A DNA stretch of 64,000 nucleotides from Orobanche coerulescens (taxonomy: Eukaryota; Streptophyta; Magnoliopsida; Lamiales; Orobanchaceae): contig CM065801.1 of NCBI GenBank assembly GCA_033398695.1, forward strand, positions 53,826,358 through 53,890,357. The letters run 5' to 3'. The position numbers and the translations under genes were made by a program. The notes below the pieces were generated by a model. That model was not told the origin of the DNA. It saw nothing but the letters and a program-made list of their open reading frames with translations, and did no database searches. Every line of letters starts with the position of its first letter. The stretch's first letter is position 1. Below, one piece after another: positions 1 to 64,000 of this stretch.

Positions 1-10
1 AAGATGATCA

Positions 11-129
11 CGGGCCGTGTCACAGGACACGACCGGGTTGGGAAGACAGAACGTTTTTTTTTATTTCTGAACAGGTACGACACGGCCGTGTCATAGGACA
101 CGGGCCCTGTCAGTCGGGCATATATAAAG
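11..129 (+). promoter_or_regulatory. Hairpin-rich array and TATA box upstream of ORF1
   Basis: Copies of an inverted-repeat motif (GGCCGTGTC, short spacer, GACACGG) precede a TATATAAAG box at 121-129. The same motif family recurs upstream of the TATA box in F's own LTR (7402-7645). A CT-rich stretch follows the TATA box, as in plant 5' leaders. This looks like a promoter for ORF1. It could also be the end of an LTR from another element, since the flanking sequence does not match the visible F LTR. Confidence 0.5.
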
Positions 130-734
130 GGACACCAGGCGGTGTTTCTTCATTCTTCATCTTCCCCAAATATTTTTTCTCTCTCCCTCCGAACCCTAGT
201 GCCTATCACTCAAATTTTCTTCATTTTCAAAGGGATTTTGTGCAAAATCAAGGAAAGATACAAGAATTATTTACGAAATCATCATTATTCAACCGATTTC
301 TTACTCCAAGCAGTCAAATCGGACGAATCAGGCACTCGTTTTTAATTTTTTTTTTTCTCCGAATTCTCCGAATATAAGGTATGTTTTTCATGTTTTTGAT
401 GATTTTTTCTTGATTATGAGCATGCTATGATGTTAGAATCACAAATCTTTGATTATCTATGGTTCATGAATTAAATTGAAGATGATAATTTGGGGATTTT
501 TGATTGTTCTTGATTTTTAATGATTAAATTACTTGATTGGAAATTCTTGTAGTTAAGGGGTGTTTTACATGATGAAGATGATGAATTCTAGAGGATTCGG
601 ATGATAAATTTTACATGGGGAGTTGTTTTGATCGATAAATGGTTATATTGGGGTTATTCCGTAGTTTGTTATAAGTTTAGGGGAGGAATGCATTATTAGT
701 CTTTGAACAAATAAATTGAAAATTTTTGCAGAAA
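130..734 (+). other. Probable 5' leader of ORF1 with a 353 nt intron
   Basis: The leader is CT-rich, then has a good donor AAG|GTATGT (GT at 379) and a T-rich acceptor TTTTTGCAG ending at 731, three bases before the ORF1 ATG at 735. The predicted intron 379-731 is AT-rich like plant introns. Splicing is inferred from sequence only. Confidence 0.45.
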
Positions 735-1968
735 ATGGCTAGAGGACGTGGACGTGGAAACTCTCAACGGGGAAGGGGTAGGAACGCCGGAGAACAAGAG
801 CAACCGACACGAATGGCGATCCAAGGGGCTGTCGAAACCTCCGAATCTTACGGAATTGATCTCCCCGAAACGCGACAAGCTAGGTGGGAGATACTAGGCC
901 AGAAAAAAATGCTCCCTACGCGATGGCCCGATGATAAATGTATGACCGCAATGGGCATAAAAGATGACGTCATGAAGTTCCTAGAAAGGGTGAAATGGGC
1001 CTGGATGATGACGCAACAATGACCAACTTATAGATGTCTCACGATGGAGTTTCTTAGCACTCTTACAGTCAGAACAGATTCGGTGACTCGTGAACCGACC
1101 GCAATAATATTCTGGCTTAACAATAATGACAAGAGGCTAACCATGGACCAACTGGAAGACATTTATCATGCGAGGCATGATGGACATTACCAAATAAACC
1201 GGTTCGCATGTGAAACCTATTGGCGAGTTATGGTGGAATACCCGGGGAGCGACGCACGGTATTACGTTGTAAAATCGGCTAAAGGATCGAATCTTCGCAA
1301 TCCAATACTCCGATACCTACACAAAGTGATTGCAAACACTATTTATGGCCGAAAGGAGACCGGGACTATTACACTGTGAGAATTATACATCCTGACCCAC
1401 ATGCTAGATAGTACTAATCCATCCACCGGGGCAATGATAGCCGAACATTTTGAGGATATTGCGACGAAGCCGAAGGGGAGATATGGATAGTGGGTTTGAT
1501 TACGCCTATCGCACTTCACTATGAGATTTCCTTAGCTCATAGGACTCCCCTACCAGGAAACAAGCTGCTCTCTATCTCTGTGATGAAAGTTATGAACATC
1601 CTGGATTACGAATCACGCACAGTATTTCTCCAGACCGACAATGACTATTTCCTTCTCCCGAATACGCCTCTGACGACCATAAATAGTATTCAGGACATAG
1701 GAAATTTGCAGATGGCTACGAAAGCACACCAATGTGCGCGGATAGCACCTGGATTGTCTCCCCCGGGTCACAGCCCTCTTGACCGAAATGTTCGACCTCG
1801 GCGCACGATGGATGAAGACAGAGTCGAGAAAATGGAAGAGGAAGAGGCATATGAAAGAGGCCCGGATGAACAAGAAGAAGAAGAAGACAATGACGATGAA
1901 GAAGAAAGCCCCAGAGATCAGCTCGAGACGTCAAGGCAGGCCGAAACTAGACATGCCCCATCGCGTGT
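735..1968 (+). pseudogene. Athila ORF1 (env-like) protein, N-terminal and central part
   Basis: The frame opens with an RG-rich start (MARGRGRGNSQRGRGR) from the ATG at 735. The central part has features I associate with the Athila ORF1 family (PF03078): RNPILRYLHKVIANTIYGR near 1290-1360 and GLITPIALHYEISL near 1493-1535, then a glutamate-rich acidic stretch (1805-1915). The role of this protein is not established; it is usually called env-like because of its place between pol and the 3' LTR. The gene is broken: an in-frame TGA at 1020, another at 1377, a frameshift between 1379 and 1490, and insertion J after 1968. The frame is open right up to the J insertion point. Confidence 0.7.
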
Positions 1969-2340
1969 TGTAATATCCGCAATTTTCGATTTTCGGTAAA
2001 TTTCTTTTTTTTAGCAGGAGTCCGTTTTAACGGATCGCCTATGACCGTTTCGTCCTTCTGTGAATGTTTCATTCTACACTTGTTAACATCCGAGTTCGTT
2101 TCGGTGTCGTTTTGCTGAGTTCCGTGCTTTTTGGCAACTTTTCCGCATTTGAGATCGATTCTTGCGAATCTTGTTCGAAATTGTTGTTCGTATTTCCCCG
2201 TAAGTCCGTTTAACCTTGTTAGACGTTTTTTGAAGTTCGGTTTGGTTATACGTTGTCTTATCGTGATGTTTCAGGCGTTTGGGCCATTTTGTAATTTCCC
2301 AAAGTTTTGGGTTGGTTGCCTTCATATTGTTTTTCCCGAT
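1969..2340 (+). repeat. Left LTR fragment of J, related to the LTR of C
   Basis: These roughly 370 bases align along their length with the start of the C LTR (complement of 21640-22003), including the initial TGTAATATCCG and a segment near 2100-2240 shared with only scattered changes. Similarity stops near 2335. A 21 bp direct duplication (GGAATCATGTGTCATCTA plus 3 bases) follows at about 2353-2393. Confidence 0.65.
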
Positions 2341-2459
2341 CTTCAAGTTATCGGAATCATGTGTCATCTAATCGGAATCATGTGTCATCTACAGTTGCTC
2401 TGCCTGGATTGTTTCATGTTTTATGTTTCGGTACGAAACTTCTTTTAAGGAGGGTAGAA

Positions 2460-5233
2460 TGTAATACCCGAGATTCTCGGTTCCAGTTATTTTTGAATTT
2501 TTGTCGATTGCACCGTTCATTTTGTTCTGTTGGCGATTTCTTGAGATTTTCCTCTATGTTGGGTACGGCACGATGTACCGTGTTTTGGTGTTCGTCGGGT
2601 ACGACTTATCGTTGCGTAAGTCGAGCTAATAGTATGTCTCGCTTTGTTATGTGTTCGTTTTTGATTTGGATCATTGGTGTTGTCCGTTAGTGTTTCGTTG
2701 CATGTTGAATAATTATTGTTTTGTCGAGGAGTATCATTTTTGTGCATTTGGTCGACTTTGAAAGATCACCACCGGCGCTTATAAAGTCTAAAAATTCTGA
2801 AACTTTACAATGTGATAGATCATCAAATTAGCTTTCCAATGGTTCAAACGGCGAGTCAATCGGAGTCCGGACGGAGAAGTTATGGTCATAATGACAAAGT
2901 CTACACTGTCAGAATACGGCCCTGGAATACGACGCTGTTTGCACCGTTTTTGCTGAGTCGTTTATAACACGGCGCTGGAATACGGCTCTAATTTGGGCCG
3001 TATTCTGAGACATTTTGTCCAGTTGTATAAATAGGACAGTCGCGTTTTTCAGCCCATTTTCACTTCTCTCTCTCTCGTTTTTTGGGCGATTTGATGGGGA
3101 TTTCAATCCCTGAGTAGATTATCATCATATTCTTGAAGTCTTGATCATGTTTAACAACATCTAATCTATTGTTCTTCGTCGGATTGAGGTAATTCTTCAA
3201 AAAAATCCTTTTTCAACTATTTTGGGGTTTTCCTTTTGATTTCAATTCTGGGCCGATTATGATGAATTGGTTATGTAATTCTTGTTGTATTGGTTGTAAT
3301 ATATGGATTAGTCACTCGTTTATCGATTTCGTTTCACCTGGAACATGATTTTGGCTTTCTTGGAACGAACCCTTGAACCCTTGTAGTTTCTTAATGTCGA
3401 TTGAGATTTCGTTTAGTGTTGTTGATTCGTAGCGGTGTTATTCTCGTGGTGATTGTGTTGTTATTGATTTCTCGCGAAGGTGGTCAGCTTTTGGGGCTGT
3501 TTCGGGGCTGTTTTGGGGCTGTTTCGGCCGGGCTGTTTCGGGACTATTTTGGGGCTGTTTCGGTCGAGCCGCTTTTGTCGGAGTATTCACAAATTGATTT
3601 TGAGGCAAGTATCTTGCCCATACATTATGTGTTTTTGTGGATATAATGGTTGCTAATCGTCGATTTATGCTAAATAAATATTTATAACCATTTTTCAAAC
3701 GAATCGGTATATTTACCATCTTGGTTTCGTAAAGGTGACCCGCGTGTGTCGGGAATCAATATACTTAGTTGAATATGTGTGCTAGTGTCGAGTATAGGAT
3801 CACCTTACTTTCGTGTGATATCATTATGTATGATTATGTCATCGGTAAATGTAAAGTGTAATTATTTTGTCACATTATGTGCGTGGAGTCACGTGGTTAT
3901 GGATGAATATGTGAGTTTGTGTGATATTGGTTATGTCGTTCGGTGTTGTTGAGATCTTGTGCTTTGTTGTGAATTGTTATAGTTCTGGGTCGTGAGTACG
4001 TGTTGAATAATATGGCCATTCTAGCAAGGTACCTCTACTATATATATTTTGTGTGTCTGACCTTTAAGAGTTGTGGTTTTGTAATCTGTGAGTTGTTCTT
4101 CCACCCGGGGATGGCATGTGTGGCCTCTGGGGGCCGATACTAAGAGGTACGGCCACGGAAGTCGACTTGGGTGCGTGTGTTGTTGTTCTTCCACCCGGGG
4201 ATGGTCCGATGGGGCCTCTGGGGGCCGATACTAAGGGGTACAGCCGCGGAAGTGGTTTCCCACCTGGGGACGGTTCGAGGGGACCTCTGGGGGTCGATGC
4301 TAAGGGGCACGGCCATGGGTTACCAAGTGTGGTTTTTGTGAGATTGATGTTGATGTTTTGATGACTATTGTGATATGTCCAGAGTATCACAATGCTTTTT
4401 GCTCGGGGTCGAGATACATTATATAGCGAGTCTTGGTATTTGGCTAGAATGGCATAAGAATAACGTGTTATGTGTAATGTGTCCTTGTATGTGAATTGCA
4501 GTGGACCCTGTGTTTGGTGATCGGAATGATCAGGTCGTGGACCCCGTGTTTTATTAATGGATTTGTGTTTTGGAAAATGAACTTTGGGGCTGTGACCCTA
4601 AGTGGCTTTCGAGGAATTAAGAACTTTTCAATTTCTAATGTTTTCAAAACTCCCGAGATTTGGAAGTGTTTTCAAAGTGCTTACTTGTTTCGTTTCTAGT
4701 CTCAAGACTTGAACTATTTTAACTAAATATCATATCTCGGGAAGTCTTTCGTTGTATTCTCGGAATGTGTTGTGTATGGCTCATATTTGCACTTTATACT
4801 TGCACTAGCGAAACAGTGGAGTTTTGCTAACCCCTGAGTAATCGGGGGGTGGATATCTGTATTGTGTCCAGGTACATGCAGAGTTTCGGGAGCAAGACAC
4901 AGGATCGGTACGAGGGATGATGAAAGACGAATGATACTAATCACACGAAGGCCAGTTTTGGGTTCAGTTAGTCGGAGTCCATTGTATTGTCTTTTTTGCT
5001 GCCGTATTGTCTATGTTTTGAAGTATTTCACCCTTGTGTGGGTATGAGTCTCAATAGGGTTATGTAGTTTTGATTTTTAAGACAGTGACAAAAGACCAAA
5101 TCGGTCTAATGGTTCGTGATTATGCCATGTCGGCATGTAATGTATTATGTTGTTTCAATGTTTAGCCTGGTGGATCTTCACGGAGAGAGTCTGCAGCGTG
5201 TAATATTCCTGGTTAGATTCTGGGGGTGTTACA
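2460..5233 (+). repeat. Right LTR of J (2774 bp)
   Basis: The LTR starts TGTAATACCC after a purine tract and ends TGTTACA. An inverted-repeat, CpG-rich cluster (2909-3010, AGAATACGGCCC paired with GGGCCGTATTCT) precedes a TATAAATA box at 3026-3033. A probable leader intron runs from GAG|GTAATT (GT at 3189) to a CAG ending at 4871. Between about 4098 and 4325 there are three tandem copies of a unit of about 70-95 bp containing CACCCGGGGATGG and CCTCTGGGGG. The 3' end resembles the C LTR. Confidence 0.7.
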
Positions 5234-5359
5234 CGTGTAACACTAAGGGAGGAGTTTGTAGCCTTCCCAGAGGAGTTCGTAGCCTTCCGAGAGGAGACTA
5301 GACAGAAGCGAGAGGAGGCTAGACAGGAGCAGAACGAGATGTTGTCTCTTTTGAGATAA
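5234..5359 (+). pseudogene. C-terminal end of ORF1 after insertion J
   Basis: After the second copy of the CGTGT duplication the ORF1 frame resumes in register with the part ending at 1968. It encodes a charged, repetitive tail (EEFVAF repeated, then REETRQKREEARQEQNE), likely a coiled coil, and ends at TAA 5357-5359. Confidence 0.6.
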
Positions 5360-6983
5360 ATGCACTAGTAGCATGTCCAGCAAGGCCACTTCCCTCCGCC
5401 CCACCAGTAGAACCGGTCGTAAGTATTTCTTGAGCAATGAAATTCTTTTATTTAAATACTATACCCCCTTCGTGCGTATATTCTTTAATTCAATTTTGGG
5501 GGGGGGGGGGGGGTTGGTCAAGAAATACTTCGTTACTTTTGTTTTATTTGTTTTTGGATATTATTTTGTTTGTTTGTTTATTTCTGCTTGTTTTGTCGGA
5601 TTCTTCTTTTTTTTTTGTTCTTTTTTTGGTGTGTTTTTATTAACTTTTGGTGTGTTTTGAGTATCTTACATTTTTTATAAATACTTGGAAGAATGAACTC
5701 TTTTCTTGGATGCCTCGGGATTTGTTTCGTTATTTTGATATACAAATCAAGGATGATTTGAAGAGAAAAAATTGTTGATAATCAAAACGGGTGTGAAATT
5801 GAATAAACAGTCTAATCTTGGAGGTATGAACAAATCTACTTGGGAGCTTTTGAGCCTTTGTGCATTTTCAAATATGCAAGTTTCATTGTCGAGTGTTTCA
5901 TTCGTGATTTAAGACTCTAGAACTTGCCTTGGTATCTATTTCGAAACTACTAGTGTGTGTGCAATTGAGTGAAAATGATTTAGGCGTCTTTGACCTTAAC
6001 CCTTCATTTTTTCCAACAATTGATTATTCCTTAATTAAACCCAATTGAGCTCATTGTCTATTTCATTGTCAACCACATATTGAGCTTCCATTTGCTATAA
6101 CCCTTTGACCCATACTTGAACGATTGGAAATTATTTTTGACGAGGATACAAATATTGTGGTGACATTGGGTGATATATATTGTTGGTAGTGTTGAAATGG
6201 AGAAAATACTTCGCTATTTTTGGGAACTTAGTAACAGGGTGTATTCATGTGACCCATGTTTACATTCGCGTAAAACAGTTACCTTAGATATGAGTATGCT
6301 TGGAAGCAGTTGTGTATGTTTTGATCCTAGTAACCGGATGTATTCATGTGACCCATCGTTTACATTCACGTAAAACAGGTCCTAAAACAACCCAAGACCA
6401 AAAAAAAATTTGGAGCAATAAGGAGGGCTTAAGGCTGCGTTTCTCACTTTCATAAGTGCTTGTTGCAAGTGTTACATAGTTAAGGGGTTGAAAGAAGCAA
6501 AACTTCAAAAATCTTGAGCTTCTAAGCAATTATGGTGATTTAGTTCTAAATTGCTCAAGTAAAGTCACTTTAGCCATATTTATCCCACCTCGACCCATGC
6601 CTACATTACAGCCGAGTAAAGTCTTTTTTTTATTCACAATTTTGCATACACAAAACAGTGGTAGAGATGTAGACGATTGACAAGTCTATGGGGTTCCTTA
6701 TTTCATTGAATGGGTTCCGAACGTATACCTATCCCTATATCACTTTGAGAGTGAGTGAATACACTTGACCGGTGAGGTTTATATTTTCGAAGTATTGACT
6801 ATGATGTTAAGGAAGCACCCCGGAGATTTGAAAACTTTGAAGAACTCAACTTATTTTACTTGAATCGTATTGATGAAATTTCGAAGAGGTCCTTTGAGTT
6901 ATGTTGAGAGAAGAGTTCCCCTTGTGAGTGGTTATTTTAATGTGCATTGCTCGGGACGATAAAAGTTTAATTTTGGGGGGATT
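5360..6983 (+). other. 3' noncoding region of element F
   Basis: No supported gene. It holds a G16 run at 5498-5513, T-rich tracts, and a direct repeat of about 50 bp (near 6228-6281 and 6326-6380, core GTATTCATGTGACCCAT ... GTAAAACAG). A segment near 5915-5950 (TCTAGAACTTGC then ATTTCGAAACTAC) is also present in the 3' region of element E near 53500-53530, supporting common Athila ancestry. It ends in the purine tract TTTTGGGGGGAT. Confidence 0.55.
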
Positions 6984-8213
6984 TGATGAGTCGATTCTTG
7001 ATCGACTCATTCTATTCTATTGAGTCGTGTTTTTGTTTGCTTTTTAGTGTTTTTGTTCTCTTTTATGCGTGGTATGTTGTGTTTTTAATTTATAGGTAGT
7101 CGAGCAAAAATTGTGGTGAAATATGCGCTTTCATAGCCAGTATTGGAGTTTATGACTATCAAGAGCAAAAACGGGGCCTAAAACGATAAAGATTGAAGCA
7201 ATATTGGTCGTATTTTCTAAATTATAGAATCATCACTCTGAATTGGGAAGTTTTCTCCATTGATATAGATTCCTCGTGAAATTAGCTTCAGAACGGTATA
7301 TCATACACTAAATTCCGAGGTGTATTGATACAAAAACGAAGGATCAAGCCGAAGAAGACCAAAAACCGGAATCAAAACTAGAAGAAACGACCCGGGACGC
7401 ATCAGGCAACTCGACCGTGTCACAGGACACGGCCAGGTCTCGTTCCAGTGAGATTTTCACATTACGGGAGAGTACAACACAGCCGTGTCACAGGACACGG
7501 CCGAGTCACTATCCAGTCGAATTTCACTTTCTGAAGGAGTACAACACGGGCCGTGTCATATGACACGGCCGGGTCCGATGGACAGTGCACTTTTTGCCAT
7601 TTCCAGGACAGTATGACACAGGCCGTGTCATTTGACATGGGCCGTGTCACTTTTCGGTGCAAGTCCATTTCTTTGACATTTTTACACGATTTGGAGCACT
7701 TTTCTTGTTTTTTGGCTTTATAAAAAGGTGTTGGAGACCTTAGGAGATATATTCAGATCTTGTATGAGATATTGTTTGGAAAAACACATGATTTAGGGAG
7801 AGAAACACCAAAATAGAGAGGAAAGAGAGATTTTTCATAATCTTCCTTGTTTGTTCATGTTGAAATATACATTTGTGAGATATTATAATACCTTGTATCA
7901 TTTGTTGTGAATTCTTGAAGAAAGATCATCACACCTTCATCGGGAATTCGATTTCGGCTTTTACAAGGGAAGTTTCTACCATGTTTTATTTTACAATTTC
8001 CATTATTATTGTTGGAATAATCATGTTTACATAATCTTTTCATATGGGTTTTTAGATTGAGCCACACACATGTTATCGATTATTAGTTTCAATTGATTTT
8101 CCTGGTAGAGTTTGGGATTGTTCCTCTTTGTTTGTTCATCGCATAAGAACTTTTGATTTAGATCATCAAAACTATTTCATAGTTGTTATTATTATTCAAA
8201 ATCGAGTGTTTTT

Positions 8214-8917
8214 CACTACACCATATATGACCTTTTGCAAGCCCAAAAAAGTGTATTGTTAGACCCCATATATATTACATTAGAATTTTATGTAACATTT
8301 TAGCCAAAACTCGGCGTTGCATTTGCGGCCGTTGCCTATGACCCACATAGCAACATTTTATGTACTTATTGCAACATTTACTAAGTATTACAATAGCGCC
8401 TTTATTGCAACAATTTAGGCTATTTCAGTAACACTTTTAAGGTGTTGCAATAGACTAATGCAACACTTGCTTGCAATATTTATTGAGTTAAAATGTTACA
8501 AAGTCAATTTATTGCAACATTCTTAATGCTTGTTGCAATGCTTTTTGGTTTTTTAGCAACATTTATCTGCAATATTTTTATCCCTATTATAATGTTTTAG
8601 ACTTTATTGGCAACACTTATTTGCAACACTTTTTATTAATCCAAATTGCAAGGTTCTATTTGAAATTTCAATATACCAAACCTGAAATCACATTTCAAAT
8701 TTCCCAAATAACAAATCCAGCAAAACATGTCAATAAAACCCAAACATAGTCAACTTTTATCACAATATCGTCTTACATCTAGTACTTAAGTCTAAAGTCG
8801 AAACATACATGTCAACTTACACCGCAATTTTACATTAAACATAGTCTTTCATGTCAAAATGCCAACCTACTACCAAAAGTACGCGTATAAAATATATAAG
8901 TAGTTAAGTAGTGATCA
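8214..8917. repeat. Left TIR and subterminal repeats of the CACTA element
   Basis: After the TIR, direct and inverted copies of a GCAACA(C/T)TT motif recur every 20-40 bases to about 8650. In En/Spm such repeats bind the TNPA-type protein. Bases 8650-8917 are AT-rich and probably the 3' untranslated region of the second gene. Confidence 0.7.
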
Positions 8918-11913
8918 TCAATCATCACTTTCGTCGTCCTGGTGATCAATGTCATCTTCGCGATGATCGTCATCCTCATCACTGTCCTCACTTTCATCAC
9001 CACCAGCACACAACTCTTCAACATCAAGGTGTTTTAAATCTGGGTTGATTTCTCCCAATTTTGCTATTACATTTGACATTTTCTCACACATCTTTCTGTT
9101 TACCATGTCCTCTACCATGCCCTGCATTTCAGCCATGATTTCCTCCCTTATAGTCTTCTTCAAATCATCAATATCAGCAGCTGCAATAGCAGAACTAAAA
9201 AGTTTTGGCTGCTGATCTTTCATTATTTTTCTGCATTTTCCAGAACTGCCTAGAAGCCAATTCGGTCCATGGCTTGGTTTTTGGACTTGCTCCCCACTGT
9301 CATCTTCAGCAACAATTGTAGTCTACAAATAAACATGATTAAACAAAAATACAAACACATTAAAACTAAAAGCCTACCTTTAAAGAAAAAATTATAGAAA
9401 CTTGAAAAGATGAAAGGGCTAAAATAATTAAATTATTGCATCATTACCTTGTATTCATGTCCTGATTTCCGTTTATGGGTTTTCACATAAATATCGTCTT
9501 TCGGAGCTAGATTGTGAGGTTCGATATTCTTTTCTGCTTTCTGCCATGTAATGCAAGGAATGGAATAATATTAAAACTATATAATGCAAGAAAATATCAA
9601 AGTGGGGAATGTTGGACATACTATTTTCTCGCCAATTTGTGCAAAACTTTTACGACCAGCAGTGTGTGTTTCTACAATCAACTTACGACTTTTTGCATTT
9701 TTCTTAGCTCGATCCTGACCATTCAATAAAGCGCAGAGAATATAAAAAATCACTTACAACAATTTTTTGAAAATAAAATTGTGAAAAGGTCAAGTACTAG
9801 CTAACATATTGATATATGAGTGGATATACCTGAACTTCTTCATCCGCCCAGTATTTGAGAAGCACCTTGAATTCTTCAACTGAAATGACATTGGGCCTAT
9901 TTTTTAGCCTATCCTCGTCATTTTCATATTTGAGATAATTGTCCTTCTTAATCCGGCTCTTGTACATCCTCCACAAAGCACCAATAGTCCGCAATGTATA
10001 GGTTCTTACTTCCTCGGGAATTTCATATTCTGTCTAATTTATTAGGTAAAATTATTAGTGGCATTTACACCTCAGCGACACGCAATTGATCTTTTAATTA
10101 GACTTGCTATATATAAACCTAAAGACAATAAACAGCTAGAGATCATTAAAAAGGTCTACAATATTTTGAGTTTACCTTAACAAAAGTTCATAGTTCCTCC
10201 TTCTGTTGTTCAGGAAATTTGTGCCAAGAGAGGGGATCAAGTGGGCAGATTGCCTACCTAATGTCCCTAAAAAGTTTTTAAATTCAGACAAGTCCTTGTC
10301 ATTGTCAGCCACGGACTGTAACTCAAAATTCAACTTAATAATCTTCTTTTCATCAGGCCTCCTTGTGTACACATTATTCATTCGTGTAGGTCCTCTACGC
10401 TTTCTGCTTTTCGGTGCACCTAAAAGTAGTACAAAACACTTTACTACTGAATCAACACAATATTCGATTCAAGCCAATATCAAGAAAACCTAAAATTACC
10501 TGCTAAAGTTTCAACTGTCTCTTCATGAGTTTGTGAATGAGATATCTGACCACCATCATCCACATGCTTTTTTCCTTTTCAAGGGACTTTTGATGATCTT
10601 TCATCAACATGTATGCTTCCATTGAACCAATTCCTTGGTTGTTATTTTTTTTGCTGTGCCACTTTCAATGGTAAGCATTGTGAATCTTTAGGCAAATGAG
10701 GGGGAGGTGGTAAATTCTCAATTATAACGGGTGATGAATTTTGAGTTACGGGAAGGGTTATATTGTCAGCTGGTTCAGAGTTCGTAGTAGTCTCAATCTG
10801 TCATGCAATCACAAATTAGTACCAATATTTGAACTGCTAAACAGTTATTATCACAAATGAAATTAACAAACTTGTACCTGCATAGACAAAGGAGCTGTGG
10901 CCCTTGAACGTGTTATATGCCTTGAGACAGGAATGGTCACCTTCTTGATCTTTTTTTCCTTCATTTTCATCATTATTTTCTTTCGAGCAACTTGTTTTGC
11001 CATCGTCTCTTCGTCTTCTTTTTCAGCCTCAGACAAACTATCATGCCCAGGAACGTACTCTCTATCAAAGTTTAGTTCATCATCCGCTTGAACATTTTCT
11101 TTGACATTTTTCACATCAAGACCAGCAGCAAATTTGTTTATTCCCAACTCATGTATCTTCTTTTTATTTTTCAACAAGCTGCAACATCCTTTTCTTTTCA
11201 TACTCCGTTATCTGAAATTTATAAAGAAGCTGTACATAAATATTGAACTAGACCCAAGGCATATTAGATATGAGTAACTATACCATAGGTATCAATATAT
11301 TTAACCTTTGGAAGAACTTGTTCTGAGTTCCCCTATCCAGTCTCAGCTTCAGGTTGATCAGTAGCAGACTTTTCATGAGCGAATCGACGACTTGCCCTTT
11401 GTTTCTTCAGCCCATCTATTGTCACAAACTTACGCTTTGCTTGTAAAGTTGTTGGTGCAATGAGTGGATGTGAAAACATATTAACATCACTATCTACACG
11501 TCAAGTGATAACCAAAAATAATGAATGCATCTCAACACAAATGTATTACCTTCAAAAAATTGTGTTCTTGGTCGCACAATTACATGTGGCTGCATTTGTG
11601 ACTTTGGCTCTATATTTTTGTCAATTATATGATCAACATAAAAATCCAACCTCTCTCCTTCAACCGTTGTTACAAACTCTTGTAAATCACGATCATTTTC
11701 AATAAGCTCCCAACCACTCGGTACTTTCTTCACATAAACACCACCAATTTCTGTGTATTTCAGATAATCCTTCCCGTACTCCATCACAACCGTGTACGAG
11801 AATCTATCAGAATCTACGTATTCTGGAATCACTTCACATTGCTCGCCTATATATTCAGTTTTTGAGAAATGTCCCTTGTGAAAAAACCTGAGAATGTAAT
11901 CTTTATCCGCCAT
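8918..11913 (-). CDS. CACTA second gene (PB1-like plus transposase_24-like), multi-exon
   Basis: Several open blocks on the minus strand look like exons of one gene. 11913-11494 (MADKDYILRFFHKGHF) resembles the PB1-like domain at the start of some plant transposase proteins. 11201-10863 is lysine- and glutamate-rich. 10381-10172 and 9994-9797 (IGALWRMYKSRIKKDNYL, then RPNVISVEEFKVLLKYW) resemble the plant transposase family PF03004. 9223-8918 encodes a helical segment with a very acidic tail (EDSDEDDDHREDD). The protein may correspond to the DNA-binding TNPA function. Intron boundaries were not resolved, so I cannot say whether it is intact. Confidence 0.55.
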
Positions 11914-12334
11914 CCTGAAAACAAGAAAATAAGAAAAATAGCTAGAAATGGAAATAGCAAATAAGAAAAATAGTTAGCAATAGAAATATGCACAGTTCTA
12001 AATGAAAAATATGTAGTTAAGTCGAGAAAAAATAAAGAAAGCCCTGATAATGAACTAAAAAAAAGCATTAATTAATAATAATGCAAATGCAGTTAAAGCA
12101 TAATGAACTAATACAAAAAATATGCAAAGTTCTAAATGAAAAATATGCAGTTAAGTCAACAAAAAATAAAGAAAGCACTAATAATGAACTAAACAAAAAA
12201 AGCACTAATAATGAACTAATACAGGAAATTAATTCAATTTTCAAGTACCAATTACATAAAAACATGATGAACCACACTTAACAAATACAACAAAAACAGG
12301 AAACTAGCACAACTAAGAAAAACAAATAAGTTCT

Positions 12335-15300
12335 CTACTCATCAAATTTCAAAGTTATCCTGGGTGCAATAGGGATTTGTTTCGTCGGAACGTCATCTCT
12401 GCACAAACTGATGATATCATCAACAGGTATTTGTCCTCGCGACACATATCCTATGTCACTAACATCTTCTACTATATTCATCTCGTCTTCTACTTCAGAA
12501 TACGGATCCTTCGGAAATTTCTTGATAACAAAATGCAAATTTTTTTCAGTAGGATCTTCAATATAAAAGACCTGTTGTACTTGTGTAGCAAGAACGAAGG
12601 GATCCTCTTTTTGACATAACCTATTGAAGTTCACTCTTGTTAGCCCATTGAAATCCTTATCTTTTTAGTACCATCAACACCTAAATAAAACAACAGTCAA
12701 TGCTCCCCAGTAGTTGACTTCAATGATATCCTCAATTGCACCATAGTAACCTACATCTCCAACTACTGAATTTTGGTCTTTTGCACTCGCAAAACTGGTG
12801 GTTAAGGCAGTGAGAAAGACACCACTAATTTGTGTTGTACACCTACCATCTTTGCGCTTGGTGTGAAATCTATATCCATTCACAGCATAACCAGAGAATC
12901 TCTTTGCTGCACGATGAGGCCCCTTTGCCAAGCAGGACAATTCAACTGAAATATCATCTTTGTTTCGAACTACCTCTTTCAACCACTTGTGAAATTCAGT
13001 CGTATGCGTAACCTCTTTGAATTTGCAGCTTTTTCAACCAAAGTACGGTGTTCATTACATTTATTATATATAGCGACAAATTAGTTTACTTATAATGCTT
13101 CATGATCTTTGAAAATTTGAATCAAAATTTTACGTATACATAACAACTTACTCTTTTAGCTTCTCGATTTCCATGTTGTCGCAATTGAATAATATGTAAC
13201 GATGAGCCTTGGTCCATGTTTTTTCTTCCAGATGTATAGACTTCCCTTCTCTGTTTTTACGAGATCCAATAGGATATCCAACATCTTTGTCACAGTCCTT
13301 TGGATGACTTCTATTTTTACACTGCTCGTCAAAAAAACTAGAACAGAATGTCAAACATTCTTCTACCAAGTAGCCTTCTGCTATACAGCCTTCTGGTCTA
13401 CTCCTATTTCGAACATAAGATTTCAGTTTGCACAAATACCTTTTAATTCCAAACATCCATCTTAAGTGGACCGGTCCACCAAATTCAATTTCCTTACACA
13501 AGTGAATTGGTAAGTGAACCATTATGTCGAAAAATGCAGGTGGAAAGGTCATTTCAAGTTGACAAAGTATCTCAATTATTTCATTTTGTAACTTCTCAAC
13601 ATCATCTAATTCAATGACTTTGCCACATATACCCCTGAAGAATGCACCCAACCTCATCAAAGGTATTGCAACCTCAGGTTTCAGAGTTTTAACCACAGCA
13701 AATTGTAATAGAAACTGAAGAATAAAATGTGCGTCATGACTCTTATAACCTGATATCTTCCGCTCCTTAATTTGAATGCACCGACTTATATTAGAGACAG
13801 ATCTGTGTGGTAACTTATCTTTCATCAGAACTGAACAAAATATTTCTTTCTCTTTTTTGGTCATATCAAAACTAGTTGCTCTAATTTCAACATGTTTGTT
13901 ATCATCACATTTGACAGGATGAAGAATTTTTCCAATCCCCATTTCTTCCAAATCTTGACGAGCATTAAGATGATCTTTTGTCTTGACCCCGATATTTAAC
14001 AAAGTCCCCAAAATTTTATCGCAAATGTTCTTCTCAATATGCATAACATCAAGGTTATGCCTAACCATATTACTACTCCAATATGGTAACTCGAGAAAAA
14101 TAGACTTTTTCTTCCAAGGGCAATCTGATGAAGAACCCCTATGCTTCGTCTGTGGCTTACCAAAATCATTCTCATAACCACACAACAATTCCTCAACCTC
14201 CGTTCCTGTTAACATTTCAGGACTTCCCAGCATTTCCACATCTCCATTAAATCTCCGCGTATCAGACCTCCACTTGTAGTCAAGAGGAAGAAATTTTCTG
14301 TGGTTTAAATATACAACCTTCTTACTATGTTTCAAACATATTGATGAGGTCTCATAGTGGCATGAAGGACAGGCTAGCTTACCTTTTTTGCTCCAACCCG
14401 ATAAAATTGCATATCCCGGAAAGTCACTTATCGTCCATAAGAGGCTTGTATGTAGCTTAAATGTGTTGTCTACCCTTGCATCATAAGTTTCTATTCCAAC
14501 ATCCCATAATTCTTTCAACTCTCCAATTAAAGTTTGCATATACACATCAATTTCATTACTAGGATAAATAGGGCCAGGGATTAAGGTTGAAAGAATTAGA
14601 TTTTCTTGTTTCATGATTAACTAGGGGGAAGGTTGTAATTTACCGGCCTGTTGGCAGTCTTTGTGAGAAATATTCATTGATCGATAAGGATTAAATCCGT
14701 CTGCAGCTAAACCTAACCTAACATTTCGTATTTCTGCCGCGAATTCAGGATATTTGGTATCCATCGACTTCCAACCCTGGCCATCAGCCGGATGCCTCAA
14801 CCTGCCATCTTTCTTTCATGCTAAAGCATGCCATTACATTGAGTTGGAGAAATCAGAGCTCAAGAACATTCTTTGCAGCCTTGGCTTTATAGGAAAATAT
14901 CTCATCACTTTTGCAGGTATTTTATGTTCCTTCGACAAATTTGCGTTCAAATTAGGCTTATTATTATCTTCAACTACTTTCCATCTTGATGTTCCACACT
15001 TTTTGCAAATATCCAGGCCCTCACTTTCAGCCCAAAATAGCATGCAGTCATTTGGACATACATGTATCTTTTGGTAATCAAGACCTAAGTCTTTAATCAT
15101 ACTCTTTGCCACATTAAAAGATGACGGCAGATTTGCATTGGGAAAAACCTCATTTATCAAGTCAAGCAAATCGCTAAATGCCGACTCGCTAAATCCATGA
15201 ATGCACTTTAGTTGGTAAAGCCTAACTACGAAACTTAATCGAGTAAATTTTTTACACTCGGGATATAAAGGTTGCCCATCCTCCTTAACAAGCCTATAAA

Positions 15301-15706
15301 ATTTCCTTGCATCATCATTCAATCCATTTCTATGTCCATGTTCACTAGCATCATTAGCATACCCATATTTATTATGTATCATGGCCTCGAACTCATCTCC
15401 TAAACCCATACCTATATTAGTATCCATCTCATCGGCAACTCTGTCTATCTTAAGGTTTGAGACCTGGTAAATCCATTCAACAGAATGGGGACAAAGACCA
15501 TTGCATACAAGATGCTCATGTATACCCTTGGCACCACTCCAGAACACATTACTACATATTTTACAAGGGCACTTCAACTCATTTCCTACGGCATATTTGG
15601 AAAATGCTTTGGTAACAAAATATTCCACCCCCTTCCTATATTTATCGGTGTACTTTGGAAGTGAGATCCATTTCTCTCCTTCAACATCCATTTTCTGCAT
15701 AAACAT
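12335..15706 (-). pseudogene. CACTA transposase (TNPD/tnp2 type)
   Basis: Blocks in order: 15706-14834 has a transposase-associated domain (CPCKICSNVFW, then the HEHLVCNGLC region). 14614-13148 has the tnp2 transposase domain (DFPGYAILSGWSKKGKLACP, then DVMHIEKNICDKILGTLLNI) followed by a DUF4218-like part (MTFPPAFFDIMVHLPIHL). 12982-12674 and 12634-12335 match DUF4216 (NGYRFHTKRKDGRCTTQ, then DPFVLATQVQQVFYIEDP). It would cut and join the element ends. The link between blocks one and two is damaged: stops near 14810-14835 and a lost base at the YNLPP motif near 14620-14640. The transposase is probably non-functional unless spliced around this. Confidence 0.75.
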
Positions 15707-16659
15707 TGCTCAAAAAAATAACACAGCACATCAAAAAAGACCTGAGCACATCATTGTTACAGATACAAGGCTGGGCACATTAATTAACATGTTGTTATTA
15801 CTAAAAATTCAACATATTATAGCACATTATTACATACAAGAAGAGAGCACAAACACAAACTTACAGAGACAATATAAAACTAACACAAAATTAACATAAA
15901 ATATTCCCAAAATTAACACACAATTCCACTAATTAACAGAAAATATTCCAACTAATCAACACCAAATTACTACAAAATTAGCACAAAATACAATAATATT
16001 AACATAAAATTCCCACAATTAAAAAACCCGATTATTTGCACATATCTGCTAAAATAAAAAAACGATTTGAGATCGGAAAGGGCGGATACCTTGTTCTCCT
16101 CTGTTGGAAGAGTAGTTGTTCCTTGTTCTTGTAGCTTCTCCCAGCCCGTACTCCAAAAAGGTAGGTCGTCTACTTCGGAGTTCTTTCTCTCTTCCCAGTG
16201 GGTCTGCTTCGGCCTATTCTCCCGCAAGAGTTCTAGTTTCAATTTTTGTTGATTGTAGGAAGATAACGAGATAGGAGGAAGATAACGAGCCCTAGTTTGT
16301 CAAAGAACGAGATAGGAGGAAGATGAGAACTCTTGAATTATTAACACCCTTAGTTTTTAGTTTTGTGTAATAAAAATTTTGGTCCAAAATATTTGGTGCA
16401 AATTTTTGTCCGCCCTAAACTCCCGCCTGCAAATTTGGCTCAAGTTGAACAAAATTATTACGTGCATTGTAACACTTTTGTAATGTATTGCAATAGTTCT
16501 AAAATTTTCAAAATGAATCTTAGGCTTGCAACACTTTTCCCATTTTATACAACACTTTTTGAAAATATTGCAACAGATTAGCAAATTTTTTATCTATAGC
16601 AACACTTTATGCAACACAAATATGTAATGGGCTTGCAATATGTCATATATAGTGTAGTA
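15707..16659. repeat. 5' flank, subterminal repeats and right TIR of the CACTA element
   Basis: Bases 15707-16080 are AT-rich with repeated AACACA(A)AATT motifs, probably promoter or leader of the transposase gene. A minus-strand ORF at 16242-15970 (90 residues) has no recognisable domain. From about 16440 to 16640 the GCAACACTTTT motif recurs, then the inverted TIR. Confidence 0.6.
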
Positions 16660-17225
16660 TTTGTCGGTGTTCGCCATCAAACGACCCGATAGAAATGATT
16701 GTGAATGTTCTAAACCTTTTTCCGCGATCTTTTAGAGTGTTACCCCATCAAAGGTATTAGCTAGTCGATTGTTAGTAGAGATTTGTCCCCATCAAAGGAG
16801 TGTCTTGTATTTTCGATAAGAACAATCGTGATTTTTAGAATTACCGCCATCAAATGGATTTCTTTTAATCGTGAGCAATCGATAATTCCAAACCTTAATT
16901 CTTTGAGTATCGGAACTAATAATTGATTACGTGTGTGTCGGCGATTCTAAACTCCCATATCATTCTCATAATTGTATTCTCTTAATTATCGAACCATTAA
17001 TTCGGTGTTATTAATGTTTCATTTATTTAAATTTTCCGTGTTTGTGATTGTAATCCTATCAAATCAATGATGTTTTATTTTACTTTACTTTTGTCAATTC
17101 GACTATTTGCCAAACACTATTGAATTTCAAACCGTTTCCAACTCCTTGTGAGATCGACCCCGGAGTTACTTGTCGCTACCTACAAAAGCGATTCGTACAC
17201 TTGCGAGTATTTAATTTGTTCATCA

Positions 17226-18986
17226 GCTAGCATTGGATCTTAGCGCACGCTAATGTCCGGGCTTGGCAGAGACAATAGCTAATTATGCCCTCTAGACTAG
17301 CAGTTAGCGCACGCTAGGCAGTAGCTAGCGCACGCTATTCGAATTCAGTAGCGCGTGCTAACATCGCCCGTAGCGCACGCTAATGAGCTGAGTCGGCAGA
17401 GGCAGTTAGGTATTTCTAATTTCTAGACTAACAGGTAAGGCACGCTAGGCCATAGTCAGCGCATGCTATAGGTGTTGTGTAGCACGCGCTAGTTCCCAGA
17501 TGTAGCGCACGCTAGCGGGTTTGGGCAGTGAGTGGGAATTTTTGCAGGATACCAGTTAGCGCACATTAAGGTGTGGTACCGCTCGCTAACATCTTAGGAC
17601 AGAAGCCACTGGAGTACCGGGTGACCCCGTTAGCGCACGCTAACCCTGAATTTTAGCGCGCGCTAACCTGGCATGGTATATAAGGGGTAGTCAACCACTG
17701 CTCTCGTCATATTGCAACCTTTTCACACATTTCCGACGGGAGAGCACAGGAGAGGGCGATTTGGCGCGGTCCTTCTTCAACTATCATCATCTTTGGTTGA
17801 ATAACAAAGATTACACAACATCTAATTCGTTTCTATCTTCCGAATCAAGGTAAATTCCTTAGAACCCTAGTTTTGGAAATTTTTGGGGATTTTCTTAGAT
17901 TCGCCCCATTTATCCGTTTTGGAGATTGAGATCTTTGAGACTATGATGTATCTACCCCGTACCCACGTTTGCCCTACGATTACATGGGTTGTTTTGTACC
18001 TTGTTCGGACTTGAGAGGGTTTGGGTGATTTCCAAGCATCTAGATGATTATCCTTGTAGTGTCGTGAATCGTAGGCGGGTTTCCGGAGTTTCTTCGTGTG
18101 ATTTGAGTATGGATTATTGATTATCGTATTCCTTACAAATCGTTTAGGTGCTGGAAGTGCGTTCTTGGACCTACCGAACTTATACTCTTTTCCTTCCGAT
18201 TCTCAATGTCTCAAAGGCAAGTATATGTTTATGATTGTACGTTCTCAACTTTGAAAGTAAGGTATATGAGTTGTATGATGGTATATATCCACTTTGGGAT
18301 GAACCGACGGGTCCTATGAGGGTTCCGTAGCCTCTGGTGTGGTTCCGCGTATATTTTGGGTTAACCACTCTGGGACGGACCGACAGGCCCTCTGAGGTTT
18401 CTGTAGCCTCTGGTGCGGTTCCGCGGTTAATCATGTATGTATTGAATGTGATGCTCTGAGATTTATTTATTGCGGAATACTAGTCTTGAGTTGATGAGAT
18501 GATGATTACATTTACTTTATTGTCGAGACGTATTATGTTTCATATTCGATACACTTGTACTAACTATTCGACGGGTAACTCCTTTATGGGGGAAATACCT
18601 TTCATGGATTTCAGGATCCAGAAGAGCGGATAGGCTTGTACTGGGTCGGCATGAAGATGATGGGCAAGTGTGATATTATGTTTTGTCACCGGTTATGTTT
18701 TGTATTTCCTCTAGTCAACGATGTTGTACTTGAATGGTTTTTGAGTACTCGAGTACTATTTTTGGTTTCCTTGATGTTTCGGCCTGCGTTGCCATGGTTT
18801 TGATCCGTGAAGTGTTGTATTCGGATTTATTGGATATTATTTTGAATACCATTTTATTGTTTTCCATTTTATTGTGATTGGAGCCTATCAGTCAAAGTTC
18901 ATAGTTCCGCGTGTAAATAACCTTGTGGGTCCCTCGGCGGGGCTCACGGCGCTGTAATATATCCTAAATAACTTGGGAGTGTTACA
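17226..18986 (+). repeat. Right part of an LTR related to element D
   Basis: The segment has about a dozen TAGCGCACGCTA-type motifs (17238-17670), TATATAAG at 17677-17684, a donor AAG|GTAAAT (GT at 17850) and acceptor GGATTTCAG ending at 18614, then two copies of a GGGA(T/C)GNACCGAC ... GTAGCCTCTGGTG unit (18290-18425), and ends TGTTACA. The order matches the D LTR, but sequence divergence is clear, so it is a related family. Its left part lies beyond F, outside the window. Confidence 0.7.
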
Positions 18987-19210
18987 GTTCGGCCTTCATT
19001 TGCTGACAAACTAAACACTTCTCTAGGAATGAACTAATATCACGCTTCATATCTCTTCACCAAAATAACTTCTTCAGATCTTGGTAAATTTGTGTACCTC
19101 CTGGATAAGTTGTATATGGCGCACTATGCCCCTCCTCAAGAATCTCCTTCCTAAGGGTCTTGTCCTTAAGAACGCAAACTCTCCCATGATACGTTAATAT
19201 ATCATCTATC
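18987..19210 (-). pseudogene. Element G: integrase zinc-binding segment
   Basis: The minus strand encodes a degraded gypsy integrase N-terminal region: YTTYPGGTQIYQDLKKLFW, one stop, then a segment ending CLVCQQMKAE, which is the CX2C half of the HHCC zinc finger. It continues the gypsy sequence found right of element C and is cut on its left by the D-related LTR. Confidence 0.7.
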
Positions 19211-22003
19211 TGTAACACCCCCAATCTGCTCAGGGATATTACAAGCCGTAGAACCTTTCCTCAAGGATCTACCAGGCTGGTAACAACAAACGAACAACTC
19301 GACAATGCCTTCAAGGCTAAAAAGACTCAGTAGACCGATCTGGCCTTTCAATAAAAACATACGACTCGATTACAATACTTGCCCATGCAGGGGTCGAATA
19401 CAATACACTCTCATACAACGGGGAAAGAATACTGCAGCGGAAAATAAACTATAACTAAACCAAAGACATCATACGGTTCCTCGTGTGATTAGTATCGTTC
19501 ATCTTTCATCATCCTTCGTGCCGACCCTATGTTATGCTCCCAAACCTGAATGCAAAAACAAACATCCACCCCCCGAATACTCGGGGGTTAGCAAAACTCC
19601 ACTGTTTTGCTATTGCAAGAACAAAGTGCAAATACGAGCCATACAATTCATATTCCACTAATGACAATAACCAAAAATCCTCAAAGATTCAAATACATCG
19701 AAACGAATACTTCCCGAGGTAAGAGTTTAAGGAAAACTTTCCAAATCCTAAAGATCACAAATAACGAGAACGGTTTGCAAAATGGTTTAAAAAATACCCT
19801 CGGGAGTTTTAATAGAAAACAATTTAGGATTATCAAATCCTTCTCTTTCCAAAATCAACAGGGGTCACAGCCCAAGGGTTTTTGTTTTCGCAAATAGAAA
19901 ACCACTAACAATTCACAGGGTCAGAACCCATATCATGTCTCCTCGACGGACATAAAATCAACAAAACATAATCGCGCACGCGCATCGCCTAGGACCGGGA
20001 CGAAGCCGCAAATCCCACCCGAGGCCTCGAAGGACCCTCCCGAGCTGGCTAGCGAAACAAATCACAACATCTTTGGCGCTCACGGTTGGATCAATCACTT
20101 GTTGCATCCTGACCACATGATCACATGCCATGTGTCACCGTAGTTTTTATTAGGCTCTCACGGTTGGATCAATCGCTTGTTGCATCCTGGCCACATGATC
20201 ACATGCCATGTGCCACCGTAGACCCCGCCCACATCCACACAATCACACACATAGCACAATGCTACAAAGATATCCAAACAATTCACCCAGAGGCATCAAA
20301 CACTAAGCAAAATACCACGTCAAAACACAATGCACCGAAATGAAGCCGTATACGTACACACGCATTAACAAGCATAACATCAGCACCAAACATATCCAAA
20401 GGATTCACGTAGTCCCACACAACCCACACAAAACACACGCGTTTTGAAAGTGAGCCTTTAAAAAGGCTAAATTAAATCTTTTGAAAGTTCAATTCAAACG
20501 ATCAAACAACCACATTTAGACGATCACTAATTATTGTATCCATAAAACAAGAATTGTATGGACAAGGTACTTGCCTCGAATAACCACAATGCGTAGAATC
20601 GACCGAAGTAGGTTGGCACGACCCGACTACGAACCCGCCCACTCCACCGAACGCTAACCCGCGACAATAAACTACGAACAACAATAGCAACAATGAAAAC
20701 GAATTCCATAGCACGACCTAAAGTCGTTGAATTCAAAGAACAAACGATGAAAGTTCAAGGGTTTCCCCTAAAACGGCCAAGAACACGATTGGTCCCGTCA
20801 AAACACAAAAACAGAATTCCAAGTCGAAATATGGATATACAATCCATAGGATATGTTTAACAACATCATTTAACCACAATCGATCCATCAAAAATGGATG
20901 GAAAACAAGATCGAGAACAAATCCCCCAAAATATCGATTCGAAGGAAATCAAGAGTTATACTTCGATTCGACGAAGAACAATGGATTAAATGATGTTAAA
21001 CACAAGAATACTACCAAGATTAATCATACCGATCATGAATTAATCAACAATACGGAACGAATCGGACAAAAACGCAAAAACCCCAAAATTCAAGAAACTA
21101 GGGTTCTAGGAAGAGATTACCTTGATTCGCTGGATCAAAGGATGATATAGGATGATCAATCAATGATATGAACTCAAGAACTTCGTGGATTGATAGTTGA
21201 ACAACATCTATACATGTTTTCCACACCTCCAGCCGCGGAAGAGAAGGAAAAGAATGAGAGAATGGGTGAAAAACCCGTCTGCTCGATCATATATACTGCC
21301 CAGCACGCACGAGCAGGCACGCACGAGCGGCCGGTCGTGCGCCTGGTCGTGCGCGCCCACTGCCAGCCAACTGCCGGGACGCACGAGCACCGGGCACGAG
21401 CACCCGCTCGTGCGTGTGCAGTCAGGGCCGCACGAGCACCGGGTCGTGCGCGCAGCTCGTGCGCACCTGGCCGGTCCCTGCCGCACGTGGCCGGCCAGTG
21501 CCTAGCCGCCAAGACTCGACGACTCGAATTCCCGAAAACGCACGAAACGAACACGACGAAATGCTCTCGGACAACAACATCGATCCGAAAAGAAATACCA
21601 TGCAACAATATATCGCACTCGACCATGTAAATGGTCAAAACAACAAATACGAATGCGGATACCCACAACTTTGGGTAAATTACAAAATGGTCCAAAATGC
21701 CCGAAAATCACGATACGTGATCGAATAACCAAACCGAAGTTCACAACACGTATAACAAAGTTAAACGGACTTACAGGAAACTCGAAACAGCAGTTTCGAA
21801 CGAGATTCACAAGAATCGAGCTCAAGTGCGGAAAAGTCGCCAAAAAGCACGGAACTCAACAAAACAACACCGAAACGAACTCGGATGACAAAAAGTGCAG
21901 AATTAATCCTTCTCAAATGATGAAACGCTCATGAGCGAGTCGTCGAAACGGACATTCGCCGAAAAAAAAGAAATTTCTGGAAATCGAAATTACGGATATT
22001 ACA
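19211..22003 (-). repeat. 3' LTR of C
   Basis: Read on the minus strand: TGTAATATCC start; a GC-rich array of GCACGAGC/GCTCGTGC motifs (21296-21480); a TATATAT box near 21289-21296; a CT-rich leader; a probable intron from AAG|GTAATC (21120) to TTCAG|GTTTG (19546); and a block with GAGGCCTCGGGTGGGATT (19990-20060). It ends GGGGGTGTTACA. No gene is supported. Confidence 0.8.
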
Positions 22004-22844
22004 CACTACCCTCCTTAAAAGAAGTTTCGTCCCAAAACTTAAAACAAGTAGGGAGAAGCAATATCCCGCCAGGAAAACTCAACGAGATACGCAAGAAACG
22101 CGTAACTAACACCCAACGGCGAAACGTTACAAACAACGCAACGGAATATACGGTGTGAAAACACGCTCCACGACGACCAACACAACGTCTCCGTTAGGTA
22201 TATAATAAAACCAACAAGTGACAAGCGTCATCAAATGGATAATACAATCAAGTCAATTATCCGAACAATCACAAAACACAACGAACGAAAATCAATACGA
22301 TTGACCAACCCAACGGTACATCAATCAAAACGCGAGCCAATCGCTGAACAAATACGGAATTCCACCGCCCAAGGGTTGGAAGATCGAAAACGAGACTAAT
22401 TTCCCGAACTTAAGGGAATTAGGAAGGAGTCTGAACGCTCAATAATCACGAAACGAGATCAACAAAAACCGAACAATCAAACGATCGAACCACAATGATC
22501 GAGACAACAAAAATCGAACAATCATTTTCGAATCACGAAAAACAATAAAATTCAAACAACAACTCCAAGGTTCACATCTCGACTCGAGACAATATATGAT
22601 CCGGTGAAAATAACAACATGTGCATTCACATAAGATCCACAGGAAAGGTAATAAAAATTGAAAAGTCACAAGTCGCTCATGATGATGTGCACGCTATGGA
22701 GAAAAAGCCATATTTATCCCGTTCAAGGATCAAAGTAAATATAGAATGGAGTACCCACGGAAATATGTTGCTCATATGGAGAGAATCTCCCGTTCAAGGA
22801 TCAAAGCATATATGGAACCAAGTACCCGTAAGACTTTATTAAAG

Positions 22845-23140
22845 TTCTCGTTTTTCAATTCCTCTCTTTTGGGAAATTTTTTTTTGGGGAATTGGGTATT
22901 TGGGTTCTTTATCTCCCACGCTACTTTGCGGTGGATGAGACAATGAGAGATGGTATCACTCTCGGATGTCGAAGTAAACTATGTGACGGTCCTGGGGGAG
23001 TCACGGATAATTGTTGAAAGTCGATATTTGTGGTTGTTGCATACACCACGTTTTGGGTGCGATTTCACGTCGCCATTTTGTCGATTTTAAACCAACAATT
23101 AAATAAAACGAACATTGTCGGTAACGGTAAAGTTATGACT
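22845..23140 (+). repeat. Copia 5' leader-like fragment inside C
   Basis: This stretch matches the complement of 42000-42255, the untranslated leader between primer site and gag in the copia element of this window. Shared blocks include CTTTATCTCCCACGCTACTT, GACGGTCCTGGGGGAGTCAC and GTGGTTGTTGCATACACCAC. It lies opposite to the direction of C. Confidence 0.75.
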
Positions 23141-23681
23141 TGTTCATGATTAGTCACGAATTTGTGACGTACAAATGGGACAAACATCGATTACGACGGA
23201 TATGTCGTGGTTAAAATCGATTTGTCACGGGTTTGTCACGTTGACTTGAGCGACCACCACGTTGGTCTTGACTCAATCCCATACTTGGAAAACTCCATCT
23301 TTCATCTTATTAAAATAAAATATTGCATGTGGGTGTAGACATGCACCGTCTCCTTGCAACATGATATATGACAGAATGTACGAGTAATTCTCATGAGTTT
23401 CAACATGTAAAGCAATGGCATATTGTGGTAAATACATGAATTCGTTGACCTTTATTATAGTTCGTATGACTATAGGTCCGAATACTTCTCCGAGTATTTG
23501 TAAAGGCATGTGCCTTATACATTTGACTATGTTTAGTCGATCTTATTGGATGGTCAAGACAAGTTGGTTATGGTATATTCATTATGTCTCATGGTTCAAA
23601 ATGCTTAATTATGATGCACCGCGTTGTATCTATATAACATGGCTATTATGACGTATACTTGCAAATTGAGAATTAAAATAC

Positions 23682-23945
23682 TTGGTATGTCTGCAAGAGA
23701 CTAAGTGGGTTGGCGAAAAGGAAAGAGTGTTAGCTCCTTGGGGTTACAAGATTTGGTACTCTGGAAAGGATAGAAGTAGAAATGGAGTGGGTATCGTCAT
23801 TGATAAAGAAATCATTGATGATGTGGTGGAAGTGTCAAGAAAGAGCGATAGAATAATGAGTATTAAGCTTGTGATAGGAGATGAGTTTCTAACTATCATA
23901 AGTGCTTATTCACCACAAGTAGGATTGGATGCATCGAGCAGAGTG
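23682..23945 (+). pseudogene. LINE endonuclease fragment inside C
   Basis: The frame encodes part of an APE-type endonuclease of plant LINE elements: CLQETKWVGEKERVL, then GVGIVIDKEIIDDVVEVSR, then ISAYSPQVGLD. The QETKW glutamate is one of the expected catalytic residues. Only the middle of the domain is present; no reverse transcriptase follows. Confidence 0.75.
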
Positions 23946-24224
23946 CGTATTTTCCATAGCGAAACAATACCACGCTCATTCGATCAACAAAAGCAAGGGG
24001 CAGGACAAGCTCAGAAAATGTCAACGAACATAAACGAGTCGACAGAGTCGAAAATACAGAAGTTCCAAATCTGATCCACTTCGAATAAAAGAATTAGTAG
24101 AACCAAAAGATGTTACTTCCGAACAAGGTTCACAAGAATCGAACCGAACTCGAAAAAGTCACAGCGATAACCAGATCGACCCAAAACAAGATCACAGCTT
24201 GTTCAAACGATGAAACCGAAATAC

Positions 24225-24345
24225 AGAACAAGTTCAGAAAGTATCAACGAACACGAGCGAGTCGATAGACTTGAGAAAGAGGAAATGCAGAAGTCCAAAA
24301 ACAATACGGGTATTACATTCGACCTCTTATAAAAGAAATGTCATC
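24225..24345 (-). repeat. LTR edge and purine tract of another element inside C
   Basis: GGGTATTACA ending at 24317, followed by CCTCTTATAAAAGAAATGTCATCC, has the layout of the LTR start and polypurine tract of C (21990-22030) with different sequence. A related segment occurs at about 24002-24068, suggesting a partial duplication. Confidence 0.5.
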
Positions 24346-26060
24346 CCCGCAACTCACAACAACGGAAACAAGGTAACAACACAAAAGCAACTGACAGAAA
24401 AATCTCCCCCGGGCCTCTCAGAGCCGATCCTGATATCTGTGCTGAAGCGCGAACTCCGAAAGTCTCGGTAGCCAATTCGCAAAACTGAATTCGGTGTCCC
24501 TCGAGTCCACACTTGAAATGTGTTACCGACGAGAAGGACAATTTACACGTGCATGCCCCGACACATCACGGTTGAAACGCCTCAGCTCGGCATACCGAAA
24601 ATACAAATGCTAGATACAATGGGGCATAACGTCGCAAAACAACATAGCGGAGATGCCAACTCAGCACAACAAGGAATCATAACACATATCATATACAACG
24701 ATTACCATCGTAAAGTAATACACACACAAAAACTACAGCAACGACGGTATCGTTCGAAGACCTCAACTGCCCGAATGATAACCAGAACATAATTACAACC
24801 ATCATGAAACAATCACACATGTACACAAACGTACAAGCTCAAGCTTCAACAGCTCACACTCGTGCGACAACACACAAATTGCCACGATGCGACAAATAGT
24901 AAATACCTATTCACACCTCTCACAGAGGGCTAGTACTACAAATACGTGGCAACGCCTCAACGTTCATGCCACCAATTCGATCATATTCGGAAGTTAACAT
25001 CATAATGACAAAGCAAACATCATACATACATTCCCAAACCGCAAACGGGAATTGATAGGTTTTAGAAAAAAATGAAAACCATCTTTTGAAAATAATTTTG
25101 AGAACACCGATTGATCTTGAGTATCACCTTTTAAAAAAAAGTACAAACGTGAAACATCGTTATCGAGACTTTGGAGATCCATTTCGCATTTGATAAAAAT
25201 GAGGACACTTTCTCTTAGTGAAAAAAACTTTCAGAATATTCGACCCTCGGGTCTAAGTAAAAGTGTTTATAAAATATTGAAAATATCTCAAAATATTTTG
25301 GGTCCTCGAGGTAGAAGAATTTTGAAACATATTGTGGCACCTTGGATGTACCACGAGAAAATAATTCATTTTAAAAGTACGTCTCGAAATTTATTTTCTA
25401 TGATACTCAAGGTTTTCAAAGATAATTCAATGGGCTAGAATGCCCAAAAATTTCAGGTAATTACACGGAACATTATAATGTCGTGGGCCCCACGCCAGAA
25501 CCCACCAGGCTAAAAATTATTTACAAAAACGTCAAAAAGGCTGATGACGGTAATATTTCAAAAACTCACAAAAGCCATTTACAAAATACTAAATACCGTC
25601 ATAGGAATTTCGCTAAAATGATCAAGGCCATAATGCCAAAAACTCGGTTAAGGGAATCAGTTTTCGAAATAAAACTCAGTTGGTAAAATACCGAAAGCCA
25701 TTACAAAAGAACTCACGCAGCGGATAAAAGAAATACAGTCCAACATGCACAATCCAGCAACACTACTCCTCATATGAACGAAATATGAGGGTCAAATAAC
25801 CACATATCAAGAAATCAAAATCCATAAGAGGATTCCGTCACTTAACAAATAATCATAAAAACAGCTCGTGTCACACGAGGCACAACACAAAGAAGGAAGA
25901 CTTACATCCACAGGTCGCACGAAGATGATGATCGCCCCACGATACTAATCACGACCAACAAACGCAAACGACGCATCGCGACACGACTCAGTCAGATAAA
26001 ATCTGACGAGACAAAAACTCAACAGACACCACTAAACTCGACAGCCTAGGTTTCCACAAC

Positions 26061-26076
26061 CTAAGCTCCGATACCA
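26061..26076 (-). other. Primer binding site of C
   Basis: The minus strand reads TGGTATCGGAGCTTAG a few bases inside the right LTR, close to the TGGTATCAGAGC site complementary to plant initiator tRNA-Met. It fixes the minus orientation of C. Confidence 0.85.
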
Positions 26077-26080
26077 TTTA

Positions 26081-28980
26081 TGTAACACCCCCAATCCGCT
26101 CAGGGATATTACACGCCGTAGAACCTTTCCTCAAGGATCTACCAGGCTGGTAACAACAAACGAACAACTCGACAATGCCTTTAAGGCTAAAAAGACTTAG
26201 TAGACCGATCTGGCCTTTCAATAAAAACATATGACTCGATTGCAATACTTGCCCACGCAGGGGTCGAATACAATATACTCCCGTACAACGGGGAAAGAAT
26301 ACTGCAGCGGAAAATAAACTATAACTAAACCAAAGACATCATACGGATCCTCGTGTGATTAGTATCGTTCATCTTTCATCATCCTTCATGTCGACCCTGT
26401 GTTATGCTCCCAAACCTGAATGCAAAAATAGACATCCACGCCCCGAATACTCGGGGGTTAGCAAAACTCTACTGTTTTGCTAGTGCAAGAACAAAGTTCA
26501 AATACGATCCATACAATTCATATTCCACAAATGACAATAACCAGAAATCCTCAAAGATTCAAATACAGCAAAACGAATACTTCCAGAGGCAAGAGTTTGA
26601 GGAAAACTTTCCAAATCTGAAAGATCACAAATAACGAGAACGGTTTGCAAAATGGTTTAAAAAATACCCTCGGGAGTTTTAATAGAAAATAATTTAGGAT
26701 TATCAAATCCTTCTCTTTCTAAAATCAACATGGGTCACAACCCAAGGGTTTTTGTTTTCGCAAATAGAAAACCACTAACAATTCACAGGGTCAGAACCCA
26801 TATCACGTGTCCTCGACGGACATAAAATCAACAAAACATAATCGCGCACGCACATCGCCTAGGACCGGGACGAAGCCACAAATCCCACCCGAGGCCTCGA
26901 AGGACCCTCCCGAGCTGGATAGCGAAACAAATCACACACATGCATCGCCTAGGACCGGGACGAAGCCATAAATCCCACCCGAGGCCTCGAAGGACCCTCC
27001 TGAGCTGGCTAGCGAAACAAATCACAACATCTTTGGCGCTCACGGTTGGATCAATCACTTGTTGCATCCTGACCACATGAACACATGCCATGTGTCACCG
27101 TAGTTTTTCTTAGGCTCTCACGGTTGGATCAATCGCTTGTTACATCCTGGCCACATGATCACATGCCACGTGCCACCGTAGACCACGCCCACATCCACAC
27201 AATCACACACATAGCACAATGCAACAAAGATATCCAAACAATTCACCCAGAGGCATCAAACACTAAGCAAAACACCACGTCAAAACACAATACACCGAAA
27301 TGAAGCCATATACGTACACACGCATTACCAAGCATAACATCAACACCAAACATATCCAAAGGATTCACGTAGTCGCTTACAACCCACACAATTCACACAA
27401 AACACACGCGTTTTGAAAGTGAGCCTTTAAAAAGGCTAAACCGAATCTTTTGAAAGTTCAATTCAAACGATCAAACAACCACATTTAGACGATCACTAAT
27501 TATTGTATCCATAAAACAAGAATTGTATGGACAAGGTACTTGCCTCGAATAACCACAATGCGTAGAATCGACCGAAGTAGGTTGGCACGACCCGACTACG
27601 AACCCGCCGACTCCACCGAACGCTAACCCCCGACAATAAACTACGAAAAACAATAGCAAAAATGAAAACGAATTCCATAGCACGACCTAAAGTCGTTGAA
27701 TTCAAAGAACAAACGACGAAAGTTCAAGGGTTTCCCCTAAAACGGCCAAGAACACGATTCATCCCGTCAAAACACAAAAACGGAATTCCAAGTCGAAATA
27801 TGGATATACAATCCATAGAATATGTTTAACAACATCATTTAACCACAATCGATCCATAAAAAATGGATGGAAAACAAGATCGAGAACAAATCCCCCAAAA
27901 AGTCGATTCGGAGGAAATCAAGAATTATACTTCGATTCGACGAAGAACAATGGATTAAATGATGTTAAACACAAGAATACTACCAATATTAATCATACCC
28001 ATCATGAATTAATCAACAATACGGAATGAATCGGACAAAAACGCAAAAAACCCAAAATTCAAGAAACTAGGGTTCTAGGAAGAGATTACCTTGATTCGCT
28101 GGATCAAAGGATGATATAGGATGATCAATCAATGATATGAACTCAAGAACTTCGTGGATTGATAGTTGAAAAACATCTATACATGTTTTCCACACCTCCA
28201 GCCGCGGAAGAGAAGGAAAAGAATGAGAGAATGGGTGAAAACCCGTTTGCTCGATCATATATACTGCCCAGCACGCACGAACAGGCACGCACGAGCGGCC
28301 GGTCGTGCGCCTGGTCGTCTTGCGCCATCGCGACCAATCGCGGGGCCTTGCGAGCGCACGAGCACCCGCTCGTGCGTGTGCAGTCAGGGCCGCACGATCA
28401 CCGGGTCGTGCGCGAATCTCGTGCACCACGCTCGTGCGCCCTTGGCCGGTCCCTGCCGCACGTGGCCGGCCAGTGCCTAGCAGCCAAGACTCGACGACTC
28501 GAATTCCCGAAAACGCACGAAACGAACACGACGAAATGCTCTCGGACAACAACATCGATCCGAAAAGAAATACCATGCAATAATATATCGCACTCGACCA
28601 TGAAAAAGGTCAAAACAACAAATACGAATGCGGATACCCACAACTTTGGGTAAATTACAAAATGGCCCAAAATACCCAAAAATCACGATACGTGATCGAA
28701 TAACCAAACCGAAGTTCACAACACGTATAACAAAGTTAAACGGACTTACGGGAAACTCGAAACAGCAGTTTCGATCGAGATTCGCAAGAATCAAACTCAA
28801 GTGCGGAAAAGTCACCAAAAGGCACGGAACTCAAAAAAACAACACTGAAACGAACTCGGATGACAAAAAGTGCAGAATTAATCATTCTCGGAATGACGAA
28901 ACGGTCATGAGCAAGTCTTCAAAATGGACTTTCGCAGAAAAAAAAAGAAATTATCGGAAATCGAAATTACGGGTATTACA
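26081..28980 (-). repeat. 5' LTR of C
   Basis: It matches 19211-22003 throughout with scattered changes but is 107 bp longer, mainly because it has one more copy of a unit of about 65-75 bp (CATCGCCTAGGACCGGGACG ... CCTCC(C/T)GAGCTGG, near 26865-27015). The GCACGAGC array (28266-28455) differs from the other LTR more than the flanks do. The TATA box is near 28256-28265. Confidence 0.8.
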
Positions 28981-29627
28981 CTATCGAAATCGCAAAACCT
29001 TCTATATTTCCAACTTGTTCTTAACCTCTCATCTTGCATAAGAACTTATCATGAAGTTGAGTCTCCTTGATGCCAAAATAACATTTGCACACTTTGGAGG
29101 CTCAACGACCTCGATCCTCAAACTAGATAACTCTTTGATCAATTTCTCCAGATTGGTGAGCAAGCAAGCCCACTCACATCTCGACTTCCAGCTCAAGGCA
29201 TCAGCTACTACATTTGCCTTGCCAGAATGATTCCAACCATCTATTTTGTCTCACGTTCAACTCTCTTTGTAAAAGATACTTAAGATTTTTATGGTCCATG
29301 TATATCTCACACTTACCTCCATAGAGATTGTGACGCCAAATTTTCAACGCCTGCACCACTGCTGTTAATTCTAAATCATGCGTCGGGTAATTCAACATAT
29401 GGCTTAAGATGCCTTGATGCATAGGCCACCACCTCACCTTGTTGCATCAACGTGCAACCTATCCCCTGTTTCAAAGCATCACTATAAATGACAAAGTCCT
29501 TGATCGGGTCAAGAATCATTAATTTGGTGCAAATGTTAGTCTCCTGTCTTAAAAAGTCTCCTCGCACTTCTCATTCCATTCAAACTTAATACGTTTTCAA
29601 ATTAACTGAGTTATAGGCGTGGCTGTT
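28981..29627 (-). pseudogene. Element G: degraded gypsy RT/RNase H segment
   Basis: Minus-strand blocks at 29567-29376 ([20 protein letters not shown]) and 29437-29201 ([20 protein letters not shown], then [11 protein letters not shown]) are the RNase H domain of a Tekay-like gypsy polyprotein, with frameshifts between them. The next part of pol is found at 19205-18987, on the other side of C. Confidence 0.8.
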
Positions 29628-32442
29628 TGTAACACACCCGCACTAACTGCCTAACTTACACTATCTTATATCATATTAGTACTTATAAATTATGGTGAAA
29701 TTTCGACAGAGTTTCCCCTAAACTAGTACCTATCCCAAACCTGTGACATAAAAACCAACACAAATATCATACAAAGACATCTAGTCTCAATCCGAATCAA
29801 ACTCATGACCTCAATATCCCCGTAGCTATAACTACAAGAGATTAGTAAACCACAAAACTTCGAGCTTCTCAAATCACTTATTTATTTTACATTACGATAT
29901 TTAAACAACCTCACAGGTTAAACAAACATACTAAGTGAACTTAAAATACCCATCACACCATCAACGACACTCGAACCTATGAGTACATTACTGCAATATA
30001 TATTTATAAAGTAAGGTTCATAAACAAGAACGAAAATATGTTAAGCCCGACAGGTCGTCATCCATGTACGTCGACCCTCAGCAATAGTGGAACTCCAACT
30101 CATCCAGCGAGGGAACATACTCAAGCATCAGAATTACCTACAATGCATAAACTACGTGAGCTAAAGCCCAATAAGTAGAAATCATGCATGTTATGTATCA
30201 TGTCCGATGCAACATATGACATATGATTATCAATTAGAATCTCTCAAAATCATTTTCTTATCCTTGGGCCCGTTGAACCACGTACTAAGCACCGGAAGGA
30301 ACTCAATATCATATCATATCATGAGGCATGCATCTACCATGCCAGACACATAAGGCATGCATCTACCACACCAAATATATCGTGAGAACATGCATCTACC
30401 ATGTCTCACACATGATATAAGCACGCCTCTACCGTGCTAAACATATCTTAAAAGCATGCATCTACCATGCCTCGGTGCTCTAGCAGCGGCCAACAAAACA
30501 TTTTTCATTTCTTTCATTCCATGATCGTACCATGCATGCAGACACTAGTGAGTATCCTGTTATGCATGCATGTGGAGATGCTAATGGATGTTATGATCAT
30601 GTAAGGTGAAACCAAACACTTTAAGCATAATACAGATCAATCATCCAATACAATACACTCTCAAGATATCATCAAGTTTACAAACAATACTATGTTTATG
30701 CATTGTAGTTGCAGATGGATTTCTACTTACCTTGATCGGGTAATACCCTTACGTTTATACCAATAGGGGGTGGTTGGGATGATATATCTTCAGAACCTGT
30801 TTCAAGGAATGTATTTCAAGGATTCACATACCACACGCAAGGTTTAACTCTCTTCATATCGAAAGGGTTTACCACTTCGCATAACCGGTGTTCTACATAC
30901 TTTATGTCGGTTTATCGATGTATACCAGCCATTAACCAATCAATTTTGGACTTATAATTTATTAATAAATCTATTAGTCTCTGTTTATAAAGTTCATTCA
31001 ACTCTCACATCTTAAAATTTCAAGGTTTTATAACAAACACTTGATTAAGAGAGTTTATCAAAGTCTTGTCATAATCAGATTTTGTTTTGCTTATAACCAC
31101 TATAATATAAGTTAAATTTGCACCAATTTTTGACATAATATCCTAAGATACTTAAGAATAAGTATACTAAAACTCCTGACCCTGAAACATACGGATCAAG
31201 TAACATATACTATTAATTCCAAAAGGTGGCAGAATTGATTCCTTTATGGCCTTAGTGAGTTTTAAGCCTTATAAATCTATATTAAACACAAGGGTTTGCC
31301 ATGGCTGAATACTTAACATCATTATAACATGTATAAGAACATATACAAGCTCTCACACCTTCGAAATAGCTAAGAAACAAAGCAAGAATAAGGAAGAAAC
31401 AAAGGAAACTCACCTTGATTGTCAAAGGAATTGAGGTGTTGATGTTTTTGATGATTTCTTCTTGAATTTTTTGTGATTTTTTGAAGTGGGGAGCTTCTTA
31501 TTCATGTACAGACTGTAAATGAGGGTTGAGGGTCGGATTTATTCATCAAACAAGTGTCTTAAGTCGGTTATGAAGGTGAAATATCCAAAATACCCTCGAA
31601 TGACTACTAGAGGCTAGGTTTGAAATAATTGATCGATTCAAGTAGTTATGATCCGGTTCTTGGAGTGTTTGAACCGGTTTCTAGTTTATATTGACCTCAT
31701 TTAGGGTATGGATGATCTTTAAAATGGTTTAGTAGAAGTTTAGGGTGTATTTTTATTGCTTAAACTCGATTACCCATGCGAACAATGTTGAAAATGCTAG
31801 TGAAGGACTTTATTGTCAAACTTTCTAAAACTTCACAAATGAGACACTGTAGGTAAGAATGGAAGGAATCATTTATAAAAATATAATTAATATGATAAAC
31901 TAAAAGATAAGTTCAATTCCTACCGCAGTTGGAATGAATGAGGTATAGACAGATCACAGTATTTTACAGACGTTATCATATACAATCATAAATTGTATCC
32001 TATTAGGTATTGACAAGAGTCAAAGGCACTTGACACGTGTTAGTTTATTGAATGATGGTTATCCACTTGAATTGTCAATTTAAAGTGACCCACTACACGC
32101 ACCAACTAATATCTCGAGATAAGTTAGTTAACCTCCGATAGACACGTTAGTGACACCTTTATGACTTCTAGGCTTACCACGTGTACTCAAAGTTTTATAG
32201 GATCTTTACATATATTTTATTTTCCTATTAGAAATAATATGAATAACATAACTTAGTCCCGTAACATATACCACAATTGTGTTTTAGACATGAGTTCAAA
32301 TGTTTAGCACATTTCTATGTAGTGAAATTAACTATAAGATCAAATGAACCATGAAACATCAAGTAATCCAAGTAACACATAAGTAACAAGTTATGCATGA
32401 ATCATATTGACCAAGTGAGTAATGTTAGGCTCGGGTATCACA
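29628..32442 (-). repeat. 3' LTR of H (2815 bp)
   Basis: The LTR runs from TGTAACACACCC (29628) to GGGTATCACA (32442), followed by a purine tract on the minus strand (complement of TCCTCCCCTCCTTAT). It contains about five tandem copies of a unit built on GCATGCATCTACCATGCC (30310-30475). No gene is supported. Confidence 0.8.
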
Positions 32443-32482
32443 TCCTCCCCTCCTTATAAAAATTTCGTCCCAGAAATTTAAC

Positions 32483-34023
32483 TTACCTGAAAAGATCAGG
32501 GTATTTAGCCCTCATTTCATCTTCTCTCTCCCAAGTGGCTTCTTCTACGAGTTGATTTCTCCACAACACTTTGACTAGTGGCACCTCTTTATTTCTAAGT
32601 TTCTTTACTTCTCTTAGTAAGATTTGTACCGGTATCTCCTTGTAACTCAAATCTACCTCCATCTCAACTAGTTCATTCTTGAGAATGTGGGATAGATTCG
32701 CAATGTATTTTCTTAGTAGAGAAACGTGAAATACATTGTGTATCTGAGACATTGATGCTGGCAACTCTAGTCGATAAGCCACTTCACCAACCCGCTCAGT
32801 AATAGGAAATGGCCCAATGTATCTTGGACTCAGTTTTCCTTTCTTACCAAATCTCATTATTCCCTTCATTGGAGAAACCTTCAGGAATACTCGATCACCC
32901 ATGGCAAATTCCAGTGCTCTCCTTCTGGTATCTGCATAACTCTTTTGTCTACTTTGAGCTGTTCTCATTCTTTCTCTGATTAGTGAAACTGCTTCTGTCA
33001 TTTCTTGAATCATATCAGGACCTAAAACTCTTCCTTCACCAACCTCATCCCAATGTACTGGTGATCGACACTTCCGGCCATACAAAGCTTCATAAGGAGC
33101 CATTCCAATTGTACTCTGATAACTGTTATTGTAGGAGAATTCAATTAGGGGTAAATGTTTGCTCCACTGGCCTTGAAAGTCCATAACACAGGATCTGAGC
33201 ATATCTTCAAGAGTTTGTGTATAGTTCTTTCTGATTGCCCATCCGACTGTGGATGATAAGCAGTGCTGAAAGACAAGTGGGTACCCAATGCTCTATGCAG
33301 GCTCTTCCAAAAAGCTGATACAGATCGTGAATCTCTGTCCGATACAATAGATAATGGAACCCCATGTAGTCTCACTATTTCCTGTATATAGAGTTGAGCA
33401 TAACGATCGATGGAGTATGTCGTACAAACTGGAAGAAAGTGAGCAGATTTTGTTAATCGATCAACTATAACCCAGATAGAATTGAGTCCTTTAACCGTTC
33501 TTAGTAAACCTGTCACAAAATCCATCGTAATGTCCTCCCACTTCCATTTTGGAACAAATAAAGGTTGCAAGGTTCCTGCTGGTCTTTGATGCTCGGCTTT
33601 TACCTGTTGACATGTTAGGCATTGCTTCACATATTGTGCAATATCTTCTTTCATACCTGGCCACAAATAGTGTAGTTTCAAGTCTCTGTACATTTTGGTT
33701 GCTCCTGGATGTACTGAATATGGTGTTGAGTGCGCCTCTAGTAATATTTCTTTGCGAACATCTTCAAAATTAGGCACACATAAACGATTTCTAAATCGAA
33801 TAATGCCCTCTTCTGACAATTGGAAATCTGACGAGGTTCCTAATTTAATGTTCTTCTTTATTTTCTCTAACTCTTGATCCTCTTTCTGGCCTTGCTGAAT
33901 TCTATCTATTAAAGTAGGTCGAAGGGTTAGTGCTGACAATTTTTCTTCTAGCCATCCATGTTGGATAATTTCTACATCCATATTCATCAAATCGTGTAAT
34001 TCTGGCTTCTGGATCAAGGTCAT
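32483..34023 (-). pseudogene. H pol: integrase and chromodomain
   Basis: 34023-33145 has the integrase zinc finger (CLTCQQVKAEHQRPAG) and catalytic core with the three acidic positions ([23 protein letters not shown]). 33202-32483 holds the end of the core (IEFSYNNSYQSTIGMAPYEA), the GPF region and a chromodomain ending KVLWRNQLVEEATWERE. The two parts are in different frames, so a frameshift lies near 33190. Confidence 0.85.
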
Positions 34024-34137
34024 GGCCGCAATGGATTGTGCTGATTTTCTGCTTAGGGCATCTGCTACTACATTAGCTTTACTAGGGTGGTAGTTGATGA
34101 CACAATCATAGTCTTTAACAAGTTCTAACCATCTTCG

Positions 34138-34509
34138 CTATCTCATATTCAATTCTTTCTGAGTGAAGAAATATTTCAGGCTCTTGTGATCAGTATAAAT
34201 TTCACAACGTTCTCCATATAGGTAATGCCTCCATATTTTAAGTGCAAACACCACTGCAGCAAGTTCCAAATCATGTGTCGGGTAGTTCTTTTCATACTCC
34301 TTCAGTTGTCTAGATGCATATGCTATTACTTTACCATTCTGCATCAATACACAACCCAGACCATTCTTTGAAGCATCACTGTAGACTTTAAAACCTCCAG
34401 TTCCCATTGGAATGGTCAAGATCGGTGCCGATGTCAACCGCCTCTTCAGTTCTTGAAAGCTTTGCTCGCATGATTCTGTCCACTTGAAGGAAACATTCTT
34501 TCTAGTCAA
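34138..34509 (-). pseudogene. H pol: RNase H
   Basis: RNase H motifs are clear: [38 protein letters not shown] and [11 protein letters not shown]. It ends at an in-frame TAG after LNMR, where the family normally has glutamine (NMRQRRW), so a CAG to TAG change is likely. The integrase block is in the same frame beyond the stop. Confidence 0.85.
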
Positions 34510-34544
34510 TTGTGTTAGTGGAGAGGCACTCTTAGAGAATCCCT

Positions 34545-35250
34545 CTAAAATCGACGGTAATATCCAGCTAAACCAAGAAAGTTGCGTACTTCTGTAGAAT
34601 TTGTGGGTTGCGGCCAGTTATTGATTGCTTCAGCTTTGCTTGGGTCTACTGAAATCCCTGCTCCGGATATAACATGCCACAAGAATACCACTCGGTCTAA
34701 CCAGAATTCACACTTTTTAAACTTAGCATATAATTGTTTCTGTTTTAAGACTTCTAAAACTTTCTTTAGATGTATTGTATGGTCTTCTTTGGTCTTCGAA
34801 TATATGAGAATATCACCAATAAACACGATAACAAACTTATCCAGGAAGTCTTCAAACACTCTATTAATTAAATCCATAAATGCTGCTGGGGCATTTGTTA
34901 GGCCAAACGACATCACCAAAAACTCATAGTGTCCGTACCTTGTACTGAATGCCATTTTTGGGATGTCCTCTTCCTTTATCTTCAATTGATGGTACCCTGA
35001 TCGCAGATCAATTTTGGAAAAGATAGATGCGCCTTGAAGTTGATCAAACAAGTCATCAATTCGAGGTAAAGGATACTTGTTCTTGATCGTAACTTTGTTG
35101 AGATCTCGATAGTCTATACACATCCTCAAGGAACCATCCTTCTTACGAACAAACAATATTGGCACTCCCCATGGTGAATAACTAGGCCTAATGAGGCCTT
35201 TATCTAACAACTCTTGCAACTGGGTCTTTAATTCCTTTAATTCGGCTGGT
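34545..35250 (-). pseudogene. H pol: reverse transcriptase
   Basis: RT motifs run in order: [51 protein letters not shown] and [12 protein letters not shown]. The active site reads FIGDILIYS where FIDDILIYS is expected: the first aspartate is glycine (codon at 34817-34815), which should abolish activity. The frame is open from the E junction at 35250 and shifts between 34545 and 34509. Confidence 0.85.
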
Positions 35251-35756
35251 TGTTTAGTATATTTTGAGTAATATTTTTATTAGTATTTTATGTATATAAT
35301 TGTGTGTTTTGTGTGATAATTTATTCGTTTTACCATATATTTATATTATTTCATTTTGTTAGAATTTTCTATAATTTTATGTCATTTTTGGATTATTAAT
35401 TGGAATTACATTATATATGCAGGTTAACCAACCGGTACAAGACAGATCAATTGGTTCAAGGGCGATATTTTTACAAAATTCAAATATAGTCACGACCGGT
35501 CTCACTTTATTCGTCTCGTCGAGACGATCGTTTTAAAAAAAAATTCATCCGAATCCGAGTCCGTATGAAGAAGTTATGACCGTTCGAAGGACAATTAAAT
35601 AGACGGACCATATTGTAAAAATTATTATTTTATTGATTTTGAAGTAGTATAAATAAGGGATGAATGTGTAGTGTTTGAAGAGGAGAAAAAAGGAGAAAAA
35701 ATAGAGAGATATTATTGTAAGGGAGAGAAAAAAATATTGTGTAATAAAATTATATT

Positions 35757-35985
35757 TGTTTGAGGAGAAAAGTAAAGACAACAATCAATTGTATTGATAA
35801 CAATGAATAGAGGGGCCTTTATATAGGTATTACAAAGAGAGTCTTTCCATACATAGGATTCCTAGTTAAGGTAAGACATCTAACAGGATCCAACTACTTA
35901 TGGAAGAGTCTAGAACCTACCATAACTCTTATCCCCCTACAACTAGTATTAGGCAAGACACCAATACGGGAAGGATTTCCTAACA
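35757..35985 (-). repeat. 3' LTR of copia (229 bp)
   Basis: It pairs with 42883-43462, which is about 231 bp once the MITE and its duplicated target are removed. Differences are few (for example CCTAACA against CCCGGAACA at the end). Confidence 0.9.
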
Positions 35986-36414
35986 CTCCCCCGTGTCGAA
36001 CACTAATACTAACATGGTGCACAATGTGTTGCCTCGGTAAAAAACCTTTCCAAGTCAAATAAAACCCCGTGGGAAAAACAAAGACTTTGGTGAGGAAAAG
36101 AGCGCAACGCACCAACTACAAATGTCGAATCATGTGAAGTATACTCCCCGAGGTATACATGACTCATTCCATCGAGCCATCTTTAGTTGAGCTCGGATAA
36201 TCGATACATTCCGATGCTTCTCACATGTTTCTCAAATGTAGATTTGGCGGAGACTTAGTGAACAAGTGCGATATTCTCATCGGAACTCACTTGTTTCACT
36301 TCGATATTCAGCAATTTATCGCTGCCGATTATAAAAGAACTTCGCGCAATATGCTTGGTATTGTCACCCTTTATGAAATCTAACTTCATCTGCTCAATGC
36401 ATGCCGCATTGTCC

Positions 36415-37905
36415 TCAAAGATGCAAGTAGGAGTTCTTTGTAGTGGGATCTAATCCACACGTTCCTCGTATATGGTCTATGACGTATCGGAGCAAATGCA
36501 CTCCCTTACGGATTCGTGCAATGAAATTATCTCTGCATGGTTCGAGGAAGTAGCAACTAAGTGCCTTGGTAGATCGCCAAGATATCGCCGTATTCCCAAT
36601 GGTGAACACATAACCGGTTTGGGAACGTCCTTTATGCGGGTCGGAGAGATAACAGGCATCAAGAAATCCAACTAACGTGTCGTTAGGATTCTCTGCATAA
36701 GGGGTAAGCTTGCTCGCATTAGCACTTCGGTAGTCAAGCTACCATGCTTAGTCGCGATGTCGGAGGAAGATCGATGGTCGGTATGCATCGTCTTCACCTC
36801 AACAATTCCTTTCGGAATATCACTCTCTTTTGCGTAGGAAAGAACAATCCAAGGTCACCTGGAGCCTTCCAAGTATCGCAAGATGTGTTTTACGCCATTC
36901 CAATGCCTTATCGTGGGAGCGGAGCTAAATCTCGCTAACAGATTCACAGAGAATGCGATGTCTGGACGAGTACATTGAGCCGGATACAACAACGCACCAA
37001 TTGCGCTAAGGTACGGTGTTTCTGCTCCAAGGACCTCTTCATCCTCCTCTTTAGGGGAAACGGATCCTTGTTCATTTCGGACTTCACCAATCATGGGGGT
37101 AGCAAGAGGATGTGCTTTGTCCATGCTAAATCGCCCGAGCATTTTGTGGACATAGGCAGATTGATGAATGAGTATACCATCATCTCGATGTTCTAGCTCT
37201 AAGCCCAAGCGAGATCGAGTCCTCCCCGGATCTTTCATCTCGAATTCGGATTTAAGGTAGCGGGCCGTTTCATTGACCTCATCTATGGTACCGATGACAT
37301 TCATGTCATCTACATAGACGGCTACAATCACGAATCCTGCATCTGCTCTTTTCACGAATATGCATGGACAGATGTCCTGTTCTTGTATCCCTTCCCAACC
37401 AAGTGTTCACTTAGGCGGTTGTACCACATCCTTAGGATTGTTTCAAGCCATACGGTGAACGACGCAATTCACACGTACGCACTCCGTGGTTTAGAGCTAC
37501 TTGATTTGGGCCATGAAATCCCTTGGGGACTTTCATATAGATATCCGTATCTAGATCCCCATAAATATACGCTGTAACCACATCCATAAGCCGCATGTTC
37601 GGTTTTCTGACACTACCAAACCGACTAAGTAGCGGAAAGTGATGATGTCCATAACGGGAGAATACGTCTCCTCGTAGTCAATGCCGGTACTGCGAGAAGC
37701 CTTGGGCAACTAGTCTCGCTTTGTAACGCATGACCTCATCCTTATCATTGCGTTTACGAACAAAGACCCATTTATGTCCAATCTGGTTTAACGCCCACGG
37801 GTATTGGCTCGATACGCCAAATACCTCACGTTTAGCCATTGAGTCTAGTTCATTTGCATTGCATCTTTCCATTTCGCCAATCGGCTCGTTGTTGACACTC
37901 GGCAA
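36415..37905 (-). pseudogene. Copia reverse transcriptase and RNase H
   Basis: 37905-37678 carries the RT start (HKWVFVRKRNDKDEVMRYKA, then RLVAQGFSQ). 37355-36855 carries the active site VYVDDMNVIGT and the following HQSAYVHKMLGRF and RPDIAFSVNLLARF segments. RNase H motifs (ISWRSTKA, VATSSNHAEIISLHE) lie in two different frames at 36671-36415. Frameshifts separate all parts. Confidence 0.85.
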
Positions 37906-38097
37906 CGGCGCGGCTCGGCGTCGTCGTCTTCAATAATTTCTTGAGCGACGGAGTAAGGCAAAAGCATCGTCGACTAAGCGTGGGCGACACTGTCGATAAT
38001 GCGTATTCACTCGTACATTGCATCGAGATTTCTTTATTTTCGACATCAACAAAGTTTCCGCGTCCGTCAATTGTTCCATTGTTGATTCGAGGACATA

Positions 38098-39575
38098 TCA
38101 GTAGACCGAGATAATCTCGTGTGACGGAGTCACTGTGTCGATGATGAGAGGATTTTGTGCCTCCGTTCCTCTTCTCTTTCGAGGTTCGGTATCCTTTCTA
38201 CCCACTGGCCTCCCCCTCTTTCGAGCAGGGATAAGAGCAGCCGAAGAAGCCGTCCCACCACTAAGGTTGACGCCGGTGGCATCATTCCTTTGGGCGGCCG
38301 AACCTTGCCCTATAATGGGACTTCCAACCTTGCAGAACATTCGCACGGGAATGGTAGATCTTGTCACTTTCGCGATGACGGTAAAGGCGCCGGGCATCGA
38401 ATCCGCAACTTTCTGAAGACTGAAAATACGTTGCACTTCTAGCTCGGATTGAGCTGTGCGGGGATCTTGATGAGGCAAGGAGGGAGCACACCAGACAATT
38501 TCCTGGCGTTCAACTGGAATCGTTCGATTCCTATCTCCCCCTAACGACGGGAAGTTTGTCTCATCAAAGTGACAATCTGCAAATCTTGCAGTGAACAGAT
38601 CTCCTGTCAAAGGTTCCAAATAGCGGATAATTTTAGGCGATTCATAGCCAACATATATACCTAATCGTCTTTGCGGACCCATTTTGAAATGCGTGTGGGC
38701 GTAATTGGCACATATACCGCACAACCAAAAATGCGTAAGTGTGAAATATCAGGCTCATATCCAGTTACCAACTGGTACACACTAAACGGTTGATTGGCAG
38801 TGGGTCGAAAGCGAATAAGTATAGCCGCATGCAAAATTGCATAACCCCATGTAGAAATCGGCAAGTTGGTGCGCAATACCAATGCTCGGGCGATAAGCTG
38901 TAACCGCTTAATCATAGCCTCGGCAAGGCCATTCTGCGAATGAACGTGGGGGACGGGATGTTCAACATCAATCCCAATCGACATGCAATAGTCGTCAAAG
39001 ACTTTGACGTAAACTCTCCAAAGATTGTCCAATCTTAATGACGAGATTGGGAAGTCGGGGTGGTTAGCCCGTAACTTGATGATTTGTGCTAGGAGTTTAG
39101 CAAATGCAGCGTTTCTTGTGGATATCAGAGCGACGTGTGACCATCGCGTCGATGCATCAACCAGAACCATAAAATATCTAAATGGTCCGCACTCTGGTTG
39201 AATAGGTCCACATATGTCCCCTTGAATTCTTTGTAAGAAGCGAATATTTTGTGTTGAGTCTTTAGCAAAGTACGGAGAGGGTATCAACTTTGCTAGTGAA
39301 CAGGCTTTACAAAACGATTTATGGGCATTAGAAATTGCCACGGAAGCCTCGGGATTTACGAGAGATGCACCGTCAACCTTATTAGGGCGTGCGATCTTTA
39401 GTCCCGGTGATACGGTATCAAGCTCACTCACATCAATGCCGATATCGAGTGGTGCTTCCAATCGTTTTCTGGACTTGAAAAACGGATGACCATGTGAGTT
39501 TTTCAAAATGCGAATCATCATGTCGCGTCCAGGGTGACCGAGTCGGTCATGCCATAGTTGGTATGCTTGAATCAC
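38098..39575 (-). pseudogene. Copia integrase
   Basis: 39575-38661 has the gag-pre-integrase motif (LWHDRLGHPGRDMMIRIL, then FCKACSLAK) and the catalytic core: GDICGP, LRLDN where LRxDNG is usual, and NGLAEAMIKRL with the third acidic residue. 38724-38098, in another frame, continues with LGIYVGYESPKIIRYLEPL and a low-complexity linker. Confidence 0.85.
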
Positions 39576-39587
39576 ACGGTTCGTGAC

Positions 39588-39995
39588 TCACGGATAGGAT
39601 TCAATAACCCTTATTGTAGTCTGGTATAAACCACTACTTAGACTCATAAGTTTCTCGAGAACGCGGCGTCTTCCGCATTCTGCCAGAGTAACACACAAAA
39701 ATTCTGTCACATTCTCACAATGTGTATCAAGGTGATAACCGTTGGCACGGATGTCCCTAAAACTTAGCAAGGTTCGGTTTGCTCTTGGGGCATAGAGAGC
39801 ATTTGTGACATTAATATGCGTACCATTAGGTAGCAAGAAATGAGCAGGTCCCCTCCCTTGAATTACTTGGGAGGAACCAATCATTGTTGTCACTGAGGAT
39901 AAGTATGGCACAATATCCTTGAATAATTGCCTATTCCGAAGAATAGTGTGGGTTGTTCCACTATCAGCAAGGCACTCAATTTCGCCACGAGACAT
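39588..39995 (-). pseudogene. Copia aspartic protease
   Basis: The active-site motif LADSGTTHTI lies near the start, followed by the flap-like GRGPAHFLLPNG region and NALYAPRANRTLLS. It is separated from the integrase block by a short gap with a changed frame. Confidence 0.8.
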
Positions 39996-40827
39996 CTACA
40001 ATAAGACATGAAACTCGATTAGTCTTATGTTTAGAGACATAGCGAAAACTCATTTACATCGAGTTTGGGGAAATTCGACCAAGTTGGTTAGGATCAAAGT
40101 TAGCACAATCGCTGGAAATAATTTCCGCGCAGCTTGACCTTTGTTCACTAAAACAGCAATAACTTCTTCGTTAAGAAGGCTATGGACGAACGGTCAGTTG
40201 TTCTGGAAACTAGACTTCCGTATCTTTCTATCCATAGGTCGTGCACTTTCTGGATCATTAAACTCAGATCTCAGTGCTTGTTTTAATTTGCTATTTTGGT
40301 ATTTCCCTATTGTTGAGTGAAAAAGCAAGGTTTAAACCTTTTTCAAAGGCATTATTTTTGATACAATACTATGGAAATATGGCCATAGGAGCGTTTAGAT
40401 ACTTTAAAACGCGTCTTGGTTTACGATTTATATCTCTACTAATGATCCTTTTGGTAACTCCAACTTGGTAGACTTGCAGAGAAAGTAGGAATGTCGGTAC
40501 AGCTAAGGCTGTTTAAAAACCACTGATTCCGTTTGAACTCTCAAAGCATAAACAAATACCAATGAGAATGCGCCTAGTCTTGATCAAAAGTTTTGATGAA
40601 ATCCTACCAATGTATCAAAATTTTTTTTTTTAACCAAGCAATTCGTTGCTAGCAATTATTTTGTGATAAACCAAACATGCTTTCGAAGGGAAAAATAAAA
40701 TTCATCTTTGCACAATCACAGCAATTAAAAGAATTTTATTCATCATAGCCAACTTTATTACATTCATGAAAATCCAAAGTAGTTCTCGAAAACTAGAAAC
40801 AAGACAAAACATAACCAAAGCGTAAAA

Positions 40828-41893
40828 CTAGTCAAAGTCGGCAACATCCATATGTTGGTCTTTATCCGCAATGGTGAGAGGAGGGATCTCAGTCTGGATC
40901 TCAATATGGTTCACCTCCGTATTCTCATTATCTACTTCCATGTAATTCGACTCTTGAGCCAAATATTGTTTATAGTGCTTGTAGTAAGCTTGGATGTTCT
41001 TTGGCGCTTTGCAATTGCGGTAAGTATGCTTCTTCGATCCGCAAGTATAGCAATTCGGCCTTCCTTTGGAGTGGTTCCATTCCGGCGGCGGAGGCGGCCC
41101 ACGTGGTTGGGTTCCACTAGGTCCCGTGGCCGAGCCACCTTGCCTCTTCCACACGTTGGAGCAGCGACCTCGTCTTTTCCCTTGCTTGCTCGAGTCATGC
41201 ATCCGTGGTTCTTGCAAAACCGAGTAGCGTTGCCTTTTCTATTTTGTCGTGGTGCTTTCCTGGGTAGCTTTGATTTACTTCGGAATCGGCTTCGTACCAG
41301 TGGCGCGCATTGCTATTGAGAATAATCTCATAGTGCCTTTCTTTTTCGCGAGGTGGGAGATAAGGTCACTAAAGTTCTTAATTCTCCCTTCCTCATAGGC
41401 AACACGCGGTGATGAGCAATTACACTTGCTCCCACGGGAAACGTGTTAAGAGTCTTCTCGATCAAATCTTGATCGAGACTTCTTGACACCACAAAACCAA
41501 GATCAGCGCGAAGATCGAGGATAGCTTGATTATAGGCTTCCACATTCGCATAATCCAAAATCGGATTTGCTCCCACCGGTTGCAATTCGGGAAGCGCTGA
41601 TCATGCACATTATTAAATCGTTGTTCGAGTGTGTCCCATAGTTCTTTAGGGGTTTGTAAGTTCATATAACACTTTTTCAACAACGGATGTATATGTCTAC
41701 GCAAGTACATCGGTGCATTAGCCTTGGTTTCCTCGCTCGGTTCTTGAGCGGTAGGCTCGTTAGAGGGAAAGATGGTGGTAGTAAATCTCTTACCGACGAA
41801 CGCCAAGCGAACGTCTGAGACCCACCTATGGTACTCCTTACCAGCATGGTCAAGGATGTCGAACTCCGGATGAACATTGGAGCTTTGTGCCAT
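40828..41893 (-). pseudogene. Copia gag
   Basis: It starts at ATG 41893 with a gag of the UBN2 type (HRWVSDVRLAFVGKRF, ELWDTLEQRFNN). Frame changes occur near 41590 and 41330. A CCHC zinc knuckle CYTCGSKKHTYRNC lies in the 41217-40828 block. A TTGTAG acceptor-like site precedes the ATG. Confidence 0.8.
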
Positions 41894-42882
41894 CTACAAG
41901 ATATAAACAAGAGGAAGTTAGTCTTGTTGGATTTTCAGTGACAATGTAAACGGTCACAATCGATGCTTTTAAAAGCGTGTAACATAACCGTTACTCGATT
42001 TACTTCCCTTAATTGTTGTTTAGTAAAGTCGACAAAAAACGGCGATATCAGATCGCACCCAGATACGTGGTGTATGCAACAACCACAAGTATCGACTTTT
42101 CAACAATTCCGTGACTCCCCCAGGACCGTCACACAGTTTTCTTCGACACGCAGAGATACCGACTTCTCTCGCGGTCTCATCCACCGCAAAGTAGCGTGGG
42201 AGATAAAGAACCCAAAACCCGTGTCCCCAAAAGAAAAATTCCCAAAAGGAGAGAATTGAAAAGGGACAAGTCAGATAGTTACCTCGATTATAAAATTAGG
42301 CACGTGCTGAATCTGTCTTGTGCTTCGATCTATCGGTTGGTACTCGATGCGACGACGTGAAACCGGAGGCGCAATTTTGACGGCTTCCGAAGATAAGTTG
42401 ATGTTCGGGTTTTGGTCAGGAAGTCGGGCCCAGGTCGGACTAAGTGGATCGAGCTGGTCGGCGGCGGTCCCGCGGCGGTCGGCGGTGGTCGGCGCGCTCA
42501 GCGCGGCGGTCCGGAGGCGGCCAGTCTTGGCGGCGTCGGCGGCCGGTGGCGGTGGTCCGCGGCTGGCGCGGATGTCCGGCGGAGGTGGTCCGGTGGCGGT
42601 GGTCGGTTGAGGCGCCGGACGTCTGGCGGCGAGCAAGCTGGGCAGCGGCGTTCGGCGGGCGGCGAGGTCGGTGGTGGAGGTCCGGCGGCGGCGGGCGAAG
42701 GCAAGCGGCCAGCGCTCAGCGGTGGTCGGCGAGTATGTGGCAGGCGAGCTATGGCAGCGTGGCGCGGTGGCTAACGGCGGAGGCGGCGACGAGGCAGCGG
42801 CAAGTGAGCGCGGGCGATGGTCAGGCTAGGCGGTGCTCGGCCGATTTTTTTTTTCTTTCGTTCGAGCTACGTGCTGATAACG
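41894..42882 (-). other. Copia leader and primer site
   Basis: On the minus strand the primer-site candidate CGTTATCAGCACG (42882-42870) abuts the 5' LTR. Then comes a very GC-rich stretch (about 42400-42840) of CGG/GGC repeats, and a segment (42000-42255) shared with the interior of element C. ORFs in the GC-rich part are compositional and not taken as genes. Confidence 0.6.
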
Positions 42883-43462
42883 TGTTTGAGGAGAAAAGTA
42901 AAGACAGCAATCAATTGTATTGATAACAATGAATAGAGGGGCCTTTATATCGGCACCCTTCCAGTCCCAGCGTCTGGAAGGGTGTTATTATACCAGCGCC
43001 TACGTGGCGCTGATGTGGCGTCTAGTAGGCGCTGATGTGGTATATTTTAATATAAAAAAATAGTAGGGGTGATGCAAAAACACCCCTACTATCTACACCA
43101 TGCTTTGTAGGGGTTGTCAGGATCTTTGTATATGTAGTAAGGTTTTGATAGTAGGGGTGTTTTTGTATCACCCCTACTATTTTTTTATATTAAAATATAC
43201 CACATCAGCGCCTACTAGACGCCACATCAGCGCCACGTAGGCGCTGGTATAATAGCACCCTTCCAGACGCTGGGACTGGAAGGGCTCCGGCCTTTATATA
43301 GGCATTACAAAGAGAGTCTTTCCATACATAGGATTCCTAGTTAAGGTAAGACATCTAACAGGATCCAACTACTTATGGAAGAGTCTAGAACCTACCATAA
43401 CTCTTATCCCCCTACAACTAGTATTAGGTAAGACACCAATACGGGAAGGATTTCCCGGAACA
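42883..43462 (-). repeat. 5' LTR of copia, split by a MITE
   Basis: It begins TGTTTGAGG and ends GGAACA. It matches the 229 bp LTR at 35757 on both sides of the 42951-43289 insertion. Confidence 0.9.
42951..43289. mobile_element. MITE with very long inverted repeats (Mutator-like)
   Basis: The left arm CGGCACCCTTCCAGTCCCAG pairs with the right arm (complement CGGAGCCCTTCCAGTCCCAG). Pairing continues almost without mismatch for about 145 bases per arm, leaving a loop of about 50 bases. Each arm also holds smaller hairpins (CCCTTCCAG...CTGGAAGGG; CAGCGCC...GGCGCTG). The 10 bp target duplication GCCTTTATAT (42941-42950, 43290-43299) suggests the Mutator superfamily. No ORF. Confidence 0.85.
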
Positions 43463-44186
43463 ATATTTGTGTAATAATATTATGGAATATTTATTTATTT
43501 GTGTTGTTATTATGAGTGAGTAATTTTCTTTTACTGGGGTTATGACGAAACCATGTATATATTATTATTAATATTTATATAATAATTCCAAATAAATATT
43601 TTTAACGATTATGATTTTCGCTTCAATAGGGGAATATTATTTCATCAATTATATCACGTATTTTTTATAGTTATAAATTCCCCATTGCTTTGTGATTATT
43701 GATATTAGTTAATTTCTTTGATTATTTGTTTTCCATTAAATTGGATACATATAATGCTTAGAAATTACATTTTTTAAGCGAAGGAAAATCTATATTTGAA
43801 TTATAATTTTGTACTTATTGTCAAATCTATAGGGAAATAGTGAGATTGATTTCAGAATCTATTCCCTGAATTTCTTGGAATTAAAATATAAAATAAATAA
43901 TAGATAGACATTGGTGGATTCTAAACCCTAGTAAATTATTTAAAATCAATTTATCTAAAATCTACTTAAAAATTACTGTTATTTAATGCAATTATTTTAA
44001 CCAATCAAAAATCAAATTATTTGGGACTAGGTTAGAATTTAATATAATTTGGTTCAAAACGATAGGAATAATTTGACTTCACTAGTATAGTCCTCCCTGT
44101 GAAATCGATCTTGCACCGCATATCTACATCGAACAAATCGTGCGCTTGTGAGTATTAGACTAAAGAATCAACAAACAACAAGTTTT

Positions 44187-44205
44187 TGGCGCCGTTGCCG
44201 GGGAG
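44187..44205 (+). other. Primer binding site of E (tRNA-Asp)
   Basis: TGGCGCCGTTGCCGGGGAG is complementary to the 3' end of plant tRNA-Asp, as in Athila-type elements. It marks the end of the 5' LTR. Confidence 0.85.
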
Positions 44206-45822
44206 GCGCAAACGAAGTACAAGAAGACCGTCATCACCAAGTTAGTTGAATTCTTCTACTAGTTATTTATTTTACTGCTTTTCTTTATTATTATTATTAT
44301 TATCTGTCTTTTTAATATCCGTTTTAGATTGTGTTAGTATAAATAATAGTTAGTAGTAGAATTTATTTTCTTTTTATATTTATAAAAAAAATCTGAAAAA
44401 TAATAAAAACTTATAATAATAAATAAAAAAATATAATTAATAATAATAATAAAAGCTACTGTTCATTTTCGTAAAAATAATAATAAAATAATAAAAAAAT
44501 AAAAAAGTCCAAAAATATATAAAAATATAAAAAAAATATGAAATTTTTTTAAAAAATTCAGAACTTATTTATTTTTATTTAAAAAAAAGATCTGGAAAAT
44601 ACAAAAAAGTTTCAGATTTTAAGGTAATATTTTTTTAATTTTGGTATATTAATATTATAAAAATCAAAAAATTTAATTTAAATTCTAAAAAAAAAAAAAA
44701 AAAAAATAAATTAAAAATAATCTGGAATATTATTTTCCATAATAAATAAAAATCTGAATTATTTTATTTTATTTTTAAAAGTAAAACCAGATAGTTTTAT
44801 TAAAAAAATTTACTTTTCATAAAAATCTAAAAAAAAAAATCAGATTAAGAATTAATAATTTAAATAATCTGGAATATATATAATAAAATAAACTTTCTGA
44901 ACTTTGAATTTTTTTAATAAAAACAGAATTTTTTAAAATAAATTACAATATTTTAATAAAAAAGGTAAAATAATAAAAAAAATTAAAAACCTGAAAATTA
45001 AAAAAAAAAACAGAAACGAAAATTTGTAATAAAAAAAACTATTTTTATTGTTTGCATAAATAAAATAAAAGTTTGAAATTTTTATTTTTATTTTTTCTAA
45101 AAAAAAATCTGATTTTTTTTTGTGAAAAAAATAAATAATATATCTTGATATATATATATATATATTAGCTCAATATTATTAGTCTAAAAATATAATAAAA
45201 TTATAATAAATATAAAAATATAAAAACTAAAAAAATATAAGAAAACAAAAAAAAAATCAGAATTTTTTTTAATTTTTATATCTTGTCTTTAGTTTTAATA
45301 GAATCTTCTAGTGGTAAATTTAGATTGTGTTTTTAGTTGTTATTTTCTATTTACAGTATTCTTAGACATTTAGTTTAGTTGCAACATTTCTCGTCGTACA
45401 ATTTAGTTTATCAATAGATATTGCTTCCGTAGATCAATTAGTAAATTTATTCCTTTGCAATCTATTACATCCTATAATTTTAGTAATAATTATAATAATT
45501 GTCATTATTATTAATAATAATAAAAATATAAAAACTCAAAAATAAATAATTAAAACAATAAAATCCTTTAAAAGATTCAACAAGGGATTGATATTTTTCA
45601 CTCACTACTTTGTTCGATTCGAATAGAGAAAAGCTAAATATCAATCTTGTGCAAACTGATTTTGAAAATCGATTGAATTTTGGCAAAAAGGCCTCTGTTG
45701 TACATGCCGAAGAAAGTTGGATTTTAAGTGCGACCGTTGTGACGCCTCCAACGATCTGGAAGTTCGATCGACTATCATAATTTGGTTTGTTTGCAAAGTT
45801 AAAAAAATTGAAATATCGGTGA
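44206..45822 (+). other. AT-rich leader of E
   Basis: About 1.6 kb between primer site and gag, composed mostly of A and T with long runs of AAT, A and T (44380-45260) and no supported gene. Such leaders may hold packaging signals; none can be recognised here. Confidence 0.6.
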
Positions 45823-47318
45823 ATGCAAGTTTGGCAACGAAATAATAAAGGTCGATTAACGAGAAGAAGATTGTCCTTAACTAAAATTGAAGTTCAACAA
45901 ACGAAACCGAGACCAAAAATGGACGAAATCGAAAATCGGAATAATGAAGTTGCAAAAGAGAAAACTTTAATAGAGTATTTTTCTCCAGTGAGTGCTAATT
46001 CTCCTTCTTGCATAGTGTTGCCTACAACTAATGCAACTCATTTCGAACTTAAACCATCAATAATTCAACTTCTTCCATCTTTTCACGGATTGGAAAGAGA
46101 AGATCCTTATATGCATGTCAAGGAATTTCTCGACATTTGTTCTACTTTCCGATTCCAAAATTTCTCTGATGAATCTGTCAAACTTAGATTATTTCCATTT
46201 TCTCTCAAAGATAAAACAAAATTCTGGCTAAATTCTCTTCAAGCAAGAACAATTACTAGTTGGGACCAACTAGTGAATAAATTTCTCCCAAAAAATTTTC
46301 CAATGTCCAAAACTGATAGTCTTAGAAGAGAAATATCAGAATTTTTCCAAAAAGAAAATGAAGAATTTTACGAGTGTTGGGAAAGATTTAATGATTTAAT
46401 CCTTAAGTGTTCCCATCATGGTTTTGAAATATGGCGTTTGGTAAAATATTTTTATGATGGTTTAACTCCAAACAATCGCCAATTAATCCAATCAATGCAT
46501 GGTGGAAAATTTCTTCACCTTATTGGAGACGAAGCTTGGAATGCACTAGAAAATATGTCAATTAATTCACAACAATGGAATTCACTCGACTCTAGAGCCA
46601 AATCGATGCACACGACCCCAAAAAAAGGTGGAATTTACGAGGTTAAACAAGATGTTGAAATAAAATCTACTATAGATGATTTAGTACGAAAAGTGGATGC
46701 GTTAGTCTTGAAGCAATCCATCCCCTCGTCAAACTCAAAACAGGAATTTTCATTTCATGTGCGGAATCATTTCATTCATCTCAATCTTGTCCCAATCGTC
46801 CACAAAATCAAGAAATTTTTAATGAAGAAGTCAATGTGTTACATTCATATGGAAAATCTCCGGACAGTCCATTTGCTCCAACTTATAATCCAAATTGGAG
46901 GAATCATCCAAATTTTTCCTGGAAGCAAAACATGCCTCCAATGAATCAAGGAGGACATCAAATGAATATGTCAAATCAACAAAATGTCCGTCCTAATCAA
47001 TATCCTCCAAATACTTATCAGTATCCTTCTATAGTGCCAAAGAAACCATCTTTAGAAGATACGTTGCAACAATTCATGCAATCTACTCAACAAATGTTTC
47101 AATCAACTCAGCAAGCTGTACAATCAAACTCACAGGCTATTTGTAAGCTTGAAACACAAATTGGTCAACTTGCAACAACTTTATTTGAAGAGAAAAGGAA
47201 AATTTCGAGTCGGTCCATCCCTAATCCTAAAGGACAATATGAAGTAAACTCTTCTAACGCAAGTTCATCCATAACTACCCTTAGAAGCGGAAAAGAAATA
47301 CAAAAGCGACTATGATCC
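45823..47318 (+). pseudogene. E gag
   Basis: From ATG 45823 the protein has a retrotransposon gag domain (LLPSFHGLEREDPYMHVKEF, then LFPFSLKDKTKFWLNSL and FFQKENEEFYECWERFNDL). A frameshift near 46755 falls inside the zinc-knuckle region; the other frame shows CAESFHSSQSC followed by a glutamine-rich tail (QQFMQSTQQMFQSTQQ, 47060-47130). The frame ends at a stop at 47313-47315, before protease. Confidence 0.8.
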
Positions 47319-49982
47319 TAAGAAAAATCAAATGAACCACAAGTTTCAAAATCAAAAGATTCTAAAGAAAAAGAAAAGCCTTACGTTCTAAAAGCTCCAT
47401 TTCCTGAAAGACTTATTCCAAAAGATAAAAGTGCGCAATACAAAGATATAATGGAAATATTTAAACAAGTTCGAATAAATATTCTATTCCTTGATGCTAT
47501 TAAACAAGTGCCTGCTTATTCTAAGTTCTTGAAAGATCTTTGCACTGTAAAAAGAAGAACAAATGTTCCAAGAAAGGCATTTTTAGCTGAACATGTTAGC
47601 TCAATAATCCAAAACAAAACTCCCGTTAAATATAAAGATCCTGGTAGTCCTACAATATCTTGTGTCATTGGAGATCACATCATTAAACAAGCCTTGCTTA
47701 ATTTAGGAGCCAGTGTCAATTTATTACCATATTCTGTTTATACACAACTTGGATTAGGGGAGCTAAAATCAACATCTGTGATACTTCAACTAGCTGATAG
47801 ATCTATAAAAATACCTCGAGGAATCATAGAGGATGTTCTGATTCAAGTAGATAAATTCTACTTTCCTGTTGATTTTATAGTCATAGACACTGAACCTGTT
47901 GAGAATACCAAAGATCAAATCCCTGTCATTTTAGGAAGGCCATTTTTAGCTACTTCAAATGCATTAATTAACTGTAGAAATGGCATCATAAAATTTTCTT
48001 TTGGAAATATGACTGTTGAACTAAATATGTTTAACATTTCTCAACAACATGATGATCATGATGATGTCTGTGAGGTAAATATGATAGAGAGTATGGGTCC
48101 TTATTTCTTTCCAAAAATAGATGATGATGATCTTTTTGAAAGCTGTCTTGCTCATTTTGGCTCAGATTTTGACATTGACAGTTCAATTAATGAAGTAAAT
48201 TCTTTACTAGAGTCTACACTATTATTGGATAATGATAAATGGAAAGCTAAAACCGAACCACTTGAGAGCCAAATGAATAATGAAGTACCTATTGAGGATT
48301 CAAAGATAGAGCTCAATCCATTACCTGAATCTCTAAAATATGTATTTTTAGGACCATCAGAAACCCTGCCTGTCATCATAGCATCTGATTTAGATGAAGA
48401 ACGAGAAGATAAGTTAATAAATGTTCTTAAAGAACATAAAGAAGCAATAGGCTGGACCATCTCCGATATTAAAGGTATTAGTCCTTCTATATGCATGCAT
48501 CGAATTCACCTTGAAGAAAATGCGAAAACTTCCCGAGAATTTCAAAGAAGACTAAATCCTAATTTGAAAGAAGTTGTAAGAGCTGAAATACTCAAACTCT
48601 TAGATGTAGGGATCATCTACCCTATTTCAGACAGCTCTTGGGTTAGTCCTGTTCATATAGTTCCAAAGAAATCTGGCATAACTGTAATCACGAATGAAGA
48701 AAATGAACTTGTTCCAACCAGAATTCAAACTGGATGGAGAGTCTGTATTGACTACAGAAAATTGAACTCTGTTACAAGAAAAGATCACTTTCCACTTCCT
48801 TTTATTGATCAAATGCTAGAAAGGTTAGCCGGTCATGCTTATTATTGTTTTCTTGATGGATATTCCGGCTATAACCAAATTCCAATTGCTCCTGAAGATC
48901 AAGAAAAAACCATTTTTACCTGTCCTTTCGGAACTTTTGCTTACCGACGAATGCCATTTGGATTGTGTAATGCACCTGCTACTTTTCAGCGGTGTATGAT
49001 GAGCATTTTCTCTGACATGGTTGAGCGGTTTTTGGAAATTTTTATGGATGATTTTTCTGTATTCGGGTCTAGCTTTGATGAATGTTTACACCACTTAACC
49101 CAAGTGTTGGTTAGGTGTAAGGAGAAGAATCTTATCCTAAACTGGGAAAAATGTCATTTTATGGTTAAAAAAGGAATTGTCTTAGGACATGTGATTTTTG
49201 AAAAAGGAATTGAGATGGACAAATCTAAAGTTGATTTAATATCCAGTCTTCCACCCCCACGAACGATTAAAGAAATTCGGTCATTCTTAGGCCATGCTGA
49301 TTTTTACCGTCGATTCATCAAAGATTTTAGCAAAATCTCAAGGCCATTATGTAATTTACTTTCAAAAGACACACCTTTTGTATTTGATGATCATTGTCTA
49401 AAAGCTTTTAAGACACTCAAATCTATGTTGAGCTCTGCACCTATCATCAAATCTCCAAACTGGAATCTTCCTTTTGAAATAATGTGTGATGCATCCGACT
49501 ATGCCGTCGGTGTAGTATTAGGTCAAAGAGAAAATAAATTGCCAACTGTAATATATTATGCAAGTAGAACTCTAAATGATGCCCAATTAAATTATTCTAC
49601 AACTGAAAAAGAATTGCTTGCAGTCGTTTTTGCCTTAGACAAATTTCGATTTTACTTGATTGGTTCGAAAGTCATAATTTACTCCGATCATGCTGCATTA
49701 AAATATCTTCTTTCTAAGAAAGATGCTAAACCTCGCTTGATCCGTTGGATTCTATTGTTACAAGAGTTTGACTTAGAAATTGGAGATAAAAAAGGTGCTG
49801 AAAATGTTGTTGCTGATCATTTGTCTAGGCTAATCGTGAATTTTACTGATAAAGAACCTCCCATTAATGAAACTTTCCCTGATGAACAACTCATGTCTGT
49901 TTCTCAAATACCTTGGTATGCCGACATTGTCAATTATCTTGTCACTGGTAACATGCCATCTCATTGGAATAACCAAGAATAA
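47319..49982 (+). pseudogene. E pol: protease, reverse transcriptase, RNase H
   Basis: The open part begins by 47451 and runs 843 residues. Protease: LLNLGASVNLLP, where a catalytic aspartate (DLGAS) is expected; the codon at 47700-47702 is AAT (Asn), so protease is probably dead. RT: WRVCIDYRKLNSVT, FLDGYSGYNQI, MPFGLCNAPATFQRC and the active site FMDDFSVFG, all well kept. RNase H: IMCDASDYAVGVVLGQ, TEKELLAVVFALDKF, IYSDHAALKYL. It ends at TAA 49980 just before the integrase, where the family normally reads on. Confidence 0.9.
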
Positions 49983-51205
49983 ATAAAATTTTTAAACGAA
50001 GTAAAAAAATTCTTTTGAGATGATCCATATTTGTTCAAATATTGTCCTGATCAAATCATTAGGAGATGTGTGCCAGAACATGAACAACAAAATGTCATTT
50101 CCTTTTGTCATGATCATGCATGTAGAGGTCATTTTAGCTCAAAGAAAACAACTGCTAAAATTCTGCAATGTGGTTTTTATTAGCCAACACTTTTCAAAGA
50201 TACACATTCATATTGCAGCACATGTGATAGATGTCAAAGATTAGGTCGAATTTCTAAAATAAATATGATGCCTTTAAGCCCAATTTTAATTATTGAAATA
50301 TTGGATGTTTGGGGCATAGATTTTATGGGACTTTTCCAATTTCTTTTGGCAATCTTTACATCCTTGTGGCCGTCGATTATGTTTCAAAATGGGTAGAAGC
50401 AATTGCTTGCAAAACAAATGACCACAAAGTCGTGGTAAAATTTTTGAAAGAAAATATTTTTTCCAGATTTGGAACACCACGAGCAATTATAAGTGATGGG
50501 GGAAAACATTTTTGTAACCAATTTTTGAATCATCTATTTAAAAAATATGGTGTTACACATAAAGTTGCTACTCCTTATCACCCTCAAACAAGTGGACAAG
50601 TTGAAATTTCAAACAGAGAAATCAAACATATTCTTGAAAAAACTGTTAATCCTACAAGGAAAGATTGGTCTTTGCGATTGAATGATGCATTGTGGGCTTA
50701 CCGTACTGCTTTTAAAACTCCCATCGGAATGTCTCCATTTAGGCTTGTCTTTGGAAAACCATGTCATTTGTCTGTTGAATTGGAACATAGAGCATACTGG
50801 GCCATAAAACGATTAAATTTTTCATTAGACATGGCTGGAATTCATAGGAAACTTCAACTAAATGAATTGGAAGAAATCAGAAATGATGCTTACGATTGTG
50901 CAAGAAAATATAAGGACAAAATGAAATTTTTTCATGATAAACACATTTTGAGAAAAACTTTTTCTCCTGGTCAAAAAGTCCTTCTTTTTAACTCTCGTTT
51001 GTTATTATTTCCAGGCAAGTTGCGTTCACGATGGTCTGGTCCATTTATTATTCATACGGTCTATCCTCACGGAGCTGTAGAAATTGAAAATCCAAAAAAT
51101 GGTAATATTTTTAAAGTGAATGGTCAACGATTAAAACCATATTTGGAATTAAAATCTTTTGAGGTAGAAGAGATTCTTCTTAAAGACCCCGATATTGTGG
51201 ATTAA
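49983..51205 (+). pseudogene. E pol: integrase
   Basis: The zinc-binding part (49983-50290) is damaged by the TAA at 49980, a TGA near 50018 where tryptophan is usual, and a frameshift near 50090; its CSTCDRCQRLG motif is still readable. From 50309 the core is open: [12 protein letters not shown], then [12 protein letters not shown] and [13 protein letters not shown] with the second and third acidic residues. The first (GIDFMG) lies just upstream in another frame. The C-terminal part ([29 protein letters not shown]) is intact. No chromodomain, as expected for Athila. Confidence 0.85.
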
Positions 51206-51323
51206 TTCTCCATTGTGTTTGCCCGGTCAAGTGGCGGATAACGGTACTCCGTGGCTAGTAAAGTCGGATTTTTCAGTTTCCCACAACAACTGATTTTGTA
51301 GATATTTTTTTTTAATTTTAATT

Positions 51324-51869
51324 ATGGAACAAACTTTGAAAACAATTGAAAAAAGATTTCCCTTTCTTAGTAAAAAAGTCATTTTGAAACTTTACCAAGC
51401 CAGAGTTGAAAGGATGAGGTTGCTTATGAATAACGGCATACCTTTTGATATTCGATTCATTATTGAAGCCAAAGTGAGAATAGCGGGTGAATTCACGGAA
51501 ACACCAACTAGATTTTTACCAGGGCTTGGAAAAAGTTCATATGCCAAGAAACGACGAGCAAAGAAAATCGTCGTTTGCTACAAATGTGCTAGGTGGAACT
51601 GTGATTCAAGATGTCGATCTTTAGGAATTCCTTCCACAAACAGAGAAGATAAAATTCAGTTCATCAAGGATGGTCTGAATAAGGAGAATTTAGATGATAT
51701 CGAAATTTCTCTTGACACGCATCCTAGTGGACTCGTACATTATGGGATTCGATGTTTGTGGAATAAATTCAAACCAGAATATGAACAACATCTTGGGAAT
51801 CTGACGTTAAAAGACCCTGTTTGCCAATTTGTAAGAAAATTGGATGGGAAGCTTCTCCCCGACTCATAG
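51324..51869 (+). CDS. Unknown 181-residue protein with basic patch and four-cysteine cluster
   Basis: The ORF is intact from ATG 51324 to TAG 51869, 118 bp after pol and on the same strand. The N-terminal third is basic and helix-prone. Residues 75-81 are KKRRAKK, followed by four cysteines at 85, 88, 93 and 97 (CX2CX4CX3C), a possible zinc site. The rest has no motif I recognise; no signal peptide or membrane segment is seen. A basic patch next to a Cys cluster is the layout of small nucleic-acid-binding silencing suppressors of some filamentous plant RNA viruses, but the Cys spacing differs and homology is not shown. It has no resemblance to Athila ORF1. Function unknown; nucleic-acid binding is a guess. 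Confidence 0.7.
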   Translation: MEQTLKTIEKRFPFLSKKVILKLYQARVERMRLLMNNGIPFDIRFIIEAKVRIAGEFTETPTRFLPGLGKSSYAKKRRAKKIVVCYKCARWNCDSRCRSLGIPSTNREDKIQFIKDGLNKENLDDIEISLDTHPSGLVHYGIRCLWNKFKPEYEQHLGNLTLKDPVCQFVRKLDGKLLPDS

Positions 51870-52181
51870 AAGGCGTTTAAGCCGTTTCTGAATGTAAAAT
51901 CAGAGGAAGATGTGAGCCACAATCACAACTACTGTACATACACGTGAGTATCTTTACTTTTTGTCGTTTTTTTTAGATTTTCTGAATAAAAAAAGTGATA
52001 CGCAATCAATGCATTCATTATTCTATTGAGTAGTTGAAGCGCAATTAACGCGGTCACAGATTTTATAAATCTTTTTACTTTATTTTGCATCTATAAATAA
52101 ACGTTGCAGTTGTTTCTTTTCTGCATCCCTCAAACTTGTATTCTTTTCATTATCTCTCTAAGTAATTTTCTTTTCAAAAAA
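51870..52181 (+). promoter_or_regulatory. Probable promoter and leader of the LOG gene
   Basis: TATAAATA at 52092-52099 is followed by a CT-rich leader and the ATG at 52182 in context AAAAAAATGG. This places transcription start near 52125-52130. It suggests the LOG gene has its own transcript and does not depend on the LTR. Confidence 0.5.
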
Positions 52182-52838
52182 ATGGAATCATCATCTTCCG
52201 CAAAAAGATTTAACTCCATCTGCATTTTTGGTGGAGCTAGTCATGGGAAAGAGGCTTGCTTTACTGAAGCAGCCCACAACTTGGGTCGTACCTTAGGAAA
52301 AAAATGCATTCATGTAGTTTACGGAGGCGGAAGTCTAGGATTAATGGGACGTGTTGCTGCTTCTGCCTATATGGAAGGAGTAAAAGTGTTGGGAATCATT
52401 CCAAAACCTCTGGCTGAAAGTAAAATTACCGAAGCAACCATTGGAGATGAGTTCAGAGCTGTGAATATGCAAGACCGCATAACTCACATGATAAATAATG
52501 CTGATGCCTTTATCACCCTTCCTGGTGGTCTTGGCACTCTTGAAGAACTTTTTCATGTGGTTACCAGAGCCCAGCTAAATGTTCATACGAAACCAATAGG
52601 TCTGCTAAATGTCAATGGTTTCTTCGATGGTTTACTATCTTTCATCAACTACTCTTCTGAAAAAGGTTTGATTTCTGAGCGTGCTAAACGAATCATAGTT
52701 GTTGCAACAACACCAGAAGAGCTGATCAAAAAACTTATTGCATTTGTTCCTGAACCAGACCCAGCTCTAGCTAATATTGTTTGGATGGAAGATTTCACTG
52801 TGCGGAAACGCAAAATTAATACATTCCTTTCCCTCTGA
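52182..52838 (+). CDS. LOG-like: LOG-type cytokinin riboside 5'-monophosphate phosphoribohydrolase
   Basis: The 218-residue protein has the family hallmarks: SICIFGGASHGKE at the start, GGGSLGLMG at 48-56, the region MQDRITHM with the expected arginine (99), and PGGLGTLEE at 114-122. It ends in the usual TPEELIKKL region plus a short tail. Plant LOG enzymes release active cytokinin bases from their riboside monophosphates, in cytosol and nucleus. The length fits plant LOGs (about 210-240). The ATG at 52182 is chosen because the frame upstream has no ATG and a TATA box with CT-rich leader precedes it. Plant LOG genes normally have several introns; this copy has none, so it likely came from a processed transcript. 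It lies between pol and the 3' LTR of E, same strand. Differences such as TRAQLN for the usual TWAQLG suggest divergence. Catalytic activity is not proven. Confidence 0.9.
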   Translation: MESSSSAKRFNSICIFGGASHGKEACFTEAAHNLGRTLGKKCIHVVYGGGSLGLMGRVAASAYMEGVKVLGIIPKPLAESKITEATIGDEFRAVNMQDRITHMINNADAFITLPGGLGTLEELFHVVTRAQLNVHTKPIGLLNVNGFFDGLLSFINYSSEKGLISERAKRIIVVATTPEELIKKLIAFVPEPDPALANIVWMEDFTVRKRKINTFLSL

Positions 52839-54265
52839 TATCCCACTTCATTCCTCTTGTTGTTTTTACTTTTTGCGAGTGTAAAAATTGTGAAAATGAT
52901 GGCAGCTTAAGGAGTTTTCTTTTCGATCTCTTGACGCGCATCTATCCACGATTTATGTATTGTTATTTCTATTACTGTACTTTTTCTTGTTTGTTTTTAA
53001 TAAAAGCATTGATGGCAGCGTAAGGCGACTCTTCGGACTCTCTTGAAGCGCATCTAGGTTGTTTGTGTTATACTTCCGGGTATATATTTTCTTTTGTTGT
53101 TTTGCCACACTTATTTCTTGCAGGTCCAAAAAAAAAAGGCTTGAGCAAAGCGTCGTCTTTCATAAACAGGGAAGCCTTATTTAAACCCTTACTCCATTGT
53201 TCTTTTTACACAATAAGGATATTGTTTATCATTAAGTGTGGGGGAAGGTGTATATCTATATCTATATCTCTATATATATATGCAATAAAAAATGTTGAAA
53301 ATCACGACACCATTTTCTTGAGAAAATGTTGGTGAAAAAATCATTTTTGGGATGTTTCACTGGTTTTGATAATGGATTTAGATGAAGGTGTATGGGATTC
53401 AGTACACAACACCCTTTTTGTGAGTTTTGAGCCTTAGAGCAATCCTTATATATACGCTCTATATTTTTTGTTGTGTGGTCAAACATATTGTGTTCATTCT
53501 AGAACTTGCTCATTTATACATTTCGAGACTACATTCATAAACTCTTGCATTAAGATGATAAAGGCAATTAGGATTAACCCCTTGTTGGCTTATATTTTTC
53601 CCACCCATTACATTTTATCCTTAGAAGCCCTATTGAGCCTGAGCCTATTTCTTTGATCAAGCACATTATTTTAGCCATTATCCATTCTTGTTGATGACTC
53701 ATCCATTTGCACCCTCTAGTCAAAGATTTAATTGTGAACTAGATGTGTGACAAATAGGGGCCGATGTTCATAAGAGTATTGTGGAGATTAAGAGCTTTTG
53801 TTGAAAGTGAAAGGGTGTAAAGTACAGTGGAGTATTGAACCGAAAAAAAAATATAAATAAAGGCCAAAAAAAAAGCGGGAGGTCAAGTGCGAAAATCATC
53901 ACTATATATACATAAAATAGCACTTGAACTATCCTTTGAGTGATACATAATTCCTTCCAGAAGATCCATTGCATACTTTTCTTACACAAGAGTATGACCT
54001 TATCAGATGAATATTCAATTACCATGTACAGAATAACTTGGGGATGATGGTTTGAGAGTTTTCATTACAGAAGGGGGAGTGTTGATTGTTATTTGTAGGA
54101 TTTGTTATGCATCTAAATTCACAATTGATCTTAGCTAGCAAACCTCATAATTTTCCCTTTATCCTACCCATACCCAAAGCCACATTACAACCAAAAGAAA
54201 GACCTTTTGATTTATGCATGAGTTTATTTTTAAGTAGTGGAGATTTGATTTTTGACCAAGCATAT
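52839..54265 (+). other. 3' noncoding region of E, left part
   Basis: A polyadenylation signal AATAAA lies at 52999-53004. Two imperfect copies of a segment starting GATGGCAGC(T/G)TAAGG and ending GCGCATCTA lie at 52900-52950 and 53012-53058. An A10 run is near 53127. A purine tract AAGTGTGGGGGAAGG at 53234 resembles the true one at 63865. Part of the region (53500-53530) matches the tail of element F. No gene supported. Confidence 0.55.
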
Positions 54266-56473
54266 TGTAATATCCGCATTTTTCTTTCCCTTGAATCTTC
54301 ATTTTTCGGTGTATTTCGCGGTTGTAGTGACCCTCGTGTATCTTTCAGCGTATCTTTTCCGTCATCTATTGATCTGATTCTCGTTATTGTTACACGGAAC
54401 CACTATTCGGAGTTGCCGTGGATCCATTCTATGTTTCGATGCGTCTTGAGATGTTCCGTTCAACGTTTCGTTCATATTCCGGTGTTTTGGACCGTTTATA
54501 TCTCGTACCTAGCGCACGTTATATTTATTGCATAGCGCACGCTAGGGGTCACTTAGTAGGGCACGCTACGACTGTTTCGTAGCGCGCTGAAGGGCAAGCC
54601 ACAGGAGTGGCGATCTTGATTCGATCCTGCGGGTGGTGGATTAGCGTACGCTACGTAGCCTAGCGCACGCTAATGTTGGAAGTTAGCGCACGCTGATACG
54701 CCCGGTAGCGTGCGCTAGTGTGGATGTCGATCGGGCGGTTGCCATGGACTCTCACGATGCCGAGTAGCGCACGCTATTGGTCGATAAGCGCGCGCTCTGG
54801 ATACACTTTAGCGCACGCTACGTTTGGTCGATAGCGCGCGCTAACCGGATCAGTGTGTGCGACGGTTTAGCTTCGGACTCGGTGATGTCGTGTAGCGCAC
54901 GCTATTGGTCGATAGCGCGCGCTACCGAGAGGTTATTAGCGCACCCTACGTTTGGAGTAGCGCACGCTAATGGCTAGAAATCTGGCTACTGGACTGTAGT
55001 CTGTTTCGTTAGCGCACGCTAACCTGGAGGATTAGCGCGCGCTAACACTCCCTAGCTATATAAACCAGGGAGTTGACCCAGATGAACGTATTACGTTCAT
55101 TTCTTCTCCTCCCCGCGGCTTAGAGCTCCTTTGGAGATTTTGGGCGATTCTTGGTGATTTCTTCTTCCAATCATCTCATCCAACATCCTCCTCGAATTCT
55201 TGGTGTATTATAACAACATCAACACGAATCTTTCATCCTAATCCAAGATAAAATCTCTTAGAACCCTACTTTTCGATAAATTGGGGGTTTTGGATTTTCG
55301 TCCGATTCATTCCATTTTGTTGGTGGATTCATGATGATTATGATTAATCTTGTTGGTATTCTTAGTTTCCCTACGGATTCATGGTATATTTCGTAGTTTT
55401 TGCGGAATCGAGAGGGATTGGTTGTGGTCCACCCTAGTTGTTGTTTATATACGGATATACATGGATCGTAGGCGGGTTTTCGGGTGTATTCCATTTCCGT
55501 ATTCGTCTTAGAGTTGGTTGTAATTATGTTCTTCGAATCGTTAGGTTCGGTTCCGTTGATTCCTAGCGTTCGTCGGTGATTATCCTTTCCGTTCGTTGCG
55601 TCGTCAACTATTCAAGGCAAGTATTCTTTTGGAAACCTTTATGCTTAACGTGAAATGGTAATGTATATTGTGTGTGCTTTGCTCACCCTGGGAGGGTCCG
55701 ACGGGGCCTCGGGGGAATCTATGACTTCACTCTGGATTCATGAGTTTGTTTCGCTAGCCAGCTCGGGAGGGTCCTTAGTGGCCTCGGGTGGGATTCGTGG
55801 CTTCGTTCCGGTCCTAGGCGATGCCTGTGCGTGATTTGTTTTATGAAATGGCCATCTCGGGAGGGTCCTTAGAGGCCTCGGGTGGGATTCGTGGTTTCAT
55901 CCCGGTCCTAGGCAAATTGTTTGACTGTTTGTTTCCGGAAAAGACATATCTGCTTTTGGTTTTTGAAATGATATTGGTGCATGTACTATGAAATGTGTAA
56001 GCGATTGGTTTGCCTTGATTACTTGTACTAGCGTAATTGCTAACCCCTTTGGGGGACCCGTTTTGGGGAAATTCTTGTTATGGATTTCAGGTTATGATCA
56101 TCCGGACGAGCGAGCGCTGGGACAGTACGAGGATGTTGGCCAGGGTCGTTGACATGTGCACTCGGGTCTACTTATTTCTTTTGTTCACTTCGATATGGTT
56201 GCTTCCTATATTTATAAACTGATAGACTGTACTCGCGAGTACTTAGGCTTTTCAATTCAAACCCCGTGTTGTATTATTTTGAACTGCTACATTGTCGACT
56301 GTTTCTTATTTCCCCGGTTGCTCAGGGCGTATCTTTATATGTTATATTATTTAAATGTGTGTTCTCGCTAACCGAGATGGTTAGTCGAGGGGTGTTTTCT
56401 AGTTGTAACCTGGTGGGTCCCATGTAGGGGTCCACGGCGCTGTAATTTACTCCGAATATCTCGGGGTGTTACA
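54266..56473 (+). repeat. 5' LTR of D
   Basis: It contains an array of TAGCGCACGCTA and TAGCGCGCGCTA palindromes (54510-55045), TATATAAA at 55057-55064, and tandem copies of a unit GGGAGGGTCC...GAGGCCTCGGGTGGGATT...GGTCCTAGGC (55690-55915). The leader-intron donor seen in the other LTR is AAGATA here (mutated GT); the acceptor GGATTTCAG ends at 56090. Confidence 0.9.
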
Positions 56474-56477
56474 GAAA

Positions 56478-56490
56478 TGGTATCAGAGCT
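56478..56490 (+). other. Primer binding site of D
   Basis: TGGTATCAGAGCT, four bases after the LTR, is complementary to the 3' end of plant initiator tRNA-Met, as usual for chromoviruses. Confidence 0.95.
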
Positions 56491-56696
56491 CTATGTTTAT
56501 GGATACCTAGGCTTGTTGGTTATTTGGGTCTAGTCGTGTTTTGTTTTGCACATTGTCACACCGCTGCCAGCATCTCGGTACTTCCAGTGCTCGTAAGTTT
56601 TCTTATTCGGTCTTTTGTTTTCTTGCATAGTATTTCCGCTTTTCGAATCGTGGTTGCTTTTTCCTCCCTTACCCATCATCAATATACTTCTGTTAT

Positions 56697-58036
56697 CTCT
56701 TAACACCAGTATCGATGCCGGAGGAAACCGTGGTCGTGGTCGTGGACGCGGCCGAGGACGTGGGGCAGCCGGTGGGGCGGCCACGTCGCATTCTTCGGGA
56801 GCCGGCAGTACCGGTGACCGTCACAGTCATGCTTCTTCTTAGGAGCGCGCCGACGTTGGTATTGCGGCCGTCATGCAGCAAATGGTTAATCAAATGGCGG
56901 CTATAGCTCAGGTAGTCCAGAACCCCGATCAGGCTCATGCTAATCGGGGCGGAGCGGATCGCTGGCTACAGGATGTCATCAAGATGCATCCTCCTCAGTT
57001 TTCGGGAGCTTCGGACCCGATCGGCTGGGAAGGGTGGATCAAGGAGATATCTAAAGTCTTCACTGCTACCAACTGTCCCGAGGACCGTAAGGTCCCTATT
57101 GCTCAGTACTTTCTCACGGGGGACGCTACGGATTGGTGGGAGGCCGTTGGGCCCAAAGATCATGTTGCTTCGTGGGCCGAATTTCAGGAGTTGATGGAGA
57201 CTGAATATTGCCCGTGGCCAGTTAGACAGGCTCGAGTCCATGCTTTCTACGATGCTCAACCTCGGGATATTCCCGTATCCCAAGCTATTGCTGATTTCAA
57301 CAAAGAGCTGGGCTATGTGAAAACCCAAGTTGTCGCTGAGAGCGACAAAATTTTCCATTTTTCCAGGAGGATGAAACTGTCCATTCGGGACTATATGTCT
57401 GGACTCGTCTGTACTACCCTGAAGGATTATCAGAGTCGAGCCCTTGCCTATGACATGTCGGTGACAGCCAGTGCGGCGGTTCGGGAGAGTAAGAAGCAGA
57501 AATCCGCCGGAAATTTTTCGGGTCACAGAGGTGGAGGTCAGCAGAAGTCTCAGTCTGTGAATATTCCTGGAGGTAATTCGGCTCGTTTCTCTGGGGGCTA
57601 TCGGGGTACTGCCGGTGCCTCCGTTCGGGATGCCAAATGCTTTAACTGCGGCGAGCCGGGCCATCGGAACCGGGAGTGTCCTCGTCCGCCCCTAACTTGT
57701 CACACTTGTGGTCAGTCGGGCCACAAGGCCTTCTTTTGTGAGCGGGTAAGAAAGCTTCTTGGTGCTCAGGCTTCTTTTCCAGCACCTTTGGAGCCAAGTG
57801 TGAACCAGGGTTCATTTGCTCCGCCGCCACCTCCGAGTGCCGGTCGAGGTAGGGGTCGGGGTCAGCCCGCTAGGGGAGGAGCTTCCAGTGTCGGCTCTGC
57901 CCAGCCGCGTATCTATGAGATGAGGAGGGACGATGATCCAGCAGCTACTGTGGCGACAGGTACCGTTCATATCCTTTCCCATCCTGTCAGTGTGCTTTTC
58001 GATTCGGGTGCTACGCATTCATTTATTTCTCTATAG
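56697..58036 (+). pseudogene. D gag and start of protease
   Basis: An RG-repeat segment (GGNRGRGRGRGRGRG, 56719-56763) is in the same frame as gag but is separated by a TAG at 56840-56842. From 56873 the gag runs MQQMVNQMAAIAQVV, then the capsid-like DRWLQDVIKMHPPQFSG and TDWWEAVG region, two CCHC knuckles (CFNCGEPGHRNREC and CHTCGQSGHKAFFC), and the protease site VLFDSGATHSFIS, ending at TAG 58034-58036. Confidence 0.9.
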
Positions 58037-58906
58037 TGTGTATGCCGTTTGAGTCTCTACTGTTTGTCACCTTGCGAGCCTTTCATCGTTAAACTTCCTA
58101 GCGGTGATAGAATTGTCGGTGATCGAGAGGTCCAGGACTGTTCTGTGTTTATTTGTGAGAGGGCTTGGCTCTCTAATCTCATTGTCGTGAGCATCGAGGG
58201 TGAGGATTTGATTCTCGGGGATGATTGGCTCGAGCGGCATGGCGCAATCATGAACTACCGCACGAGGATCATCACCATGTTAGCCGAGGATGGCACCGAG
58301 CACTCCTTCGCGGGGCGAAGGAGGGGAAATCAGAAGTTTGTTATTAATGCCTTGAAGGCGATGAGACTCCTACGAAAGGGGTGTACTGGTTATTGGTGCT
58401 ACGCCTTGAAGGTGGAGAATGGTGGAGTCGCGCTTTCGTCGATTCCAGTCGTTAATGAGTTTCCTGATGTATTTCCTGACGAGTTGCCGGGATTGCCACC
58501 GAATCGTGAGGTCGAATTTGTTATAGAGTTAGAGCCGGGCGCGGCTCCGATTTCTAAGGCGCCGTATCGTATGGCACCTTCAGAGATGACAGAATTAAAG
58601 AAGCAGTTGAGCGAGCTTCTTAAGTCGGGGTATATTCGACCGAGCGCCTCGCCTTGGGGCGCACCGGTCCTGTTTGTGCGGAAGAAGGATGGTTCACTAC
58701 GTTTGTGTATCGACTATCGCGAATTAAACAAGGTGACCATCAAGAACAAGTATCCCTTGCCGAGAATTGATGACTTGTTCGATCAGTTGCAGGGAGTTGC
58801 GGTATTCTCGAAGATTGATTTGAAATCGAGGTACTATCAGCTTCGGGTGAGAGAGTCCGACGTCAAAATGCTTTTCGGACGAGATACGGACATTATGAGT
58901 TTGTAG
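58037..58906 (+). pseudogene. D pol: rest of protease and first half of RT
   Basis: It is in the same frame as gag beyond the TAG. It holds the second half of protease ([17 protein letters not shown]), the linker [16 protein letters not shown], and RT start ([48 protein letters not shown], where the family has SGYHQL). A one-base loss near 58865 shifts the frame; [11 protein letters not shown] is readable in the next frame. Confidence 0.9.
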
Positions 58907-58908
58907 TT

Positions 58909-61341
58909 ATGCCTTTCGGGTTAACTAATGCGCTGGCGGTGTTCATGCAGTTGATGAACAAAATCTTTATCGAGTATTTGGATAAGTGTTTCGTCGTTTT
59001 CATTGACGATATTCTTATTTATTCGAGGAACGAGGAAGAGCATGCCCATCATTTGTGGATAGTGTTAGACATTTTGAGGACCGAGCAACTCTATGCGAAG
59101 TTCTCGAAATGTGAGTTCTGGCTTAGGGAAGTGATGTTTTTGGGTCACGTGATTTCAGCCGAGGGAGTTCGTGTGGATCCGCATAAAATTGAGGCAGTGT
59201 TGGATTGGGCATCGCCCACAAATGTGAAGGAGGTCCGTAGTTTCTTGGGTTTGGATGGCTACTACCGTAGGTTCGTCGAGGGTTTCTCAAAACTAGCTCG
59301 GCCACTTACACAGTTGCTCCAGAAATCCGAGAAGTTCGTCTGGAATGACGAGAGACAGTCGAGTTTTGAGGAACTGAAGAAGCGTTTGACTTCAGCCCCG
59401 GTTTTGGCATTGCCATGTGGCAACGAGGGGTTCGCCGTTTATAGCGATGCTTCGGGTCAGGGTCTTGGGTTCGTATTGATGCAGCATGGCAAGACCATTG
59501 CCTTTGCGTCGAGACAGTTGAGGCCGTATGAGCTGAACTACCCTACTCATGATTTGGAGTTAGCGGCAGTTGTTTTTGCGCTCAAGATCTGGCGTCACTA
59601 TCTTTTCGGCTCTACATGTCAGATTTTTACCGATCATAAGAGCCTGAAATACATATTTACTCAGCGGGAGTTGAATATGAGGCAGAGGAGGTGGTTAGAG
59701 CTGATTAAGGATTATGACCTCGAAATCCTTTATCATCCGGGCAAGGCGAACGTCGTGGCCGACGCCTTGAGTCGGAAACCGATTGCGTTGCGAACGATTG
59801 AGATCCTTACGTCTCAGTCTGAGCTTCGGCGGGCTTTGATCGAGTTAGATGTTGAGGTTTTGTTGCCTGGAGCTGTCGGGCAACTTTGTGCTTTAGAGAT
59901 TTCGTCGTCCCTGATCGATGAAATTAAGCTGAAGCAATTAGAGGATCCGATGATTACTCAAATCCGAGAGAACGTTCTTAAGGGAAAGTCTCCTGGGTTT
60001 GTGATTCACGAAGATGGTGTTTTGAGATTTCGGAGTCGGCTTTGTGTGCCGAACGACTCAGAGTTGAGGCAGAGTATTTTGCGTAAGGCACATGCTACAC
60101 CTTATTCCGTTCATCCTGGTTCGAGTAAGATGTACAAGGACCTGAGGAGGAATTTCTGGTGGAATGATATGAAGGAGGAGGTCGCACAGTTTGTAGCGAG
60201 ATGTTTGACTTGTCAGCAGATCAAAATCGAGCATCAGCGACCGGCTGGGTTATTACAGTCACTTCCCGTTCCAGAATGGAAATGGGAAGATATATCGATG
60301 GATTTTGTTACGAGCTTGCCGAGATCGAGGTCGGGCATGAATATGGTATGGGTGATTGTTGATCGTCTGACCAAGTCGGCACATTTTCTGGGCATCAAGG
60401 ACACTTGGGGTCCAGAAAAGTTGGCTCGTGTGTTTATCACGCAGATTGTGAGGCTTCACGGTACTCCGAAGTCTATTGTTTCGGATCGTGATGGCCGTTT
60501 CGTATTGCACTTTTGGCAGGCGGTGCATGAGGCGTTGGGTACCCGTTTGCATTTGAGTACCTCTTTTCATCCTCAGTCAGATGGACAGTCGGAACGCACT
60601 ATCCAGACATTCAAGGACATGTTGCGTGCTTGTGCTCTCGACTGGAGTAGTGACTGGGAGGAGCACTTGCCATTAATCGAATTCACGTACAACAATAGTT
60701 GGCATGCGACGATTCGGATGGCACCGTATGAGGCGCTCTACGGGCGACGTTGTCGATCGCCGATTTGTTGGAATGAGGCGTCCGATTTGGTCGGGACCGA
60801 ACCGGATGTCGTTTTAGAGACGAGACGGAAGATAGAATTAATTCGGGAATGGATGTTGACTACCCAGAGTCGACAGAAGTCATATGCCGATGTCCGTCGT
60901 CGACCTTTAGAATTCGAGGTGGGAGACCACGTTTTGCTGAAGGTGTCGCCGACGAGAGGAGTTTTCCGTTTCGGGAAGAAGAGGAAGTTGAGTCCTAGAT
61001 TTATTGGACCCTTCGAGATTCTGGAGCGAGTCGGTGGGTTAGCATACCGTTTGGCGTTACCCCCGGCCTTGAGTCATGTTCAGAGCGTTTTTCATGTTTC
61101 CCAGCTGAGGAAATATGTCCCGGACCCTAGTCACGTCATCGATTATGGTGAGATTGATGTCGCCGAGGATATTACTTTCGAGGAGCGTCCTTTGAAGATT
61201 TTGGAGCATCGTGAAAAACGAGTGAGGCATAAGACCATCCCTTTGGTCAAAGTGCAGTGGTCGAGACACGGTGTCGAGGAGGCAACTTGGGAGACCAAGG
61301 ATAGCATGCGTGCTAGCTACCCTGAGTTGTTTGTTTCTTAA
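58909..61341 (+). pseudogene. D pol: RT active site, RNase H, integrase, chromodomain
   Basis: An 810-residue open frame: [17 protein letters not shown] active site [11 protein letters not shown], RNase H ([32 protein letters not shown]), integrase zinc finger ([16 protein letters not shown]) and core ([37 protein letters not shown]), the GPF region, and a C-terminal chromodomain ([18 protein letters not shown]). This domain set defines a chromovirus, which can direct insertion to heterochromatin. All catalytic residues I can check are present; only upstream lesions disable it. Confidence 0.95.
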
Positions 61342-61376
61342 GTTTCAGGATGAAACTTATTTTAAGAGGGGTAGAA

Positions 61377-63584
61377 TGTAATATCCGCATTTTTCTTTCC
61401 CTTGTATCTTCCTTTTTCGGTGTATTTCGCGGTTGTAGTGACCCTCGTGTATCTTTCAGTGTATCTTTTCTGTCATCTATTGATCTGATTCTCGTTATTG
61501 TTGTACGGAACCGCTATTCGGAGTTGCCGTGGATCCATTCTATGTTTCAATGCGTCTTGAGATGTTCCGTTCAACGTTTCGTTCATATTCCGGTGTTTTG
61601 GACCGTTTATATCTCGTACCTAGCGCACGCTATATTTACTGCATAGCGCACGCTAGGGGTCACTTAGTAGCGCACGCTACGACTGTTTCGTAGCGCGCGC
61701 TAGAGGGCAAGCCCTGGGAGTCGCAGTGCTGATTCCAGTCCTCTGGACTGGTGGATTAGCGTACGCTACGTAGCCTAGCGCACGCTAATGTTGGGAGTTA
61801 GCGCACGCTGAGACGCCCGGTAGCGTGCGCTAGTGTGGATGTCGATCTTGGCGGTTTGCCACGGACTCTCACGATGCCCAGTAGCGCCGCGCTATTGGTC
61901 GATAAGCGCGCGCTACCGATACACTTTAGCGCACGCCTACGTTTGCTCGATAGCGCGCGCTAACCGGATCAGTGTGTCTTGTGATTTAGCTTCGGACTCG
62001 GTGATGTCCGTAGCGCACGCTATTGGTCGATAAGCGCGCGCTAGAGGTTATTAGCGCACGCTACGTTTGGAGTAGCGCACGCTAACGGCCGTAATCGCTC
62101 CGGATCAGAACTGTTTCGTTAGCGCACGCTAACCTGGAGGATTAGCGCGCGCTAACACTCCCTAGCTATATAAACCAGAGAGTTGACCCAGATGAACGTA
62201 TTACGTTCATTTCTTCTCCTCCCCGCGGCTTAGAGCTCCTTTGGCGATTTTGGGCGATTCTTGGTGATTTCTTCTTCCAATCATCTCATCCAACATCCTC
62301 CTCGAATTCTTGGTGTATTATAACAACATCAACACGAATCTTTCATCCTAATCCAAGGTAAAATCTCTTAGAACCCTACTTTTCGATAAATTGGGGTTTT
62401 TGGGATTTTCGTCCGATTCGTTCCGTTTTGTTGGTGGATTCATGATGATTATGATTAATCTTGTTGGTATTCTTAGTTTCCCTACAGATTCATGGTATAT
62501 TTCGTAGTTTTTGCGGAATCGAGAGGGATTGGTTGTGGTCCACCCTCGTTGTTGTTTATATACGGATATACATGGATCGTAGGCGGGTTTTCGGGTGTAT
62601 TCCATTTCCGTATTCGTCTTAGAGTTGGTTGTAATTATGTTCTTCGAATCGTTAGGTTCGGTTCCGTTGATTCCAAGCGTTCGTCGGTGATTATCCTTTC
62701 CGTTCGTTGCGTCGTTAACTATTCAAGGCAAGTATTCTTTTGGAAACCTTTATGCTTAACGTGAAATGGTAATGTATATTGTGTGTGCTTTGCTCACCCT
62801 GGGAGGGTCCGACGGGGCCTCGGGGGAATCTATGACTTCACTCTGGATTCATGAGTTTGTTTCGCTAGCCAGCTCGGGAGGGTCTTTAGAGGCCTCGGGT
62901 GGGATTCGTGGCTTCGTCCCGGTCCTAGGCGATGCCTGTGCGTGATTTGTTTTATGAAATGGCCAGCTCGGGAGGGCCGTTAGAGGCCTCGGGTGGGATT
63001 CTTGGTTTCATCCCGGTCCTAGGCAAATTGTTTGACTGTTTGTTTTCGGAAAAGACATGTCCGGTTTTGGTTTTTGAAATGATATTGGTGCATGTACTAT
63101 GAAATGTGTAAGCGATTGGTTTGCCTTGATTACTTGTACTAGCGTAATTGCTAACCCCTATGGGGGACCCGTTTTGGGGAAATTCTTGTTATGGATTTCA
63201 GGTTATGATCATCCGGACGAGCGAGCGCTGGGACAGTATGAGGATGTTGGCCAGGGTCGTTGACATGTGCACTCGGGTCTACTTATTTCTTTTGTTCACT
63301 TCGATATGGTTGCTTCCTATATTTATAAACTGATAGACTGTACTCGCGAGTACTTAGGCCTTTCAATTCAAACCCCGTGTTGTATTATTTTGAACTGCTA
63401 CATTGTCGACTGTTGCTTATTTCGCCGGTTGCTCCGGGCGTATCTTTATATGTTATATTATTTAAATGTGTGTTCTCGCTAACCGAGATGGTTAGTCGAG
63501 GGGTGTTTTCTAGTTGTAGCCTGGTGGGTCCCATGTAGGGGTCCACGGCGCTGTAATTTACTCCGAATATCTCGGGGTGTTACA
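61377..63584 (+). repeat. 3' LTR of D
   Basis: Same length as the 5' LTR and nearly identical outside the palindrome array (61620-62155), where the two copies differ much more. TATATAAA at 62167-62174; donor AAG|GTAAAA (GT at 62358) and acceptor GGATTTCAG ending at 63201 predict an 844 nt intron within the LTR. Confidence 0.95.
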
Positions 63585-63879
63585 CATATGGTAATGACAC
63601 ATTATGCTTTGATATGAGTGAACTCTTCTCGAATATCCCGTATATACACTTGAGTGAAGAGTGATATCCACTGTGAGGGTATTGAATCTTTTGGCATTCG
63701 ATTCTCAATGAAGTTGTTAGAATTTGGTGCGGCATCCTATTTTTCTCTGATCTCACTTGGGTCATGATCACTTGTTCTCTCTTGATATTGGTTTTGTCAT
63801 GATTTTTTCAGCATATGAGTATTATAACTCGGGTATAAGATTTGCCCGAGGACGTGCAAAAGATAAGTGTGGGGGAATT
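63585..63879 (+). other. 3' noncoding end and purine tract of E
   Basis: This continues the E tail after the second CATAT copy. It ends in AAGTGTGGGGGAA (63865-63877), the polypurine tract that primes plus-strand synthesis, directly before the LTR. Confidence 0.8.
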
Positions 63880-64000
63880 TATTTAGTATATTTTGAGTAA
63901 TATTTTTATTAGTATTTTATGTATATAATTGTGTGTTTTGTGTGATAATTTATTCGTTTTACCATATATTTATATTATTTCATTTTGTTAGAATTTTCTA
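63880..64000 (+). repeat. Start of the 3' LTR of E
   Basis: It matches 35251-35371 at every base except the second (TA here, TG there). The rest is outside the window. Confidence 0.9.

What the first reader, a model, noticed from the sequence alone, without database searches (positions are those of the whole stretch)
52182..52838. A cytokinin-activating LOG gene carried inside an Athila retrotransposon
Seen: an intact, intronless 218-codon ORF with the LOG signatures GGGSLGLMG and PGGLGTLEE lies between integrase and the 3' LTR of element E, on the coding strand. Known: LOG enzymes make active cytokinin, and plant LOG genes normally have introns. Inference: a host LOG mRNA was captured and now travels with the element, in the place where Athila normally carries ORF1. 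A mobile gene that raises active cytokinin could favour cell division around or in germline cells where the element is expressed. Alternative: a retrocopy that landed here by chance in this one copy; an A10 run near 53127 leaves that open.
Basis: partly seen in the sequence, partly recalled or inferred. Interest (0 to 1): 0.9.

Follow-up and report, generated by a model that had tools for sequence, protein, structure and literature searches.

The report
Jumping gene carrying a cytokinin enzyme
A retrotransposon in a likely broomrape genome carries, in 19 of 20 sampled copies, all or part of an intronless gene of the cytokinin-activating LONELY GUY family, a gene stretch seen at about 5,000 sites, which would likely let the element raise active cytokinin in cells where it is expressed.

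Summary
The ORF at 52182-52838 is real: a 218-codon LOG-family protein with conserved motifs and a predicted fold matching Arabidopsis LOG. It is no stray retrocopy: of 20 element copies chosen by integrase alone, 19 carry LOG (two only fragments) behind a carlavirus-NABP-like ORF. A 32-nt LOG word with up to 2 mismatches occurs 5,131 times (control 0). LOG omega is 0.25 between subfamilies (simulated neutral 0.85) but 0.66 between recent copies. A TATA box 90 nt upstream is intact in 28 of 28 aligned copies and recurs in a second, non-autonomous family whose LOG is about 49% identical; there LOG shows no selection. Element-type LOGs of lamiids and rosids form one clade outside Arabidopsis and host LOGs, so one old capture is likely; 89 of 108 relatives end in LxLxL (EAR-like), degenerate in this copy. 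LOG domains in Ty3/gypsy elements of Citrus and Populus are already published: new variant of a known kind. New here: scale, NABP partner, predicted internal promoter, tail. Cytokinin activity, expression and benefit are untested. The 3' LTR lies beyond a nested element, not near 53.2 kb.

The parts
43463..44180 (+). 5' LTR remnant (5' end truncated) of the Athila-like element
   Evidence: 98.5% identical over 720 columns to L049 696-1415, which maps to window 64496-65215, beyond the window
44187..44203 (+). primer binding site TGGCGCCGTTGCCGGGG; complementarity to the tRNA-Asp 3' end is recalled, not tested
   Evidence: read from sequence, 6 nt after the LTR end
45823..47315 (+). gag region (two overlapping ORFs in different frames)
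   Evidence: Retrotrans_gag E 5e-18 on ORF 45823-46944; the second ORF was not scanned
47451..49982 (+). protease-like region, reverse transcriptase, RNase H
   Evidence: RVT_1 E 2e-30, RT_RNaseH E 2e-36; Asp_protease_2 at E 9e-4 is below Pfam's cut-off
50309..51205 (+). integrase core; no chromodomain hit
   Evidence: rve E 9e-15
51324..51869 (+). accessory ORF, 181 aa, zinc-finger-like protein resembling carlavirus nucleic-acid-binding protein (NABP)
   Evidence: Viral_NABP 24.8 bits (cut-off 23) and Carla_C4 24.6 bits (cut-off 20.9); Carla_C4 in 36 of 39 aligned rows; C88, C93, C97 invariant in those 39
52092..52099 (+). TATAAATA, putative core promoter of LOG, 90 nt before the ATG
   Evidence: intact in 28 of 28 aligned copies; also in 9 of 9 printed copies of the second family
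52128..52135 (+). CCTCAAAC, possible initiator region 36 nt after the start of the TATA box; CCTCAAA recurs in 7 of 9 second-family copies (33 nt after the TATA start in L009)
52182..52838 (+). LOG-family ORF, 218 aa
53234..53246 (+). internal copy of the polypurine-tract-like 13-mer AAGTGTGGGGGAA; not the 3' LTR border
   Evidence: same 13-mer at 63865 just before the 3' LTR; the pair recurs in L020
54266..63584 (+). nested second Ty3/gypsy element inserted downstream of LOG (TSD CATAT); not part of the LOG system
   Evidence: LTR pair reported as 54266-56482 / 61377-63593 at 95.5%, a match that runs a few bases past the LTR end; TSD read; RT, RNase H, integrase zinc-binding and gag domains
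63874..64000 (+). start of the 3' LTR of the LOG-carrying element (continues to about 65215)
   Evidence: alignment to the 5' LTR of another copy, L050 2554-3885

Best explanation
Window 52182-52838 is a LONELY GUY (LOG)-family ORF that belongs to a high-copy Athila-like LTR retrotransposon family, and it is predicted to be transcribed from its own TATA promoter and likely to make an active cytokinin-releasing phosphoribohydrolase that would favour the element. Shown: position next to a carlavirus-NABP-like ORF in 19 of 20 integrase-selected copies; about 5,100 sites matching a LOG word; purifying selection between subfamilies; conserved active-site motifs and predicted LOG fold; TATA box present in two diverged element families. 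Inferred: one old capture of a plant LOG mRNA by a lineage now found in lamiids and rosids, kept since; the LOG messenger starts about 30-36 nt after the TATA box, apart from the gag-pol RNA; the enzyme converts cytokinin riboside monophosphates to active bases in the expressing cell, pushing it or its neighbours towards division, where new copies are more likely to be made or inherited. A basic and LxLxL tail in most listed relatives is predicted to add nuclear localisation or TOPLESS binding, but it is degenerate in this copy.
For: LOG and NABP at the same spacing in 19 of 20 copies selected by integrase only, although L033 and L048 keep only LOG fragments; 5,131 matches to a 32-nt LOG word with up to 2 mismatches, control 0; far-pair omega 0.246 against simulated neutral 0.846, NABP likewise 0.251 against 0.745; TATAAATA 28 of 28, recurring 77 nt before the ATG in L009 and in 9 of 9 printed second-family copies, Markov chance at that place 0.0023; G116, T119, E121, E122 in 39 of 39 and R99 in 36 of 39 chosen full-length rows; model pLDDT 85.6 with best Foldseek match 2a33, TM 0.96 by target, rmsd 1.1; one clade of element-type LOGs, 99/97 support for 27 rows, against AtLOG3, AtLOG8 and a host LOG at 100/97; NABP and LOG on listed contigs of identical length, 4 of 18 LOG contigs of 2 kb or more, 0 of 5,000 jittered controls reach 4.
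Against: Near-pair omega is 0.655 for LOG against 0.829 simulated, so most recent change looks close to neutral decay. Only 7 of 20 integrase-selected copies keep the full 218-codon ORF, the same number as for NABP. All 52 far pairs involve L022 or L026, which were picked by Pfam score. In the second family LOG omega is 0.673, within the range of the controls there (spacer 0.667, NABP remnant 0.770, downstream 0.976, antisense RNase H 0.437), so no selection is seen. In L022 and L026 the 26-nt block holding the TATA box is 0.81 identical to the window, no better than the rest of the spacer. This copy lacks a proper LxLxL tail. No expression data or enzyme assay. With Xanthoceras included the clade has only 88/77 support, and the canonical set in the tree is three rows.
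Confidence: 0.6

Rival explanations
1. LOG is a passenger: captured once, catalytically able or not, and kept only because the element amplified quickly.
For: Near-pair omega is close to neutral; no selection signal in the second family; only 7 of 20 copies intact.
Against: Far-pair omega 0.246, under all 300 neutral simulations, lowest 0.382; active-site residues kept in relatives only 46-65% identical outside Orobanche; LOG-containing clade spans rosids and asterids.
Confidence: 0.17
2. The conserved job is not cytokinin release but a LOG-derived protein acting in the nucleus through its basic and LxLxL (EAR-like) tail, for example on TOPLESS co-repressors that help keep elements silent.
For: 89 of 108 proteins newly listed by the P0238 search end in LxLxL, 87 of the 89 with a K/R cluster before it, against about 3% for shuffled tails of a 49-protein subset; 0 of 3 host LOG tails read in this genome have it; the tail is predicted disordered.
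Against: Active-site residues are as conserved as the tail; the window's family, with thousands of LOG sites, has a degenerate tail (KRKINTFLSL); no binding data.
Confidence: 0.15
3. A single host LOG retrocopy landed in this one element copy by chance.
For: Intronless ORF with an A10 run downstream.
Against: 19 of 20 copies carry it at the same place; thousands of sites; the sequence falls with element-type LOGs of other plants, not with host LOG.
Confidence: 0.01
4. The host plant, a likely root parasite whose haustorium may depend on cytokinin, keeps element LOG copies for its own use.
For: A host-exuded cytokinin signal is involved in haustorium initiation in Phelipanche ramosa (PMC5853424, title and start of abstract seen in the listing); thousands of LOG sites here.
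Against: Element-type LOGs are also listed from plants that I recall as non-parasitic, such as Populus, Reevesia, Paulownia and Melia; canonical LOG exons remain in this genome.
Confidence: 0.05

Closest known systems
LOG (YgdH) domain in Ty3/gypsy elements of Citrus and Populus (PMC9289625, section 12 and passages read; it cites Steinbauerova et al. 2011, Genetica, whose abstract I recall as naming two Athila-like elements with LOGL4 similarity; that paper is not held)
   Same: LOG-type domain inside a plant Ty3/gypsy element; Populus proteins fall in the same clade as the window's
   Different: The parts read there give domain presence only; no NABP partner, internal promoter, tail, copy-level selection or broomrape amplification is described in them
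AlkB m6A-demethylase domain in Phalaenopsis Ty3/gypsy elements (PMC9289625, abstract passage and section 12)
   Same: An enzyme domain captured by a Ty3/gypsy element and kept in many copies
   Different: Different enzyme; there RNA binding and activity were shown in vitro, here not
Canonical plant LOG (AtLOG3 At2g37210, AtLOG8 At5g11950)
   Same: Fold, motifs, active-site residues; 47% identity in the structural alignment to 2a33
   Different: Canonical LOG matches in this genome come in pieces parted by what look like introns, and the three host tails read lack LxLxL
Pathogen LOG enzymes (Claviceps purpurea 5ajt; Pseudomonas type-I LOG 5zbj)
   Same: LOG fold in a system that might gain by host cell division (a suggestion, not tested)
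   Different: Cellular organisms, not a retroelement; lower scores than AtLOG3
Carlavirus nucleic-acid-binding protein
   Same: Pfam-level match of the adjacent ORF
   Different: Only about 30-60 residues match; structure model poor; role unknown

Membership tests
LOG / Lysine_decarbox | Domain over curated cut-off | tested here: met
   126.6 bits against cut-off 27, full profile 1-131
LOG / Lysine_decarbox | GGGxxGLMG and PGGxGTxxE motifs with active-site Arg and Glu (roles recalled) | tested here: met
   GGGSLGLMG, PGGLGTLEE, R99, E121/E122 in the window; E121 and E122 in 39 of 39, R99 in 36 of 39 aligned rows
LOG / Lysine_decarbox | LOG fold | tested here: met
   predicted model pLDDT 85.6; Foldseek 2a33 TM by target 0.96
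LOG / Lysine_decarbox | Phosphoribohydrolase activity on cytokinin ribotides | not testable with these tools
   needs an enzyme assay
Athila lineage of Ty3/gypsy | Order gag, RT-RNase H, integrase, then forward 3' ORFs, no chromodomain | tested here: met
   Pfam order and no chromodomain hit in the integrase ORF; protease only below cut-off
Athila lineage of Ty3/gypsy | RT/INT phylogeny with Athila references | not tested
   no reference set used
Athila lineage of Ty3/gypsy | PBS complementary to tRNA-Asp (recalled) | tested here: inconclusive
   TGGCGCCGTTGCCGGGG is present; the tRNA match is from memory
Athila lineage of Ty3/gypsy | Athila ORF-1 domain PF03078 (in 16% of Athila elements, PMC6317226 passage) | tested here: not met
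   no hit in the five ORFs scanned; at 16% it is not defining
Carlavirus NABP family | Viral_NABP or Carla_C4 over cut-off | tested here: met
   24.8 against 23 and 24.6 against 20.9 bits; at E up to 0.001 Carla_C4 in 36 and Viral_NABP in 34 of 39 rows
EAR-motif protein | LxLxL or DLNxxP | tested here: not met
   window tail KRKINTFLSL lacks it; 89 of 108 proteins newly listed by the P0238 search have LxLxL in the last 8 residues
Captured gene carried by a whole element family | Present at the same place in copies chosen without regard to it | tested here: met
   19 of 20, two of them as LOG fragments

The most novel reading that the evidence does not exclude
A retroelement lineage shared by rosids and asterids has for perhaps 100 million years carried a two-gene host-manipulation module: a plant-RNA-virus-type nucleic-acid-binding protein and a LOG cytokinin activator with its own promoter and, in most hosts, an EAR-like tail. 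The element would be a hormone-making parasite of plant cells, convergent with gall-forming pathogens, and in this likely broomrape it has multiplied to thousands of LOG genes.
Probability: 0.3. Interest if true: 0.87.

Novelty: new variant of a known kind. Interest (0 to 1): 0.64.

Why it matters
If right, a transposable element would carry a growth-hormone gene as a fixed, selected part, a way for selfish DNA to change the cell it lives in. It makes the open question of what extra ORFs of Athila-like elements do directly testable with a simple enzyme assay. It also warns annotators: LOG gene counts can be inflated by element copies; a Populus trichocarpa protein annotated as LOGL10 falls in the element-type clade.

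Tried and rejected
Single chance retrocopy: rejected. 3' LTR at 53.2 kb: rejected. Selection on LOG in the non-autonomous second family: tested, no signal. NABP structure as evidence of viral kinship: model too poor (pLDDT 61.5, pTM 0.29), so no fold search was run on it. Relatives of NABP in viral contigs: none confirmed. Athila-pol fragment inside Xanthoceras LOG proteins: looked plausible by eye, but tblastn of the whole proteins to the window reported only LOG. A restrictive regular expression for full-length tails kept 109 of 228 rows and was replaced by a count of all 108 newly listed proteins. First omega script failed because gag was absent from the loci. Bacterial promoter scan is not meaningful for a plant. 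The nested element was first called a chromovirus by eye; Pfam shows no chromodomain, so it is called Ty3/gypsy only.

Ascertainment told: L009-L028 were chosen by Pfam score; L029-L048 are 20 of the 132 integrase matches; L055-L058 are 4 of the 40 scored copies. Rows with 20% or more gaps were dropped before omega (28 rows left for LOG, 29 for NABP, 7 for INT, 5 for PR-RT, window included). The 39-row alignments A1 and A2 were picked by me from 120 and 228 listed proteins, for A2 favouring full-length ones. The tree holds 33 rows picked the same way. The contig-length test used typed lengths from the listed tables, only contigs of 2 kb or more; shorter coincidences (905, 950, 1006, 1018, 1386) were left out because most cannot hold both ORFs.

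Full report
Observation. The AlphaFold2 model (pLDDT 85.6, tail of low confidence) matches 2a33 with TM 0.96 by target and rmsd 1.1. Between integrase and LOG lies a second conserved ORF, 51324-51869, with Pfam Viral_NABP and Carla_C4 over their cut-offs.

Element. 5' LTR remnant 43463-44180; PBS 44187-44203; gag, RT-RNase H, integrase; NABP; LOG; further internal sequence split by a nested Ty3/gypsy element 54266-63584 with TSD CATAT; 3' LTR about 63874-65215, ending outside the window. The two LTRs are 98.5% identical over 720 columns, so the insertion is likely recent.

Host. The genome has 3.65 Gb in 1,279 contigs. The closest proteins come from Orobanche hederae, O. minor and O. gracilis, so it is likely a broomrape; no call names the species.

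Fixed part of the element. The Pfam search scored 150 of 9,760 candidates, all listed ones over the cut-off, and the NABP search returned 150 of 11,778 candidates. Of ten copies chosen by Pfam score in the window's group (L019-L028), all ten hold NABP (L025 in part) followed by LOG, and seven also show integrase within the stretch. In 20 copies chosen only by integrase (of 132 matches), 19 have both NABP and LOG at the same spacing; L040 has neither, and L033 and L048 keep only parts of LOG. Full-length LOG (218 codons) is open in 7 of 20 and full-length NABP (181) in 7 of 20. A 32-nt LOG word with up to 2 mismatches occurs 5,131 times, control 0.

Second family. Ten other copies chosen by Pfam score (L009-L018) have a LOG about 46-51% identical to the window's. 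tblastn with the window's proteins found no gag, protease or neighbouring integrase there (L011 has a distant integrase match 4 kb away); 9 of 10 hold a NABP remnant and 7 of 10 an RNase H piece, antisense to LOG. L009 shows LTR-like direct repeats at about 177-2530 and 5940-8277. A LOG search from L009 lists, by my count, 127 matches of 69-100% identity before the identity drops to 50-53%. LOG omega here is 0.673 (12 copies, mostly Pfam-selected); controls: spacer 0.667, NABP remnant 0.770, downstream 0.976, antisense RNase H 0.437. Raw divergence of LOG (0.024) is somewhat under spacer (0.037) and downstream (0.030), which selection of copies by Pfam score could also cause. So no selection is visible after amplification. 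Of four copies fetched by the RNase H region alone, two have the full 212-codon ORF.

Selection in the window's family. Near pairs (dS up to 0.1): LOG 0.655 (324 pairs), NABP 0.565 (349), INT 0.551 (21); simulated neutral 0.829, 0.737, 0.789. Far pairs (dS over 0.2): LOG 0.246 (52), NABP 0.251 (54); neutral 0.846 and 0.745, lowest of 300 single simulated pairs 0.382 and 0.302. All far pairs involve L022 or L026, which were picked by Pfam score; that bias seems too small to explain a threefold deficit but is not excluded. The pattern is that of element genes selected while the element is active and decaying after insertion, alike for LOG and NABP.

Own promoter. TATAAATA stands 90 nt before the LOG ATG and is intact in 28 of 28 aligned copies, 18 of 18 integrase-selected ones. 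Eleven of 305 eight-base windows of the spacer are as conserved, and in the divergent L022 and L026 the block with the TATA box (0.81) is no better kept than the rest, so conservation within the family is modest evidence. The stronger point is that the second family has TATAAATA 77 nt before the ATG in L009 and in 9 of 9 printed copies, with CCTCAAA after it in 7 of 9, as in the first family. A Markov model gives 0.0023 for TATAAATA at that place in one spacer. That this is a working promoter is inferred.

Origin and spread. In a 33-row tree element-type LOGs form one group (27 rows, 99/97; with a Xanthoceras row 88/77), apart from AtLOG3, AtLOG8 and a partial host LOG of this genome (100/97). 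Paulownia, Rehmannia and Orobanche group together (8 rows, one unnamed, 100/98), but the second family of this genome does not fall among them. Rows from Diplodiscus, Reevesia, Pterospermum, Populus, Melia and Xanthoceras, rosids by recall except Xanthoceras, are in the wider group. One capture before the rosid-asterid split with mainly vertical descent is the simplest reading; faster evolution could push the group artificially deep, and only three canonical plant rows were used. Outside Orobanche, that the rows come from elements is inferred from the clade, from cluster sizes (327 members in a Pterospermum cluster) and from NABP and LOG on contigs of equal length: 4 of 18 LOG contigs of 2 kb or more, 0 of 5,000 jittered controls reaching 4. 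In O. minor NABP and LOG proteins bear neighbouring locus tags (020768/020769 and 009435/009434), and one O. hederae gene model joins both (P0173).

Tail. 89 of 108 proteins newly listed by the search with P0238 end in LxLxL within the last 8 residues, 87 of these with a K/R cluster before it; the last and third-last leucines are kept in 39 of 39 rows that I chose, window included. Shuffled tails reach 2.9% in a 49-protein subset. The three host LOG tails that could be read do not have it. LxLxL is one of the two consensus forms of the EAR repression motif (PMC6283911 and PMC9956375, starts of abstracts seen in the listing). The window copy reads KRKINTFLSL and does not fit; most Orobanche rows listed look alike.

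Known before. LOG (YgdH) domains in Ty3/gypsy elements of Citrus and, without a filter, Populus are reported in PMC9289625 (section 12 and passages read), which cites Steinbauerova et al. 2011; from memory that abstract names two Athila-like elements similar to LOGL4, but the paper is not held. Passages only were seen of PMC7264820, PMC11963269, PMC6317226 and PMC11728184; none mentions LOG where I looked. Searches for more listed no paper whose title or abstract start describes the NABP partner, an internal promoter, the tail or the broomrape amplification; this covers open PMC texts only.

Verdict. Observation confirmed; element-borne and, between subfamilies, selected LOG supported; cytokinin effect plausible and untested.

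Noticed in passing
window 51324-51869: Conserved ORF resembling carlavirus nucleic-acid-binding protein, directly upstream of LOG in the window's family and as a remnant in 9 of 10 second-family copies; 310 related proteins found. Possible plant-virus and retroelement exchange.
   Followed up: partly
window 53234 and 63865; L020 near 5894 and 7221: Polypurine-tract-like 13-mer AAGTGTGGGGGAA present twice per element, once inside and once at the 3' LTR; could be a central PPT or a relic border.
   Followed up: no
L016 2269-6446; genome C11:152.4-153.0 Mb: Second-family LOG-NABP-RNase H unit repeated at about 2.46 kb spacing, and a local cluster of second-family copies on C11.
   Followed up: no
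L009 3556-4005: Antisense RNase H fragment abutting a NABP remnant that lacks its N-terminus in the non-autonomous family, suggesting a rearrangement that made it.
   Followed up: no
P0305 (Populus trichocarpa): Protein annotated as LOGL10 carries the element-type tail and falls in the element-type LOG clade: likely an element gene counted as a host LOG.
   Followed up: partly
window 54266-63584: Second Ty3/gypsy element with 95.5% identical LTRs nested in the LOG element.
   Followed up: partly
window 42937-43284: Short repeats with ATAGTAGGGGTG-type arms near the truncated 5' border of the element, possibly a small inverted-repeat transposon.
   Followed up: no
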